From contig NC_091134.1 in assembly GCF_041381155.1 (NCBI RefSeq), positions 2,352,001 to 2,416,000 of the forward strand: a DNA stretch of 64,000 nucleotides. The letters are read 5' to 3'. Source of the stretch: Argopecten irradians (taxonomy: Eukaryota > Mollusca > Bivalvia > Pectinida > Pectinidae). Made by a program: the position numbers and the translations under genes. Below the pieces are notes generated by a model. The model saw nothing but the letters and a program-made list of their open reading frames with translations. It did not search any database and was not told where the DNA came from. This document shows positions 1-64,000 of the stretch, in pieces (the first letter of the stretch is position 1; the number at the start of each line of letters is the position of its first letter).

Positions 1-600
1 CCAACCACTGACACCTGTAGAAGGTAACTCGGTAAGTACTGTAACTTCTCCTTCCCAACCACTGACACCTGTAGAAGGTAACTCGGTAAGTACTGTAACT
101 TCTCCTTCCCAACCACTGACACCTGTAGAAGGTAACTCGGTAATGTACTGTAACTTCTCTAACTCTTCCCAACCACTGACACCTGTAGACCTGACAAGAA
201 GGTAACCTCGGTAAGTTACTGAAATTATACGTTCTTTTGCATACCACTGACACCTGTAAAAAAACTCCTCGAGAATGGAGCGAAAACTCCAGACGTTTTC
301 GAGACGTCACAATAGAGACATTGACGGTGCGTATTGATTCGGAAAAAAGAATCCCTTGAAAAACCACTAGAATGTTACATTTAAACATACTTCCCAACCA
401 CTCATTTTCAAAACAACCATAGAATTAATTTACTTGTAACTTTCTCCGTTCCAACCACTGACACCAACTCGGTATTGTAACTTCTCCTTCACTGACCACC
501 TGTCAGAAGGTAAACTTCGAATAAAGAACTGATAACTTCTCCTTACCACTGACCACCTGAGTGTAAACGGTTTCCCCAACACTGACTACCTTGTAGAAGG
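1..600. repeat. 54-bp tandem array, decaying rightwards
   Basis: The first three units are near perfect, with period 54 (starts at about 1, 55 and 109). Copies then degenerate to about position 600. Each unit carries an acceptor-like 'cacctgtag' followed 11 bases later by a strong donor-like 'cggtaagtact'. The array sits just upstream of the first recognisable ATPase exon, so it is probably intronic. Confidence 0.85.
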
Positions 601-684
601 TAACGTATTTTTTTTTCATACCCCGATAAAATTAAAAAATAGTGACATCAATGCTTAAATGCAAAAAAAATATTGGCTAATCAG

Positions 685-736
685 AAAGCAAGATTTGGTA
701 TGAAAACAAAGAAAAATTGATTATTATATCTTTATG
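685..736 (+). CDS. ATP13A: ATPase exon 1 of window (N-terminal region)
   Basis: Encodes about 17 residues including [15 protein letters not shown], which resembles the ATP13A2 segment just before the conserved 'LDHGRSC'-like stretch. The acceptor is tcag at 681-684 and the donor is at 737. The phase joins exactly to the next exon. This is the weakest exon of the set. Confidence 0.6.
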
Positions 737-1920
737 GTGGGTTTTCGTGCATTAACATTTGTATTTGCATATTACAGAATTATCTGCCCTTGCGGGTAGT
801 TTTTGATTGTGACGTCATGTGTTTGCGAACGTAACGTCATACTGCTTGGAGAAAACGACGTGAAACTTGCTCACAAAATAATGACGTAACAATCGATACC
901 TACCCGCAAGGGAGCTAACTCTGTAATATGCAAAGACGGAGTACCGTGGATCACAACAAAATAGGTCACTAACCAGTCGTACTGTTAATATAACTCGTTT
1001 TTGCGGAATTTAAGATCCATGAAATATCCAGAATTCAGAAGCACACCAAAAATAGGCTCCTCCAAAGAATGTAATTTTTAAATATGAGCTAAAATGTAAA
1101 CCAGAACAGGTGGTACTTATTTAAGCTATATGCAAATTGCTTTTTTATTGTAGGGGTCTAGAGGACAATACTCGCTGTTCTCTCTTTCATAAGTTTGAGG
1201 GGTTGTCGAAAGATAAACAAGAAGAAAGGTGAGAATAACAACATTTTTTTGTAAATTTGATTTATTCTCGTTTCTCATTTCGTCACAAAAGAGGATTATC
1301 GGGGGGGGGGGTGGGGCAAAAGAAGGATTATCGAAATCTCAATTATTTATATCAGACTTTGGGATCATTTTTCGTTTTGTTCTTCTTGTTACAAAACTAA
1401 TTTTGATCGCCATTTTCAAAACGTCCGTTTGTTGAAGGAAGGGAGTCATGTCTGCAATGTTGAGTTTTATCAGTTTAATAATTGTGCCTTTTTAGTCCAC
1501 CATTGTTGGATTATTCAAATCGCCTTCCGTCCGTTTTCCGTGCATCCATAAACTACATATGTATTCTTCTTACCGCTATTTCTCAGACTCGTCCTCAAAA
1601 AATAGCTGGCTGATAGCCATATTGGATTCTGATATTTGAAGATTGTTACCTGATTTTTCATAATGTATTGAATGAATGTGATATTTATGGAGCTCGCCCT
1701 GAGGCGACCTATCTTACTTCCTGCAATGAATTTTAATGTTTGTTTTTTTTATTTTCGAACATTTTACACAGTATATATAAATGGACACTAACACACAAAC
1801 ACTTTCATATGCACTCATTCACAATACTTAAAAACATCAAATTGTACGTTATGAGACACCCATAAAAACATATATTAACCATTAATAGCAAACCATAACG
1901 CACATATATGCATGCTCTCA

Positions 1921-1998
<78 letters not shown>

Positions 1999-4900
1999 GA
2001 CAGACAGACACAGACAGCACGACAGACAGACAGACAGACCGACAGACATACATACTAAAGAAGAAAGATAAGAAGGAAGAAGAAAGAAGAGGGAGGAGGT
2101 ACCGTTACATATACACTATATTATAGTTTAAATATATTATAAAAAAAAAAATAAAAAAAAAAATAAAAAAAAATGTTCTGAAGAATCGTTGTGCTGATCA
2201 GCTATATAAACCCTAACAAAAAATAAAAATAAAATTAAAGTAAGTTAGTTGTAGTAAAAGACTAAGTGAAAGACTAGGGTAAAGGTATATACTTAAAGGT
2301 CCAATAAAGGTTTCCATTTCCTCCAGTCTATTTCAAATTGCCTTTTAACATGGTCAATGTTTATTTCTTCAATGAAAAACACACGTGTGATTATCAGACT
2401 ATTTAGAGTCTGTCATATGTCTTAAATGCAACATACCGTAAAGCCGGTTTTTTTCGCGGGGAAAATTTCGATTTGACCTAAAAAAAGCAACAAAAAAGAA
2501 ACAAAAAACAAAACAAAACAAAAAACCCAACAAAAACAAACGGGAAATACACACTTAGCGACTTGTTCCATTATATTGTTTGTAACAATTTCTTTATATT
2601 TTGCGAATAAAACTTTCCAGATCATAGCAATGTCCCGCGAAAAAATATCATTCCCGACCATACGATATTTAAACTTCCTTAACTTATTTCTAATTGTAGG
2701 CGAATTCATTTCGGCGTGAACTCCATCCCTGTCCACGTTTCCTCTGTGATTGAGATTCTTTTGAAACAGGTAAACCGATTTGTGTTTTTACAGTGGTAAA
2801 GTCGCAATGTGATACCTTGAAAAATTTTCCTTTTGAAACAAGTGACGTTACATTAAATTTCACTACTATAAGTTACGTTTACGGATGACACAAATAAATA
2901 AGCATTCGTTCTATTTTGTGTAGGTGATGTCCCCGTTCTATATCTTCCAAATGTTTTCCTGTGCCCTTTGGCTGTCGGACAAATATTACTACTATACTGT
3001 GAGTCTGTTGGTCATCAACTTCTTTTCCATCGCCAGCTACATCTACCAGACCAGGAAGGTAATTATACCAAGTAGACAAAAGAAGAGGAAATGAGGTGAG
3101 GTACACCTATTTAAAATTGTCCCCAAAACAGCTATAGCCGTGATTTGAGAGATATAACCTACTTACTTTCGATTGTTTAGTAACTTTGACATTCTATTGG
3201 GTATTGTAGTCTAACGCAAAGTTATATACAATTTGTACAAATCACTTTCGATGGCACGGATGTAAGCGGGAGGGGTATTAAAGTGGGAGAAAACCACATT
3301 GCCCGGAAAAAAACCCACGTGATCTGGCTTATGACCCCTGACCTTTTCACGTGCGTGGGGTTGAACCTAGGCCAGCTAGATGGAGGGCGAGTGGATTAAC
3401 CACTCAATGTCGTTTGTTTATCATTTGCTGACATATTGTTTATATAAAAACAGTCATACTGTTTTACACATTGATTTCAGCAGAATACAGCTGGTTTTAT
3501 CGCCTTAGACCTGACATTGATACAATATATCATTTACTTAAACACAAGGTTGATTCTGATACAGATGCAGAAAGCATTACGAGACACGATCTCAATGTCA
3601 ACAACGGTGTCCGTATGTCGTGGAGGACAAGGTATTCTCATTCTTCTGTTTTCTTAATCTTAACCTTTATCTTCATCTTGTAACTTTGCTATGTAAACGG
3701 CAAACAGCAAAGTCTGGTTTTTAGTAACATCTTATTATTATCAACAGTAATTAGTTGCTTTTTGGTCACGGTTTCCTACGATTGGGCCTTTAACAACTTC
3801 GCTAGCCAAGGGTATTAAGTCCGATTATCTTCCTACTACAAAGATAATCGGCTAATACCCTTGGCTAGCGAAGTTGGGCCTTTGAGAAGTGTTGCGCGTA
3901 CCCCGATACGACTCGCGATCGCTTGCGAGTACAATGTGACTGTGTCAGGCAGCCTGCTTTGTATCTTTGGCGTTTTGACTTTATTCCATTTTACACTACA
4001 TTGATATAATGAATGATAATTTTTTGCCTTCACTGACAGTAAATTATGAATAAACCATTGTAATTAAGATATATACATGATAGATAAAATTAACCCAACC
4101 CCTTTATTACCAGGATTGTTTTTATTGTTTGTATTTACAATAGTATATGAGAACGTGTCTTCAGAAGATCTCGTACCCGGTGACGTCATAGAGATTCCAA
4201 GACGAGATTTCATGATGCAGTGTGATGCTGTGCTGATATCTGGAAACTGTATTGTCAATGAAAGTATGCTGACAGGTGGGTGTCTTCTTCTTATGTGTCA
4301 ACCAAGCCGTCAAATACTGACGATTTGTGGTCGTCTGGGGTTGGGCGCGTGGGCTCGAGATTTGAAGTGATTTGAAGTTTTTAGCGCCGTTTGAAAGATA
4401 GAATCAGGATAAAAAGAATAAGATGGAGTTTGTTGTGTAGGTTTTAAAGGCCCACTACCTTACCGAAACGGCTTTTAATTTTTAAAATGGGAATGTAAAA
4501 CAAGATCGATAATTTTGTAGAGTCTTCAGAATTATTAACTTACCGTTAATACTACATTCATCATCACCTTCTGAACGTTTTGATTAAAATAAATAAAATG
4601 TTTATTTTCATAACGCGGGTCGTATTATGTTTCCCGCCTTCGTCCTAAATACCGCACGGTAGTTGACTATCAATTGACTCTCCACTGTTTTCATATATTA
4701 CGCAGGAAATCTTGCATATGTTTGGTGTCGTAACCTTACTTTAGGTCATCGGTATGCATTTTCTGATGTTATTAATGTTTTTTTAAGAAACCTTTATATT
4801 TTGCTCCGGAAAGGTAGTGGGCCTTTAAGTACTGTGTTAGTATGTGTTCCTTGAAGTCTATAAGTTCTGTGCTTTGTATTAATGCTACCCGTGATAGATT

Positions 4901-7900
4901 CCATTGTGATATAGAAGCAATATTTCTAACAATATACATGTACCACATATTTATACATGTACACGCTTATTCTCGCGCGGTTGATAGTCTTTGAGATTTT
5001 GTGATCTAGAAAATGGTTGGGAAAAACTCTCCGTAAAATAACAAGGAATGAGTAACTTACATGCTCCTATAACAAGGTTACAAAATTTTGTGAAATTTTC
5101 AATTCACAACTTTTTTATTTGCATTTAAAATGAAAGATATAATAGAGTTTTTCAACCCACAAGATAAGATATTAAATACTTCTCCGCGAAAATATACGTC
5201 ATGTCAATTCTTTTCTTCTCTCCGTGTTAAAAAACCACTAGCTTACTTTTGCTGTGTATCAAATATATACAATAAAATATTTTGATACTGTGCAGTGATT
5301 GCGTTATATCTAACATACAGTTATATTCAGTTAGAAACTGGTCATCTAATTGAGATCAGGGTTATAAATTGTTCATGGTTAAATATGAAAGTTGCTATAC
5401 AGAAACTGGAACAGACAAATTAGTATTTTTCTGCAATTTAAAAGTTACATACTTTACATTATTATTATAACCACTGTATATATTTTTCTTCTTCATGAAA
5501 TATTAAAAATAATAGATTGCGTCACTAAAATGACACTATGACCTATATGGAATGAAGTACTGTTTGCGCATCCACCAGAAATAAGTTATATTATTTTTTT
5601 ATGTTATTAGGACAAACATTTATAGGAGAAAACACCAATCATATTTTAAACCATTAGTACCATGTATGGTCTGTTGGCGGTGGAGCTCTTTAAAATAAAG
5701 TTATAAACAATGTATGTGGTACAAAGGATTTTATAAAAATCTGTACAAGAATAGGTACCTGTCGATTGTTTACCTTTTGTGAAAGCGATTATCATCGAAA
5801 GGCGATTTCAGATTAATTCTTTGTATACAAAAATACTGTAAGAAAAATATAATGGTTTCTTACTATACAGAAATGTCGACATTGAAGGTGATAGTATTTT
5901 ACATTCAAGGTGAGAGTGTCCCAATGACAAAGACACCTTTACCCAGAAACAATGAAGAAGAAATATTCAACATCAAGGAACATGCTCGCCATGTCCTGTT
6001 CTGCGGTACCAAGGTCATACAGACTCAGCAACAAGGTCATGACAAGGTCAAGGCCATCGTAGTTCGCACAGGTATGTCAATTTGTCTTCATTCATTAACA
6101 CAAGTATTAAATATATGTAACATTCAATATCATTGTGAAAATAAAAGAGAACTTTAAAGATGCTCAACCGCCGACAAGTGGCATTTTTTCACTATCAAAA
6201 GCAGGAGCAGACGATTTAGTATTTTTCTTCAGTTACAAAAATTACTTACTTTACACTATTACCACCATTGAAAAGCTTGAGCTTCTAATCTTATTTCCAG
6301 TTAGAAACATGAAAAATAATTAATTACATCCCGAAAAAATTCTGTGGCACTATATCCTTTATGGAAAAATTACTGAATGCGCATGCACCAAAGGCAAAAT
6401 AACAAAAATATATTATTTTTTGTGTTAATTAGACATACATATACACGATTGAACACCAATTATTGATTAAATAATTAATAACATTTATGCTCTGTCGGCG
6501 GTGGAGCATCTTTAAGGATTATCCTTGATACTATAGAAAATGAGAACGACTTCAATAACAATCTGTGCATGTGTTTTGTAGGGTTCAGTACAACCAAGGG
6601 AGGACTAGTGAGATCTATACTCTACCCCAAACCTGTCGACTTTAAGTTCCAGAGGGACAGCTATATATTTATAGGTTTACTGGCTGTCATTGGAGCGACA
6701 GGATTCACTTACACAATGACACTTATGGTAACTAATTTCATATTCGTTTTAGTTTTATCTAGTTGTATCAAATATTGTATGGAAACCTAATCCATTCATA
6801 TGTACTGTCCTAAGATTCTGAAATTTTTGTTACACATGCATTTTTGCAAATATACATAAAGCAGGGAAATGTGTAAATTTTGTAATTACAGGCTTCAGTA
6901 AATATAATTTATCAACTTATTTATCTTCTCTAACTCATTTATTGTATTTTCGAGAGTTTTCTTACAAAGAAAATAAATAAAAAGATAAATTGTCAGCAAT
7001 TTTTAACATATGTAACTGAATCTTTGGAGGTCAGTGTACATACTATCGATATCGAATTTACATTCACCTTTTTAAGAAAACATTTGAAATAGTTTTATAT
7101 CGCAAATCAGAATGAATGAATCTTAAGTAATAAATTTTATTTCTCTTTTCGTAGATACATCGTGGATCGACTGTAAAGGAGATTATAATTCGTTCCCTGG
7201 ACGTAGTGACGACGGCAGTACCGGCCGCCCTCCCTCTGGCTTTGACCATAGGTGTGGTGTTCGCCCAGAGTCGTCTCAAACGACGTAACATATATTGTAT
7301 CAGTCCCAACTGTATAAACGTCAGTGGTACCATCAACGTCTTCTGTTTCGATAAGGTATTGTTGTAAAATTGATTAAGATAAGGTGTTGAAGTAAAATTG
7401 ATTAATTAAGATAAGGTATTGAAGTAAAATTGATTGATTTAGATAAGGTATTGAAGTAAAATTGATTGATTTAGATAAGGTATTGAAGTAAAATTGATTG
7501 ATTTAGATAAGGTATTGAATTAAAATTGATTGATTTAGATAAGGTATTAAAGTAAAATTGATTGATTTATATAAGGTATTGTAGTAAAATTGATTGATTT
7601 AGATAAGGTATTAAAGTAAAATTGATTGATTTATATAAGGTATTGTAGTAAAATTGATTGATTTAGATAAGGTATTGAAGTAAAATTGATTGATTTAGAT
7701 AAGGTATTGTAGTAAAATTGATTGATTTAGATAAGGTATTGAAGTAAAATTAATTAATTTAGGTAAGGTATTGTAGTAAAATCAATTAATTTAGATAAGG
7801 TATTGAAGTAAAATTAATTAATTTAGATAAGGTATTGAAGTAAAATTAATTAATTTAGATAGGGTTGTCTAAAACGGTAATGGATCTTTATCTTTCATTT

Positions 7901-10900
7901 TTTGTCATTCTTGTTTTCATTTTTCACATTTATTCATTTTTTTCACCTTTATCATTTAGGGAAAAAACCATAAAACAGCAATGAAATCTTTTTTTATTTT
8001 GTCTTTTTTTTCACTATTCACCTGTATGCAGTGTCCTTCGTCCTAACTAATTATACAATTACCAGCTATGGTTTTTAATTTCTACACCATTTCTGTAAAA
8101 GAAGTCAACATTTCTCAAAAAAAAGTTAGAACATGAATAAAAGAACGAAGTAAAGGTGTTTTGTGTTACAGACGGGAACCCTCACAGAAGACGGTCTCAA
8201 ACTGCAGGGTGTTGTCCCAGTGTCAGCGAGCAGGTAATCAGGATTGATCATTCATTATTGAATGTAAAGAAATCAATAAGTCTTATCTCGCTTTTCATTT
8301 TTTTCACAAAAGTTTTGTATACTTCTTTTTAATTTTCCAATTGTTTACATTTTTTTAAATGTACATCCACATACTTCTTACTTCTAACATGTTAAAGACA
8401 TTGATGTTTATGATTAGTATGTGATATGATAATAATATGACACTTTTTAGTTGATAAAATAATTGAGTACGAGACTTAAAATATCCGATTGCAATATATA
8501 AATAGGTCGATACAAATCCATCAAAGTTTGACATAAATTGTAATTTATTATCAGTTATATATCGCCCATTATTTATTGATGTTGTGTCATTAATACAACA
8601 TGGATGATAGAGGTGTAATTCCCCATATCAGATTGTACAAAATATGCAATATCAGGACTTCCATTTGTTTCTCATTTAACTGTAAAATTGTTGTTACTTA
8701 GATTAAGATTTATTATATTTTTTATCCCCCGATTTCTCCGCAACAGGGGATATTAATTTGGGTTAGGTTAAATGCTTTAAGGACTCAGAGCAGTTCGATC
8801 GCGACTTTCAACGGGCTTAATTTAGCGGAGTTATGGCCCTTTGCTTAGATAAAAAAAGTCAGTTTCTGCCACTTTCGTCCAATAACTGTAATAAATATTA
8901 ACTTATTTTCTTCAAACTTGGTAACAAGGTTGAATACCTTAAGTGCCTGGCCAGGTTCAATCAAACCTTTCAGCGGATGCTATTTATCAGAATTATGGCC
9001 CTTTAATTTACCACAAATGTTATTTTTCTGCAGTTTCTGTGTAATAACTAACAAATGTTAAAACTAATATTGATGAAACTTGGTTACAAAGTTAAATGCC
9101 TTAAGGTCTAAGCCAAGTTCGATCGCCATTTTTTACAGATCTTAATTAGCAGAGTTATGGCCCTTTTATTTAATAAAAAAAAGTCATTTTCTGCCTCTTT
9201 CGTTCAATAACTGTAATAAATATTAACCGATTTTCTTCAAACTTGGTAACAAAGTTAAATGTCTTAAGGGCTCGGCGAAGTAATTTAGCAGAGTAATGGC
9301 CCTTTTATTTAATAAAAAAGTAATTTCCCGCCATTTCCCTGCAATAACTAATAAATATTACCCGATTTTCTTCAAACTTAGTAACAAGGCCAAATGCCTT
9401 AAGAGCTTGGCCAAGTTCGATTACCACTTTTGGCTGACATCATGTAGTGGAGTTATGACCCTTTGATGTACTGAAAACGTTCTTACCTCAATAATGTTTA
9501 CCTACAATATGTCCTGAAAGCGGGAGATGGAAATTTCACGAATTTGCTTGTTATTATTTATATATAATAAGACATCGATTTAATGTCGTAACTTCAACAA
9601 TGGCTTATTTACAGATTCCTCTCCGAAACAGAATCCATCGAAGAATTGATGGGCGGTCACCTATACAATGCCATGGCTTCGTGTCACTCTTTAACAATTA
9701 TCGAAGGGGAGACAACTGGTGATCCTCTAGATTTGATTATGTTTGAAGCAACAGCATGTGTACGTTAGATATTTGATTGGTACCTAAACGTTGTTATATG
9801 TTGAAAGTATTTGTTATTGATAATCATTATTTTGGCTAAATGTTTATATATATACATATGTTTTATAATCATTAACTATTAATTTGATCAAGAATGCGGT
9901 TTCTTAACAGCTTTTCTTCCGCAACATTAAGTGCTACTAAATAAAAATAAATGAATAAAAGTAAATCGGATGCACTGTTCTGTAGAACGGATAATTATTC
10001 TGTTGTTATGCGATAGAATTGTTGATTATTCTGTAGTAATTTATGGTAAGCCAAGATACTTTTTATTCATAATTGAAAATTTTAATTCCTATATTGGGAA
10101 TACTATTTCCCGATATCGGAAATTCTATTGCCGATATTAGAAATTACTTTTCATTTCATTTCTAATATCGGAAATTATAATTCTGATATCGGAAATTGTT
10201 ATTTCCGATATCAGAATTAAAGTTCCCGATATCGGTAATTCCGATATCAGAATTAATAGGATTAAAAGTAGCATGACTTGCCATAGTAATTAGACCTGTT
10301 TCATTTTAGCATCTCACAGACGCAGATCAATCTTACAGTCAGTTTTCCTTTCCTGTTTCCACGATGGTCCAGCTACCGTTATCACAGAAAGCAGACGTAC
10401 GTATATATTGTGTGCATAAAGTATCTTACTTATTCCCCTTTGAACAGAAAGTAACGAACCTAATCTTTAAACAATAGGATATTTTCTGAGAATTTAATGT
10501 CAGAGGGAATCCTATCTAGTCATAAATACGATCTACATAACCTATATAGTTACTGTGGTTATATATGAGTACCTAGACTAGGCATAATGTCTATGTGTGT
10601 ATAACACTAAGCGTTACTTAATTCAAAGAAAAATAGATCGGATGCACTGCTCTTTAGAATTTTTAGTTATTCTGTTGTAATTAGACCTGTTTAATTTTAC
10701 CGTCTCACAGAAGTTGACCAGAAGGAATCCGATGTTCTTGACATTAATACGATCTCCAAACCTTTTAGTATTGCGTTTCTGAATTAAATGTTTATCAAGT
10801 TATATGTGTGTGTCTGGGCATAATGTTTTTGTGTGTATTTGTGTAATTAGAAGGCATGTATATACTGTGGTGTGTAAATAAAGATTGTCATTTTCTACTG

Positions 10901-13900
10901 CGTTTTCTGCCACGAATTAACATATATAACAGATGATGTGTGTCCAATTTTTATTATATTGTGTCTTTACATATCCACGGTTATGAATGCATCGTCTCAG
11001 CAACACATGATGATAAGTCAAGATAAAAACTTTTTTGTTTGGAAAGCGTAACACTACCGATCCAATTAACAAACCAATAATTAAACATTTTGGTTTCAGA
11101 TAGATATGTTGGGGATTGTTCGACAGTTCGCCTTCACCTCCAATCTACAGCGTATGTCGGTCATTGTTTGTGAGGCTCATAAAGAGAAATTAACTCTGTA
11201 CTGTAAAGGTGCTCCGGAGATGGTAGCGTCTCTGTCAAAACCAGAGTCAGGTACGATTAAATAAAGTAACGAACCTAATCTTTAAACAATAGGATATTTC
11301 TGAGAATTTAATGTCAGAGGGAATCCTATCTAGTCATAAATACGATCTACATAGGTACGATTAAATAAAGTCATTGTAGTATGTTCTCAACTGAATAAAA
11401 TTCATACCTTCGTGCTGCGATCGATGATCTTCTGGTAACAGTGATGATTATATGATGATTAGAGAAATATTAATTTAATAAATGTCTAAATCTATTCAAT
11501 GGAACAGCTTTGTATATATATCGGTCTTATATAAATCATTTTTAACGTAGAAGCACACTTCTATCTAAAAAGGAAATGTAAATGTAACTTATATTAAAGA
11601 CAAATTTTTGTTTAATTTTGATTAATTCGCAAACAATGCATTTTTTGAAGTCTAGAAAAAAATCTAACCCTGACGACGAAATTGTAACATTTTTATTATA
11701 GTTCCACCAGATTTCCACGACGTATTAAGGAGTTATACTAAACATGGTTTTCGGGTGCTGGCGTTAGCTAGAAAAGATTTGAACAAAATTCAGGCGGATA
11801 CTGTACAAAAAGTGGCACGGTAAATATCACTTTGTAACTAATGTGAGAAGATATTCTTGTTGATTAATTAGATGATTCTTCTGTGATACGGTTTATTCAG
11901 TTATTGTTTTCGATGACACAATTCTTCCAAACGCCAATATTACTATGAATTAACATTGTACTATATTCGGAATCATACATGTACATAAATCCCCACGTTT
12001 TATTCTCTTATCTGGATACAATGCGACCTCGCAAAGCCGTAGCTTCCTCTAAAGATCATGACGATAGCTGACCCGCGGTCCACTGTCCCCTCAACCAACC
12101 GCATCGAACACCCTCCTCTCTTAAATGAAATGGTAGTGAATTCTAAACGCCCTCGTTTCCAGTCCTACCATGACGCTGGAACTCTTGAAGCACATACTCA
12201 CATTGAATCACGTTTTTATGATGGTGTAGGGCGGATATGGAAAGGGAACTGGAGTTCTTGGGACTGCTAGTGATGGAGAACCGCCTGAAGGTTGAGACCA
12301 CACCCGTTATACACCAGCTCAGGGAGGCTGATATAAAGACTATCATGGTGACAGGTAAAATGTTATTGATATTGAGTTTGTTGTTACAAATTCAAATGGA
12401 GTAATGCAATTAGAATTTCGTGTTCCACGTATGGCTTAATAACATACAATTTTTATCGAACTTATATTTTTATTTTAGTTTTTTACAGATCGAAATTTCT
12501 TTCAAATCTAGGGTCACGGTGGCCAAGTGGTTAAGTGTCCCGAAATATCACTACAAACCCTCAATATCTGGGTTGTGAGTTGCCAGGTACTGATCGCTTG
12601 TCGGTGGTTTTTATTCCTCCAGCACCAAACCTGGCACATCTTTACATGCCCCTTGCTGTAAATAGGGCGTAAAACTAAACAAACCGAACCAAAGCAAACT
12701 TTCAAACCTTTAACATAAAATAGTATCAAGCTGCCACCCAATAATTTGTTCAATAAAATATCTTGTCCACATTATAAGGCGACAACATACTGACAGCACT
12801 GTCAGTTGCCGAAGAATGTGGGATGGTAGACAATACAGACGACGTCATTTTGGTACAGGGACGAGAACCGGAAACGGATTCCAAAGCAAATCTACAGTAC
12901 ACGTTCGCAGACAGTGAAAAGGTAATACCTCAGTTTAGTATCATAATTACTTTGTCTCTCAATATCTTTTGTTCCGACTAATATTAGCGAATATGGTTCA
13001 TCTTAGCGTTGCTTTATTGTTTAACGTTATACGAAAAACAAAACAAATTACAAGCTTGTCGTTGGAGGTAAGGTCTTGTTTTCGATAGGTTTTTAACAAT
13101 GGAAAATAAATGGACACCTCATCGTATAAAATATATCATTGCATCTGATGTTTACAACTGGGAAATGGAATATGAATACTAATGTATAGATTTCATTCTT
13201 GATTTTTCAAAATCGTTTGCATGACATACACAACGCAATTTAAGGCGATATTGAACACAAATCTGTAAATATGAGATATATGTGATACCAATTAAACTTT
13301 TGATGATCAATAAAATTTGATATTGCCCTGAAGAAGCGGGACCTGATGGAACAGAAGACAATCCATCCACATCCCTTTATGTTTGTATATAATCGTTCCT
13401 AGTTTTGCTATAATGGCGGGTTGTACCACTGTCTTCGTATTTAATTTTGCTTAAGGTTGCTACAGAAATCCTATCTAAAAAAGGGAACTTGAAGTTTGCT
13501 CTCGATGGAAAGACATGGGCGATTATCCGCCAGCATTTTCCTGAAGTTCTTCCGAAAATTGTACTGAAGGGAGTAGTATTTGCAAGAATGTCTCCTGAAC
13601 AGAAAGCACAACTCATCGAATCATTGCAAGACCTAGGGTAATAGCGCTATTCCCTGTAGCTGTGCTTAATTAAAGCAAACGTGAATATTTTCTGAATTTA
13701 ATTAGTGTACTGGTCTGCTATCTATAAGGATAAAGGTTTGGTATACTATTACCTTATTCACCGAGTGATTTCTGTGACTTTTTTCTTATCTTAGTTGATT
13801 CCTTGGAGCCGTGGAAATGGTTGCTTTTAGGTTCTACGCGGGATGCGTTTAACTTTTGACCTTTGTTTCTAGGTACTAGATGGGTATGTGTTTAACATTT

Positions 13901-16900
13901 TGGCTCCATTGCCAGGTACTATGTGGGTATGTGTGGGGATGGAGCCAATGACTGTGGAGCCCTGAAGACAGCTCATGCCGGTATATCCCTGTCAGAGGCC
14001 GAGGCATCTGTCGCGTCTCCCTTCACGTCGAAAACACCCAATATCGAATGTGTTCCTACCCTTATCAGGTAAAACGTATGTTAATATCTGCGGTGCTTCA
14101 TATTATTAATATCTCTTTTACAATTTCACTGTATGTTTATATGGCTACATATCCTGAATAATATTTTTGATAGTTTTAAACTAAAAAAAATGAAATAATT
14201 CTTTTTTCTCATTTTGCAGAGAAGGGAGGGCAGCCTTAGTGACATCATTCGGTATATTCAAGTTCATGGCCTGCTACAGTCTTACTGAATTTACGTCCAT
14301 GTGTATCCTCTATTGGGTAAATGGATTTTTATATTTAACTATTAGTAGAATGAGTTTTAAAATAACGATGATATTCCAAGTTCCTTGATTTACAATGAGA
14401 TTGGGAAATAACTTTGGTGGTATGGATCTGTAGGGCATTTCGATTTGTTTTTGATATCGATGACTTACAGAGGCAATAATGTAAGATAAATTAACGCAAT
14501 TTATATTATTACATTTATACTTTCTGTTGAATTATTAGAGTAAATTGATTGATCAGTTATTTTGAAAAAAGTTTTTAACTATTATTTTTCTTATCTATAG
14601 CAAGTTTTTATGATGTCAACGGCAATTTTGATTTGCTACCTGTATTACACAAAACAATAAAGATACAACGAACAATAAATTATGTTACGAATGGGACGGA
14701 CGTTTTAATGAACTAAGAATTAAAATGCTGAATTTAATCACGTGTAACATATCATTAAATTTATTACCTCATGAGATGCTACAATTACAAATACATTGAA
14801 AATATTACACACCAACTCTCTCGTTTTTTTTTCTCGCGAATTTCACGATTAAAATTTGGTAGCAGCGAAAGACAGTTGATGTACATGTATAGTATATCAT
14901 GCTCGTTCTATTGTGTTTCAGGCATCTCAGAACATGTCCGATTTTGAGTTCCTTTATGTGGATATGTTTTTATTGACCACTTTAGCTGTTACATGTAAGT
15001 AGTAAAGAGTATTTTTTTAAACAGAAAGATTTGTTCCAGTACTCTTTTGCCAATTAATAAAATTCGATACAGACTGTTTTCCCTGTTATGTATTCACCAT
15101 GTATCTCTAAATCACAGCTACAACACTGCCTCAGTGCAAAACTATAATTTATTGTTTAGAGTGAATACATATTACCTATTTCGATATGTTTCATTGATGT
15201 AATGTACATGTAATCTTAATACTTCTACATTTGCGATCGTGTTTCAATCTAAATAATTAACACCTAGTACAAACCAACTTTCCTTTGCAGTTTTCATCTT
15301 AAAATAAGTTTGATATAATAAGATTTGTTTTCTCGGATTTTTTTATAGTTGAATGAAAATGTCTTCCAATAAAAACGATATTTAGAATAAATCTTAGGTA
15401 TAAACATTCGCGAAACAACTGTGAAATCCGCGAAAGTAAATCGCGGCCAAAAGAAATTTGGTATACAGTATATAATTATGGGTCATGCCTTCTTTCCTAC
15501 GATTCTGTTGTAGTCGGCAGAACCTCTGGGTACGATTACCTTGTGAAGAAGCCACCAATTATAAATCTATTCAGCGTCGGTCCGGTGTTGTCATTGTTAA
15601 CCCTAGTGAGCGTACAAATCTGCTTCCAAGTCTTCTGTTTCCTCCATGTCCAAAAACAAAATTGGTGGGTATTTTACAAATTATAAACAATAAAGTTACA
15701 CGGAAATAGAAAAATAAGAACCGCGTCTGATTTCTTGGTTCTGATCCATAATAGGTGGGCTTGAACTGTTTTTGAATGGCTTTTTTATAATAACAATAGT
15801 AATTTATGCAAGAAAACAAACCGTAAAATTGAATTGTAATTCCTATCGAAATGAAGTATGTTTCACATAGAAAGGTTTCGTTGTACATTTACTTGAATAA
15901 TATGACGTACCACAACAATGCAAAAAACTGTTATTTGCCTTCAGTAATGTATTGAAAACCATCATGTTTGATAAATCTGCTGTAAAAATCATTCAAATGG
16001 ACTGGCAAACATTTATGATGACTTATCAGCATTAGGTACAACACAGAATGTTTGCATTGTAAAATGCTTGGTTTTCATGTCTAATATATGTTAAAATAGA
16101 AATATACATGCAAAAATATGTTAAGATAGAACCATACATGACTAAAGATGTTTAGATAGAAACAAACATTCAGAAATCACTTTAGAAGTAAGAATTCCAC
16201 CGCAAAAATGTCACATGAAATTGTAGACCACAACTTGGGTTTATGGTCTGACCTTAGGTACTCATTTCAATGCACTCTAGATGTAAATATGATAATTTCT
16301 GGCACTATATGTGTACGTCTAAGTGTTAAAATTCTCAAAATGTTGGTAATTTCTGTTGCTGAAAAAAATAATATTTAAACATCATCTTGATTCGAGAGTA
16401 TGTCAATTATGGCACATATAACGTTAATATAGTATTATGTGGAAGTAAAATATTCCGGCTGATAAAACTCTTATAATCCAATCTTGACGTAAACACGCGG
16501 AAAGTAGGAAATCCCCGTTTTTGTTAAAACGATAACTAGAAATAAACATAAAAGTGACGAACAGTGGATGTTTTGTATTGTTTAATGTTCATTTTGTACC
16601 TGTCAAGGTCACTGATGACATCAGACAATCAGATGACAGGTCAAGTGAATACACCATTACTCACGTAGGACGCCTTCTCGGTAACCTTGACAAACCATTA
16701 AGTGTTATTCAAATGTCAATATGATCCTACCACAATCTTTCTTCTTGAGCGTTTGAAAAAAAAACCCATAACATGCATCTTGGTAAAGATGTATTGTTTA
16801 TTGATAAATGGAAAATTATATCATAAAGAAACTAGAGAAAGAAAGTTAACTGCCGAGAACCAATCTCATTTAAACACAAATGAAACCCTCTTTATTACAC

Positions 16901-19900
16901 ACCAAATAGAAGACAAATAATTACACAGCGAAAAATAAATCCTCATTATTACATATTGGAAAATAAATTCTTATTATTACATACCGGAAAATAAATTCTC
17001 ATTATTACACACTGGAAAATAAATTCTTATTATTACACACCAGAAAATAAATTCTTATTACATACCGGAAAATAAATTCTTATTACATACCGGAAAATAA
17101 ATTCTTATTATTATACACCGGAAAATAAATCCTTATTACATACCGGAAAATAAATTCTTATTATTACATACCGAAAAAGAAATCGTCTATTAAATACCAA
17201 AAAAGAGTTCCTTAATATTATGCACCAAACAAAAAAACTCATTATTACATACCGGAAAATAAATATTTGTTATTACACAACGAAAAATAAATCATCATAA
17301 TTACACATCGGAAAAGAAATCCTCTTTATTAAATACCGAAAATAAAATCCTTATTATTAAACAACGAATGATTACACACCAAAAAGTAAATAATCATTTT
17401 TACTTACCGAAAAAACTCTCATTAATTCACACCGAAAAAAAACCTTCTTCATCATTACACACCAAACAATTAATCCTCATCGTTACCACTGGAAAGTAAA
17501 TCCTCATTATTAAATCCCAAATATAAAAACCCTCCTTATTACACACCGAAAAGTAAATTCTCATTATTATATAGCAAAAGTTCTATCCTCATTATTACAC
17601 ATCAGAACAAAAATCCTCTTTATTACACACCGAATGCTAAATCCTTATTATCACATGCCCAAAAAAAATCCTTTTTATTACTTATCAAAAAAATCTCATT
17701 AATTCATACAGAAATAAAACTTCATCATTACGCACCGAACAATAAATCCTCATTATTACCACAAAAAAGTTCGCATGATTTCACACCGAAAAATAAATCC
17801 CCAATTTTTATACAGCAAAAATGCAATCCTCATTATAACACCCCAAATAGAAATTCCCATTTTTACACACAGAACAATTAAATCCTCATTATTACTAACC
17901 GAACAATAAATCCTCATTATAACTAACCGAACAATAAATTATTACTAACCGAACAATAAATTCCCATTATTACACACAGAACAATTAAATCTTCATTATT
18001 ACACACAGAACAATTTAATCTTCTTTGTTACACACCGAAAAAGAAATCCTTACTATTTACAGCGTATGCTCATCCTGCGGTTACACATTTCTATTGTTCA
18101 CATACTGTCAGAAATATTAATTAAACAATTAATGTTCTAAGAATAGACGTAAAACTAAGGACAAGAACCGAAAACGTATGTATTATTAAAATTGTTGTTA
18201 GACAGAAACGCCATTTTCAGACCACACTCGGGCATTTTCTTTTACTATATTTGGAAAATTGAAGTATATAATATGATTTATAAATACACGTTCATAGCTG
18301 AAAGGTCAATTAGTCTAATCTGTCTTATTTCTGTTTTCATGAAATGACATTTGTGCGATGACCAAAGCACTGTAAAACATCCTTACGTAATATGAATAAA
18401 CCTTTGTTAATTGTCAAGTCTAATATTGTAAGTAAATGAAGTACTGTAGTAAACTCCTAACAATTACTTAGTACACTAAACATAATTACCTGAACATTAA
18501 TTCGGATTTGTTGACACATATATTAAGTATATTATCTATACTTACCCTAGCAATTAAATCTTACATACCGCTAAGTTGATGCGATAATAAGTTAGCCGCT
18601 TATGACAGTTAATTAATTTAGAACGTCTTATTGTAAACAACATCTTACCGTGTTTCTCTGACTTAGGGGACCTCGGTAACATACTGATTCGTTTACTGTT
18701 CGTATTGCAAAATTAATTTAAATAAAGAAAGACAAGGTAATAATGCACATTTTAGGGTTTAATCGAATCAAAGTTATTTTAAAATTCGGCATCTGACCAC
18801 TTACGCACTTACGGACTTACGGATATTTGTTAAATTGTTTAGCTTGTCTAAGCCTTAAACATTATCTTTGGCTTTAACACTTTTGTCTTTATATTTTTCA
18901 AAAGGTCGGTTCCATTTGAATGTTACCTTATTTAAATTTCCTATTCTCATTTCATTATAGCATATATTACAATCTCCTAAATAACGTTACATGGCTCAAA
19001 CGCTAAAACAGATATACAGTGATTACCTGAGTTATCCTGGACGTTTTATCAAATTAACACTGAAGTAATGTTATATGTATACCTAGGAGTTATAGACATT
19101 AATATTCCTTATATAAACGCTATTAGTGCACCGACACACCACAGATGGGGTCTGTCTCGTCAGCAAAAACTGAAGATTAATTTAATGTATGACAAATATC
19201 ATAACACAATGGCGTTGGCATTTACAGTAGTTAGGGTGTGTAACAGAATTATAAAACCTTGCCAGCATTTAAGGTAAAGGTACTAAAGCTGTACTTTTAT
19301 CGTACCACAGGTGAACAAATCGTCATAGAAACAAATAAAAAAGCAAACTCAAACTACGGGACAGTTCATTTTTGTACTTTCGCTTTTAGGACAAAAGGAA
19401 AGATCTGAAACAGACTTCTAATGATGGGCTCATCATAAATTGCTTTTTAAATAATCATAAAAGAATGTTGTAAGTTGTAACCACATAAAAATGGAAAGGT
19501 ATTAGCCCAAATATTGTTTCCTAAGTGTTATTTAAGAGTGTAACAATTTTTCAGGAGTGTGACATAACGCGTCTACATACTTTTCACATTACATAGCCAA
19601 GAAGGACGATGTTGCTTGTCCTTTGAATAAAGTAAACTACATATGTACTATCTTCACGAGATAAAGCCTTTTCGCGTTATCTCGAACACGAATTCAAATG
19701 TTTCCCGAATAACGAATTTACGTAATTACAAATATTTTGAGAATAACAAGAAGACGCGGAATATTCTCTACGTGTTTAAGCAGTTCAGCCTTGTAGTTGG
19801 ATATATCGTACACAGGTAGTGATAGTTTTGGTTAAAACTGCCCTAATGATTGTGTCGACAGGAATTGACCATTGTTGTTTCATAAGTATAGAGTATGACC

Positions 19901-21869
19901 TTTATGAACTTACACCTTATGATAGTAGTACGTAGATAAGTTAATTAGAAGATATACTGTCAGCTATCATGCAAATGTGTATGTTTATTTTCCATTTGAC
20001 CTAAATGGTAGTTTTGCAATTCTAATATTACCTACAATGATAAGCATTTTGATAGAATAATTAAAAGTTATTATCGAAATGACAAGATAATTTCGCATAT
20101 GATGGAGGATAAATGTTTGGAATTTCTTAGGTACGTGCCGTTGGTGAGTCGGTGGGAGTATGACTATATCAGCTACCAGAACAATGCTGTATACCTGATG
20201 TCATGTTACCAGTACATTGTCCTCGCCATAGCTCTATCTAAGGGAGAACCATATCGCAGATCTATATTTACAAACCGTAAGTCAATCATTTTCAAACTCA
20301 AAAATGATGATATAAAAATATCCAATTTTGCCAAATTATCATTGGAATGCAGCTTGAAATAAAAAAAATGCAAAAAGGCGAAATAGTTTTTATTTAGTTA
20401 GTTAACTCTTCTAGTTCAGTAATTTGAATATATGTCAAGGAGTTAATCCTTTTATAAGATTATGATAAAGCAGTACTTATTTAGACACTTGGTCTGTATC
20501 TGTTTTAACTGAGCTCATTGATTTATATCAAATATATTATATTCGTTAGAACGACTGACTCTCTTGATCCAACGTTAATCATATAATAAATAAAAAATGT
20601 TTAATATAATTATTCGCGCTGCGATGTTTTTAAACACAGTTTTGTCAAAAATAACCATACTTACCTTTTACTTTGTTGCTATATTTTGGCCAGTCATTAA
20701 TTAACAACACCGACTATACCGACACCTGTCTTATCCGATACATTTACTCGGTCCTACAGAGTGTCGGTAAAGACAGGATTCACTGTACGATTCTACAAGC
20801 TTACTTAGCAGATAATGTCAAAACCATGCTATTTCCCAATCCAGGTCTGTTTGTGTTGAACATACTAACGTGCACCATAGTAACGATTTGGCTAACTATG
20901 TATCCGGGAGAAGGAGCCATGACGTTCTTTGAGGTATGTCCGTATCTTTATCTAACAATCTTTAATTTATTTCGCGACAAACCATGTACATCATGTGTTG
21001 ATAGTAAGATAATTACGCAGTATATAAGCGCCTCAAAAGGCAGGGTGATTGAACGATACTCAAGTTTACATATTTACACTTTTCCTCTGCCAAATGTAAG
21101 TACTTTGGTTCTATTAACCGATTCTGGTATATATATGGTAAAATTATTAAGGGATGAAATATGACCATGTCTTTAAAGCCGTTACGGGATAAGGTTTATA
21201 TGACTGGTTACGTATTTCCAGTTGAAGCCGTTCCCGTCTATCCCATACCGACTAATGTATGTCGGCCTGGCCATTATGGATTTCTGCATTTGTGTTACGC
21301 TGGAGGTAAATATGATCTCAGAAAGAAAACAAATATTTTATACATTTGTATCGAGCTACAACACGATAATTTCAGGTATTCAGATATTGTTGGTATCAAT
21401 ATAAGATAAACGACACTGAGATTCCTGCAATATTGTTTTAGGACATCAACTGCTAGGAATTAAATGTAAATCTTTGATCACCTGATCTAAACACTCCAAC
21501 AGAACACCTGGATCTGTTATCGTTTTACATTTTTGAGGAATCTTAACAAAATAAAAAAAGTCTGGTAAAAACATTGTTTTATTTCAGGATTACGTCCTCA
21601 GTCAGACGCTTATCAGCTATAAACTTCAGGAGAAGATAGAAGACTGTCTGATTGGCTCTCGTCATACTTACGATTTATTGGAGGAGGAAATGCTGCATGA
21701 CGATTGGCCATCTATCAGTCACCAACAGCCAGTCAAATTATCTTGTACTCAGACTAAACTATCATCTTCGCAAATAATGCGTTTTGATACAAATATGACA
21801 ATACAGAGTGAAATAGACGGACAAGACAACGTCCAGGACTATGTTATTAATTCTAATGTCAGATGTTGA
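685..21869 (+). CDS. ATP13A: P5B-type transport ATPase (ATP13A2/3-like), 5'-incomplete
   Basis: P5B ATPases are membrane pumps of late endosomes, lysosomes or the recycling pathway; ATP13A2/3 move polyamines. I joined 25 exons in consistent phase (listed separately), giving about 1042 residues to a stop at 21867-21869. Seen in order: helices M1-M2, an actuator domain with the TGES motif split over two exons, helix M4, the phosphorylation motif DKTGT (split between the exons ending 7355 and starting 8172), the nucleotide-binding KGAPE motif, VTGDN, the hinge [14 protein letters not shown], then M5-M10 and a short cytosolic tail. The M4 signature reads PAALP where relatives have PPALP. The start codon and N-terminal helix are not visible and probably lie left of the window. 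Introns are rich in MITEs and tandem arrays. A poly(A) signal follows at 21929. The family call is firm. ATP13A3 versus ATP13A2 orthology is not settled. Confidence 0.95.
764..934. mobile_element. MITE with about 35-bp terminal inverted repeats (family 1, copy A)
   Basis: The left end 'tttgcatattacag' continues to 'cccttgcgggta'. It is matched in inverse by 'tacccgcaaggg' leading to 'gtaatatgcaaa' at the right end. The interior holds several TGACGT/ACGTCA motifs. It is about 171 bp and non-coding, and a related copy lies at about 43280-43436. No clear target-site duplication was seen. Confidence 0.75.
1154..1228 (+). CDS. ATP13A: ATPase exon 2
   Basis: Encodes [18 protein letters not shown] and the following charged residues, aligning with the P5B cytosolic segment before M1. 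The acceptor is ttgtag and the donor is gtgag. It ends after two bases of an Arg codon. Confidence 0.85.
1908..2060. repeat. Compound microsatellite (CT)n(CA)n(CAGA)n
   Basis: Pure CT, then CA, then CAGA/GACA runs within an ATPase intron. An A-rich run follows at about 2140-2175. Confidence 0.95.
2700..2769 (+). CDS. ATP13A: ATPase exon 3
   Basis: Completes the split Arg and encodes [11 protein letters not shown] and onward, the P5B 'YGVNEI' region. The acceptor is aattgtag and the donor is gtaaac. Confidence 0.9.
2924..3058 (+). CDS. ATP13A: ATPase exon 4 (M1-M2 helices)
   Basis: Forty-five codons beginning [16 protein letters not shown] and ending in YIYQTRK. This matches the conserved 'NPFYVFQ..S..LW' helix pair of P5B ATPases. 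Confidence 0.95.
3242..3406 (-). mobile_element. tRNA-derived SINE, minus strand
   Basis: On the minus strand a box-A-like 'gtggttaatccact' is followed by a perfect box B 'ggttcaacccc'. A conserved body follows with 'cgtgggttt..tccgggca' and 'ttttctcccac', ending near 'gtccgtgccatcg'. It lies inside an ATPase intron. Confidence 0.65.
3565..3631 (+). CDS. ATP13A: ATPase exon 5 (start of actuator domain)
   Basis: Encodes [21 protein letters not shown] placed the acceptor at ctgatacag (3564) because the residues then follow YQTRK as in relatives. An upstream AG at 3480 would insert a family-atypical stretch. Confidence 0.85.
3784..3883. mobile_element. Palindromic insert with 8-bp target-site duplication
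   Basis: An 84-bp near-perfect palindrome (arms 'aacttcgctagccaagggta' and its complement, about 36 bases each, loop about 11) is flanked by direct repeats 'gggccttt' at 3784-3791 and 3876-3883. The 8-bp duplication suggests a hAT-type non-autonomous element (inference). Confidence 0.75.
4144..4275 (+). CDS. ATP13A: ATPase exon 6 (actuator domain)
   Basis: Encodes [29 protein letters not shown] and MLTG. The TGES motif begins here and finishes in the next exon. Both splice sites are canonical. Confidence 0.95.
4444..4828. mobile_element. MITE with TTAA target sites
   Basis: Terminal inverted repeats 'aggcccactacctt' and 'aaggtagtgggcct' are both bounded by TTAA (4444-4447, 4825-4828). The element is about 385 bp and non-coding. 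TTAA duplication is typical of piggyBac-type elements, which is the inferred affinity. Confidence 0.75.
5340..5694. mobile_element. MITE (family 2), left end unclear
   Basis: The right end 'ttggcggtggagctctttaaa' and much of the body resemble the element at 6152-6516, including the 'tttgcgcatccacca' and 'gaacaccaat'-like segments. The left inverted repeat was not found, so the left boundary is approximate. Confidence 0.5.
5910..6071 (+). CDS. ATP13A: ATPase exon 7 (TGES to end of actuator domain)
   Basis: Begins [12 protein letters not shown], continues [16 protein letters not shown], and ends KAIVVRTG. These are hallmark P5B actuator residues. Confidence 0.95.
6152..6516. mobile_element. 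MITE (family 2), complete
   Basis: The left end 'ctttaaagatgctcaaccgc' pairs with the right end 'gcggtggagcatctttaag'. It is about 365 bp and non-coding, in an ATPase intron. A second, less complete member lies 0.5 kb upstream. Confidence 0.7.
6582..6727 (+). CDS. ATP13A: ATPase exon 8 (M3)
   Basis: Encodes [18 protein letters not shown], then a hydrophobic helix [16 protein letters not shown]. Both are conserved in P5B pumps. Confidence 0.95.
7155..7355 (+). CDS. ATP13A: ATPase exon 9 (M4 and start of P domain)
   Basis: Sixty-seven codons. The M4 region reads [18 protein letters not shown], where ATP13A2/3 have VPPALP. It ends FCFDK, so the catalytic Asp of DKTGT is the penultimate codon. 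The donor is immediately followed by a tandem array built on this junction. Confidence 0.95.
7344..7862. repeat. 32-bp tandem array anchored on a splice donor
   Basis: About 15 units of the type 'gataaggtattgaagtaaaa' plus 'ttgattgattta'. Every unit repeats the last six exon bases and the donor (gataag|gtattg) of the exon ending at 7355. The array occupies the first 500 bases of the intron. Confidence 0.9.
8172..8233 (+). CDS. ATP13A: ATPase exon 10 (TGTLTEDGL)
   Basis: Completes the phosphorylation motif as [20 protein letters not shown]. The acceptor is gttacag and the donor is gtaatc. Confidence 0.95.
8725..9500. repeat. Array of about 160-bp units with 'gagttatggccctt' core
   Basis: About five diverged units begin near 'ttaagg.ctc', share 'agagttatggccctt', and end with 'ttcttcaaacttggtaac'. 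A 'ttttttatcccccgatttct' segment precedes them. The same repeat class forms the array at about 62955-63960. It lies in the ATPase intron between 8233 and 9615. Confidence 0.8.
9615..9759 (+). CDS. ATP13A: ATPase exon 11 (N domain)
   Basis: Encodes [28 protein letters not shown] and [13 protein letters not shown], matching the ATP13A 'ATCHSL...GDPLDLKMFEA' segment. Phase is continuous on both sides. Confidence 0.95.
10085..10255. repeat. Cluster of GATATC-centred palindromes
   Basis: Short units of the form 'ttcccgatatcggaaatt' and 'ttctgatatcggaaatt' recur about eight times in alternating orientation. The stretch can fold on itself in many ways. It is intronic and non-coding. Confidence 0.7.
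10310..10396 (+). CDS. ATP13A: ATPase exon 12 (N domain linker)
   Basis: Twenty-nine codons, [15 protein letters not shown] to QLPLSQKAD. This is the variable N-domain segment before 'IVRQF'. It is assigned by phase and position more than by similarity. Confidence 0.85.
10448..10540. repeat. Source copy of a 90-bp duplicated intronic segment
   Basis: The stretch from 'aaagtaacgaacctaatc' to 'aatacgatctacata' recurs almost exactly at 11264-11353, next to the donor of the exon ending at 11250. A more diverged relative of its end lies at about 10725-10765. Confidence 0.9.
10625..10790. repeat. Decayed duplicate of intron 11/exon 12 junction
   Basis: 'atcggatgcactg' and 'attctgttgt' (as near 9967), then 'taattagacctgttt.attt' and 'tctcacaga' (as at the acceptor and start of the exon at 10310), occur in order. 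This looks like a duplicated junction that lost its AG (here 'tttaccgtctcacag'). Confidence 0.6.
11100..11250 (+). CDS. ATP13A: ATPase exon 13 (KGAPE, nucleotide binding)
   Basis: Encodes [18 protein letters not shown] and [13 protein letters not shown], the conserved nucleotide-domain core. The donor gtacga is duplicated 100 bases downstream. Confidence 0.95.
11250..11371. repeat. Donor-bearing 18-nt direct repeats flanking a copied segment
   Basis: 'ggtacgattaaataaagt' occurs at 11250-11267 and again at 11354-11371. Between them lies a near-exact copy of 10448-10540. The first repeat contains the true splice donor and the second is a duplicate donor. Confidence 0.85.
11702..11819 (+). CDS. 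ATP13A: ATPase exon 14
   Basis: Encodes [21 protein letters not shown] and LARKDL, equivalent to 'VP.DF..VL..YT..GFRV.ALA' of P5B pumps. It ends after two bases of an Arg codon. Confidence 0.95.
12230..12354 (+). CDS. ATP13A: ATPase exon 15 (P domain)
   Basis: Encodes [14 protein letters not shown] and DIKTIMVTG, leading into VTGDN across the junction. The acceptor is gtgtag and the donor is gtaaaa. Confidence 0.95.
12512..12725 (+). mobile_element. tRNA-derived SINE (family S, copy 1)
   Basis: Box-A-like 'ggtggccaagtggttaag' and box-B-like 'gggttgtgagttgcc' are followed by 'caggtactgatcgcttgtcg' and 'tggtttttattcctccagca'. The body matches the element at about 55004-55200. It is not a functional tRNA gene because no cloverleaf closes. 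Confidence 0.7.
12779..12921 (+). CDS. ATP13A: ATPase exon 16
   Basis: Begins [17 protein letters not shown] and completes the VTGDN motif. It then runs through the acidic P5B insert. Canonical junctions. Confidence 0.95.
13456..13637 (+). CDS. ATP13A: ATPase exon 17
   Basis: Encodes [19 protein letters not shown] and [23 protein letters not shown](S/A)P.QK is the P-type ATPase signature preceding the hinge. Confidence 0.95.
13872..13936. repeat. Duplicated splice acceptor
   Basis: 'aggtacta.atgggtatgtgt' occurs at about 13871 and again across the true acceptor at 13914. The upstream copy also follows a ctag acceptor. The second copy continues into the GMCGDG coding exon and the first does not. 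Confidence 0.75.
13916..14068 (+). CDS. ATP13A: ATPase exon 18 (hinge motif)
   Basis: Encodes [34 protein letters not shown] and ECVPTLIR. The catalytic GDGxND is intact. Confidence 0.98.
14220..14316 (+). CDS. ATP13A: ATPase exon 19 (M5)
   Basis: [20 protein letters not shown] and [13 protein letters not shown] match P5B helix M5. Confidence 0.95.
14922..14994 (+). CDS. ATP13A: ATPase exon 20 (M6)
   Basis: [20 protein letters not shown], equivalent to 'NLGD.QFL.IDL' of relatives. The donor is gtaagt. Confidence 0.93.
15514..15664 (+). CDS. ATP13A: ATPase exon 21 (M7-M8)
   Basis: [20 protein letters not shown], then two hydrophobic segments and an ending QNW. It matches 'RPP..L.S..V..SL' and 'QPW' of ATP13A proteins. 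A 4.5-kb intron follows. Confidence 0.93.
15665..20130. other. Large ATPase intron with minisatellite
   Basis: Contains no recognisable coding sequence. The section 16000-16450 shares short phrases such as 'attctcaaaatg.tggtaa' with 49215-49245, so a dispersed repeat may lie there. The minisatellite at 16917-18062 is listed separately. Confidence 0.6.
16917..18062. repeat. About 27-bp AT-rich minisatellite, about 40 units
   Basis: Diverged units of the type 'accggaaaataaattcttat' plus 'tattacac' run for about 1.1 kb. Unlike the junction-anchored arrays, this one lies in mid-intron and holds no splice-site copy. Confidence 0.9.
20131..20276 (+). CDS. ATP13A: ATPase exon 22 (M9)
   Basis: Starts by completing the Trp of QNW. 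Encodes [20 protein letters not shown] and [12 protein letters not shown], a P5B hallmark. Confidence 0.97.
20845..20933 (+). CDS. ATP13A: ATPase exon 23
   Basis: Hydrophobic [20 protein letters not shown] then [10 protein letters not shown], at the expected place between M9 and M10. The join follows phase. Confidence 0.9.
21222..21305 (+). CDS. ATP13A: ATPase exon 24 (M10)
   Basis: [20 protein letters not shown] and FCICVTLE correspond to the 'VPY.WR' segment and last helix of ATP13A3. The acceptor is tttccag at 21221. Confidence 0.9.
21588..21869 (+). CDS. ATP13A: ATPase exon 25 (C-terminal tail and stop)
   Basis: Ninety-three codons plus TGA. It starts [16 protein letters not shown] and ends YVINSNVRC. 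It is hydrophilic, with little family similarity, and is attached by phase and the ttatttcag acceptor. Confidence 0.85.
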   Translation, partial: DYVLSQTLISYKLQEKIEDCLIGSRHTYDLLEEEMLHDDWPSISHQQPVKLSCTQTKLSSSQIMRFDTNMTIQSEIDGQDNVQDYVINSNVRC

Positions 21870-21928
21870 CATAAAGAACTAGCTTAGGTATTTTAAAATA
21901 TGTTTAGATATCTCAAAATAGGGAATTG

Positions 21929-21934
21929 AATAAA
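21929..21934 (+). terminator. Poly(A) signal of ATPase gene
   Basis: AATAAA lies 60 bases downstream of the stop codon. It is the first such hexamer. Confidence 0.55.
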
Positions 21935-24900
21935 CTCCGTTAAAATTTGTATGGCTGGTATATCTGGTTTCACTTCCATGTGATCATGTATTCACATAAA
22001 AACAAATGATTGACACTGTTCAGATATTTTTGGACTATTTACAGAGTAATGAGTCCGGTTTAAACATACACAATTTTGTTTTTATAAATTGATAATATAA
22101 CTCCCTATCATTATAATTGATACATAATCTTACCGGCACCATTGATATTACGTGTTTGATCCATAACAGTTCCATATTATATATAACACATAAATTGAAA
22201 TTGTTCATTAGTTTTTAGTTTGTTCATTCTTGTGTTAAAAATGAACAATGAAGAGAAAATTTCGTGGGTCTAGTAGAAAACATTTTAATTAATTCCCACG
22301 TGCAGCATGTATTTAACACATCCAAGCAAAATACATTTAGTAAATAATTAAAGTTAATCTTTGAAGCGACAACCACAAATGTTCCACATGTAGGATGTGG
22401 GTCACTGCTATTTCGAGGCTCAAGAGATTGCCGTCAGGCTAAACATAGTAAAAGTGTTAACATATCCGTTTTATCATATATTTTTTTATTTTAACACACA
22501 TGTTTTCTAAATATAAGCGCGAGTTGTCACACAGAAATTAATGTGTTACAATATATAGATACTGTCAGCTGAACCGTGGGTCCTGTACGTCTTGGACATT
22601 CTCCTACAAGGCCTCGAGTCTACTGACCCCTGGTGAGCTATATACTTCAGACAATTGACCTTCTATGCCAATCAAACCCTGTTATGTACCGGTATAGTAC
22701 AGATTCAAGGTCAGCATAACTATAAAGTCACAGTTGGTTTGTGTATTCGGCCTTAACACCAACTTCCCATGCAATTCAAGTTACCTGAAGGCAATGCAGG
22801 CCTCGGTGGTTTTTGTGGTCACTTCGTTATGCTGAACCCATCCGAAGGTCGGCGCTGTTACGCAGGTGCTAAAGCTTATCGCTAGTAGATACCAACATGA
22901 CACTATGATCAAACTATCCCAATGGAAGCATGAATAAATGAGAAAAAAACAAATGATGTAACGAAATAATGAATAAACTATTAGTTTGCATCATGCAGTG
23001 TTGAGACTACGACCAGGAGTTTCAAAGGCGGAGACTTTCTACTTGGCCTATGACATACGAGGGCTTTAACAAAGAATGTGTAGTTATCATTTGTGGTGAA
23101 TGTAGACCGAATGAATCATCATACTTATGCGTCATAAAGAAAACAGTTTGAAATAGAAAAAAATACAATGCCAAATTAGTTCTAATTTAGAGTAGTAAAA
23201 TTTCGAAAGGTATGGTATTGTATTGACTGGTACCTTTATGGAAATGCTTAATAATTAATTTGGTTTTTTAAAGAGTGTTTCATTTGGTTAACATAGGATT
23301 TTGGTAAACTTTTGATTCAATTTTGTTATTGTCCATTGTTTTATTTTGACATCATTTTATACTTGTGTCCTGTTACTGTTCAAACTTCATAGAGGGTATC
23401 AAGTACAAAATAAAGCTTTATCATACAGCTAGTCTTACATCAAACAATAGCTTACACTGCATTCTTGTATGTAACATTAAAGTTTAAAACATCCATATAA
23501 TGTATCACTCCTCTATAACATATATTCGCTTTTGTATTCTTTTTATTAGTCTAGTTTTAAAAATACATGAATTTTTTTTATAAACAAAATAAGAGCGCTT
23601 TATTTTGTCAACATGACACAAACAACAATAATTATATACAATTATTCATTAAGTATTCGCACATCGTATACCATATACATAAATTTACGTACGGATGTTC
23701 TTAACTTTCTTCGTCATGACGACTTTATTATCGTCAATAAACCAGGTAGTACCTCGTCAAAAATAATGACATACACATAAATAGATGATCCAAATTACTG
23801 GCATACATAGCCACTCCATCCAAAACAAATAGAGAGAGAGAGGAGAGACGTAGAGAAAGAGAGAGACAGCGAGAGAGACGGAGAGACAGAGAGAGACAGA
23901 TCACAATAAGTTCAAGACATTATCACATTGTGTGGATTTTCAAGCATCCAATTTAGTTTAAACAAAGTAAAATGGAATTAGGTACAAGTTATACAATTTA
24001 GGATTGCCCTGTCGAATAATAGGCAACACCAATGACTTGTCAATTATGATATGTATGGACAAAATTTCATAGTTTGAGTTGACCATTACCGACATTAGAA
24101 TATATGACAAATACTATTGATTGAAAGAGTAGGTGTCTGCCTAATATGTTATAGACATGATATATCGTACAACCCGTTACTTCAACAATGCATGTCTACC
24201 TTTCTGGAATTTAGTTTTGTCAAACGTTAAAGTTGGTGCCCGTTTTCTGAAACACGCTGCTTGATCCATTAAAGTCTCTTTTTGGACTGGTTATGTTCTC
24301 TGATTTACTTTCTTTAATATGCCAAGACCATTTACATAAATGGTATATAAAAAAGCTCAACGACTTTAATAAAATTCATATAACATAGTCACCCATTTCA
24401 GATATATAACACAAAGTATGGAAATATGAACAAATCCGAGACAATTATACGATGTCACATATTGATTAGGATATCATAAGTATGCCTATGACATCACAAT
24501 AATGTCATTTCACACGTGTCGCATGAATAAATCACCTGCCCATGTCTGAGACGGCCGGGTGAACCACTTGTGTAATAAAAGACGTTACTCAGACCTGCAA
24601 TAAGATTTGTCTTTGTCAAAAATGAAAGTGGTATATATCTGTAAAATAAATAAGTGTGATTTAGATATACACCAGCTATTATCATTATACGTGTGACCTT
24701 CACAGAATTTACCATTGGGTTGTCCTTGGATTCTCCAAACTGGTTCCGATGTCATCTCAAACTACAGGATGTTTATTCTTTACTTATGCTTTATGTTTTG
24801 ATGTGCAGTCAAATGAATGTCATGGTTTGCGAAAACGAAGATTAATGGCATTTCATCTGGTTAAAGGGTTTAATAAAATGAGATATAAAAAGATGTCATA

Positions 24901-27184
24901 AGTTAAACTGGAACCGTACAAATATTCACATAAATATAAACTCATGTACAGTATATCGATGACTTGATAATACGTCAAATTGTGATGCTACAGATAATTT
25001 AAAGACGCTATTCAGAAAGATGATAACTAGTATACAATTGATGTGTCCAATATGTTTTCATATATTTGAATAAGCAGAATTTGACAAATAAACTTAATAT
25101 ATTCATATATTTAATCATTATATCATATATTTAATAGTTCAAAATACTTGCGTTTATAATGTTTTACATAGTTATGATATTATTCGCTCTTTACCAATGG
25201 AAATATATCAACTTTTTCTTGTACTAGGAGAATATTCCGCCTACATAGCATGCTTTGTTCCACGTGACGTTTTAACATTAAACGGACACATGTCTTGTCA
25301 GTGTCTGCCTTATTGCATGCAGATTGCAAATTAAGTACAACATCAGATTTAAAGTTAGGAAAAACCGCACAAATTTGAATGCATGCATATTATATCATCA
25401 GTATGAGTTATATAACACACTTCAAATGCATGACTACAGATGAGCTACAGCACAGCGATCCTGACCATTATGCCGTCTTTCTGAATACACACACAGCGAG
25501 AGAATAACGTTTATTCATATCATTTTTGACTGCGCTGGTGTAACATCTTAATTAAAATTACCTATGGTAATTTGGAGACCTCCTCCCCGAAGTTACTCGT
25601 GTGCGCATATGTGTTTTAAATCTAGGAATAAACCTTAAAAGAAATTCAACTATGTATGAATATTTGTATTTCAAGCCCATATCTTTTTCTTACTTCAAAT
25701 GACGAAGTGAAATATTTCTTATCATAATATTATGCGATTTTTTTCCTTTTTCTAGATTAGCTCTGTAAGAAAACATATCTTAAATAAGTAAAAATATTCT
25801 GTTCATACTCCATTCATTAACCATCAACATATAAAACATTCACCAAATTCAGAGAAAACTTTAAAAAATAATACGGAAATAGAATTAGAGACAATGAAAC
25901 TGCAATGAAGTAACAGACAAGTTTTCTTTGTTGTCATTTCAGCGATCCAATGTCCGAAGTCATGCAGCACGCTTGTGTATTTTTTTCCGTATCAATACCT
26001 ATGATCGATGGTATTTCAATGAATATGATTATTGTTTTGTTGTGTCACTGACAGAACATGTTGGTAATCAGACTAACTAGACGGTTATGTCACTTTGGTG
26101 TGTGTTACCGGTGGAAGTAGCTTACGGCGTCCGTCACAATCAACTCCAGCTAAGGACATTGCCTGCAGGCCACAGACACATGTAATGGACATATTACAAC
26201 GTGTATAAACCGTTATGTCACTGCACAAGCTGCACATAGAGTGAAGGACAACGGGCTAATCACCTTCTAAATTAATTCTCCTCGAATTTTTTTTTAAATA
26301 CAGTATTTATTTCATGTATTAAATAATGTATGTCATTATCTTATAATCATAATTTAACTTTAAATTTGAATACTATGTAATCAACTAAATATACAAATTT
26401 TTTAGTTATTTTTTCGATAAATTAAAAAAAATCAGACCTGTCATCAGAACATCTTCAGATTCATTAAATATTTCAAGTTGGATTTAGAAGTTTGTCTTAC
26501 TTTCTATAATCTACAGTTTATGCCCTGCGATTGGTCCTAAGTATGGTTATTATTGCATTCATATTTACCAGTCTTTTTTGTAGAATGCAATTGTTGTGAT
26601 TTATTATTTACATACATAGAGGATATCATGGCGGAAGTTTTGATAATTTAAAGTATATCAGTATTTATTCTTTTGTTTTATTGTATGGGATAATCATGCG
26701 AAATGATGGATCATCTGTTGATATATTAAAGCATGCTTAACAGACAAAATAAATAAGGCATTGTTTTTATTGGATGATAATAGTTATCAATATAAGACAA
26801 TAATGATCAGTGCATCTTTTAAGTTTAATGAAGTTGACAGATTACAAAAAGACATTTTGTCTTAATTAGTAAAAAATTAATGCATAATAACAAAGTGACA
26901 CAATTTTTTTGCACGTGCGGTATGCGTGATGCCATCACCATATATGGTTGTCAAAGTAATCACCTGTGCCATTGTACACCTAGAGGTGTACATTGTAGGT
27001 GTACCGACCAGAGCACTGTATTGAACCTGTCCCTAAAGGGAAACATCGTGTTTTTTGTGTATTGTACCTTTCTCAGAGAAACCAGCCGTTTACGTTATCA
27101 CTGCATCGACACTATACCTACCTAGTCAGCGGCCTCTGTGATTACACAACTTCAACAGCATTCAGTGGATACTTATATATACAT
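21935..27184. other. Intergenic, no gene recognised
   Basis: AT-rich. A less AT-rich patch at about 22555-22920 carries no frame I recognise. A GA-rich simple repeat lies at 23829-23900. A small inverted phrase 'gtacacctagaggtgtac' occurs near 26975. I looked here for TRPM SLOG/LSDAT motifs on the plus strand and found none. Confidence 0.5.
23829..23900. repeat. GA-rich simple repeat
   Basis: Runs of gagaga interrupted by gacg/gaca units. Confidence 0.9.
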
Positions 27185-27191
27185 ATGAAAC
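27185..27191 (+). CDS. TRPM: Tentative first coding exon of TRPM gene
   Basis: ATGAAAC is followed directly by a consensus donor gtaagtatt at 27192. It leaves one base, and the exon at 30335 needs exactly one base before its first full codon, which would give MKRNESKAS. A TATA-like run just upstream is too close to serve this ATG. This is inference from phase only. Confidence 0.25.
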
Positions 27192-27231
27192 GTAAGTATT
27201 CTTATTTTCATCGTGTACTTATATATTGTAT

Positions 27232-27440
27232 TGCCTTCTACTAAGAATTATTGAATATGACTATTGTATATTTAATTTTGTTTTCCGCTAAAAATTACTA
27301 AAAATCACTATTGTATATTTTATATTGTTTTCCGCTAGGAGGTACTGAATATCACTATTGTTTATTTTATATTGTTTTCCGCTAGGAAGTACTGAGTATC
27401 ACTATTGAATATCTTATATTGCCTTCCGCCTTGTGCTGTT
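27232..27440. repeat. About 60-bp tandem repeat, four diverged units
   Basis: Units share 'tattgttttccgctaggaag' and 'tactgaatatcactattg'. Confidence 0.75.
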
Positions 27441-30334
27441 GAGTATGGTCATAAATATTTCGCTCATTTGCATGTACAAGGTTACAATGCATTAGCTTTT
27501 AATTAGTTAAGACATTGATAAAGGTGACTCATTAAAATAAAATTAATTTGTCATGACTAAGTGATTGATTAAAGACATGAAAGCTAATTGATAGATTACC
27601 ATATTCATGGGCCCCATTGTACCATCATAATGGTAAAGGAATGTCGTTATTTAATTTTGAAAACAAAAATGAATTAGTAATTATGTAGTTTGATATAAGA
27701 GGTTAACAAATGTGTGGAAAAGGAAATTAAGGAGCGAATATTAAAACATCTGTGCCGGATATGACATAAAATATATGCTGTTCAGTCAGCAATTATAAAA
27801 TGTAAGATTCGTCATCGATGGTAGAGCGTGACGTCAGCAAATGAGAAAGATGTGAGGAAGTTTAAAATGAAAAAAGAGGGAAAGAACGGTGTGTTGTAAA
27901 AAATAAGATGAATGATGTCTTATTGTGTATGTAAAACGAAAGTGTTAAAAGATTATAAACTTCAGCGTATTATTGATAAATTATTAACTATCATTGAACA
28001 GGTGTAAACGAATGTTGTATAAAATATCGAAATAATGTATCAGAAGTAAGAGCGATTTACCAAATTTATCGTAAGAATAATTTATCAGATATAAGAATTA
28101 TTGATCAACTATAAGTCAGAATAATGTAAAATACAAATGTTAAGTTTCAAAAGTTATATTACAACATATTATACTTATAGTATAGTGTCATGAACCATTG
28201 ATGACGGTAGCCTGATAGGATGCTCCCACGTCATTCTCTAATCATGTTTAGGAAGAAAATGTTACAAGGTATACTACCTTTTATTATGGATCATCAACTA
28301 TATTCGTTTCCATATTCATACATGAACCTGACCAGTTCTTGTGTTTATACCTCATGCGTAATCTACCTACCAATTCAGGCGTAGGCAATTACGCCAAATT
28401 AAAATTATGATATATGGTCTGACGTAGGTACAATATACAAATTATGCATATTGCATTATGTAAATCGTTAAATGTATAATTAAATGTGTGAGACAATGGT
28501 ATCATTTAGACCAAGTCTCCGCGGTGAACCACATATATACTGCTTACGTTTATAAACAATGGACTAGGTGGACTATTTTTCTTTTAGATCGTATCAGTCA
28601 TATGTAACTAGACTTTAGTGCTTACAGCATCATGCATTCAATACTTCGTGGTAAGATTTGTTTATCATCGTGGAATACATTCAAATGTGGGATTTATTTT
28701 GAGGAAATTACTTGATGATTTAGCGCTGATTTTCGGATTTTGAGTTTGTATTTCTGTTACACAACAAAGTAGGACTGTGTTTAATACTGGCCGAATATTG
28801 GAGGCTAAGTCGAGTGTTACAGAGAATATCTAACATTACTGGATATCATTTCCGATCATTTTGTTCGTAATTCATTTTCAAATTTATTTTTTGAGATCTG
28901 GATGTAACCAATAGTTTTGAGTGAATGATGTTTGAAAGATATGAATTCTTATCATTTTATTGCCATAGCATATCATGAAATACTATCTAGATACTAATAT
29001 ATACTTGCCTATCACAGCTGCAGGATTCACATATATTCCCTAATGTTAAATTGTAATTTCTTTAAAAAGCCCCATTGATCGAGGTTACGTTTTGTTTTAC
29101 TCAAAATAATAAACATCATGGATCTGTATTATTTTGCCTTTTAAAATAGAACTTGATATAAATGAGCTATTCGATTGTAAAAAAACACTACAAGACTTGA
29201 CTTTAAAACATGCTGTGGTAACACATTCCTAGATTTCTTTTTAGTTCAAACTTCATATGTGTATTGTTTTATGCAGTGTTTTGTCTTGTATGATAGAAAT
29301 CTTTTCGATAGAGACTTTATGTAGATTTTGCTTGTTTAGCGGTAAATTATCTAACAGATATAAGTATATTGTGTAGAATTTGCCTTTTTAGCAATATATC
29401 CAACAGTTATATCTATTTTGTGTAGAAGTTGCTTGTTTAGCAGAAAAAGGAGTTCCCACGCGTACCATAAGAGATCCATCAATTTGAGTGCACTCCGGAC
29501 ACTTAGACTGTCGATCGTATAAGTCCAGCCGACAGTTATATACATGAGTGGACACCACTGACCTTTAGTAGTGTAACTTACGATGACAACAGGGACGTAG
29601 ATCACCTGTCTTATATTAGTCAATCACTATGTATAAACATAATCATAACGAAATAGTGCTATCGAAAATTATTCACTTCCAAATTATGTTATTGTTATCT
29701 TAGTGAGAGATTCTGATAAAATAGAACAAATTAAAATATCATGCGTTGAAAATAAATACTATTTCGTTAAGATTAAGTATTGAGTTTATCGAATATATCA
29801 TATTGCTATATGTCAAATATACTGTTTCTTATTCTGAAGTCTTGGAATGTTTTAGGAATATAGTGTTCATTCGGCTAAGTCCTCGGGAAGTCGGAATGTG
29901 CTAGCCAGTCACTATCATAATTTGACAATGTTTCTTTCCACATACCTCTCCAAGAAATCTTTTTTGTTGACTTTGTCATCTAAAGAAGAAAAACCCTTAA
30001 TGTTTCTTCCATATCATTGCAAATATTGGCACATGTTTTTTTGTTTGTTTTTTGTTTGTTTTTTTTTTGTTTTTTGTTTTTAACAAAAGTCATTTGTCTC
30101 GTTTAATTTAAAGTGATACCTCCATATTACTAAGAGTAAACGAATTTCATGTATACTTCTGTGGGCTACAAAATACATAAATAGTAAATAGCAATTAACT
30201 CGTGTATTGTTTTTACAATCGGCCATGGACGTAATCTATATTAACTTTGCTATTGTATGCAATTTACCTATATGATCTTTTATATCTCAATATAATAAAT
30301 TGACATTAAATGTACATGATTTATACCGTTTTAG
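27441..30334. other. AT-rich DNA upstream of first clear TRPM exon
   Basis: No coding segment was recognised on either strand. T-rich (ttttgttt)n occurs at about 30038-30082. It is either intergenic or the first intron of the TRPM gene. Confidence 0.4.
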
Positions 30335-30432
30335 GTAATGAGAGCAAAGCCTCGATATGGTCAGCCAGAAGTTCGGCATCACTTCGATGTCGCTTCAGCA
30401 TTGGCGAGGAGGATATTAATACCATGAAGAAG
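30335..30432 (+). CDS. TRPM: TRPM exon A
   Basis: The reading frame that joins the next exon encodes [18 protein letters not shown] and [13 protein letters not shown]. It aligns loosely with the TRPM 'LAWDRVDIA' segment. The acceptor is ttttag and the donor is gtaaga. Similarity is weak and phase fits. Confidence 0.6.
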
Positions 30433-33400
30433 GTAAGAGTATAAGAATAGTTTAATAGGCTTTAGCGTTTGATTAGCTAAGCAATAATGATGTAACTTTT
30501 TATAACGCCAACTGTAGCTATTGGCTAAACTTAAAGTTTAAGATTGTTTTATAAATGTGAGGACAGGTATTAGGGTATTAGATAATCAATTATGGGAGAG
30601 GAAGGACTGTCTATGAATTAATAAAAATAGATAATGATGAAATGAAATAAAATTAAAAAAAAAAAAAAAAAAAAAACCACTGTTCACAAAAAGGAAAAAA
30701 AATAATAAACGAGAAAAGAAAAAAGAAAGAAAAGCCCAATCAAACAGATAATTTCTTATGCATTTTTTATTATGATTTACATTTGAAATGCTATCCAACT
30801 ATAAATATGTCTTAAAATTTTTTGAAAACATTGTCAAAGCCAAGATTCCAAATATTTCACGATTACATGACAACGTAAGAAATAGGTTGAAATTGATGAG
30901 ATCAACGAGTATAATTTTATGAGAAAATGGAGAACAGCCTGACGAGTCGCGTTGATAGACCATTTTCCTAACATAGCGTAATGATTAGTTCTTGTATTTA
31001 GAGTCACAGATTCAGGCTGTAGAAAGGTTGAGTAACTAGGTTTTAGTTTTACAGTACATAGTGTGGATTACACAATGTTTTTCTTCGTTAGAAACTTCAT
31101 AGAAATGGACTCTAGCACAGTTTATTCTGAGCAGATGGTATTATACAGTAATGCATTTGCCTTTACTGGTAATTGATGTTTCAGTTTAGGAGGGTGTATA
31201 TTTACCGTTCATTGTTGTTTCTGTGTAGGAAGGTGTATATTTACCGGTAATTGTTGTTTCTGTGTAGGAAGGTGTATATTTACCGGTAATTGTTGTTTCT
31301 GTGTAGGAAGGTGTATATTTACCGGTAATTGTTGTTTCTGTGTAGGAAGGTGTATATTTACCGGTAATAGTTGTTTCTGTGTAGAAGGGTGTATATTTAC
31401 CGGTAATAGTTGTTTCTGTGTAGAAGGGTGTATATTTACCGGTAATTGTTGTTTCTGTGTAGGAAGGTGTATATTTACCGGTAATTGTTGTTTCTGTGTA
31501 GGAAGGTGTATATTTACCGGTAATAGTTGTTTCTGTGTAGGAAGGTGTATATTTACCGGTAATTGTTGTTTCTGTGTAGAAGGGTGTATATTTACCGGTA
31601 ATTGTACCTTTAATTATTAATTCTGTGTAAGAGGGTGTATATTTACTAGTTTTTGTTATTTCTGTGAAGGAGGGCACCCTGGAGCAGTCCATGATGGAGG
31701 CTTTAATGACTGACAGAGTAGACGCCGTCAGAGTCCTCATAGATAACGGCTTTAACATTCAAACCTTCCTGACTATAGCAAGGCTAGAGGAGCTGTACAA
31801 TACGGTATGTATAATCACCATCACAGCCTCACTTAACACTTCCCACGTAAGAATACTTTCAGGTTGCTTATTGTATTTTATGTTTTATCTGATACTTTGA
31901 GATAATATCTATCGCGTTGGTTGTGACTTGTCAAAATACATTGTGCTATACTTGGTATAGACTAGATTGAAATGTTGAAAGTTTTTTTATATATATATAA
32001 AACTGTATTGTTTTGTATTAGGCTGTTTAAATATCAACGAAATAGGTATATTTTACATTCTACATCATATTGAATAACATTATGACTTCCCTTTGCAGCG
32101 CCTGGGACCAGCAAACACTCTGCGCCACCTAGTTCAGGATGCTAAGAAAAAGGTAACTTATGTAAAACAACGTCATAGTTTCTAGTAATCTACATGAGGA
32201 TATAAAATTGAAAATGAATGGTATTGTTAAGTTGACGTTAACACTTGATGATTTTATAAGAGGAATTATTACATACACGAAAAAAACTTGTAAGTAAAAT
32301 CCAGTTACATGTTGAACGACCACAAAAGATCAACATGTCAGCTTTCATGTTATAAAGAAAGAAATATATGTTAAAACCTAAACTAGCGCGTACGTTGCTA
32401 TGAGGATACGTCTGTAACTGTCATCTCCTGACACCGTAATACATAAAACCAAGACATTAATCTGGGAATTTTCTATGACGTCATACCTCGTGAAAGTATT
32501 TGTTTTTCTTTGTCCTCTGAATTTGCCTTAGATGTCTACAAAGTATGTCTGCTTCAAACATTCCGCCATATAGAGCCGTCAATCTTGTGTTGAACTGTAA
32601 TTTATTTCATAGTGCACATTCATATAATTTAAGCTTTAAAAATAAAAATAAATGCAAATGCACCAAGAACAGACCATGATAGCCGACACCGTGTCATTTT
32701 ATATCATCGAGATTTATAGCTGTACATCACTACTACAGGGTGCAGAAAGTACAAAGCTTTTCTGTGCTTCCCCTACAACCCTATTACAGATCTTCAAAAC
32801 TTTAATATCCAAATTTGATACAATAAGCTGAAACAATATTTCATTTTTTTATATAATATGTAGTCGGTATCGACAAGAAGCACTAGTTTAGTGGTATCGA
32901 CATGTTCTTGTGACACTACTGTGAACGAAAACAGGCGAATATGGAGATCTGGGCTGATGATCTAGAAATTGTAAAAAGTAATCTATATACTACACAAATG
33001 ATCATCAAACATGTCTTAGTGAGCTTAATAATTGAGAAACTCACTCAATGTGTGACATAAGCCTTCTCTAAGTCGACAGTATTAGTAGTCGGTAATGCCA
33101 CATTGTCAAACTTGTTAACCTGTCGCGTGCCAATATGTGAAAAAAATGGTAATAAACTCGCATCTAGGACTGCAACATCAACCAAACATTGAAGTCATAT
33201 TAATTTAAGATCTTTAACAAATACATAACATAATGTACATCAACCCAATTTGTAAAAAGTCTTATAGTGTACATTTATGATTTGTCGTCATTAATAAAAA
33301 AAAAAGTCTTTGAAAAAATGTTTCATTTAATTTTTTATTTCCTTTTGTTTTCACATACTGGGCTGTTTTCACATATTGGCGCGTGACCTTAATTTCTCTA

Positions 33401-36400
33401 ACCAATAGTATCTGTCTACAGTCGATAGTTCTATGCGCACTAAAACATGTCTGTACTTATTCTGACTAAAATATTTTCTTCGTGAAGAGGACGTCGAAAA
33501 CTTCCAATTAAACAGACAAATAAAGGTTTCGGTTCTTTGGTTGTTCTAATATATACATATTACTGACATTTTCAGACGATTTCCTCCTCTTACCGATACA
33601 CCATGCTGGATATCGGCGCCGTGGTAGAACAGTTGATGGAAGGCGCCTATCGCTCAGCCTACTGTCGTAAACGCTTTAGGCAGAAGTACCACGCCATCAA
33701 ACGAAATGTAAGTATTAAATATAAAATACCACGCCATCAAATGTAATGTATTTAATATAAAATACCACGCCATCAAATATAATGTAAGTATTTAATATAA
33801 AATACCACGCCATCACATGTAATGTAAGTATTTAATATAAAATACCACGCCATCACATGTAATGTAAGTATTTAATATAAAATACCACGCCATCAAATAT
33901 AATGTAAGTATTTAATATAAAATACCACGCCATCAAATATAATGTAAGTATTTAATATAAAATACCACGCCATCACAAGTAATGTAAGTATTTAATATAA
34001 AATACCACGCCATCAATCAAATATAATGTAAGTATTTAATATAAAATACCACGCCATCACATGTAATGTAAGTATTTAATATAAAATACCACGCCATCAC
34101 ATGTAATGTAAGTATCTAATATAAAATACCACGCCATCAAGTAATGTAAGTATTTATATAATATAAAATACCACGCCATCACATGTAATGTAAGTATTTA
34201 ATATAAAATATCACGCCATCAAACGTAATATAAATGTCTAATGTAAAATACCACGTCATTTAACGGGATTTCTTTAATACGAAATATAACGCCATCAAAT
34301 GCAATGTAAGTATTTAACTTATAATATCTTAATATAAAATCTGTGTTGAACCGCATCTAAAAGTCATTTATTGGAGGGGGCGGGGGGTTGGTTAAAAGTT
34401 TACTCAAGCCGAACAAATCCTATTAAGGCCGCATTTTTCAAAGTATTATACAGAGCCACAGTTGTGACGAAGCTGAAACTATATAATAATGTAGGTATTG
34501 CTTTGTTTAATCCATGTCAATTTTTTTAACATTAAATATACTTAAGACTGTCATCAAACATTTGCAGGTGTTGAAAGTGTCAATTCATAGGCTTAGTATT
34601 GCAAGCTGACTTACATTTTACAATTTTGGAATTACAAGCATATGTATATGTATTTGTTCATGTTTGTGCACGTGCACATTTTACCGGTATATTCGTTTGA
34701 CACGTTTATCACGCTTATGAGATATCATTCAGATATTTGTCATCGACAGAAATGAAAACAACACGGCTTTTAGTTCCATTGTCTGTTATTCAATATGTGA
34801 CTTATATGATGGGTTTTTTTCTCAGAGCATTGCTGGTAACATGGGACGACTTGTGACCACCATGCCTATGATAATGGACACAACAGGAGCTCAGGAACTG
34901 TTCCCCCATCCTTATCACGACCTCCTTATGTGGGCTGTCATAACGAAACGCCAGGAGATGGCCATGTATCTATGGCGACAAGGGAATGAAGCGATGGCTA
35001 AGGTAGGTCTTACCTCCGGTAAACAACGAAAAAGTTAATTATCTTAAGCAAAGGGACAACTTAGAAAAAATGTAGGTATACCAATCGAGAAAAGGCATAC
35101 GAGGTACGCATACTGTCAATACAGCACCTACTACAAATGGTATGGAAAAAACTATGACAACAAGACGTAGCGTTTGAGGATTTGCCATTAGAACTGGTTA
35201 CTTAGTATTCCCTGAGGACCGAAAAATATTAATAACAATATATAAATGTATTGTTCATGAACCTTTAGATACATGATAAGTGATTGGATTGCTGGTTTAT
35301 CTTCATGATATGTACTATACAGGTAATATTGTGAAAACTGGTCTTAATTTACCTTTACGATATTACAGGCCTTGGTGGCGATAAAGTTAAATAAGGCGAT
35401 GGCTGCTGAAGCAGACCGGTATGATCTGGAAGTGGATATCTCTGATGGACTCAGATCGAACGCCAAGTAAGCACACACTATCTACTGTATTATATATATG
35501 CTTTAGCTGTTTGTCTACTGTCGGAACAACATCTTAATATTAAATGCTTAATACCTGTGGTTTCATTGGTTTGTTATTAGTTTTAATTCATCTTGTTTTA
35601 AAACCTGTAACACGTTAATAAAATATCGTAAATGTGATAGTTATACAAAATAACGTTCACATTCCCTTGTCTTCACTTGTTCGCTTGTCCAAGTACCCAG
35701 GAAGTTATTGAATACATGTATATGGCTTACTTTAATTGGTTATAAAGGTATAATTGTTAAATGCAGCTATGAAGATCTGAGGCCAGTTTCATGAACAGTC
35801 CTTACCTTAAAGAATTCCTGAACTTAAAATTCTCCATAGAAAAGCATTACAGAAGTTACGGCAACAAACTTAAGTTAAGGAGTCTTCCTTAAAATCTGTA
35901 ATGCTTTCCAATGGAGAATTTTAAGTTAAGGGATTCCTTAAATTTAAGGAATGTTTATGAAACTGGGCCGTGATATCGCACCAGTAAGGACACAATGATA
36001 CTATTTACAGAGCCTTTATGAAGTTGTCACTGGAGCTACTAGAACATTGCTACAAAATGGATGATGCGTGCACGCAGCATCTCCTAACGTATGAACTGAA
36101 AAACTTCGGCAAACAGACCTGTATTAGTTTGGCTGTGGCTGCTAACCACCGTCAGTTCGTGGCCCATAGATGCTGCCAAGTCCTCCTAAACGACATGTGG
36201 ATGGGCGGACTTCGGACGAGGAAGAACAGCAGTTTAAAGGTAAAGGCGGTTAATGTCGACATATCACTTCATTAATCTTAAATTGGTAAAATTTAATTAT
36301 AAGAGCAACAAATAGCAACAAATCAGAGCATAAATACCATTAATACCAGATATCCTTTACTGAATATTTCATAATTATGCAACTCTGATCCAATATCGTT

Positions 36401-39400
36401 TTTAATTCCGGGTGAATACTTAGTATTACATGAAAATGTAATTTTCATACAAATGATCCTTTTTTTAGATCTGCTGCCTTATATATCAAGTTTCACGTGA
36501 AAGCATGTCATGTCGGCTTCAGTACAGACTGGTGACATATAACTTCAAATTAAAAAAAACCCCGCTAATTAGATGTCTTTGAGTTATTTTTCTAATTCCT
36601 TTATATATATATTGTATATTTCTTTCTATAGGTTATATTGGGAATACTTTGTCCACCGTGTATTGCCTTCCTAGAATTCAAGAGTAAAGAGGAACTGAAG
36701 TTGATGCCTCAGACGCTTGAGGAACATTTGAACCAGCTGCAGGCCCAAGGTATACAGGAGAGGTGCATGTCTATTAGTGAAGATTTCGGAACCATTAACG
36801 AGGTAGGGGCACTTTACCAGCTAATTATTTAATTTATCACGGAAACGCCATTTAAATACACGATTGGTGGAGTTTTCTGACTTCATATGGAGACTTTACC
36901 AAATATTGAGAATCATAATATTAGATTTTTTCTTCGTCTTTACCTAAAATAAATCAATTAATAAAGAAATTGCAAACCTTTTTAAATTCAAATGAAGATA
37001 TATGAGAATTATAATGATAATTATATATTTATATTGTTACTATAAAGTTCAAATGAAAATGATTGTAAATTAAACTATTTCGTCGAATTATCATAGAAAA
37101 ATATTGTATTGCTGTTGTCATTTGCCGATTTGTAAAGAAATATAACGTTTCTTTATGTACGTATATGATATGAAATGGTGTTTGTATCGAATTGTTATCA
37201 ACATGCTACGATAAAAATAGATTGAGTAATCTAACAAATTATGAACTTCCATGATATAAAATGTTGTTTTTATTACACTACATTTAATATAAAATCATGA
37301 TAAAAACACACCAATGTCGTGATTTTAAACTCCAGGGTTACAGTAGTGAAGACAACACGGAGACTAGTTTCCAGAACACCCCCACCAGTCCCAATTTACC
37401 CACAAGTCCCTGCGTCAGCAACAACACCAGCTTCCACTTCGGCCATAACCCTCTGAGGCCGAACGAGTCTCTGACCACCACTGGGTCAGTATTTACAGAC
37501 AGTTCTAACGGGATCTTTTTCTCGGCCAAGAAGAAGAATAATCAGCTTCGATTTATAAGGAAAATGTATGAGTTTTACAACGCCCCGATCACAAAGTTCT
37601 GGATGTATGCTGTGAGTTATACAACAAAATTTCAATCAAATAGAATATCGTCATTTTACATATTTCTGATGTGTTGATCTTATTTTGTGCCGCGCATGAC
37701 AGTGCTACGATATATCACAACAAAATACATTTTATATTATTGGATTAACCTGACGTATTTTTTTCAGTCTTTTGTTAAATCTACATAGTTCATTACAGTT
37801 CTATCTTGTGGATATCTTAAATTATTAAATAAATATATTTGTATAATTATTTTAACTCTTTTCTCAGCCAAAATTTAACTCTTAAGTTGGACTGCAATTA
37901 CTGTATCGCATTTTATGTGATGTTAGCATAGCGAAATGTGTATAGGTTTATTTTGTGCGGGTAAATTAATTGTTTTAAATGATTTGTTGTTGTAGATGAC
38001 CTACATCCTATTCCTGATGTGCTATACGTATGTGGTACTGGTGAAGACTTACCCACAGCCCAAGTGGCAGGAATGGGTCGTCATGGTGTACATAGCTACC
38101 ACAGCCCTGGACAAAATCAGATTGGTAAGTCTCCCCTTCACAACTTTATAGGTACAATAGGCTTACATTGCTACCACAGCCCTGGACAAAATCAGATTGG
38201 TAAGTCTCCCCTCCATAACTTTATAGATGTATCAGGCTTACATTGCTACCACAGCCCTGGACAAAATCAGATTGGTAAGTCTCTCCCCTTCCACAACTTT
38301 ATAGGTGTATCAGGCTTACATTGCTACCACAGCCCTGGACAAAATCAGATTGGTAAGTCTCTCCTTCCACAACTTTATAGGTGTATCAGGCTTACATTGC
38401 TACCACAGCCCTGGACAAAATCAGATTGGTAAGTCTCTCCCTCCACAACTTTATAGATGTATCAGTCTTACATTGCTATCACAGCCCTAGACAAAATCAG
38501 ATTTGTAAGTCTCCCCTCAACAACTTTATAGGTACATTTCTGCATGTTTTTATTATCAGTTGGAGTTGAATAAACAAATAGTTAAATACAATAAGATCCC
38601 GTTTTTTAACAATTTCGAGAATCATATCTAAACGACCGTCCTAGTGATATAACATTACTTGCACATAACCCACGTACTTACAATTCGTTATGCGAGGATT
38701 AAAAAAAATTATATTCTATTTAGAAACTGTTAACCTAGTGGTTAAATATAATTCAAAATAACTCATTCAAAAGATATAGGTATTGCCTTTCAAAACTACA
38801 AATACATTATACCAATGCTTTGATCAAATAATATTATTTTTTGTTTCAGATAATTGCATCCGAGCCTGTGAACCTGCGGAAAAAACTGAATTTGTATTTT
38901 AGTCAGAAATGGAATATTTGGGATACCATGGCCTTGCTGACTTTCGCCATGGCCGTGACCTTACGATTTATACCCAGTGCCCTACGTGACGCGCGCGTGA
39001 TGTTTACCGTAAACATTGTGTTCTGGTACCCCAGGATTCTACAGATCTTAACTGTCAACAGGTACCTAGGACCGTACATCAAGATCATGGCCAAGCTGGT
39101 AAGGCAGCTTTATAATTTGACTTTTCTCTATAGATTAATAAATTAAGTCTCGTTACACCGCATTAAAATATAGACCTAAAGCAGACGTCTATTGACACAT
39201 GTTTTCAAAACTATGTTTTTTTTTCAAATTCAAATGCTGGCAATTTGCATTACGTATTTATGAATTTACATCATAGGACTACATAAAATGCAATTTGATA
39301 CGAATGGTATCAAGTATTATTTCTCACTGAATTCGTCTGATATCACACACCGCAATTCGTGTAATAATGAATATGTTATGAAAAGTATCTTTTTAACTTT

Positions 39401-42400
39401 AATGTATTTTCATTTGAATTTTGATGTAATGCGTATATCATTCTTGTTCTTCTTGTCCTTCAGTTCATTGACATGTGCTACTTTTGCGTCATCAAGTTCA
39501 TTGTGGTGATCACGTTTGGAATCGTCAGGCAGTCTATACATTTCCAAAATGAAGAACCCTCCTGGAAACTCGTGCGGAACGTTTTCTTCTACCCTTACTG
39601 GATGATCTACGGAGAATTGTTCGCACACGAAATCGACAGTAAGTAAAAAAAAATGACAAACGCAACGCTGATTTTAAGCATCAGCATATGTTTGTGTTGA
39701 ATCATATTTTGCGAAATATAAAATCTCAATATTGATAATTTTAATTCAGCACAATCTAATTGTTGAGAAATAATATATTATTTCAGCTTGCTACGATGAA
39801 GAAAATCACCCGAATGGCTGTACGTACGCTTCCTGGGTGGCTCCATCGTTCATGTGTCTCTACCTACTTCTGATTTACGTCCTTCTTGTCAACATGCTCA
39901 TCGCCAGATTCAAGTAAGGCAATATTACAGTTACGCAGTTTATAACACAACTGATTTATATTACATAAAACTTAATATAAGTAATTATTATACATGTAGT
40001 TCTTATAGTAATTTAATTAGTCGCAAAATTTTTAATTTGCGTCTTCAAATAGAACATTTTTTGGAATTACTTTTTTTTTACTTTGGCATGTTAATTCAAT
40101 TTCCATTACTCCTAGCATTATCGAGGATTCCAAAACATTTTGCAATGCAGACTATTTTTGAAGGTGGAGATACTATTTTTTTGTCTTTTGAGTAACCCAA
40201 TAATGTCGCTTCCAGAAATATGGATTGTGTAATTGTCTTGTATCTTGTTCTAGCGCCACCTTCATCGCCAATAACTCGTATGTGAAGGAGATTTGGAAGT
40301 TCCAGCAGTATATGCTTGTGATGAAATACAAGATGTGCCCAGTACTTCCACCGCCATTAGTTTTTATCAACCATATATTCCTCAGTATCAGATTCCTCGT
40401 CCGCTGTTGTAAGGGAACAGATGTCAAATACGAAAACGGGTTAAGTAAGTACGGTTTATCGGTTTAATTAGTGGTAATCTATTAGACCTACGCAGATACA
40501 ATTTGTTATGTTTAGGTGTTGGGTAGCGTTACTTCTTAAATTCTCTCAACATTATCATTCATCTCGCGTGATATCACTTAATGTACTTTCAAGTAACATG
40601 ATTTCGTAAAGGAATACCCAGGCAAAATATCTTAAGGTAAATTGTGATGAAGAAAATCTTCGTATGAAATTCAGCTCAATTTTAGGTGAATTTCATGTTT
40701 TTGACCTGAGTTTTTGTTCTTTTATTTGTTTGATTTGAAATTTACCATTTTGAAGTTTGCCTGTGTACCTGTCCAAAAATAGATATTGTCACTGATTTCA
40801 GAATACCTCTATCATATCATCCTAAGTTATAAATTTTATATCCAGTATGGAGTAATTTAAACGTTAGATTTATTTTACATGAACGTCCAACTTATCAACT
40901 AATGTCTAATGTGTAAGTTTCCATGATCAATCGTGTTATTCTTCCTCTTCGTTCTATGTTTTTATTTATTTTACAAACGCCATATTCTAAAACTAAATGA
41001 TAAATCAAAAATTAAATTACTAGAAACTGTCCATATGTCAAGTATTTCTCCTTGATATGACCTATTCTGCCTTGTCTTTACAGAGCTGTACCTGTCAGAT
41101 AAAGACAAGGAACACCTTCACGAGTTTGAATCGGAATGTGTCGAGGACTATTTCAGAGAAACAGAGATGAACTTCCGGTCGTCAGAAGAAGAAAGAATAC
41201 GTGTCATAGATGAGAGGTACGGACTTTAATTTCTTATCTATCTTCAAGGTAACAATATCTAAATTTAGTGACAAATTCATACGCTTATGGATGACTAATA
41301 TAAAAGGAATGGTGAAGAATGCTTGAACAATCAACATGATTTATCAGTGTCGGTTTAGATATCGTATGGCCAGTTATATTATCAGGTCAAAATGTTCACA
41401 ATTTTGGTTTTAAATTTGAGAGAATGTGAATAATAGCGACTTAAAATTTGGCTGTATATGGCTGTATATGAGTATTTATGATTTATTACTACTTAAAAAT
41501 CCGCGTATGATATTTGCACAACCACCCAAATGTCCCTCTAAATCGCGAAACTATCATCTCCGAAAAAATAACCAGCCATACGATATTTTAGAACGAGAAA
41601 GACTGATACGTGATGTACAAAATGCGTATATCACTGACAGAATCAATTGATGCTTTGTACTCGCTTTATTGTTATTATACGTTATTATTTATTGATGCTA
41701 TTGATTCTACTAGCGGATACCATAGCTTAACGTCTTCAGTTTTTCACAAGAATGGCCAGGATAAGAGTATCGTTTTAGAAAGAAGTTCTCGTTCTGAATA
41801 GTTTCATGTTTTATGTCTGCAGGACCGAGAAACTTAACCTTGGTATGGATGGTATAACACAGAAAGGCCAATCTATGACCTTGTCCTTACAAACAGCCAA
41901 CCAGCGGATGTCTCACCTTGAAGAAATATCCAACAAGACATCAGAAACGTTACAAGCCTTGCAGGCACTGCTAGACCTAGGAGTAAAGAGTATTGGTGCA
42001 AATGGCTTCGCGTCACGTGTAAGCAGTATCGAAAAGGCTTTAGCCAGCGAATCTGATAGTGAAAGCGACAACATCACGAAAAAAGACGAAAATGTGACAG
42101 TCAACTATGATTCAACTTCACCAAATAGATCATTGATGAGAAAAAGATCGGCAAAAACAAACCAGGAAAATAAATGTGACACCCAAGTTCAAAAGAAAGA
42201 GAGAAAAATTTCGATACACTCACTTCAGGAAAGTTACAAAATGTCGAACGGTAACGATAATAAAGACAGCAGCGCAGTCAAATATGATTCATCCGCACCA
42301 GATAGATCATTGGTGAAAGCAAGGACAAAATCAGAACTGGGGAATAATTTCGATATCCAAGTTCAAAAGAAGGGGAGAAAGATCTCGATACACTCACTTC

Positions 42401-42687
42401 AGGATTGTGACAAAATGCCGGGGGACAAGGAAGATGACAACAACACAGGCAAATATGATTCATCTTCACCCGACAGATCATTGACGAGACCAAGGACAAA
42501 ATCAGAACAGGATAATAACTTTGATATCCAAGTTCAAAAGAAGGGGAGAAAGATCTCGATACATGTTTTCAATACAACGGAGGAGGAGGAAGACGCACCA
42601 GAATCCAAGGACACGCCGATACCAACAACAGACGGAAGAAATAGTTTGACTACTACAGACTGTAGAGTCCGAAGGGTGTCAGCATGA
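30335..42687 (+). CDS. TRPM: TRPM (melastatin) cation channel, N-terminal region not found
   Basis: TRPM channels are tetrameric, mostly Ca/Mg-permeable cation channels. Sixteen exons join in phase to about 1079 residues. In order: the C-terminal half of the cytosolic melastatin region ([49 protein letters not shown]), S1-S6, pore [19 protein letters not shown] domain [17 protein letters not shown], the LPPPL motif, [10 protein letters not shown], a coiled coil, and a 57-residue unit repeated three times before the stop. There is no alpha-kinase or NUDT9 domain. The pore resembles the TRPM1/3/6/7 group (family knowledge). The SLOG/LSDAT half present in typical TRPMs was not found within 8 kb upstream, so the gene may be a short paralogue or have unrecognised 5' exons. 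Three introns carry tandem arrays anchored on splice junctions. Confidence 0.95.
31180..31668. repeat. 39-bp tandem array anchored on a splice acceptor
   Basis: About 12 units of 'tttctgtgtaggaaggtgta' plus 'tatttaccggtaattgttg'. They end at the true acceptor 'tttctgtgaag|gaggg' (31669). Each unit looks like acceptor, 18 open bases (EGVYLP) and a donor-like ccg|gtaat. The long minus-strand reading frame here is a by-product of the 39-bp period. Confidence 0.92.
31670..31804 (+). CDS. TRPM: TRPM exon B
   Basis: Forty-five codons, [19 protein letters not shown] to [13 protein letters not shown], a near-diagnostic TRPM segment. Confidence 0.97.
32099..32152 (+). CDS. TRPM: TRPM exon C
   Basis: [18 protein letters not shown], equivalent to 'GPTNPLFHLVRDVKQ' in relatives. 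Confidence 0.95.
33576..33707 (+). CDS. TRPM: TRPM exon D
   Basis: [19 protein letters not shown] and [15 protein letters not shown], matching 'LIDIGLVIEYLMGG.YR..YTRKRFR'. The exon end and its donor are copied in the array that follows. Confidence 0.97.
33694..34330. repeat. About 40-bp tandem array anchored on a splice donor
   Basis: About 14 units of 'taccacgccatcaaatgtaa' plus 'tgtaagtatttaatataaaa'. The unit is the last 21 coding bases of the exon ending at 33707 (YHAIKRN) plus its donor and the first intron bases. No unit has an upstream acceptor. Confidence 0.92.
34826..35002 (+). CDS. TRPM: TRPM exon E
   Basis: Encodes [19 protein letters not shown] and [15 protein letters not shown], matching 'FPYPLNELLIWA.LMKRQ.MA.FLWQHGEE.MAKA'. 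Confidence 0.96.
35369..35466 (+). CDS. TRPM: TRPM exon F
   Basis: [20 protein letters not shown] and the residues following. The conserved ALVA.K....MA.EA pattern is clear. Confidence 0.94.
35781..35969. mobile_element. MITE with 'ggcccagtttcat' type ends
   Basis: The left end 'ggccagtttcatgaacag' and right end 'atgtttatgaaactgggcc' are inverted repeats. The inner arms 'aattctccat.gaaaagcatt' also pair. It is about 189 bp, in a TRPM intron. Confidence 0.75.
36011..36239 (+). CDS. TRPM: TRPM exon G
   Basis: Encodes [28 protein letters not shown], and [18 protein letters not shown], all conserved in the pre-S1 melastatin region. Confidence 0.97.
36632..36802 (+). CDS. TRPM: TRPM exon H (pre-S1 segment)
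   Basis: Begins [19 protein letters not shown], matching 'VILSILVPPAILLLEYKTK'. A variable acidic linker follows. Confidence 0.96.
37336..37611 (+). CDS. TRPM: TRPM exon I (linker and start of S1)
   Basis: A Ser/Thr/Pro/Asn-rich linker is followed by [18 protein letters not shown], the conserved entrance to S1. The donor is gtgagt. Confidence 0.95.
37996..38124 (+). CDS. TRPM: TRPM exon J (S1-S2)
   Basis: [20 protein letters not shown] (S1), then [20 protein letters not shown] (S2). The last 36-39 bases and the donor are the template of the five-copy mini-exon array just downstream. Confidence 0.97.
38125..38540 (+). repeat. TRPM: Five tandem copies of a 39-nt mini-exon with splice sites
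   Basis: Copies lie at 38161-38199, 38236-38274, 38314-38352, 38390-38428 and 38466-38504, period 75-78. Copies 1-4 encode [13 protein letters not shown] exactly. Copy 5 encodes [13 protein letters not shown]. Each is preceded by AG (tag once, cag four times) and followed by gtaagt. At 39 nt each would be spliced in without shifting frame, adding a second copy of the S2 end. Whether any is used is unknown. Confidence 0.92.
38850..39098 (+). CDS. TRPM: TRPM exon K (S3-S4)
   Basis: Encodes [20 protein letters not shown] (S3) and [20 protein letters not shown] (S4 and linker). Confidence 0.97.
39464..39638 (+). CDS. TRPM: TRPM exon L (S5 and pore)
   Basis: S5 helix, then [20 protein letters not shown] and GELFAHEID. 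The pore-loop Glu of 'WMI(F/Y)GE' is present. Confidence 0.97.
39787..39913 (+). CDS. TRPM: TRPM exon M (S6)
   Basis: [19 protein letters not shown] with the paired outer-pore cysteines, then S6 [18 protein letters not shown]. Confidence 0.96.
40254..40444 (+). CDS. TRPM: TRPM exon N (TRP domain)
   Basis: [19 protein letters not shown] (TRP helix) and [14 protein letters not shown], both strongly conserved. Confidence 0.97.
41084..41216 (+). CDS. TRPM: TRPM exon O
   Basis: [20 protein letters not shown] and [14 protein letters not shown], matching the post-TRP linker of TRPM1/3/6/7. Confidence 0.96.
41823..42687 (+). CDS. TRPM: TRPM exon P (coiled coil, triple repeat, stop)
   Basis: A heptad-rich start ([20 protein letters not shown]) is the tetramer coiled coil of TRPMs. 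Three units then start near 42103, 42280 and 42451 with the pattern [29 protein letters not shown]. They are polar, with basic-Ser sites. Stop at 42685-42687. Confidence 0.95.
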
Positions 42688-43215
42688 AGTAGCTAACTCA
42701 ATGTATAATGAAGTGGTGGTAGATCCCTTTGAGCAAAGTTCATGCTGAGTCAAGGATGCATTTTTTATTCCAAGGGGGTGCGGAGTTTTACAAGGATAGC
42801 AGTTTCTTTGATGGACTAAAACCTGATCGGTTTATTTCTCTGTCACGTCCCTGTCCAATATGATGCACGTATTTCCTGAGGAATCTCTTACTCCCATGAA
42901 GAAGTTGCCTTTCATTGATAAAGTTGATTGAAATACTTGGTAGACGAGAATAGTGATTCAGTTTTCTAGACACAAACTTTACAAGAGGCCATAGGGATGA
43001 TTCATAATATAGAAATGACTAATCCTCAACTAAAAAAAGAAAATATAGCAATGAACAAGAAAAGCTTAAACACAGACTTCTGCAAATAATATTTTTCATC
43101 GACCTTCATTACGTCAAATATATTTCGGATGTCTTTATTCTAAATTGCATAAAATATTCTATTAAAAGCGATATAGATTAACATCTGTGATTAATATTTT
43201 ATTGATTATTACATA

Positions 43216-43221
43216 AATAAA
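43216..43221 (+). terminator. Possible poly(A) signal of TRPM gene
   Basis: AATAAA about 530 bases after the stop. An earlier variant hexamer could be used instead. Confidence 0.35.
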
Positions 43222-43279
43222 GGAACTTATGAAGGACGTAACCATCGAATCCTACAAGTGCTGTGACGTAATCCAGATT

Positions 43280-43436
43280 TACATACTAGATTTATCTGCA
43301 CTTCGGGAAGGTATCGATTGTGACGTATCTAATTCGTGCGCAAATATCACGTTGTTGTCTTTATGAATATGACGTTGTCGCCGTAAACCCACAACGTCAC
43401 ACACAATACCTACCAACAAGGGCAGATAATTATGTA
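43280..43436. mobile_element. MITE (family 1, copy B, opposite orientation)
   Basis: Read on the minus strand it has 'ataattatctgcccttg', 'ggtagg', TGACGT-rich interior, 'acaatcgatacc' and 'gcagataa' in the same order as the element at 764-934. Its terminal repeats are more diverged. Confidence 0.65.
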
Positions 43437-44149
43437 TTTCCAAATGTGGAATATAAAACCATTCAAAATAAATGCGTGTTTGATTAACACATTAAACTTT
43501 GAAAATTGTGTTAAAACTGAGAGAAACAAGTAAAATGTATAACGAAAAAAAAAGTTTAACCACATGGCATTGTTGATATAAAATGGATAATGTCGATGAT
43601 GATCAACCAAAGACAACGACGAAATGTTAGTTATCTTAACATAAAGATAAGTTTGACAATAAATTGACCAAATCAGTATTGTTTCCGTTTGCCAATGTTT
43701 GATTATTTCTACAAAGCTGTACCAGTGTTTATGGCTTTTAAATAAGTACCTTCAATCATTGTGTCTTTTACTACACATAGCTAGATGATACACAAATACG
43801 GAGAGCTTGGTTATAAATCAATATTATTTCCTATTGATATCTTACCTATTGATAAATGCGTACATTAAATACATAACTGTTGTATATAATTATTTGATGA
43901 TTTTTCTGTTTGATTTTGTGCATGTTGTATGTTTTATCAATAAAAGAAATATTGAAGAAAGTTATCAAATATTTCGAATTAATTATTGCATTCATATACT
44001 TACTTGATTTAAAATTAAGTCATTTGGCTAATTCCTATCCCTTATTTTATAAAAAAAGTCAAGTAATGTAGAAAGCCTTGCTGATTGGACCTATTGTATT
44101 TGCTGTGGCCGATTTTACGTCATGATAAAAGTATTCTGGCCTTTTAGCC

Positions 44150-44280
44150 CTAATTTGCTACCTCTGGGTTCGATACCACCGTTGCTCATTTGTCAGGTAC
44201 TGATAGTATGTCGGATGTCTTTTTACGGGTCATCCGGCTTCTCTCCACTTTCTAGGCAGATGGAATATCTAGACATATAT
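44150..44280 (+). mobile_element. SINE fragment (family S, diverged)
   Basis: 'ctctgggttcgatacca', 'caggtactgatagtatgtcg' and 'catccggcttctctccac' follow the order of the box B and body of the copies at 12512 and 55004. Confidence 0.5.
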
Positions 44281-45321
44281 ATGTACATGATTAAAAACCA
44301 TTTGGAGCGTCTTAAACAGTGTTGTAGTTGTAGAATGAATCATTTAAATAACACAGAAATTCAAAACATAAAATAACAAAATACATGTAATTATGAATCA
44401 TAGGCATAAACAATAGTTGTTTCGAGAGTGGTATAATAGCAAAATGGATTGCGTTCAGATATGAAAAATATCAGTGTTTGTTCACAACTCTGAAAATGTC
44501 GGTCTACAGTAAAGCAACATTTACTTCTTCAAACAATTATTTGACAAAACGTGACAGCATATTGACACTAGCCTTTAATGTATACAAAAGCGTTACACTA
44601 ACCGATACTATTTCACATCACAGAACCATGCACAGTGCATTCCTAATGTTTTTTAACAGTACGCCCATCACCAGCGTTTCCTCTAAACTATGCTAGACAG
44701 CTCTTCAAATGAGCTATTTACTCAACACTTGATCTACAAAGTGTCACAATTTTGTCGATATCTACTTTGGAATAAATACCATTGTATCGTCTAGATTTGC
44801 TATTTGTTCCAAGGATCTGTCTTCTGGTAGAAAATATGTCCATCCTTGTGCTGTATCTCTGGGTTTTGATACAAGATACATGTAAGTACTGCAGTCCATA
44901 ACTTATGAGTGAATAAGTCAGATTCAAAGCGACATGATGATTCCTTGAAATTAATGTTGAAAATTATACAAGACTATATGACGTACATTTCATTTAAAAT
45001 TTTCCCCATGATAAGGAATATGAAATATGACGAATAGAAACCTATGATTTACTAGCTAAAGTATCAGATGTTATTATTTTTTTCCTTAATGTAGTGTAAA
45101 AGTTCCAATTTAAAAAAAAACTCACAAAAGACGACTAAATTAAGGATGTATTTTTTCTACAATTATCTCAAATATTTGACTAAGTGTTAAAATAGTGTCG
45201 TGCAATTTTTGTAGATGTACATACTTACATAGGTTCACAAGTACGATGTGACTGGTAGTCTACCATGTATTCCGGGTGAACACCTCAGTAAAGTAACCAT
45301 GTTTAAATTTACCATTTTTCC

Positions 45322-48300
45322 TTGAAAAAAAGGAATATAAACAGCAACTTTGTCAATTTTATTTCAGTAAAATATCATTTTTTAATACCAGGCATTCAGA
45401 TAAACGCACAGCCTACGACTGGGTCCCTAACAAGATTTCGTTTAGTTGGGAGAGGTTTCGACAAAAGCTTCAAGATTGATGGAAACTCGACACAACACAT
45501 ATCACCTGTAGAACATCTATCGTATAATCTCACAATAAATCATGAAAGTAACGAAGGGAATGAAAGACATAAGACGCAACTTTCAGAAATGGGAATCCAT
45601 GATAACAGCACCATGTTTGGTCACGAATTACATATAAATGCGACAGAGATCTCTACCTCAACAAAACAGAAGGGAAACAGCGACAAATTGAGCAACCATG
45701 TACATCATTTCCAGACGACATGGGACGAAAACGTGAGTGAAGACCTTCCTCAGTGTAAACCGGAATCATGTAACACAACGGGAATTTATATTCCATCCTG
45801 TCGGACCGGAAGTTGCGAAGACGTCAATAACTCGTGTAATTGTGATGTTTTCTGTGCAATCTTTGGAGATTGTTGTTCTGACGTCATTTCCGCCCTCACA
45901 GAACATACAGTAAATGTGATGATTTATCGGCGATTTAACTGGCAGAGCTGGTTTCTCTTCAATAATGACGCTAATTTGATTTCCTTATATGTTAACTGGA
46001 GCGAATGTACCTCTATACGTAATGGAACAAAGGACATCTCGATACGGATGATATCGAAATGTCCAAGAGATGGTAACTATTATCGGCTTTATGCTTTATG
46101 TGAGAATTCTTCCAATCTTCGTTTTGTATCTCTGTATGAAAATGTGGGAATAGTAGGCAGCAAAATGCAGATCGTTTTCAAAAACAAGTTCTGTGCTTGC
46201 TGTCATGGTTTCGCCGGTAAACAAGTGATACCATGGAAAACTGACTTTCATGACCCATCTAGTAAATTGTATTTTCCGCCACAGAAGGCAACTGGCCAAT
46301 TTAGAAAATGTCGCAATTTTGAACCTGATATCAAAAATGATTTAACAGAATGTAAGCAGGGTAATTACATATTTGATATGAGAACACTTTGCGGTTTGAA
46401 TATTTTCCCAATTAACACCAAATTGATTGATTCTGTAACGAGTATTTCACTTTTGTCCGATGTTACACACTCCATGAGAGAATGTGAAACTACATACTTT
46501 GAAGTTGACCACAATCAGTACCTGTCCAGTTCCGCCATACATTTAGACCATCTCCCGGGCGTTGTTCACCCATTATTTAGCTTTTATGGTTTACCGCATG
46601 TGCATGTCCCTGTTAAAAAGCCTACATTGACTCTACCTGAATTCCCACATCAAACCACAGAATATCCGTTTATTCCGTGCCCGGTTGGGTTTTCCAAAGC
46701 AGGACATCAGTGTCAGAAAGACACTCTTTCCCAGAATGATGAGTCTGTCTTCAACATAACAATGAAGGTGAGATCGTGTTCCTTTTTAAACATCACGTTA
46801 TATGACCTTAGTGAGTCCGGCATATTAAATTTCGGAGTTCTTCAAAACAGAACAGACAAGAACAGGAACGACAATATTTTCAAAATTGATTTAAACAATC
46901 AAAGTATGTTCCTTCCATTAATAAGTGTTATCGAAGAATCGTGCTTAAACACTGATCCAGAGTTTTTAATAACTTCTTTGAATTCTGTGACACAAGTAAT
47001 GAGTTGTCTTGGCAACGAAACACGCGCCGTCTTACATAATGTCATTTTGACAACAATCAACTCTACCTTGTTTATTACTAATAGCCAGGCTACATATCTC
47101 ATTCCCTTTCCATTTGACAAATTTTCTCTAACAAATCACATTGATACATCAAATGTATCTCAACGGACTCTTTCTTATTGTTCAATTGAACCATCGATGT
47201 ATTTGAACTGTTCATCTGTCGACGCCTTTCCTTTAGACCAATTTATCTTTCAAAACAATACGGTTCGTCTTCGGAATGCTGCTAAATCTGGACAGGTGAA
47301 ATTTAGTCATCATACAATAATGGATAATACGCTTTTAGTGTGTGTTGAAAGAGAACTAGTTACATCTCACTATAGTCACATGAGAAGAATAGCAACATAT
47401 GTAAGTAATATATGCATATCGTTTTCAATAATATCCCTTATACTTTTGGTTTACTATCATTTCACCATTCCGAGACTTCTAAATCTTCATGGTAAGATTG
47501 TAGTCTCTTTCTCTATTTCATTAGCCATTTCACAACTGCTTAGCTTGTTAAATTCGTTATTTTCTGACGCAGATGGCTATTTAAAGGAGATCTTGATATT
47601 AAGATACATATGTAGTATTCTCGGTAGAGTTTACCATTTCTCCTGGCTATGCACGTTTGCTTGGAGCGCCATTATGGCTTATGATATTTGCCGTAATTTT
47701 AGTGTTTGTACCTCCTTACAACAACAGATAGACTCGGACCAAGGTAGGTACCGATTTAGGGTGTATCTTTCAGTCGCTATCCTACTTCCATTTTCCATTG
47801 TTTTGGTCTCGAACATTGTTGCTGTCTTCTCGAACTCGAACCAGTTTTATTTGGGATATGGTGATGATTTCTACTGCTCGATTCGTACATTCGAGGGGAA
47901 GCTATACGCATTCGACGCCCCTCTGTTCGTTATTTATGGATTCAGCATAGTGTGTTTGGTTATCTCCCTTCATGGATTAGAATATTCAAGATGGAAGGGG
48001 AAACATCTGCAGGTTACACGAAAGCGTGACAAAAGCCGTTGTATGGCGTACACCCGGATCACACTAATGATTGGCATTACGTGGCTATTTGCAGTGGTAG
48101 CGATCTTTACCAATTCATTCTGGATTGGTCTTCTGAGTGTGTTTATTAATGGGCTACAGGGCTTAAGTGATGTTTGTGGGACTTTTATTAAATGTTCAAA
48201 CAAGGAAGGTGATACTAGCTCGATTCCGTTGCCGAATAAACAAAGAGAGATATTCTGTTTACATGACAAAAAGTGTGTCTCGTTGATTCGTCGGTTATTG

Positions 48301-48333
48301 GTTAGGACAACACTATACAATCGATTTATGTAG
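45322..48333 (+). CDS. Secretin/Methuselah-like GPCR with somatomedin-B-like module
   Basis: One open frame of 1003 codons. Residues about 142-188 carry nine cysteines ending CDVFCAIFGDCCSDV, the somatomedin-B pattern. A long, N-glycosylation-rich ectodomain with further cysteines follows. Seven membrane helices span about 690-950: SWLCTFAWSAIMAYDI is TM4-like, a Cys before TM3 pairs with one in DDFYCSI, and GITWLFAVVAIF is the class-B TM6 signature. The tail is short and basic. No HL.T-type GPS was seen, which favours a Methuselah-like over a self-cleaving adhesion receptor. The first 23 residues are not a good signal peptide. An acceptor 'ttaataccag' at 45391 suggests the exon really starts at 45392, after an unseen signal exon. 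Ligand unknown. Confidence 0.85.
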   Translation: MKKRNINSNFVNFISVKYHFLIPGIQINAQPTTGSLTRFRLVGRGFDKSFKIDGNSTQHISPVEHLSYNLTINHESNEGNERHKTQLSEMGIHDNSTMFGHELHINATEISTSTKQKGNSDKLSNHVHHFQTTWDENVSEDLPQCKPESCNTTGIYIPSCRTGSCEDVNNSCNCDVFCAIFGDCCSDVISALTEHTVNVMIYRRFNWQSWFLFNNDANLISLYVNWSECTSIRNGTKDISIRMISKCPRDGNYYRLYALCENSSNLRFVSLYENVGIVGSKMQIVFKNKFCACCHGFAGKQVIPWKTDFHDPSSKLYFPPQKATGQFRKCRNFEPDIKNDLTECKQGNYIFDMRTLCGLNIFPINTKLIDSVTSISLLSDVTHSMRECETTYFEVDHNQYLSSSAIHLDHLPGVVHPLFSFYGLPHVHVPVKKPTLTLPEFPHQTTEYPFIPCPVGFSKAGHQCQKDTLSQNDESVFNITMKVRSCSFLNITLYDLSESGILNFGVLQNRTDKNRNDNIFKIDLNNQSMFLPLISVIEESCLNTDPEFLITSLNSVTQVMSCLGNETRAVLHNVILTTINSTLFITNSQATYLIPFPFDKFSLTNHIDTSNVSQRTLSYCSIEPSMYLNCSSVDAFPLDQFIFQNNTVRLRNAAKSGQVKFSHHTIMDNTLLVCVERELVTSHYSHMRRIATYVSNICISFSIISLILLVYYHFTIPRLLNLHGKIVVSFSISLAISQLLSLLNSLFSDADGYLKEILILRYICSILGRVYHFSWLCTFAWSAIMAYDICRNFSVCTSLQQQIDSDQGRYRFRVYLSVAILLPFSIVLVSNIVAVFSNSNQFYLGYGDDFYCSIRTFEGKLYAFDAPLFVIYGFSIVCLVISLHGLEYSRWKGKHLQVTRKRDKSRCMAYTRITLMIGITWLFAVVAIFTNSFWIGLLSVFINGLQGLSDVCGTFIKCSNKEGDTSSIPLPNKQREIFCLHDKKCVSLIRRLLVRTTLYNRFM

Positions 48334-48542
48334 TATGTGGCCTCCCACATCTATCATTTATATGCGTTTCGCATCTTTTGTTATGTAGATTACAGAAAAA
48401 ATTATCTCCTCCGAGTAGCACAACACCTAGCATTATACGCAAACTAAATTCTATACTAAATGCTTTGTTATTTAACATTGTACATTATATGAACTTTATT
48501 TTTATTCTGAATTATATTTGTTCTCATTTACTTGTCTGTATG

Positions 48543-48548
48543 AATAAA
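48543..48548 (+). terminator. Poly(A) signal of GPCR gene
   Basis: AATAAA 210 bases after the stop codon. Confidence 0.5.
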
Positions 48549-48636
48549 TATGAAATTGTGCAACCTTTAAATTGATTTTTCCGTTTTGTTTAGAATTCTT
48601 TTATTAAGTTAATGTTTTATATGAAAAAAAAGGTTT

Positions 48637-48729
48637 GCGAATTGAACCAATCTGATTAAATCCAGCTCATCAATACGCTTACGCGTAAGCGTGTTGAAGA
48701 GCTAGATTTAATCAGATTGCGAATTGAAC
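48637..48729. mobile_element. 71-bp palindromic insert with 11-bp direct repeats
   Basis: Arms 48649-48681 and 48686-48718 are near-perfect complements around a central cgcg (the full centre is 'cgcttacgcgtaagcg'). The insert is flanked by 'gcgaattgaac' at 48637-48647 and 48719-48729. Confidence 0.8.
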
Positions 48730-49985
48730 TCATCTGAATTTTATACAATTCAATTTAGTTTTGTAGTCTTAGAAAGATGTATGCACGATAAAGTGGCAGA
48801 TGTTATAGATAAAAAAGGCTTTATGTTTGATCATCACTGACACAGATATCTGGAAATCTTTAATGGAGATCAACCTAATATATAACGTACAAAACTGTAA
48901 AATTAAATACTAGTAAAAAAACTGTTCAGTTGGACATAGCAAATTTCTAGATATCTAGGAAAGTGATTAGATTTGATGAGTATTTTTTGAAAAGTTGCAC
49001 GTGCATGAAACGTGATTATTACAATGTCTAACAAAAGATTCCACTCTGCAGTATGAGAACAATATTTAAGTTATATGTGACATAACTAGACATAAAACAT
49101 ACTATTTTGTCTGCAGTAATATATATTGAAATTTGATTGATTAAGTTGTGAAAGTTATTCAAAAGCATAACACTAAAATATGAAATAACAACTTAAGATA
49201 TATGCATTTTAGATATTGTAATTCTCAAAATGGTGGTAACTTTTGTTGGTGAATAACATATAAACTCTCCTTCAATATAAAAATAATGCACGTGTAACTC
49301 TATTTACAAAACTATCATTCAAACAAACTCAAAACACAATTGAATGACTTGGATATGGTTAAAACTTCTGGTATCAACCTACTAGTTTAATCCCCCTGAT
49401 TTAGTTTCAATGTACTTCTTTATCATCGATTGTTTTGTCGGCGCGTTTATTGGTCCGATCAAAATCAAGTATACTCCAACTTTCTGGTTAGTGTTTACAA
49501 AACAATAATACATAAATAAGTACACTGTTAACAGAATCTGATGTTAATATCTTTACATAAAAATGTTTAACATGACAACCCGTCTGAAGGACCTAAAGAA
49601 GTTGGATCGCCATCTACGGACAAATAACGTCTGACTATCATTTATGATGGTTATTGTGAAACATGTTGTTTTATCAGAACTACTTTTTTATAAACTAGAA
49701 TTCAACGTGTGATAAGACAATACCCGGGCTAACATATCGTTTATATATTCACACGAAATCTACATTATATTTTGATATCGAATCCGCCAATTCAATTCAT
49801 AGAAAAACCAGAAAATGATAGTGGAAATCAATCTCTGTGTGAATAGTTAAATTGACAGATAAAGGGGAAGTAACTCTAACAAAAAAAACAGGTCTATATT
49901 ACCAATGATTGATGTATACACAATTTCATATAATGTTAACTCATTTTGAGCTTGGATAAATCTAATTCATTTTCATAATTAAAAA
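48730..49985. other. Intergenic, no gene recognised
   Basis: AT-rich on both strands with only short frames. The phrase 'attctcaaaatggtggtaac' at about 49220 recurs in altered form near 16335. Confidence 0.5.
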
Positions 49986-49987
49986 GT

Positions 49988-50464
49988 ATAACCCCTCTAA
50001 CTCGAACCCGCATTTCTCGAATACCCCTCATTCGTCGAACTTATCGCATAGTCCGGTCTGTGTCCCTATATATTTCCTCTAACAAAACCTCGGATAGCTC
50101 GAACAGCTATTCGACGAATATCCCTTCTTCCTCGAACAGAAATATATCCCTGTTTCATCAAATACATAGTATTAAACCATGTATTTGTCGAACAGGTGTT
50201 CGACCATTAGAATTTTTCAAACATTCATTTTTATGTTATACATATTTTATTGAACTTGATATCAAAACCACGTTCATAAAAGTTCAATTGCTTAAAATCA
50301 CGGCAATTCAAAATGTCATCGACATGCATTGTTTGTAACATTTTGAGTCCAGACATTTTAAATGTCGATGATTGATCGTGGCCAACCTCGGATGAGTCGA
50401 ATACCCCGTATTTCTCGAACTATTGATCTGGTCCGATGCTGTTCGAGTTACAGAAGTTTACTGT
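49988..50464. mobile_element. pogo/Tigger-like non-autonomous DNA transposon
   Basis: The left end 'taacccctctaactcgaac' is answered at the right by 'gttcgagttacagaagttta'. The body repeats 'ctcgaac' phrases. This 'aactcgaac' inverted-repeat style is typical of pogo-type elements. TA flanks both ends. It is about 480 bp with no transposase. Confidence 0.55.
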
Positions 50465-51039
50465 ACATCATTCAAAATGCGTTATATATTCATCATCATT
50501 GCATATTACATACCTGTACAATATCACCAGTTGTGTCATCGAACCTTTTAGAGATGTTTTCACTAATATGATGATCGAAGACAAAGTTTAACAGAAACTT
50601 GGTATAAACATTTGATAAACAATATCCTGTCCTGTAACGATAGTGTAATAACGTTACACAAGGATCAGAATCAAGTAATACGTGGACATGTAAAATACAA
50701 CCAAATTGGGACTCGACTTCCTATGGCTTTGTAATTATGCAATATTAAACAGTGAGATTAATGGGGGACAACTCACTGGTAAAAATAACTTTTTGTGCTG
50801 TAGTAACATTTACATTAAAAAAAAGTTTCATTATAAAGAAGAAACCAACGCGAATTCCTGTATTATTACCTCACAAACACTTGTTGACACGAAAGTATGA
50901 TTTGGTATGTTAGATTTGTAACATCGACGCAGGCTTTAATATAACATAAATCTACATAATACAATAGATATCAAAATAAAAAAAATTAGAAATGCATCCA
51001 CAGGGTGTATGTCCCATGGCAGTCCATGGTAGATAGATC

Positions 51040-51700
51040 ATATCTGTTCCTCTTCTTGTTTTTTCTTTGCCTCTTCCTTGAGTTCCTTTTCGTGATATTT
51101 CTTGATCTCTTTCGAGTTTTGTTAAGTCATTTCGAATGTGTATTGTAAAGTGTTTCTGTTGATTTTAAGATTCTAAATAATCCTGAATATAACTTCCTTA
51201 AGCAGTCCATAGTAATAAGATTGGGCCTGTTTACGTCCGCTTTGTTTTCACTCGATGTTTTTCATAATCTGATTTTTTTAAATTTTTCCATTATACGGGT
51301 GATTTCACTTCACATGCTGAAAGAATTCCGTTTATTTCCTCTGTATCTGCTTTAACCTTATCCTTTGTATCCGATGGCGCTGTTCTGTGAATTCGAAAAT
51401 TATCAATTTTAATAATTGTTTTTTCTTATCGTGTAATTAATAATCTGATCTGTTGAGTATGGCGATGGTTCGACATGAGTTTCCTGTAAATGTTTATCTA
51501 CAATTTCTTTGACAATATTTTGGACCTGGAACTCTACACATTTTAATTTTAGCTAACGTTCAATTCGCTAATTCGGGACTCTCACATAATTTCTTTGCAT
51601 CTGTCTTTCAATCCACTAGGATGCTTTTCTCTACCACTACTGCACATGGAACACAGAACCACATACAATCTGATGCATTAGACCAGGTTAATGTATAGTT
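51040..51700 (-). mobile_element. Decayed LINE ORF1 (CR1/Jockey-like)
   Basis: Minus-strand fragments in different frames follow the ORF1 order. A zinc-finger end WSNASDCMWFCVPC (about 51640-51692) comes first. Next is DKVKADTEEINGILSACEV (51305-51361), then NDLTKLERDQEIS (about 51095-51133) with a Lys/Glu-rich end. Several stops and frame changes separate them, and no reverse transcriptase is seen. Old fragment; assigned from pattern only. Confidence 0.5.
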
Positions 51701-52520
51701 ACTTGCATTACCAATCAACGTTACTGTTATTCCACGCACCCGAACGTTTGTTTACTCTGTAATTAGAAACGATTTTTGTCAATATGCATCCATGTGTAAG
51801 ATATATCTAACTCGGTTTCCATTCCATATTCGAACATTTTATTTCACGTTATCATGACAAATTTTACTGTAAAATTAAGCTTGTTTCGTGTTGCAACCAG
51901 ATAAATATACAAAATCCCACTTTTTGTCTCCAAATATTTTCGAAATAATAATACCGGTGTTTGGATGTTTTTTGTTGATAAATGAAATGAATGTTGTGGG
52001 TTACATAGCCCATGAATTCAACATCTAACTGGATGGCTAACCTTTGCCAGCGAGTTCTGTAGCTCTCGCTAGCATACGAATTAAACATACTCTTCTAGAA
52101 ATCTTATTCGGGTTTCAAGGGGTGTCTACTGGAAGTGTAGCAATGAGAGCTAAATGCTCTGATGTACTTATTTTGAGGACTCCAAAATGTCTATTCATTA
52201 TCCGACTCTGGGATCGACTGATACCGAAATAAACTGTACTTTTGATGGTAGTCATTTTGACAATTACATGAACACACTTAATGTAGCGTGGGTTTGTTTA
52301 GATATTTGATACACAATTCGTCTCCTTCACACATCTGTGTGAGTGTGCCGCCATTCCATACGTGACTCATGCACACGGTATAGGCTGCTGCTTGGGATAT
52401 ACGGGTCCTCCCGCAGCGCGCGCGCGTCGGATAATTACTTTGGCATTAATACTTACAGCTTTGGAGAAACTTATTTTGAAACAGGATGGATGTGTGTTGG
52501 GCGATATAGTGACCAGAGTC
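51701..52520. other. Upstream region of PLAC8-like gene
   Basis: No gene was recognised. A minus-strand frame at 51864-52088 (YRTRWQRLAIQLDV) is faintly death-domain-like but unsupported. A (gcgc)-rich spot lies at 52415-52428. Confidence 0.4.
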
Positions 52521-52528
52521 TATAAATA
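52521..52528 (+). promoter_or_regulatory. TATA box of PLAC8-like gene
   Basis: TATAAATA lies 54 bases before the ATG at 52582, consistent with a start site near 52550 and a short leader. Confidence 0.6.
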
Positions 52529-52581
52529 CTTCAAGTTGGGGACTAACTTTTACAAAGGAATCCCGAGATAAATAAATTCGG

Positions 52582-52591
52582 ATGGAGACCG
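52582..52591 (+). CDS. PLAC8-like gene, first coding exon
   Basis: ATG GAG ACC G, followed by donor gtaagtatt. Joined to 56171 it gives METDEEEKVL in one frame. It follows the TATA box at the expected distance. Confidence 0.6.
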
Positions 52592-55500
52592 GTAAGTATT
52601 AGCTTATCACAATAAGACATGTTTTTGTATGAAAGTTATTAGTCTAATGCCCGATAGCGCGACTGAGATATTTATAGAAACACCTCGGCTGGTGTCTTGT
52701 CTAGTCAAGTGTACGTGCATTACGCACGCGAGGATAACAAAATATGCCGGTATGTACGTGTGGAGAACTTAAACTCTTATAAAATTACAATGTAAAATTC
52801 ATTATGGTTTAGACTTTTCTACAGTATGCGTGAACATTTAATTGCACTTGCGAAAGAAATTGGGAAAACTAAACATTTTAGCACTTAAAGTTATTTAGAT
52901 GTAATACATTAATTACTGAATAACTTTTGCGAAGGGTCGCCTCTTTATTTCGGCCTATTTGAATGGTTGGAACTTATTTGATAAGTTTATCATTTATATT
53001 CTTATCTATATTATTCTTATTAAACAGGTATTCAGATGCTAATCGTTTGTACATAATATATATTTGTACATTTTCAGGAAATGGTTTGTATGAACGCATA
53101 TTGTCTTAAATATAAGATTATCAGTTTTTGTTATTGATATTCCCATTATCTAATGTTTCAAACATGTTGTGTCTTTTCATTTTAATTTCATCCTTGCGTG
53201 TCTAAGAGAAGTAACGATAGAGGAAATCGAGAATTTAGGTGAAATATTCAGTGATGATATAAGAAACAGCGATAGAGGAAATCGAGAATTTAGGTGAAAT
53301 ATTTAAGAATTATAGATAATATAAGGAGAAATAGCGATAGAGAAAATCGAGAATTTAGATGAAATATTTAATGATGCTCTAAGGAGGAGTAGCAATAGAG
53401 GAAATCGAGAATTGTAATATTCAGTGATGATATATTCAGTGTAATATTCAGTGATGATATAAGGAGTAGCGATAGAGGAAATCGAGAATTGAAATATTCA
53501 GTGATTATGTAAGACTTCGTGGGGTCTCTTGTTTATATCTTAAAGTTTAATTCAACATTTAAAAATCGTACAGCATTCTAAAAAGATAGATGATGATATG
53601 GCTAGCTTTCATCAGGTCGATCAAAAACAGTTGTTTAGGGCAGGGCTTATCACACACACGCTGTTCAACAGACGTAATCACATCATCTTCATATTTTATA
53701 AAGATGTATCAGATCAGCGAATCAGCATAATACAACAAGTACAGAGAATATTTTTTACTTCCTTCTTCTGAAAGTAAAAGAAATAAATCATGCGTTCAAA
53801 TTCAACATCTTATTTCCATCTTTTAAACGCAAGCAAGAATGAAGAAAGAAAGAAATCCAAACCTAACATCTTTATATCAAAAGAAAGAAGAAGCCAAATG
53901 AAAATATAAAGAGATTTAACTCTGACGTCTCATAGTAAAAATATCGAGTCGATTTTTTTTGGTAAAAATTAGCCGACTCCTGAGAAACTGTTCATACATC
54001 TACAAACTGTCGACAGTTCGTCAGTCAATGGGTACTTAGAGCATAATACACGATGTCCACGCCCCGCACTGGAAGTAAACTACGGCTGAAAATTATTGCT
54101 TTCGCTTTGAGCGAATAACCCATAGCACTACAAGATATGTGTATTTGTCGGTGGAATTTATTTCAAGGCGGGGGAAGTCGTTATCAATAAAATTTTAACA
54201 TAGGGGTAAAAAGATAGCGAAAGCACATATATTTTTCACCATTCAATAAAAACTGACTTGATTATTACAATATGGATGCGTTTCAACCATATGTAAATCT
54301 AAACGATGTTTAAGACTAGGGTATTTTCTAGCTGTGTTTTAATCAGGTTAAGGTCGTTTAATAAGAGGGTTATTTTATGCGAATACTAGGTTTTGATGGT
54401 GAACGAACATGGGAGTACCAGACACCTACAGTCTCACTTATGTTATAAGATGGGACTTAATGAACAAATTGCCCTCTATATCCGATAGCTTTAGTTAATC
54501 CACTGGTCTAATTCAAATGCGATAAAAATATTTTAAGTATAGTTTATGTATATCTACTGATTATAGATGGGTGTTTTTTCGGGCTATCTGGCTTTCCTAC
54601 GTCCAAGTACTAAAAATAACATTTTAACAGTTGCTACAAAGTTACATACTCTTCGTATGTGTCATGCGCCATGCCGTAGACCTGTGCAGCATCTGTGCTT
54701 TGTAATGAGGGTTTTGTTTTGTCACTGTACGTTAAATAATGATGATATTATAGCGTGCATTTGAACTAAATGTTTATTGCTGCCAAAATACGGGAAGTTA
54801 GTGGGGGTAAATAGCTGGTGTTTTTTTTCATTTTCATTTGAAGATTTTTGCACAGCTATAAACATAACGCAGAATCTTTGTATAAGAAATAATGATACAA
54901 GAGGGATGATTTTAGTGTGAGTATACAAGATTTTTAAGGAACGCAATATTACATGTGTAATATTACCAGTGTATATAGTGAAGGAAGGAAGAGAGAGAGG
55001 GGGGACGGTGGCCCAGTGCTTAAGGTGTCTCGACATATTACCACAAGCCCTCCATCTCGGGGTCGTAAATTCGAATCCCATGTGGGGCAGTAGCCAAGCA
55101 TTGACCGCTGGTCGGTGGTTTCTCTCCGGGTAATCTGTCTTTCCTCAACCAACAAACCTGACACGTTCTTATTTGACCTTAAACTAATAAAACCCAAACC
55201 TTCTAATAGTAATAGTGCATAGTTGTTACACCGTAAAATTGTTAAGATAGTATTACAAATAGACAACTAAAATACGCGCATGGACACTTACAGTAGGGTT
55301 AAGATACATCGCATCTATGAATCTACACGATATAGTGGTTGAGGTGTTTTACATCCTTCACACTTAACTTCTGTATCGGCATGAAATCATTACTAGTACA
55401 TGGGCGTTTTCATTTTGTGCTGAAGGGTTATAATAATCTGCATTAAACGAGCACCTCGATATTGTTAAATGGCAAATATAATAACCATAATGGTCACTTT

Positions 55501-57415
55501 AACAAATTATCACATTGTGCTAACCCTTCGAGCAGCAATGTATCAAACCCAAATACAATGGCAAGGGTGAATATTGATAGTGAAACAGATATTTACAATA
55601 CAATGGATATCTTCGATTTTGAACCTTTTTTCCTTAGAATTTGAGTGGGTTGTTTTGGCTATTATTACTAGTTATCGGCATTTTCCTATACCTAATAGGT
55701 AAACAAGTTTCGCATGTCAAACTAAAGTTTATTAATAGTATTTTATGTAGTTAAAGTGTAATTGTGGTAATTGGGGAATCTACACTTTTAGTGGGGAATC
55801 TACACTTTTAGTAGTTAGATTATATTTCCAAGGCATTCAATGCAGGTTTACGTTGAACAAAACCACTAGGCGGACAATCAGTACCTTACCTTTATAAAAG
55901 CAGAAAGAAATGTTTTATTAATGAAAATATAACATTCAGGTATGAAGAAATTTATTTCAATATGTGGGAGGTAGTGAAGGATACGAAATACGGTAATCTC
56001 TCTCTTGAATTTTGCAACATTCCGTGACCCTCCTGATAACATAGCTTCTTTCATCAAACAAAAAAGTCGAATGTTGAATGCACGATTGTTTTCTTTAAAA
56101 GATAATATGGTATGCTTTCATTTTACAAAAAAAAATGTTATTTGGTGTACAGTATAATTATTTTACACAGATGAAGAAGAGAAAGTCCTGATGAGTGGAA
56201 CATACAGCTTTAATAACGAGAATGGCGTGGTAGAGTCACAGCCGACAAGCACTGGTACACTAGTGGTCAAAGACCGAGAACAGTCGCCGGCCGCCTCGCA
56301 GACGACACGGTCAGAACCTGGCGGGAAACAAGTCGGACCCTCAGCATCCTCTGTGCCGTTTGACGACGCTCATTTGTGAAAGAAACTGGACACAAACTCT
56401 ATTCTCCTGTCAGTCTGAGGAACAGAAATCGTAAGAAACACTTTATGTCTCCTAATTTTTGGTATAGATAGATTCTTAAATACAGTCTATGGCTATTTCA
56501 TTCTAGAAGACGTTTAATGGATCTTTAAAAATTCATTAAAGAGGTTGGTGATTTGACTTATATTAAGCAAATGAAATAACTTGATAATTCAAAAAACTTA
56601 CATTGATTACGATGGATTAAATGAAAGGTTGCAAAATGTTTTATACCACGCAGTAAAATTTATTAGAGTTCTAAGGTAGTACCTTCATTTTTAGGATGCA
56701 GTCTGTGCTGTTGCTGGCCCTATCACAAGTACATGGTAGCTACCCGACTAGGCGAGACCCCCTTTATGGCCCTCATTCCGTGTGCTGTCTTTGCACTCAG
56801 AATAAAAGTTAGAACACTATTTGGTATCAAGGTAAGTTTAGATTCAGGACACTTTAAAATTGAATCGGGAAGGTTACAAATAAGAATACAATATAAAGGA
56901 GTATAAAGCAAACCAGAAACTCCGGAAGGCAAGTATTCTTTCATAGACGACTTTCGAAGTTTTAATCTAACACACAATTTCAGTTGTGTACGGGAGGCTG
57001 AAGTAGAGATTTCGGATACATTCGCAACATTTTCGATTTTTTTACTCGCTATGGTCATCGATACATTTAGATCTTCTTATATATATTTAGGCTGGCGCAA
57101 TTTGCATTTGTTGATAGAATTTAAATGTGTGGCTGTCAGCGGATATTAATTTCTTACAACAATTTTTTCCTAGATATTTATAGAGCAGATGATCTTATCC
57201 TTCCGAAACGCCCGGTTCTAATATCCATGTTTTAGTTACGGGTTTGGTATAAAGGCAGTTTGTTTTATACAATCAGTATGCTTCTATTTGTTATTTTGTT
57301 TGACATATGGTGACTGTTTTAGGGCTCGTTGCTGGGCGATTTCTGGGCTTCCATGTGTTGTGAACCATGCGCAGTGTGTCAAATGACGTCGGAGCTTGAC
57401 TCTCTCGGACTTTAA
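52582..57415 (+). CDS. PLAC8/cornifelin-family small protein, with a frame change
   Basis: PLAC8 proteins are short cysteine-rich proteins, often membrane-associated. Four segments: 52582-52591 (ATGGAGACCG), 56171-56430, 56702-56831 and 57323-57415. The domain reads ERNWTQTLFSC, then LCCCWPYHKYMVATRLGE, ALRIKVRTLFGIK, and GSLLGDFWASMCCEPC, ending QMTSELDSLGL. That is the family pattern W..tLFsC...CCCWPc.....RlGe. The frame from the ATG (METDEEEKVLMSG) stops at 56377-56379, two codons before the domain begins in the +1 frame. Either a one-base error or mutation, an unseen splice, or a shift at the stop explains this. Domain recognition is good; the full gene model is uncertain. Confidence 0.75.
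53205..53510. repeat. About 53-bp tandem repeat
   Basis: Five to six diverged units of 'gcgatagaggaaatcgagaa' plus 'tttaggtgaaatattcagtg' plus 'atgatataag'. Confidence 0.85.
55004..55200 (+). mobile_element. tRNA-derived SINE (family S, copy 2)
   Basis: Box A 'ggtggcccagtgcttaagg' and box B 'ggtcgtaaattcgaatccc' are followed by 'gcattgaccgctggtcggtgg' and 'ctctccgggtaatctg', ending 'aataaaacccaaacc'. It aligns by eye with 12512-12725. Confidence 0.75.
56171..56430 (+). CDS. PLAC8-like gene, exon 2 (two frames)
   Basis: Acceptor tttacacag, donor gtaaga. The upstream part, in the ATG frame, encodes a polar Ser/Gly/Pro-rich N-terminus. The final part, in the +1 frame, encodes ERNWTQTLFSCQSEEQK, the start of the domain. 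Confidence 0.65.
56702..56831 (+). CDS. PLAC8-like gene, exon 3
   Basis: LCCCWPYHKYMVATRLGE through FALRIKVRTLFGIK. The acceptor gatgcag at 56701 keeps frame with ERNWTQTLFSC. The alternative AG at 56694 does not. Confidence 0.85.
57323..57415 (+). CDS. PLAC8-like gene, last exon
   Basis: GSLLGDFWASMCCEPCAVCQ and MTSELDSLGL then TAA, the conserved C-terminal half of the domain. Confidence 0.9.
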   Translation, partial: GSLLGDFWASMCCEPCAVCQMTSELDSLGL

Positions 57416-57534
57416 ACATACATACTAGTAGCTAATGATTTTGTATTCAGCATACTGTCTACAATTAACATTTTAACATTTTGTGTCATTGTTCATAACT
57501 AACTTATTAATTCCTTATTGTTACCCAAATCACA

Positions 57535-57690
57535 TTGTAAATTTGGAAGTGGTTATTGTATTTTACAATTTCTAAAACTTGTACATTGTATTTTACAATT
57601 GCTAAACCTTGTACATTGTATTTTACAATTGCTAAAACTTGTACATTGTATTTTACAATTTCTAAAACTTGTACATTGTATTTGTGCCTT
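57535..57690. repeat. About 30-bp tandem repeat in 3' region
   Basis: Four to five units of 'tgtacattgtattttacaat' plus 'ttctaaaact' after the PLAC8-like stop codon, probably in the 3' untranslated region. Confidence 0.9.
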
Positions 57691-57761
57691 CTCCTTGCTA
57701 ATACAGTGAGTATTTGTGTATTTATATATTAATATAAGGAAACGATTTTAATAATGATAAT

Positions 57762-57767
57762 AATAAA
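57762..57767 (+). terminator. Possible poly(A) signal of PLAC8-like gene
   Basis: AATAAA about 350 bases after the stop. Confidence 0.4.
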
Positions 57768-60700
57768 AGTGTATGTTATTCCTATGCAAAGAGTACTAGT
57801 ATATTAACAACAAAAATATTGTTTATCTAATTTTGACTTAAATATTGTAGTTTTCAAATTTCATTTGCTGCATACTCGGTGGTCCAAGGGTTATTTTCAC
57901 TGTCTTTATATGAAGATAGTCATAGTAACCCCTAGACATCGTGGTTGATTTTGCTTTTGATTGCAACAATAGAACATGTACTAATCTTATTATGTATACT
58001 AATAAACTAAGAAGTCGATTAAGGACGATATTATCCAATCGACTATAAATGATGTTGAATTTGAATGCCTACCTGCACATTTTCATTTATCATTTTAAAC
58101 ATTTTGCGGTAGTGACACAACACTGTAATAATTATAAAAATGGCTAAGGCGATGCTGCATTGGCCATGGAATTATTTCATGGATGGTTGTTCTTTGGCTG
58201 TTTCTTTTAGTCGTGAAATAAAAAAAATGTCGAAATGTAACTTCGTGAGTTGCATAATAGTGCTTCAGATGCAACCATAATGAGACTCGGGGACTTGACA
58301 CTATCTACAGACCCATGAAAATGTTTAAACTTTTGAAACAACATGTACATCAACCAAGTAATGATGCTTTTCCTCGCGTGGTTTATCTGCTCCCTGATTT
58401 CCATATGAATAACCATGATTGCATGAAAATCAAATACAGTGGTTGATATAGTCATTGCTGGAATTTCATTTCATTTTAACATCCTAATAGATGAATATAA
58501 ACGAGTTTTTTTTTTGTTTTTTTTGTTTTGAATTGCTATATTCATTGGAATATGATTAATTGTAGTACGTCTACATTATAAAGTGATAATTAAAAAATCT
58601 ATGAAATGATATTGTGTTGTTTGATTTATGGGTTTGTTCATTTTTCAGTCATTTAATATCTGAAGATTCACTAAATTAGTGATGATATTAGGGGTTTAAG
58701 ATCGTTTTTTTATTTTTTTTGGAGCGTTTTTCGTTGGGTCGGCTGGAAATCCATTTTGTCCTCATGACTTGACGCAAATAAACAAAGATGTGACGTCAGG
58801 AGTCAAGGACGTTAAGACAAAATGGCGACCTCTGCTGGATTTGTGCAACATATTTTGGCGTTTAGATTCTTTGAAATGTAGATTGTTGTAGTTATGTGAT
58901 AAAAAAATCTTTGCTCAGGGTATACCATATTTAAGGAGTCAAGGCTAAATTAAACAAAGCGAATAAAAAACAACACTTTATACACACATTAGATGAAACA
59001 TAGAAAATATAATGATTGAAATACATGAGTACTGCATTACAAATAAATTAATAATTATAACATTCAGTCTATTCACAAGAATAACGACGATACGACTTTT
59101 AACATTTAAGCAACATAATGAGATGGGATAAATAAACAAAAGCACAATACGATAGCATAACAATTTATATAGCATTAATCCATGCAAGCATTTCATGTAA
59201 TACCGATATTTGGTTAACTGGAAAATAATTATTCTTTATCTTTAGTTAAATTTCATATTTTTGTATGCGCCTGTTAAAATTGTGTTTAAAAATTTTGAAA
59301 CTATGGGCATTATGCACCTCTCACATTTTTGTCAACAAATACGGAAAAACAATGACAAACCAATCATACTCTGTTCTGATATAGTACTTATTTTCAGGTA
59401 TATTTTACCTGATATTCTACAGATAATTACCATTTTTAAATTATATACACGTATACATTGATATGGACCAAAGAGGTAATACTAATGGTTGTTTTCCAGA
59501 GAACATCATATTGTCTGGTGCACATCTGGTTATCATAACACAATTTAAATAAAACTCCGAAACGGTGTTTCATGATTACAATCAAGATACCAATGTTAAA
59601 TTATATCTAAGAACATGATATAAAGTATAAAAGAAACATTGACATCAAATAGGTGTAATATATGAAAATTAAGCACGCTGGATATTAAGGAGAAATTATC
59701 ATTTTGAAATTACCAAATATAACCTTTTAGATTGAAATTTAAAAATGTAGTGTTATTCACTGCATGGGAAAGGAAGAAAATAATTCATCTTTTTTTTGAA
59801 ATATTTAATATACTTAAGTTACCTACATGCAGACAACATGTATCGACATTTGGTAAGATTCAAACTTATGTTTTCCTTAGCTTAATAATAGCAAATCGAA
59901 ATCTTAGGTATGGATCAGTTTTATTTACTTTTATTCTAAATTGTTTTGTGGTAATCTGATATAATTGATATTTTTTTAAAGAACATTTTTAAGTTTACGA
60001 TATATCACATATTGTAGACATCAAAAATAATCTTTTGAGATAGCATATATTATTGATTTATAGTATATTGGTTTGAGCTAAACAAAAATGTCTTGCCCCA
60101 TTGAATCTGTGATACACTATATTCTAAATGTGTTGAACAAGGAAATAATCCACACGTGCAGAAAAAAAAAAACAAATTTATCGAATTTTCAAGACAGTCG
60201 CCTGTCCCTTAATACACATAAAACAAACACGGTTACGTGATAAAGCATTAACAATAGAAATAGAAGACGACAAAGGAAAACTCAAGAAAAAAAGTTTGTT
60301 GTTTTTCAAATATGATTTATTTTATAGGTAAAATACTACTTCTTACTGAAATCGGTATCATTTTTTTAAATCCTAACTTAAAACAACGATAATATGTTCA
60401 ATTATTCATAAAATACCCCATGCAATCAAAAGTCGGCCTACCGTTATCGACTGTTTTTGTGTTATCATGAAATAGACCTACACGGATATGGAGATTTTTA
60501 TTATTTTCCTTGAAATTACAAAGGACCTTCACTGCAGTGAAGATTCTATAAATATGAACAAAATCAAAAAAAGTTATATGTGGTATTGTGGCTTATTGAA
60601 CGCTTGATACATATACAAACATAACTAATTTAAATCAAATGTTACCCTCATAGGGATATCAATGTGAGACATATATCACAGTCATGTCTACCAGTGTTAA

Positions 60701-60889
60701 TAGTCTTATCAAAAAGTGTTATGCTGCTGAAGCCTTGCCCAAGGTTCTTACCCGAGGTTCTATCAGCTTATTTTGATAATGACGCCGGATCAAGACCAAT
60801 ATTTAGAACTACAAACCATTCAAAAATATTTGGATGTGATGAAAATCTTCCATTTAGATAGTGAAGTAGAGTCAGTTGTACACGAGTCA
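57768..60889. other. Intergenic, no gene recognised
   Basis: AT-rich with short frames on both strands. An imperfect inverted repeat (58751-58825) begins 'ccattttgtcctcatgact' and ends 'gttaagacaaaatgg' and may be a small foldback element. A T-rich run lies at 58508-58530. Confidence 0.5.
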
Positions 60890-60895
60890 TTTATT
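60890..60895 (-). terminator. Possible poly(A) signal of Ly6-like gene
   Basis: AATAAA on the minus strand about 210 bases past the Ly6-like stop. Confidence 0.3.
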
Positions 60896-61105
60896 GCAGG
60901 TAGTATGCTTATATATGACGTCTTATTTACATTAGGTCGACCTACTGATTCAGGTAGTCATGAGAATAGACGACAATAAAAATAGACATATCAAAAATTG
61001 CCAGAAATAGCCACTACACATCTCCCATATTGCATTTTGACTCCGAGCCCTGGGAGGTATACCCACGTGGCTACTATAGCGACTTGAGTTACTGCCATAG
61101 CGATA

Positions 61106-61359
61106 TCATACAATGTCTTTCTTATATAACAGACAGGCGACAAGTAATGAAATGAAAATAACCATGTTCGGAGTCAGCTCTGTTGCTGATGAAGGCCCGT
61201 TACAGAAGTCGCCGCTACACAGCGTAACACAGAACTGTTGCGCAGAGTTTTGGTCAAAGATACAGGTTGACCGATTGTCCGTAGAGGCAGTAAATGATCG
61301 AAAATTCAGTGAAAATGAACTGCCGTCCGAACATCCACGAATGTACGACAACAGTTGTC
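61106..61359 (-). CDS. Last exon of a Ly6/uPAR-like, probably GPI-anchored protein
   Basis: After a minus-strand acceptor tttttacag (61360) the exon encodes YIRGCSDGSSFS, CIFDQNSAQQFCVTLC and SGDFCNGPSS, then a hydrophobic end NMVIFISLLVACLLY before the stop. The spacing C...C..CSGDFCN is the three-finger (Ly6/uPAR) C-terminal signature. A terminal hydrophobic tail fits a GPI signal. These proteins often modulate channels or receptors at the cell surface. The upstream exons (signal peptide and first cysteines) should lie at higher coordinates, but I could not identify them within the remaining 2.6 kb. Confidence 0.7.
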
Positions 61360-61628
61360 CTGTAAAAACGTAAAGAATAGCTTTAAGTGATACAAATCAG
61401 AATATGATAATATATCTTTTTTAACAATTTCGTAAAAAGGTATTTAGAATAAATTATTACGTTAATTTGATATATCGTCAAACGCTGTTTTCCTATGCCA
61501 TTGATTTCAATACGGACTATCAGGAGAGTGATCCATACCATGGTTCAAATGTAAAAACAAATCATATTTATTTATATAAATCATAACCGTTGTGATTCGA
61601 TTAGATTAATAGAATCTTACATAGGTCT

Positions 61629-61748
61629 GTAAAGTGGACAGGGATATCTCAACCCGAGTGAAAGATTTTGGCTGGTCAACCCTAGGCTTGCCGAGAGTTG
61701 GCGGCCAATATCTTTCACGAGGGTTGAGATATCCCTGTCCACTTCACA
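61629..61748. mobile_element. Foldback/MITE element
   Basis: Arms 'aagtggacagggatatctca' and 'tgagatatccctgtccactt' continue inward over about 40 bases ('acccgagtgaaagatttt' versus 'aatatctttcacgagggt'). It is about 120 bp. A 'ctcccat' / 'atgggag' pairing continues to about 62045 and may mark a longer element. Confidence 0.7.
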
Positions 61749-62107
61749 GTCCCACGTTAGACTTTTTTTCTCCCATACATAGTAGACAAAAAAATATGAA
61801 ATTCCACTTCGTTTCCAGCTTTTTCATCGCGCCATTATCGTAGAAACGTCGTTATGCGTCAAAAGTGATGAGGTCATCTACAATGCGCGAAGCAGTTACG
61901 CCGCATGTATTGATGACGTAACGTAATTGTCTAGCGCGTGTGAGCTGTCTTACACCCCCTGTGTAAGATAGAGATATATTTTCCCTAGCAACCACGGAAT
62001 ATCCCTGTGAAGTATGGGAGAAAACCCTGTCAATTATGGGAGAAAGAAATTTGAAACCCAGTGCTTTGATCACATACACGCATTTTTCGCCTGATAAGTA
62101 CATGTAT

Positions 62108-62228
62108 TAGACTGGATTGCCTACCGTAGTTTTTCTACTCTTCGCTAGGCTTCGCTCCGAAAATACAATAGTTTTTATGAGCGTAGCCTAGCGGAGAGAA
62201 TTGGTACTAAGGCAGGTTATCCAGTCTA
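62108..62228. mobile_element. Small MITE
   Basis: Ends 'tagactggattgcctacc' and 'ggcaggttatccagtcta' are inverted repeats. The interior 'cttcgctaggcttcgctcc' pairs loosely with 'gcgtagcctagcggag'. Confidence 0.65.
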
Positions 62229-62890
62229 GATAAGTATGACAGTTTACAGAACGGAAATTGTGGTCTTCTTTTACTTTGTAAATAGAAGAAACAACAAAAA
62301 ATCAATTAAATCGACAGTGTACGACAGTCTGCTATAAATAAAGCAATTAAATGTAAAAAAACCGTTTCTTACTATAATTTATATATTTAAGTGTAGGTAA
62401 AGTACTTTGAATACGGGCCCTGATTTTTTATCTGTTCTAAAAGGGTCTAAAGGTAGAATGGAAAGAACAGTTATGATAGAAATTAAATGCCATATAATAA
62501 TGACAGAAATGTTCCTCATTTGTATCATTTCATCAAGCCCGAGATAGTTTGTTACTAAAATTGTATCAGCTGGTCTGGGTTTTTTTTTATCGCTGCCAAA
62601 CATTGCCAGGCAGCGAAGATTATCTTTGGCAGCATTAAAAATCCTATATATAGATATTTGATGTACTGAAAAAACTAAAAATAGCCTAATATGTTTATTT
62701 AGCCAAAGGGGTAGAACTATAAAAAAATAATAGTAAGATAAAATAAACTGAAAATCAAAATCTATAAATCACAATATTCTCCTTTTAAAAACTTGTATGA
62801 CGTCGTTAAAACGGAGTATAAACACATCCATGGATTCGATTTTTTATAATTTGTATGACGTCGTTTAAACGGAATAAAAAATACCTCTGA
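62229..62890. other. Intergenic, no gene recognised
   Basis: AT-rich. A direct phrase 'tttgtatgacgtcgtt.aaacgg' occurs twice (about 62794 and 62850), and an inverted 'gctgccaaa' pair sits near 62594-62633. Confidence 0.45.
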
Positions 62891-62897
62891 ATTCGAT

Positions 62898-62950
62898 AAT
62901 AGGTCACCATGACCTATAAGTCACCTGACCATAGGTCATGGTGACCTATT
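62898..62950. repeat. Perfect 20-bp inverted repeat heading a dispersed element
   Basis: 'aataggtcaccatgacctat' and its exact complement are separated by 13 bases. They are followed by 'gcaatagtcttttatccgtc' and a (gtcgtgc)n run, a repeat head of the kind seen widely in mollusc DNA (from memory). Confidence 0.75.
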
Positions 62951-62954
62951 GCAA

Positions 62955-63970
62955 TAGTCTTTTATCCGTCGTCGTGCGTCGTGCGTGGTCCGTCGTGCGT
63001 CGTGAGTTAACATTTCCTTATGAACGCGATAACTTAAGTATATGTATGTAGACTAACAGTGAAAAGACTTTGGACGAGTTCGAAATTCAGCTTGATTCGA
63101 CGATAATTTACGGAGTTATTGCCCTTTGCACTAATAATTACTTTTGGACATGTGAACACGATAACTTCAGTTTCTATAAACCTAGCTGAATCAAACTTTG
63201 TATGTAGACTAATATTGAAAAGATCTCGAACGAGTTCGAAAATCGACCTCATTCGATCGTTACTTACAGAGTTATTGCCCTTTTCAATAATAATCATTTA
63301 TAACTTGAGTAAATACAAACCAAGCTTTATGAAGTTTGGTATGTAGACTTTCATTACAAATTTCTCAAATGATTTGGAAAAATCAGCTTGATCCGACGAT
63401 AATTTACGGAGTTGTTGCCCTTTGCACTAATAATTATTATTGGACTTTGTGAATACGATAACATGATTAAATATGCACTCAGTTCATGAAATTTTGAAAT
63501 TAGACTAAAATTGGAAAGATCTGGGACAAGTTAGAAAATTGACCTGATTAGATCCCAACTTACCCTTTGCAATCATAACAATTGAATCTTGTGAACATGA
63601 TAACTAAGTAAATATGCACCGACCTTGATGACATTTTTATGTACACTAACATGAGAAAGATATCAGACGAGTTTGAAATTCAGCTTGGTTCAATTGTAAC
63701 TTACGGAGTTATTTCCCTTTGCAATTATAGTTATTGAATCTTTTGAACATGATAACTTAGTAGATATGATCCGAGCTTTGGCAATTGCATATAGACTAAC
63801 ATTGGAATATCTGGAACAAGATTGAAAATAATCTTGATTCGACTTATTTACAGAGTTTTTGCCCTTTGTGGTATTAATTATTAACCTTTGTGAACACAGT
63901 AATGTGAGTAAAATTATATATGCACCAAGTTTAATGAAACTTTGTATGCTGACCTATTAGATGTATGTTC
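62955..63970. repeat. Array of about 170-bp units ('gagttattgcccttt' class)
   Basis: At least six diverged units share 'gaacacgataact', 'tgtatgtagactaa', 'gaaaagat', 'gacgagttcgaaa' and 'acggagttattgccctttgc'. Related in its core to the array at 8725-9500. It may run past the right edge. Confidence 0.8.
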
Positions 63971-64000
63971 CCATTTCGTGAACAAAATACATCAGTTGGC

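What the first reader, a model, noticed from the sequence alone, without database searches (positions are those of the whole stretch)
37996..38540. Five tandem, splice-ready copies of a 39-nt TRPM mini-exon encoding the end of helix S2
Directly seen: after the exon ending [13 protein letters not shown]|gtaagt, a 75-78-bp unit repeats five times. Each copy has AG, then 39 open bases encoding [13 protein letters not shown] (identical in copies 1-4; [13 protein letters not shown] in copy 5), then gtaagt. Length is divisible by three, frame is preserved and both splice sites are intact in all five. Identity of the first four suggests recent expansion, homogenisation or selection. If spliced in, they would lengthen the S2 end or S2-S3 linker of the channel by 13 residues per copy. 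If used instead of the normal donor region, they would be silent.
Basis: partly seen in the sequence, partly recalled or inferred. Interest (0 to 1): 0.9.

Follow-up and report, generated by a model that had tools for sequence, protein, structure and literature searches.

The report
Minisatellite copying an ion-channel splice junction
A short piece spanning the end of one exon and the start of the next intron of a TRPM-type ion-channel gene has been copied five times in a row inside the intron, which is most likely a neutral repeat of a kind already described elsewhere and not a set of working extra exons.

Summary
A 75-78-bp unit at 38089-38533 follows exon 37996-38124 of a TRPM1/3-like gene, and each of five extra copies holds 39 open exon-derived bases plus GTAAGT. 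The mini-exon reading is weak. Spacers are 36-39 nt, while the smallest of 14 introns in this gene is 148 nt. The proposed acceptors score 0.4-4.2 and have another AG 9 nt upstream; none of 22 acceptors taken as genuine has an AG nearer than 16 nt. Each downstream donor brings in an in-frame stop. Three more arrays in the window repeat a splice junction, and the typical unit of one has no AG beyond its donor. The same repetition therefore occurs without mini-exons. Best explanation: a boundary minisatellite ("mirage" in amphioxus, PMC3087553) spliced out with the intron, perhaps born by duplication at a shared GTACAT. Junctions are not hit more often than random positions (5 of 47 against 199 of 1,200), although array counts show weak, post hoc enrichment (4 of 14, P 0.024). 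No RNA and no related genome was available, and the species is unknown.

The parts
31670..42684 (+). TRPM1/3-like channel gene, 15 exons found here (the N-terminal part, several hundred residues, was not found)
   Evidence: Exon chain with consistent phases; TRPM3/1/7 chains of the PDB, best E 1.7e-202; Pfam TRPM2-like domain in two exons
37996..38124 (+). Native exon (S1 and S2 by recalled topology), phase 0 at both ends, donor TTG|GTAAGT
   Evidence: donor score 8.4
38089..38533 (+). Boundary minisatellite: native junction plus five copies, unit 75-78 bp (39 exon-derived bases and 36-39 spacer bases in the copies)
   Evidence: TRF period 76, 5.9 copies, 93%; unit and spacer lengths
38161..38199 (+). 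Copy 1, 39-nt exon-derived stretch [13 protein letters not shown]
38236..38274 (+). Copy 2, same 39 nt
38314..38352 (+). Copy 3, same 39 nt
38390..38428 (+). Copy 4, same 39 nt
38466..38504 (+). Copy 5, diverged 39 nt [13 protein letters not shown], weak donor TTT|GTAAGT
   Evidence: acceptor 0.4, donor 4.1
38149..38151 (+). In-frame TAG met when any downstream donor copy is used as an alternative 5' splice site
   Evidence: all five alternative donors give a stop at the same codon
38088..38093 (+). GTACAT in the exon at the left end of the array; the same six bases lie at 38532-38537 in the intron at the right end, a candidate for the founding duplication
38850..39098 (+). Next exon, the natural splice partner
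7346..7865 (+). Sister array at a donor of an upstream P-type ATPase gene (32 bp, 16.4 copies, GATAAG|GTATTG)
   Evidence: junction 7355 score 50, shuffle maximum 29, z 12.3
31162..31669 (+). Sister array at the acceptor of the TRPM exon 31670 (39 bp, 11.4 TRF copies to 31605, then degenerate copies up to the native acceptor)
   Evidence: junction score 29, shuffle maximum 24, z 5.7; alignment of 31601-31674 to the unit, score 71, no shuffle control for that one
33687..34317 (+). Sister array at the TRPM donor 33707 (40 bp, 15.8 copies, 21 exon plus 19 intron bases)
   Evidence: junction score 63, shuffle maximum 29, z 16.7

Best explanation
This is a minisatellite that happens to span an exon-intron boundary, of the kind called a 'mirage' in amphioxus. 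A local duplication joined the exon near GTACAT (38088) with the intron near the same six bases (38532). That made a tandem copy holding the last exon bases, the donor and the first intron bases. Unequal exchange or slippage then raised it to five copies and kept the inner ones alike, while the outer copy diverged. In the transcript the native exon is spliced from its own donor (38124) to 38850 and the whole array leaves with the intron. Shown here: the array, its derivation from the boundary, the sister arrays, the poor acceptors, the short spacers and the stops behind alternative donors. Inferred: the duplication route, the turnover, use of the native donor, and neutrality.
For: The array starts inside the exon and runs only into the intron. 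Three more arrays do the same at other junctions of this gene and of its neighbour, and a two-copy duplication lies at acceptor 13916 (score 32, maximum of 40 shuffles 22). In array 33687-34317 the typical spacer GTAAGTATTTAATATAAAA is 19 nt and has no AG outside the donor itself, yet most units keep the exon part and donor. Spacers are 36-39 nt, or 27-30 nt with the earlier AG, against a smallest TRPM intron of 148 nt, n = 14. Acceptors 0.4-4.2, AG 9 nt upstream, against 3.4-11.4 in 22 genuine ones with no AG nearer than 16 nt. In amphioxus, RT-PCR suggests that such arrays do not disturb normal splicing, and edge copies escape homogenisation (PMC3087553, passages; PMC3902484, passage).
Against: The exon-derived part varies less than the spacer. 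With the native copy and copies 1-4 it is 1 of 36 sites against 8 of 39 columns (substitutions, Fisher P 0.029) or 11 of 39 with indels (P 0.003). With copies 1-4 alone it is 0 of 39 against 3 of 39 (P 0.24) or 6 of 39 with indels (P 0.025) (which replaces a slightly miscounted first version). Weak selection or conversion from the native exon would also give that. All 39- and 48-nt stretches are multiples of three and nine of the ten are open. No RNA, no second individual and no related species could be examined.
Confidence: 0.85

Rival explanations
1. The copies are true alternative mini-exons: one copy at a time is included, adding 13 (or 16) residues after S2 of the channel.
For: Copies 2-5 are open with either acceptor and keep the frame; the first intron would be 102-341 nt for copies 2-5. 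TATAG acceptors score 4.7-6.7, inside the genuine range 3.4-11.4, with no AG nearer than 22 nt upstream. My simple exon-chaining script also picked three of the copies as exons, so gene finders may do so. The exon part varies less than the spacer.
Against: Spacers between copies are too short for serial inclusion. 45 of 344 other intronic AGs in the TRPM span score at least 4.2, sister arrays included. The typical unit of a sister array has no acceptor at all.
Confidence: 0.08
2. The extra donors act as decoys: use of a copy's donor in place of the native one gives a stop and transcript decay or a truncated channel, so copy number tunes expression.
For: Donors of copies 1-4 have the same nine bases as the native one (8.4), and all five alternative donors give a stop at the same codon.
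Against: No RNA. The native donor is not weak: 8.4 is above the median, 7.7, of the 25. The same would follow for any donor array. Reported RT-PCR in amphioxus suggests no disturbance of regular splicing (PMC3087553, passage).
Confidence: 0.05
3. The array or its copy number is an assembly artefact.
For: PMC3087553 says that one such array appears aberrantly assembled in a genome draft. No reads were available here.
Against: Copies differ by their own substitutions and indels, and several independent arrays are present.
Confidence: 0.02

Closest known systems
Amphioxus 'mirages': minisatellite-like tandem duplications of exon-intron boundaries in Adh3, globin BflGb6/BflGb9, TnC and PGBD5 (PMC3087553 and PMC3902484, passages)
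   Same: Tandem units spanning a 5' or 3' splice boundary, many with AG/GT signals, edge units diverged; unit length of the same order (10-72, 60, 108 and 150-160 bp there, 75-78 here)
   Different: Different gene (TRPM); organism unknown here; four arrays lie in one 64-kb window; length instability and regular splicing were reported there, not tested here
[quoted passage not shown]
   Same: Tandem duplication across an intron-exon boundary that carries splice signals with it; the human cases are mainly minisatellites
   Different: There new introns or altered transcripts are reported; here no new splicing is shown and acceptors are weak
Intronic minisatellite CeRep25B linked to multiple alternative splicing in C. 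elegans (PMC4039745, abstract and outline only)
   Same: A minisatellite near splice choices
   Different: There the repeat carries motifs over-represented in genes with multiple splicing decisions; here the unit is a copy of the gene's own junction

Membership tests
Mirage (exon-intron boundary minisatellite) | Tandem copies include both exon and intron bases of a native splice boundary | tested here: met
   junction alignment score 90 against shuffle maximum 25
Mirage (exon-intron boundary minisatellite) | Both 5' and 3' boundaries can be affected | tested here: met
   Donor arrays at 7355, 33707, 38124; acceptor array at 31670, the last through degenerate copies
Mirage (exon-intron boundary minisatellite) | Edge copies diverge, inner copies are alike | tested here: met
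   Copies 1-4 have identical exon parts; native copy 0 and copy 5 differ
Mirage (exon-intron boundary minisatellite) | Length instability among alleles or somatic cells | not testable with these tools
   One haplotype only; no whole genome held
Mirage (exon-intron boundary minisatellite) | Regular splicing is not disturbed | not testable with these tools
   No RNA data
Mirage (exon-intron boundary minisatellite) | Occurs in a cephalochordate (the reports found under this name) | not testable with these tools
   Organism not given; G+C 33.6%. No relative in genome contigs or viral contigs with one exon, 38850-39098, as query
Tandem alternative cassette exons | An acceptor comparable with the gene's own, with an AG-free zone | tested here: inconclusive
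TATAG sites: 4.7-6.7 and no AG nearer than 22 nt, so met.
Tandem alternative cassette exons | Introns between copies long enough to splice | tested here: not met
   36-39 or 27-30 nt against a minimum of 148 nt in 14 TRPM introns; applies to serial inclusion, not to inclusion of one copy
Tandem alternative cassette exons | Transcripts that include a copy | not testable with these tools
   No RNA data
TRPM channel (TRPM1/3/6/7 group) | Sequence match to TRPM channels over most of the product | tested here: met
   Two stretches, 2-318 and 399-759 of 759 aa, E 1.7e-202 to a TRPM3 chain

The most novel reading that the evidence does not exclude
The array is a working splice device in a TRPM channel: one of copies 2-5 is sometimes included through its TATAG acceptor, adding 16 residues after S2, or the spare donors divert transcripts to a stop. 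Copy number would then set channel form or amount and could differ between individuals.
Probability: 0.1. Interest if true: 0.7.

Novelty: new member of a known kind. Interest (0 to 1): 0.3.

Why it matters
Boundary minisatellites are raw material for intron gain and alternative splicing, and four in one 64-kb window make the process easy to watch. If the species is not an amphioxus, it would add a lineage to reports that, under the name 'mirage', I found only for amphioxus; boundary tandem repeats are also reported in human and potato genes. As a channel novelty it is probably nothing.

Tried and rejected
Serial mini-exons: rejected on spacer length. A special hot spot at splice junctions: not supported by position. 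5 of 47 junctions had a nearby copy with score 29 or more, against 93 of 600 and 106 of 600 random positions in the two gene spans (exons of the ATPase gene were not excluded from the sampling, those of TRPM were), Fisher P 0.42. Two other stretches of the window gave 29 of 600 and 22 of 600. That control counts every copy of a long array, so it is not the same question as where arrays start. By array, 4 of 14 that I selected (period 20 or more, at least 2.4 copies, 60 bp or longer, overlaps merged, starting between 2,900 and 42,700) span a junction where 1.28 are expected with an assumed 80 junctions, P 0.024; in TRPM alone 3 of 4, expected 0.72, P 0.012. Three arrays passing the same filter outside that range were left out of the count (1-189, 53207-53434, 57555-57683). 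Both tests came after looking, so they are leads only. Coding selection on the copies: the exon part varies less (P 0.003 to 0.24 by how sites are counted), too few sites to decide.

Relatives: scans of genome contigs and viral contigs with one exon (38850-39098) as query gave none. Rfam and tRNA scans of the window: 0 and 0. Naming the organism: a phrase of the 8767-9416 repeat was searched in papers and found only an unrelated vector paper. My impression that this repeat is of molluscan type is recall and unproven. N-terminal TRPM exons: a regular-expression search for a few recalled motifs in six frames gave two unconvincing places. TRPM3 splice variants: one paper search, listing only, nothing used.

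Limits: splice scores use generic metazoan frequencies written from memory, not a trained model. Of 47 junctions, 18 are in the ATPase gene and rest on my reading; of five ATPase exons given to Pfam, two matched E1-E2_ATPase (one below its cut-off), one drew only an unrelated weak match and two matched nothing. The 148-nt minimum is for the TRPM introns only. The last paper search listed four papers holding 'mirages', tandem, intron and splice; two are the amphioxus papers and two look unrelated by title and start of abstract.

Full report
What is there. Each copy has an AG, 39 open bases and GTAAGT. Copies 1-4 have identical 39-base parts and copy 5 has four changes. A 50-base probe over the native donor scores 90 against the downstream intron, with a maximum of 25 in 40 shuffles.

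The gene. I built a 15-exon chain from 31670 to 42684 with consistent phases. Its first 759 residues (exons 1-14, the last codon shared with exon 15) match PDB TRPM3 chains best (E 1.7e-202), then TRPM1 and TRPM7. In the one alignment shown, the native junction (KIRL|IIASEP) is aligned without a gap to TRPM3, so no copy is needed for a normal channel. That this point is the end of S2 is recalled TRPM topology. The N-terminal exons were not found, so I cannot say that the gene is complete.

Are the copies exons? Four results speak against it. First, the spacers are 36-39 nt (27-30 nt with the earlier AG), while the 14 TRPM introns run from 148 to 1,423 nt. Fourth, the copy-5 donor is below all 25 genuine ones. 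Two results speak for it. The earlier AG (TATAG) scores 4.7-6.7 with no AG nearer than 22 nt, so if a copy were used, that site and a 48-nt exon would be likelier; copy 1 then has a stop. And a single copy (2-5) could be included by skipping, with introns of 102-341 nt and an open frame.

The surroundings change the picture. Three other arrays repeat a splice junction: 7346-7865 at a P-type ATPase donor, 33687-34317 at TRPM donor 33707, and 31162-31605 with degenerate units running on to TRPM acceptor 31670. Acceptor 13916 has a short two-copy duplication. In the array at 33707 the exon part is 21 nt and the typical spacer 19 nt, with no AG outside the donor, so those copies cannot be exons; yet most units repeat exon end plus donor as in the array in question. 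The open frame and intact donors at 38089-38533 therefore need no function.

Are junctions favoured? By position, no: 5 of 47 junctions against 199 of 1,200 random positions in the same spans have a similar copy nearby (Fisher P 0.42). Windows inside TRPM exons gave 2 of 314, overlapping windows, the coding array at 42050-42600 left out. By array, 4 of 14 against 1.28 expected, P 0.024, with an assumed junction number and selection after the fact. A minisatellite-rich region whose arrays sometimes catch a junction is enough.

How it probably arose. GTACAT stands in the exon at 38088-38093 and in the intron at 38532-38537, the two ends of the array. A duplication between them, followed by unequal exchange, gives the structure; the extra bases at the first junction would suit a copying error during repair. 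This is inference. The lower variation of the exon part (P 0.003 to 0.24 by how sites are counted) may be conversion from the native exon, recent spread, or weak selection.

What is known. Tandem duplications of exon-intron boundaries are called mirages in amphioxus (passages of PMC3087553). There they occur at both 5' and 3' boundaries, vary in length, have edge copies outside the homogenisation and do not seem to disturb splicing; PMC3902484 (passage) adds PGBD5 and cites Adh and TnC. PMC4974935 (passages) and PMC2812944 (passages) report that such duplications, in potato and human genes, can create new introns. The passages I saw of the earthworm metallothionein paper mention intronic minisatellites, and exon duplications absent from transcripts, but no boundary array (PMC12783039); those of PMC5896119 added no case. 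The present array meets the sequence features of a mirage that I could test. Instability, splicing and the organism could not be tested.

Verdict. Real, nicely seen, but most likely a neutral boundary minisatellite: a new member of a known kind.

Noticed in passing
7346-7865, 31162-31669, 33687-34317: Three further minisatellites whose units contain a splice junction of the neighbouring exon, two in the same TRPM gene and one in a P-type ATPase gene.
   Followed up: yes
13871-13934: Two-copy duplication of the acceptor boundary AG|GTACTA of the P-type ATPase exon that begins at 13916; the upstream copy carries a stop.
   Followed up: partly
1-189: 54-bp tandem array whose unit contains GTAACTCGGTAAGT; no exon could be assigned because the window starts here.
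   Followed up: no
42097-42563: Coding tandem repeat of 171 bp (57 residues, about 2.7 copies) in the C-terminal exon of the TRPM gene, rich in K/R/S.
   Followed up: no
22000-31670: The N-terminal part expected of a TRPM protein was not found upstream of 31670 by reading ORFs and a small motif search in six frames; the gene may be truncated, rearranged or have exons I could not recognise.
   Followed up: partly
45307-48333: Open frame of 1,008 residues without introns with a secretin-type seven-transmembrane domain (Pfam 7tm_2, 33.6 bits) and a cysteine-rich N-terminal stretch.
   Followed up: partly
8767-9416: Diverged tandem repeat of 135-162 bp with GTTATGGCCCTTT motifs inside an intron of the ATPase gene.
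   Followed up: partly
16920-18057: Long diverged 28-bp minisatellite in or near the ATPase gene, not tied to any junction found.
   Followed up: no
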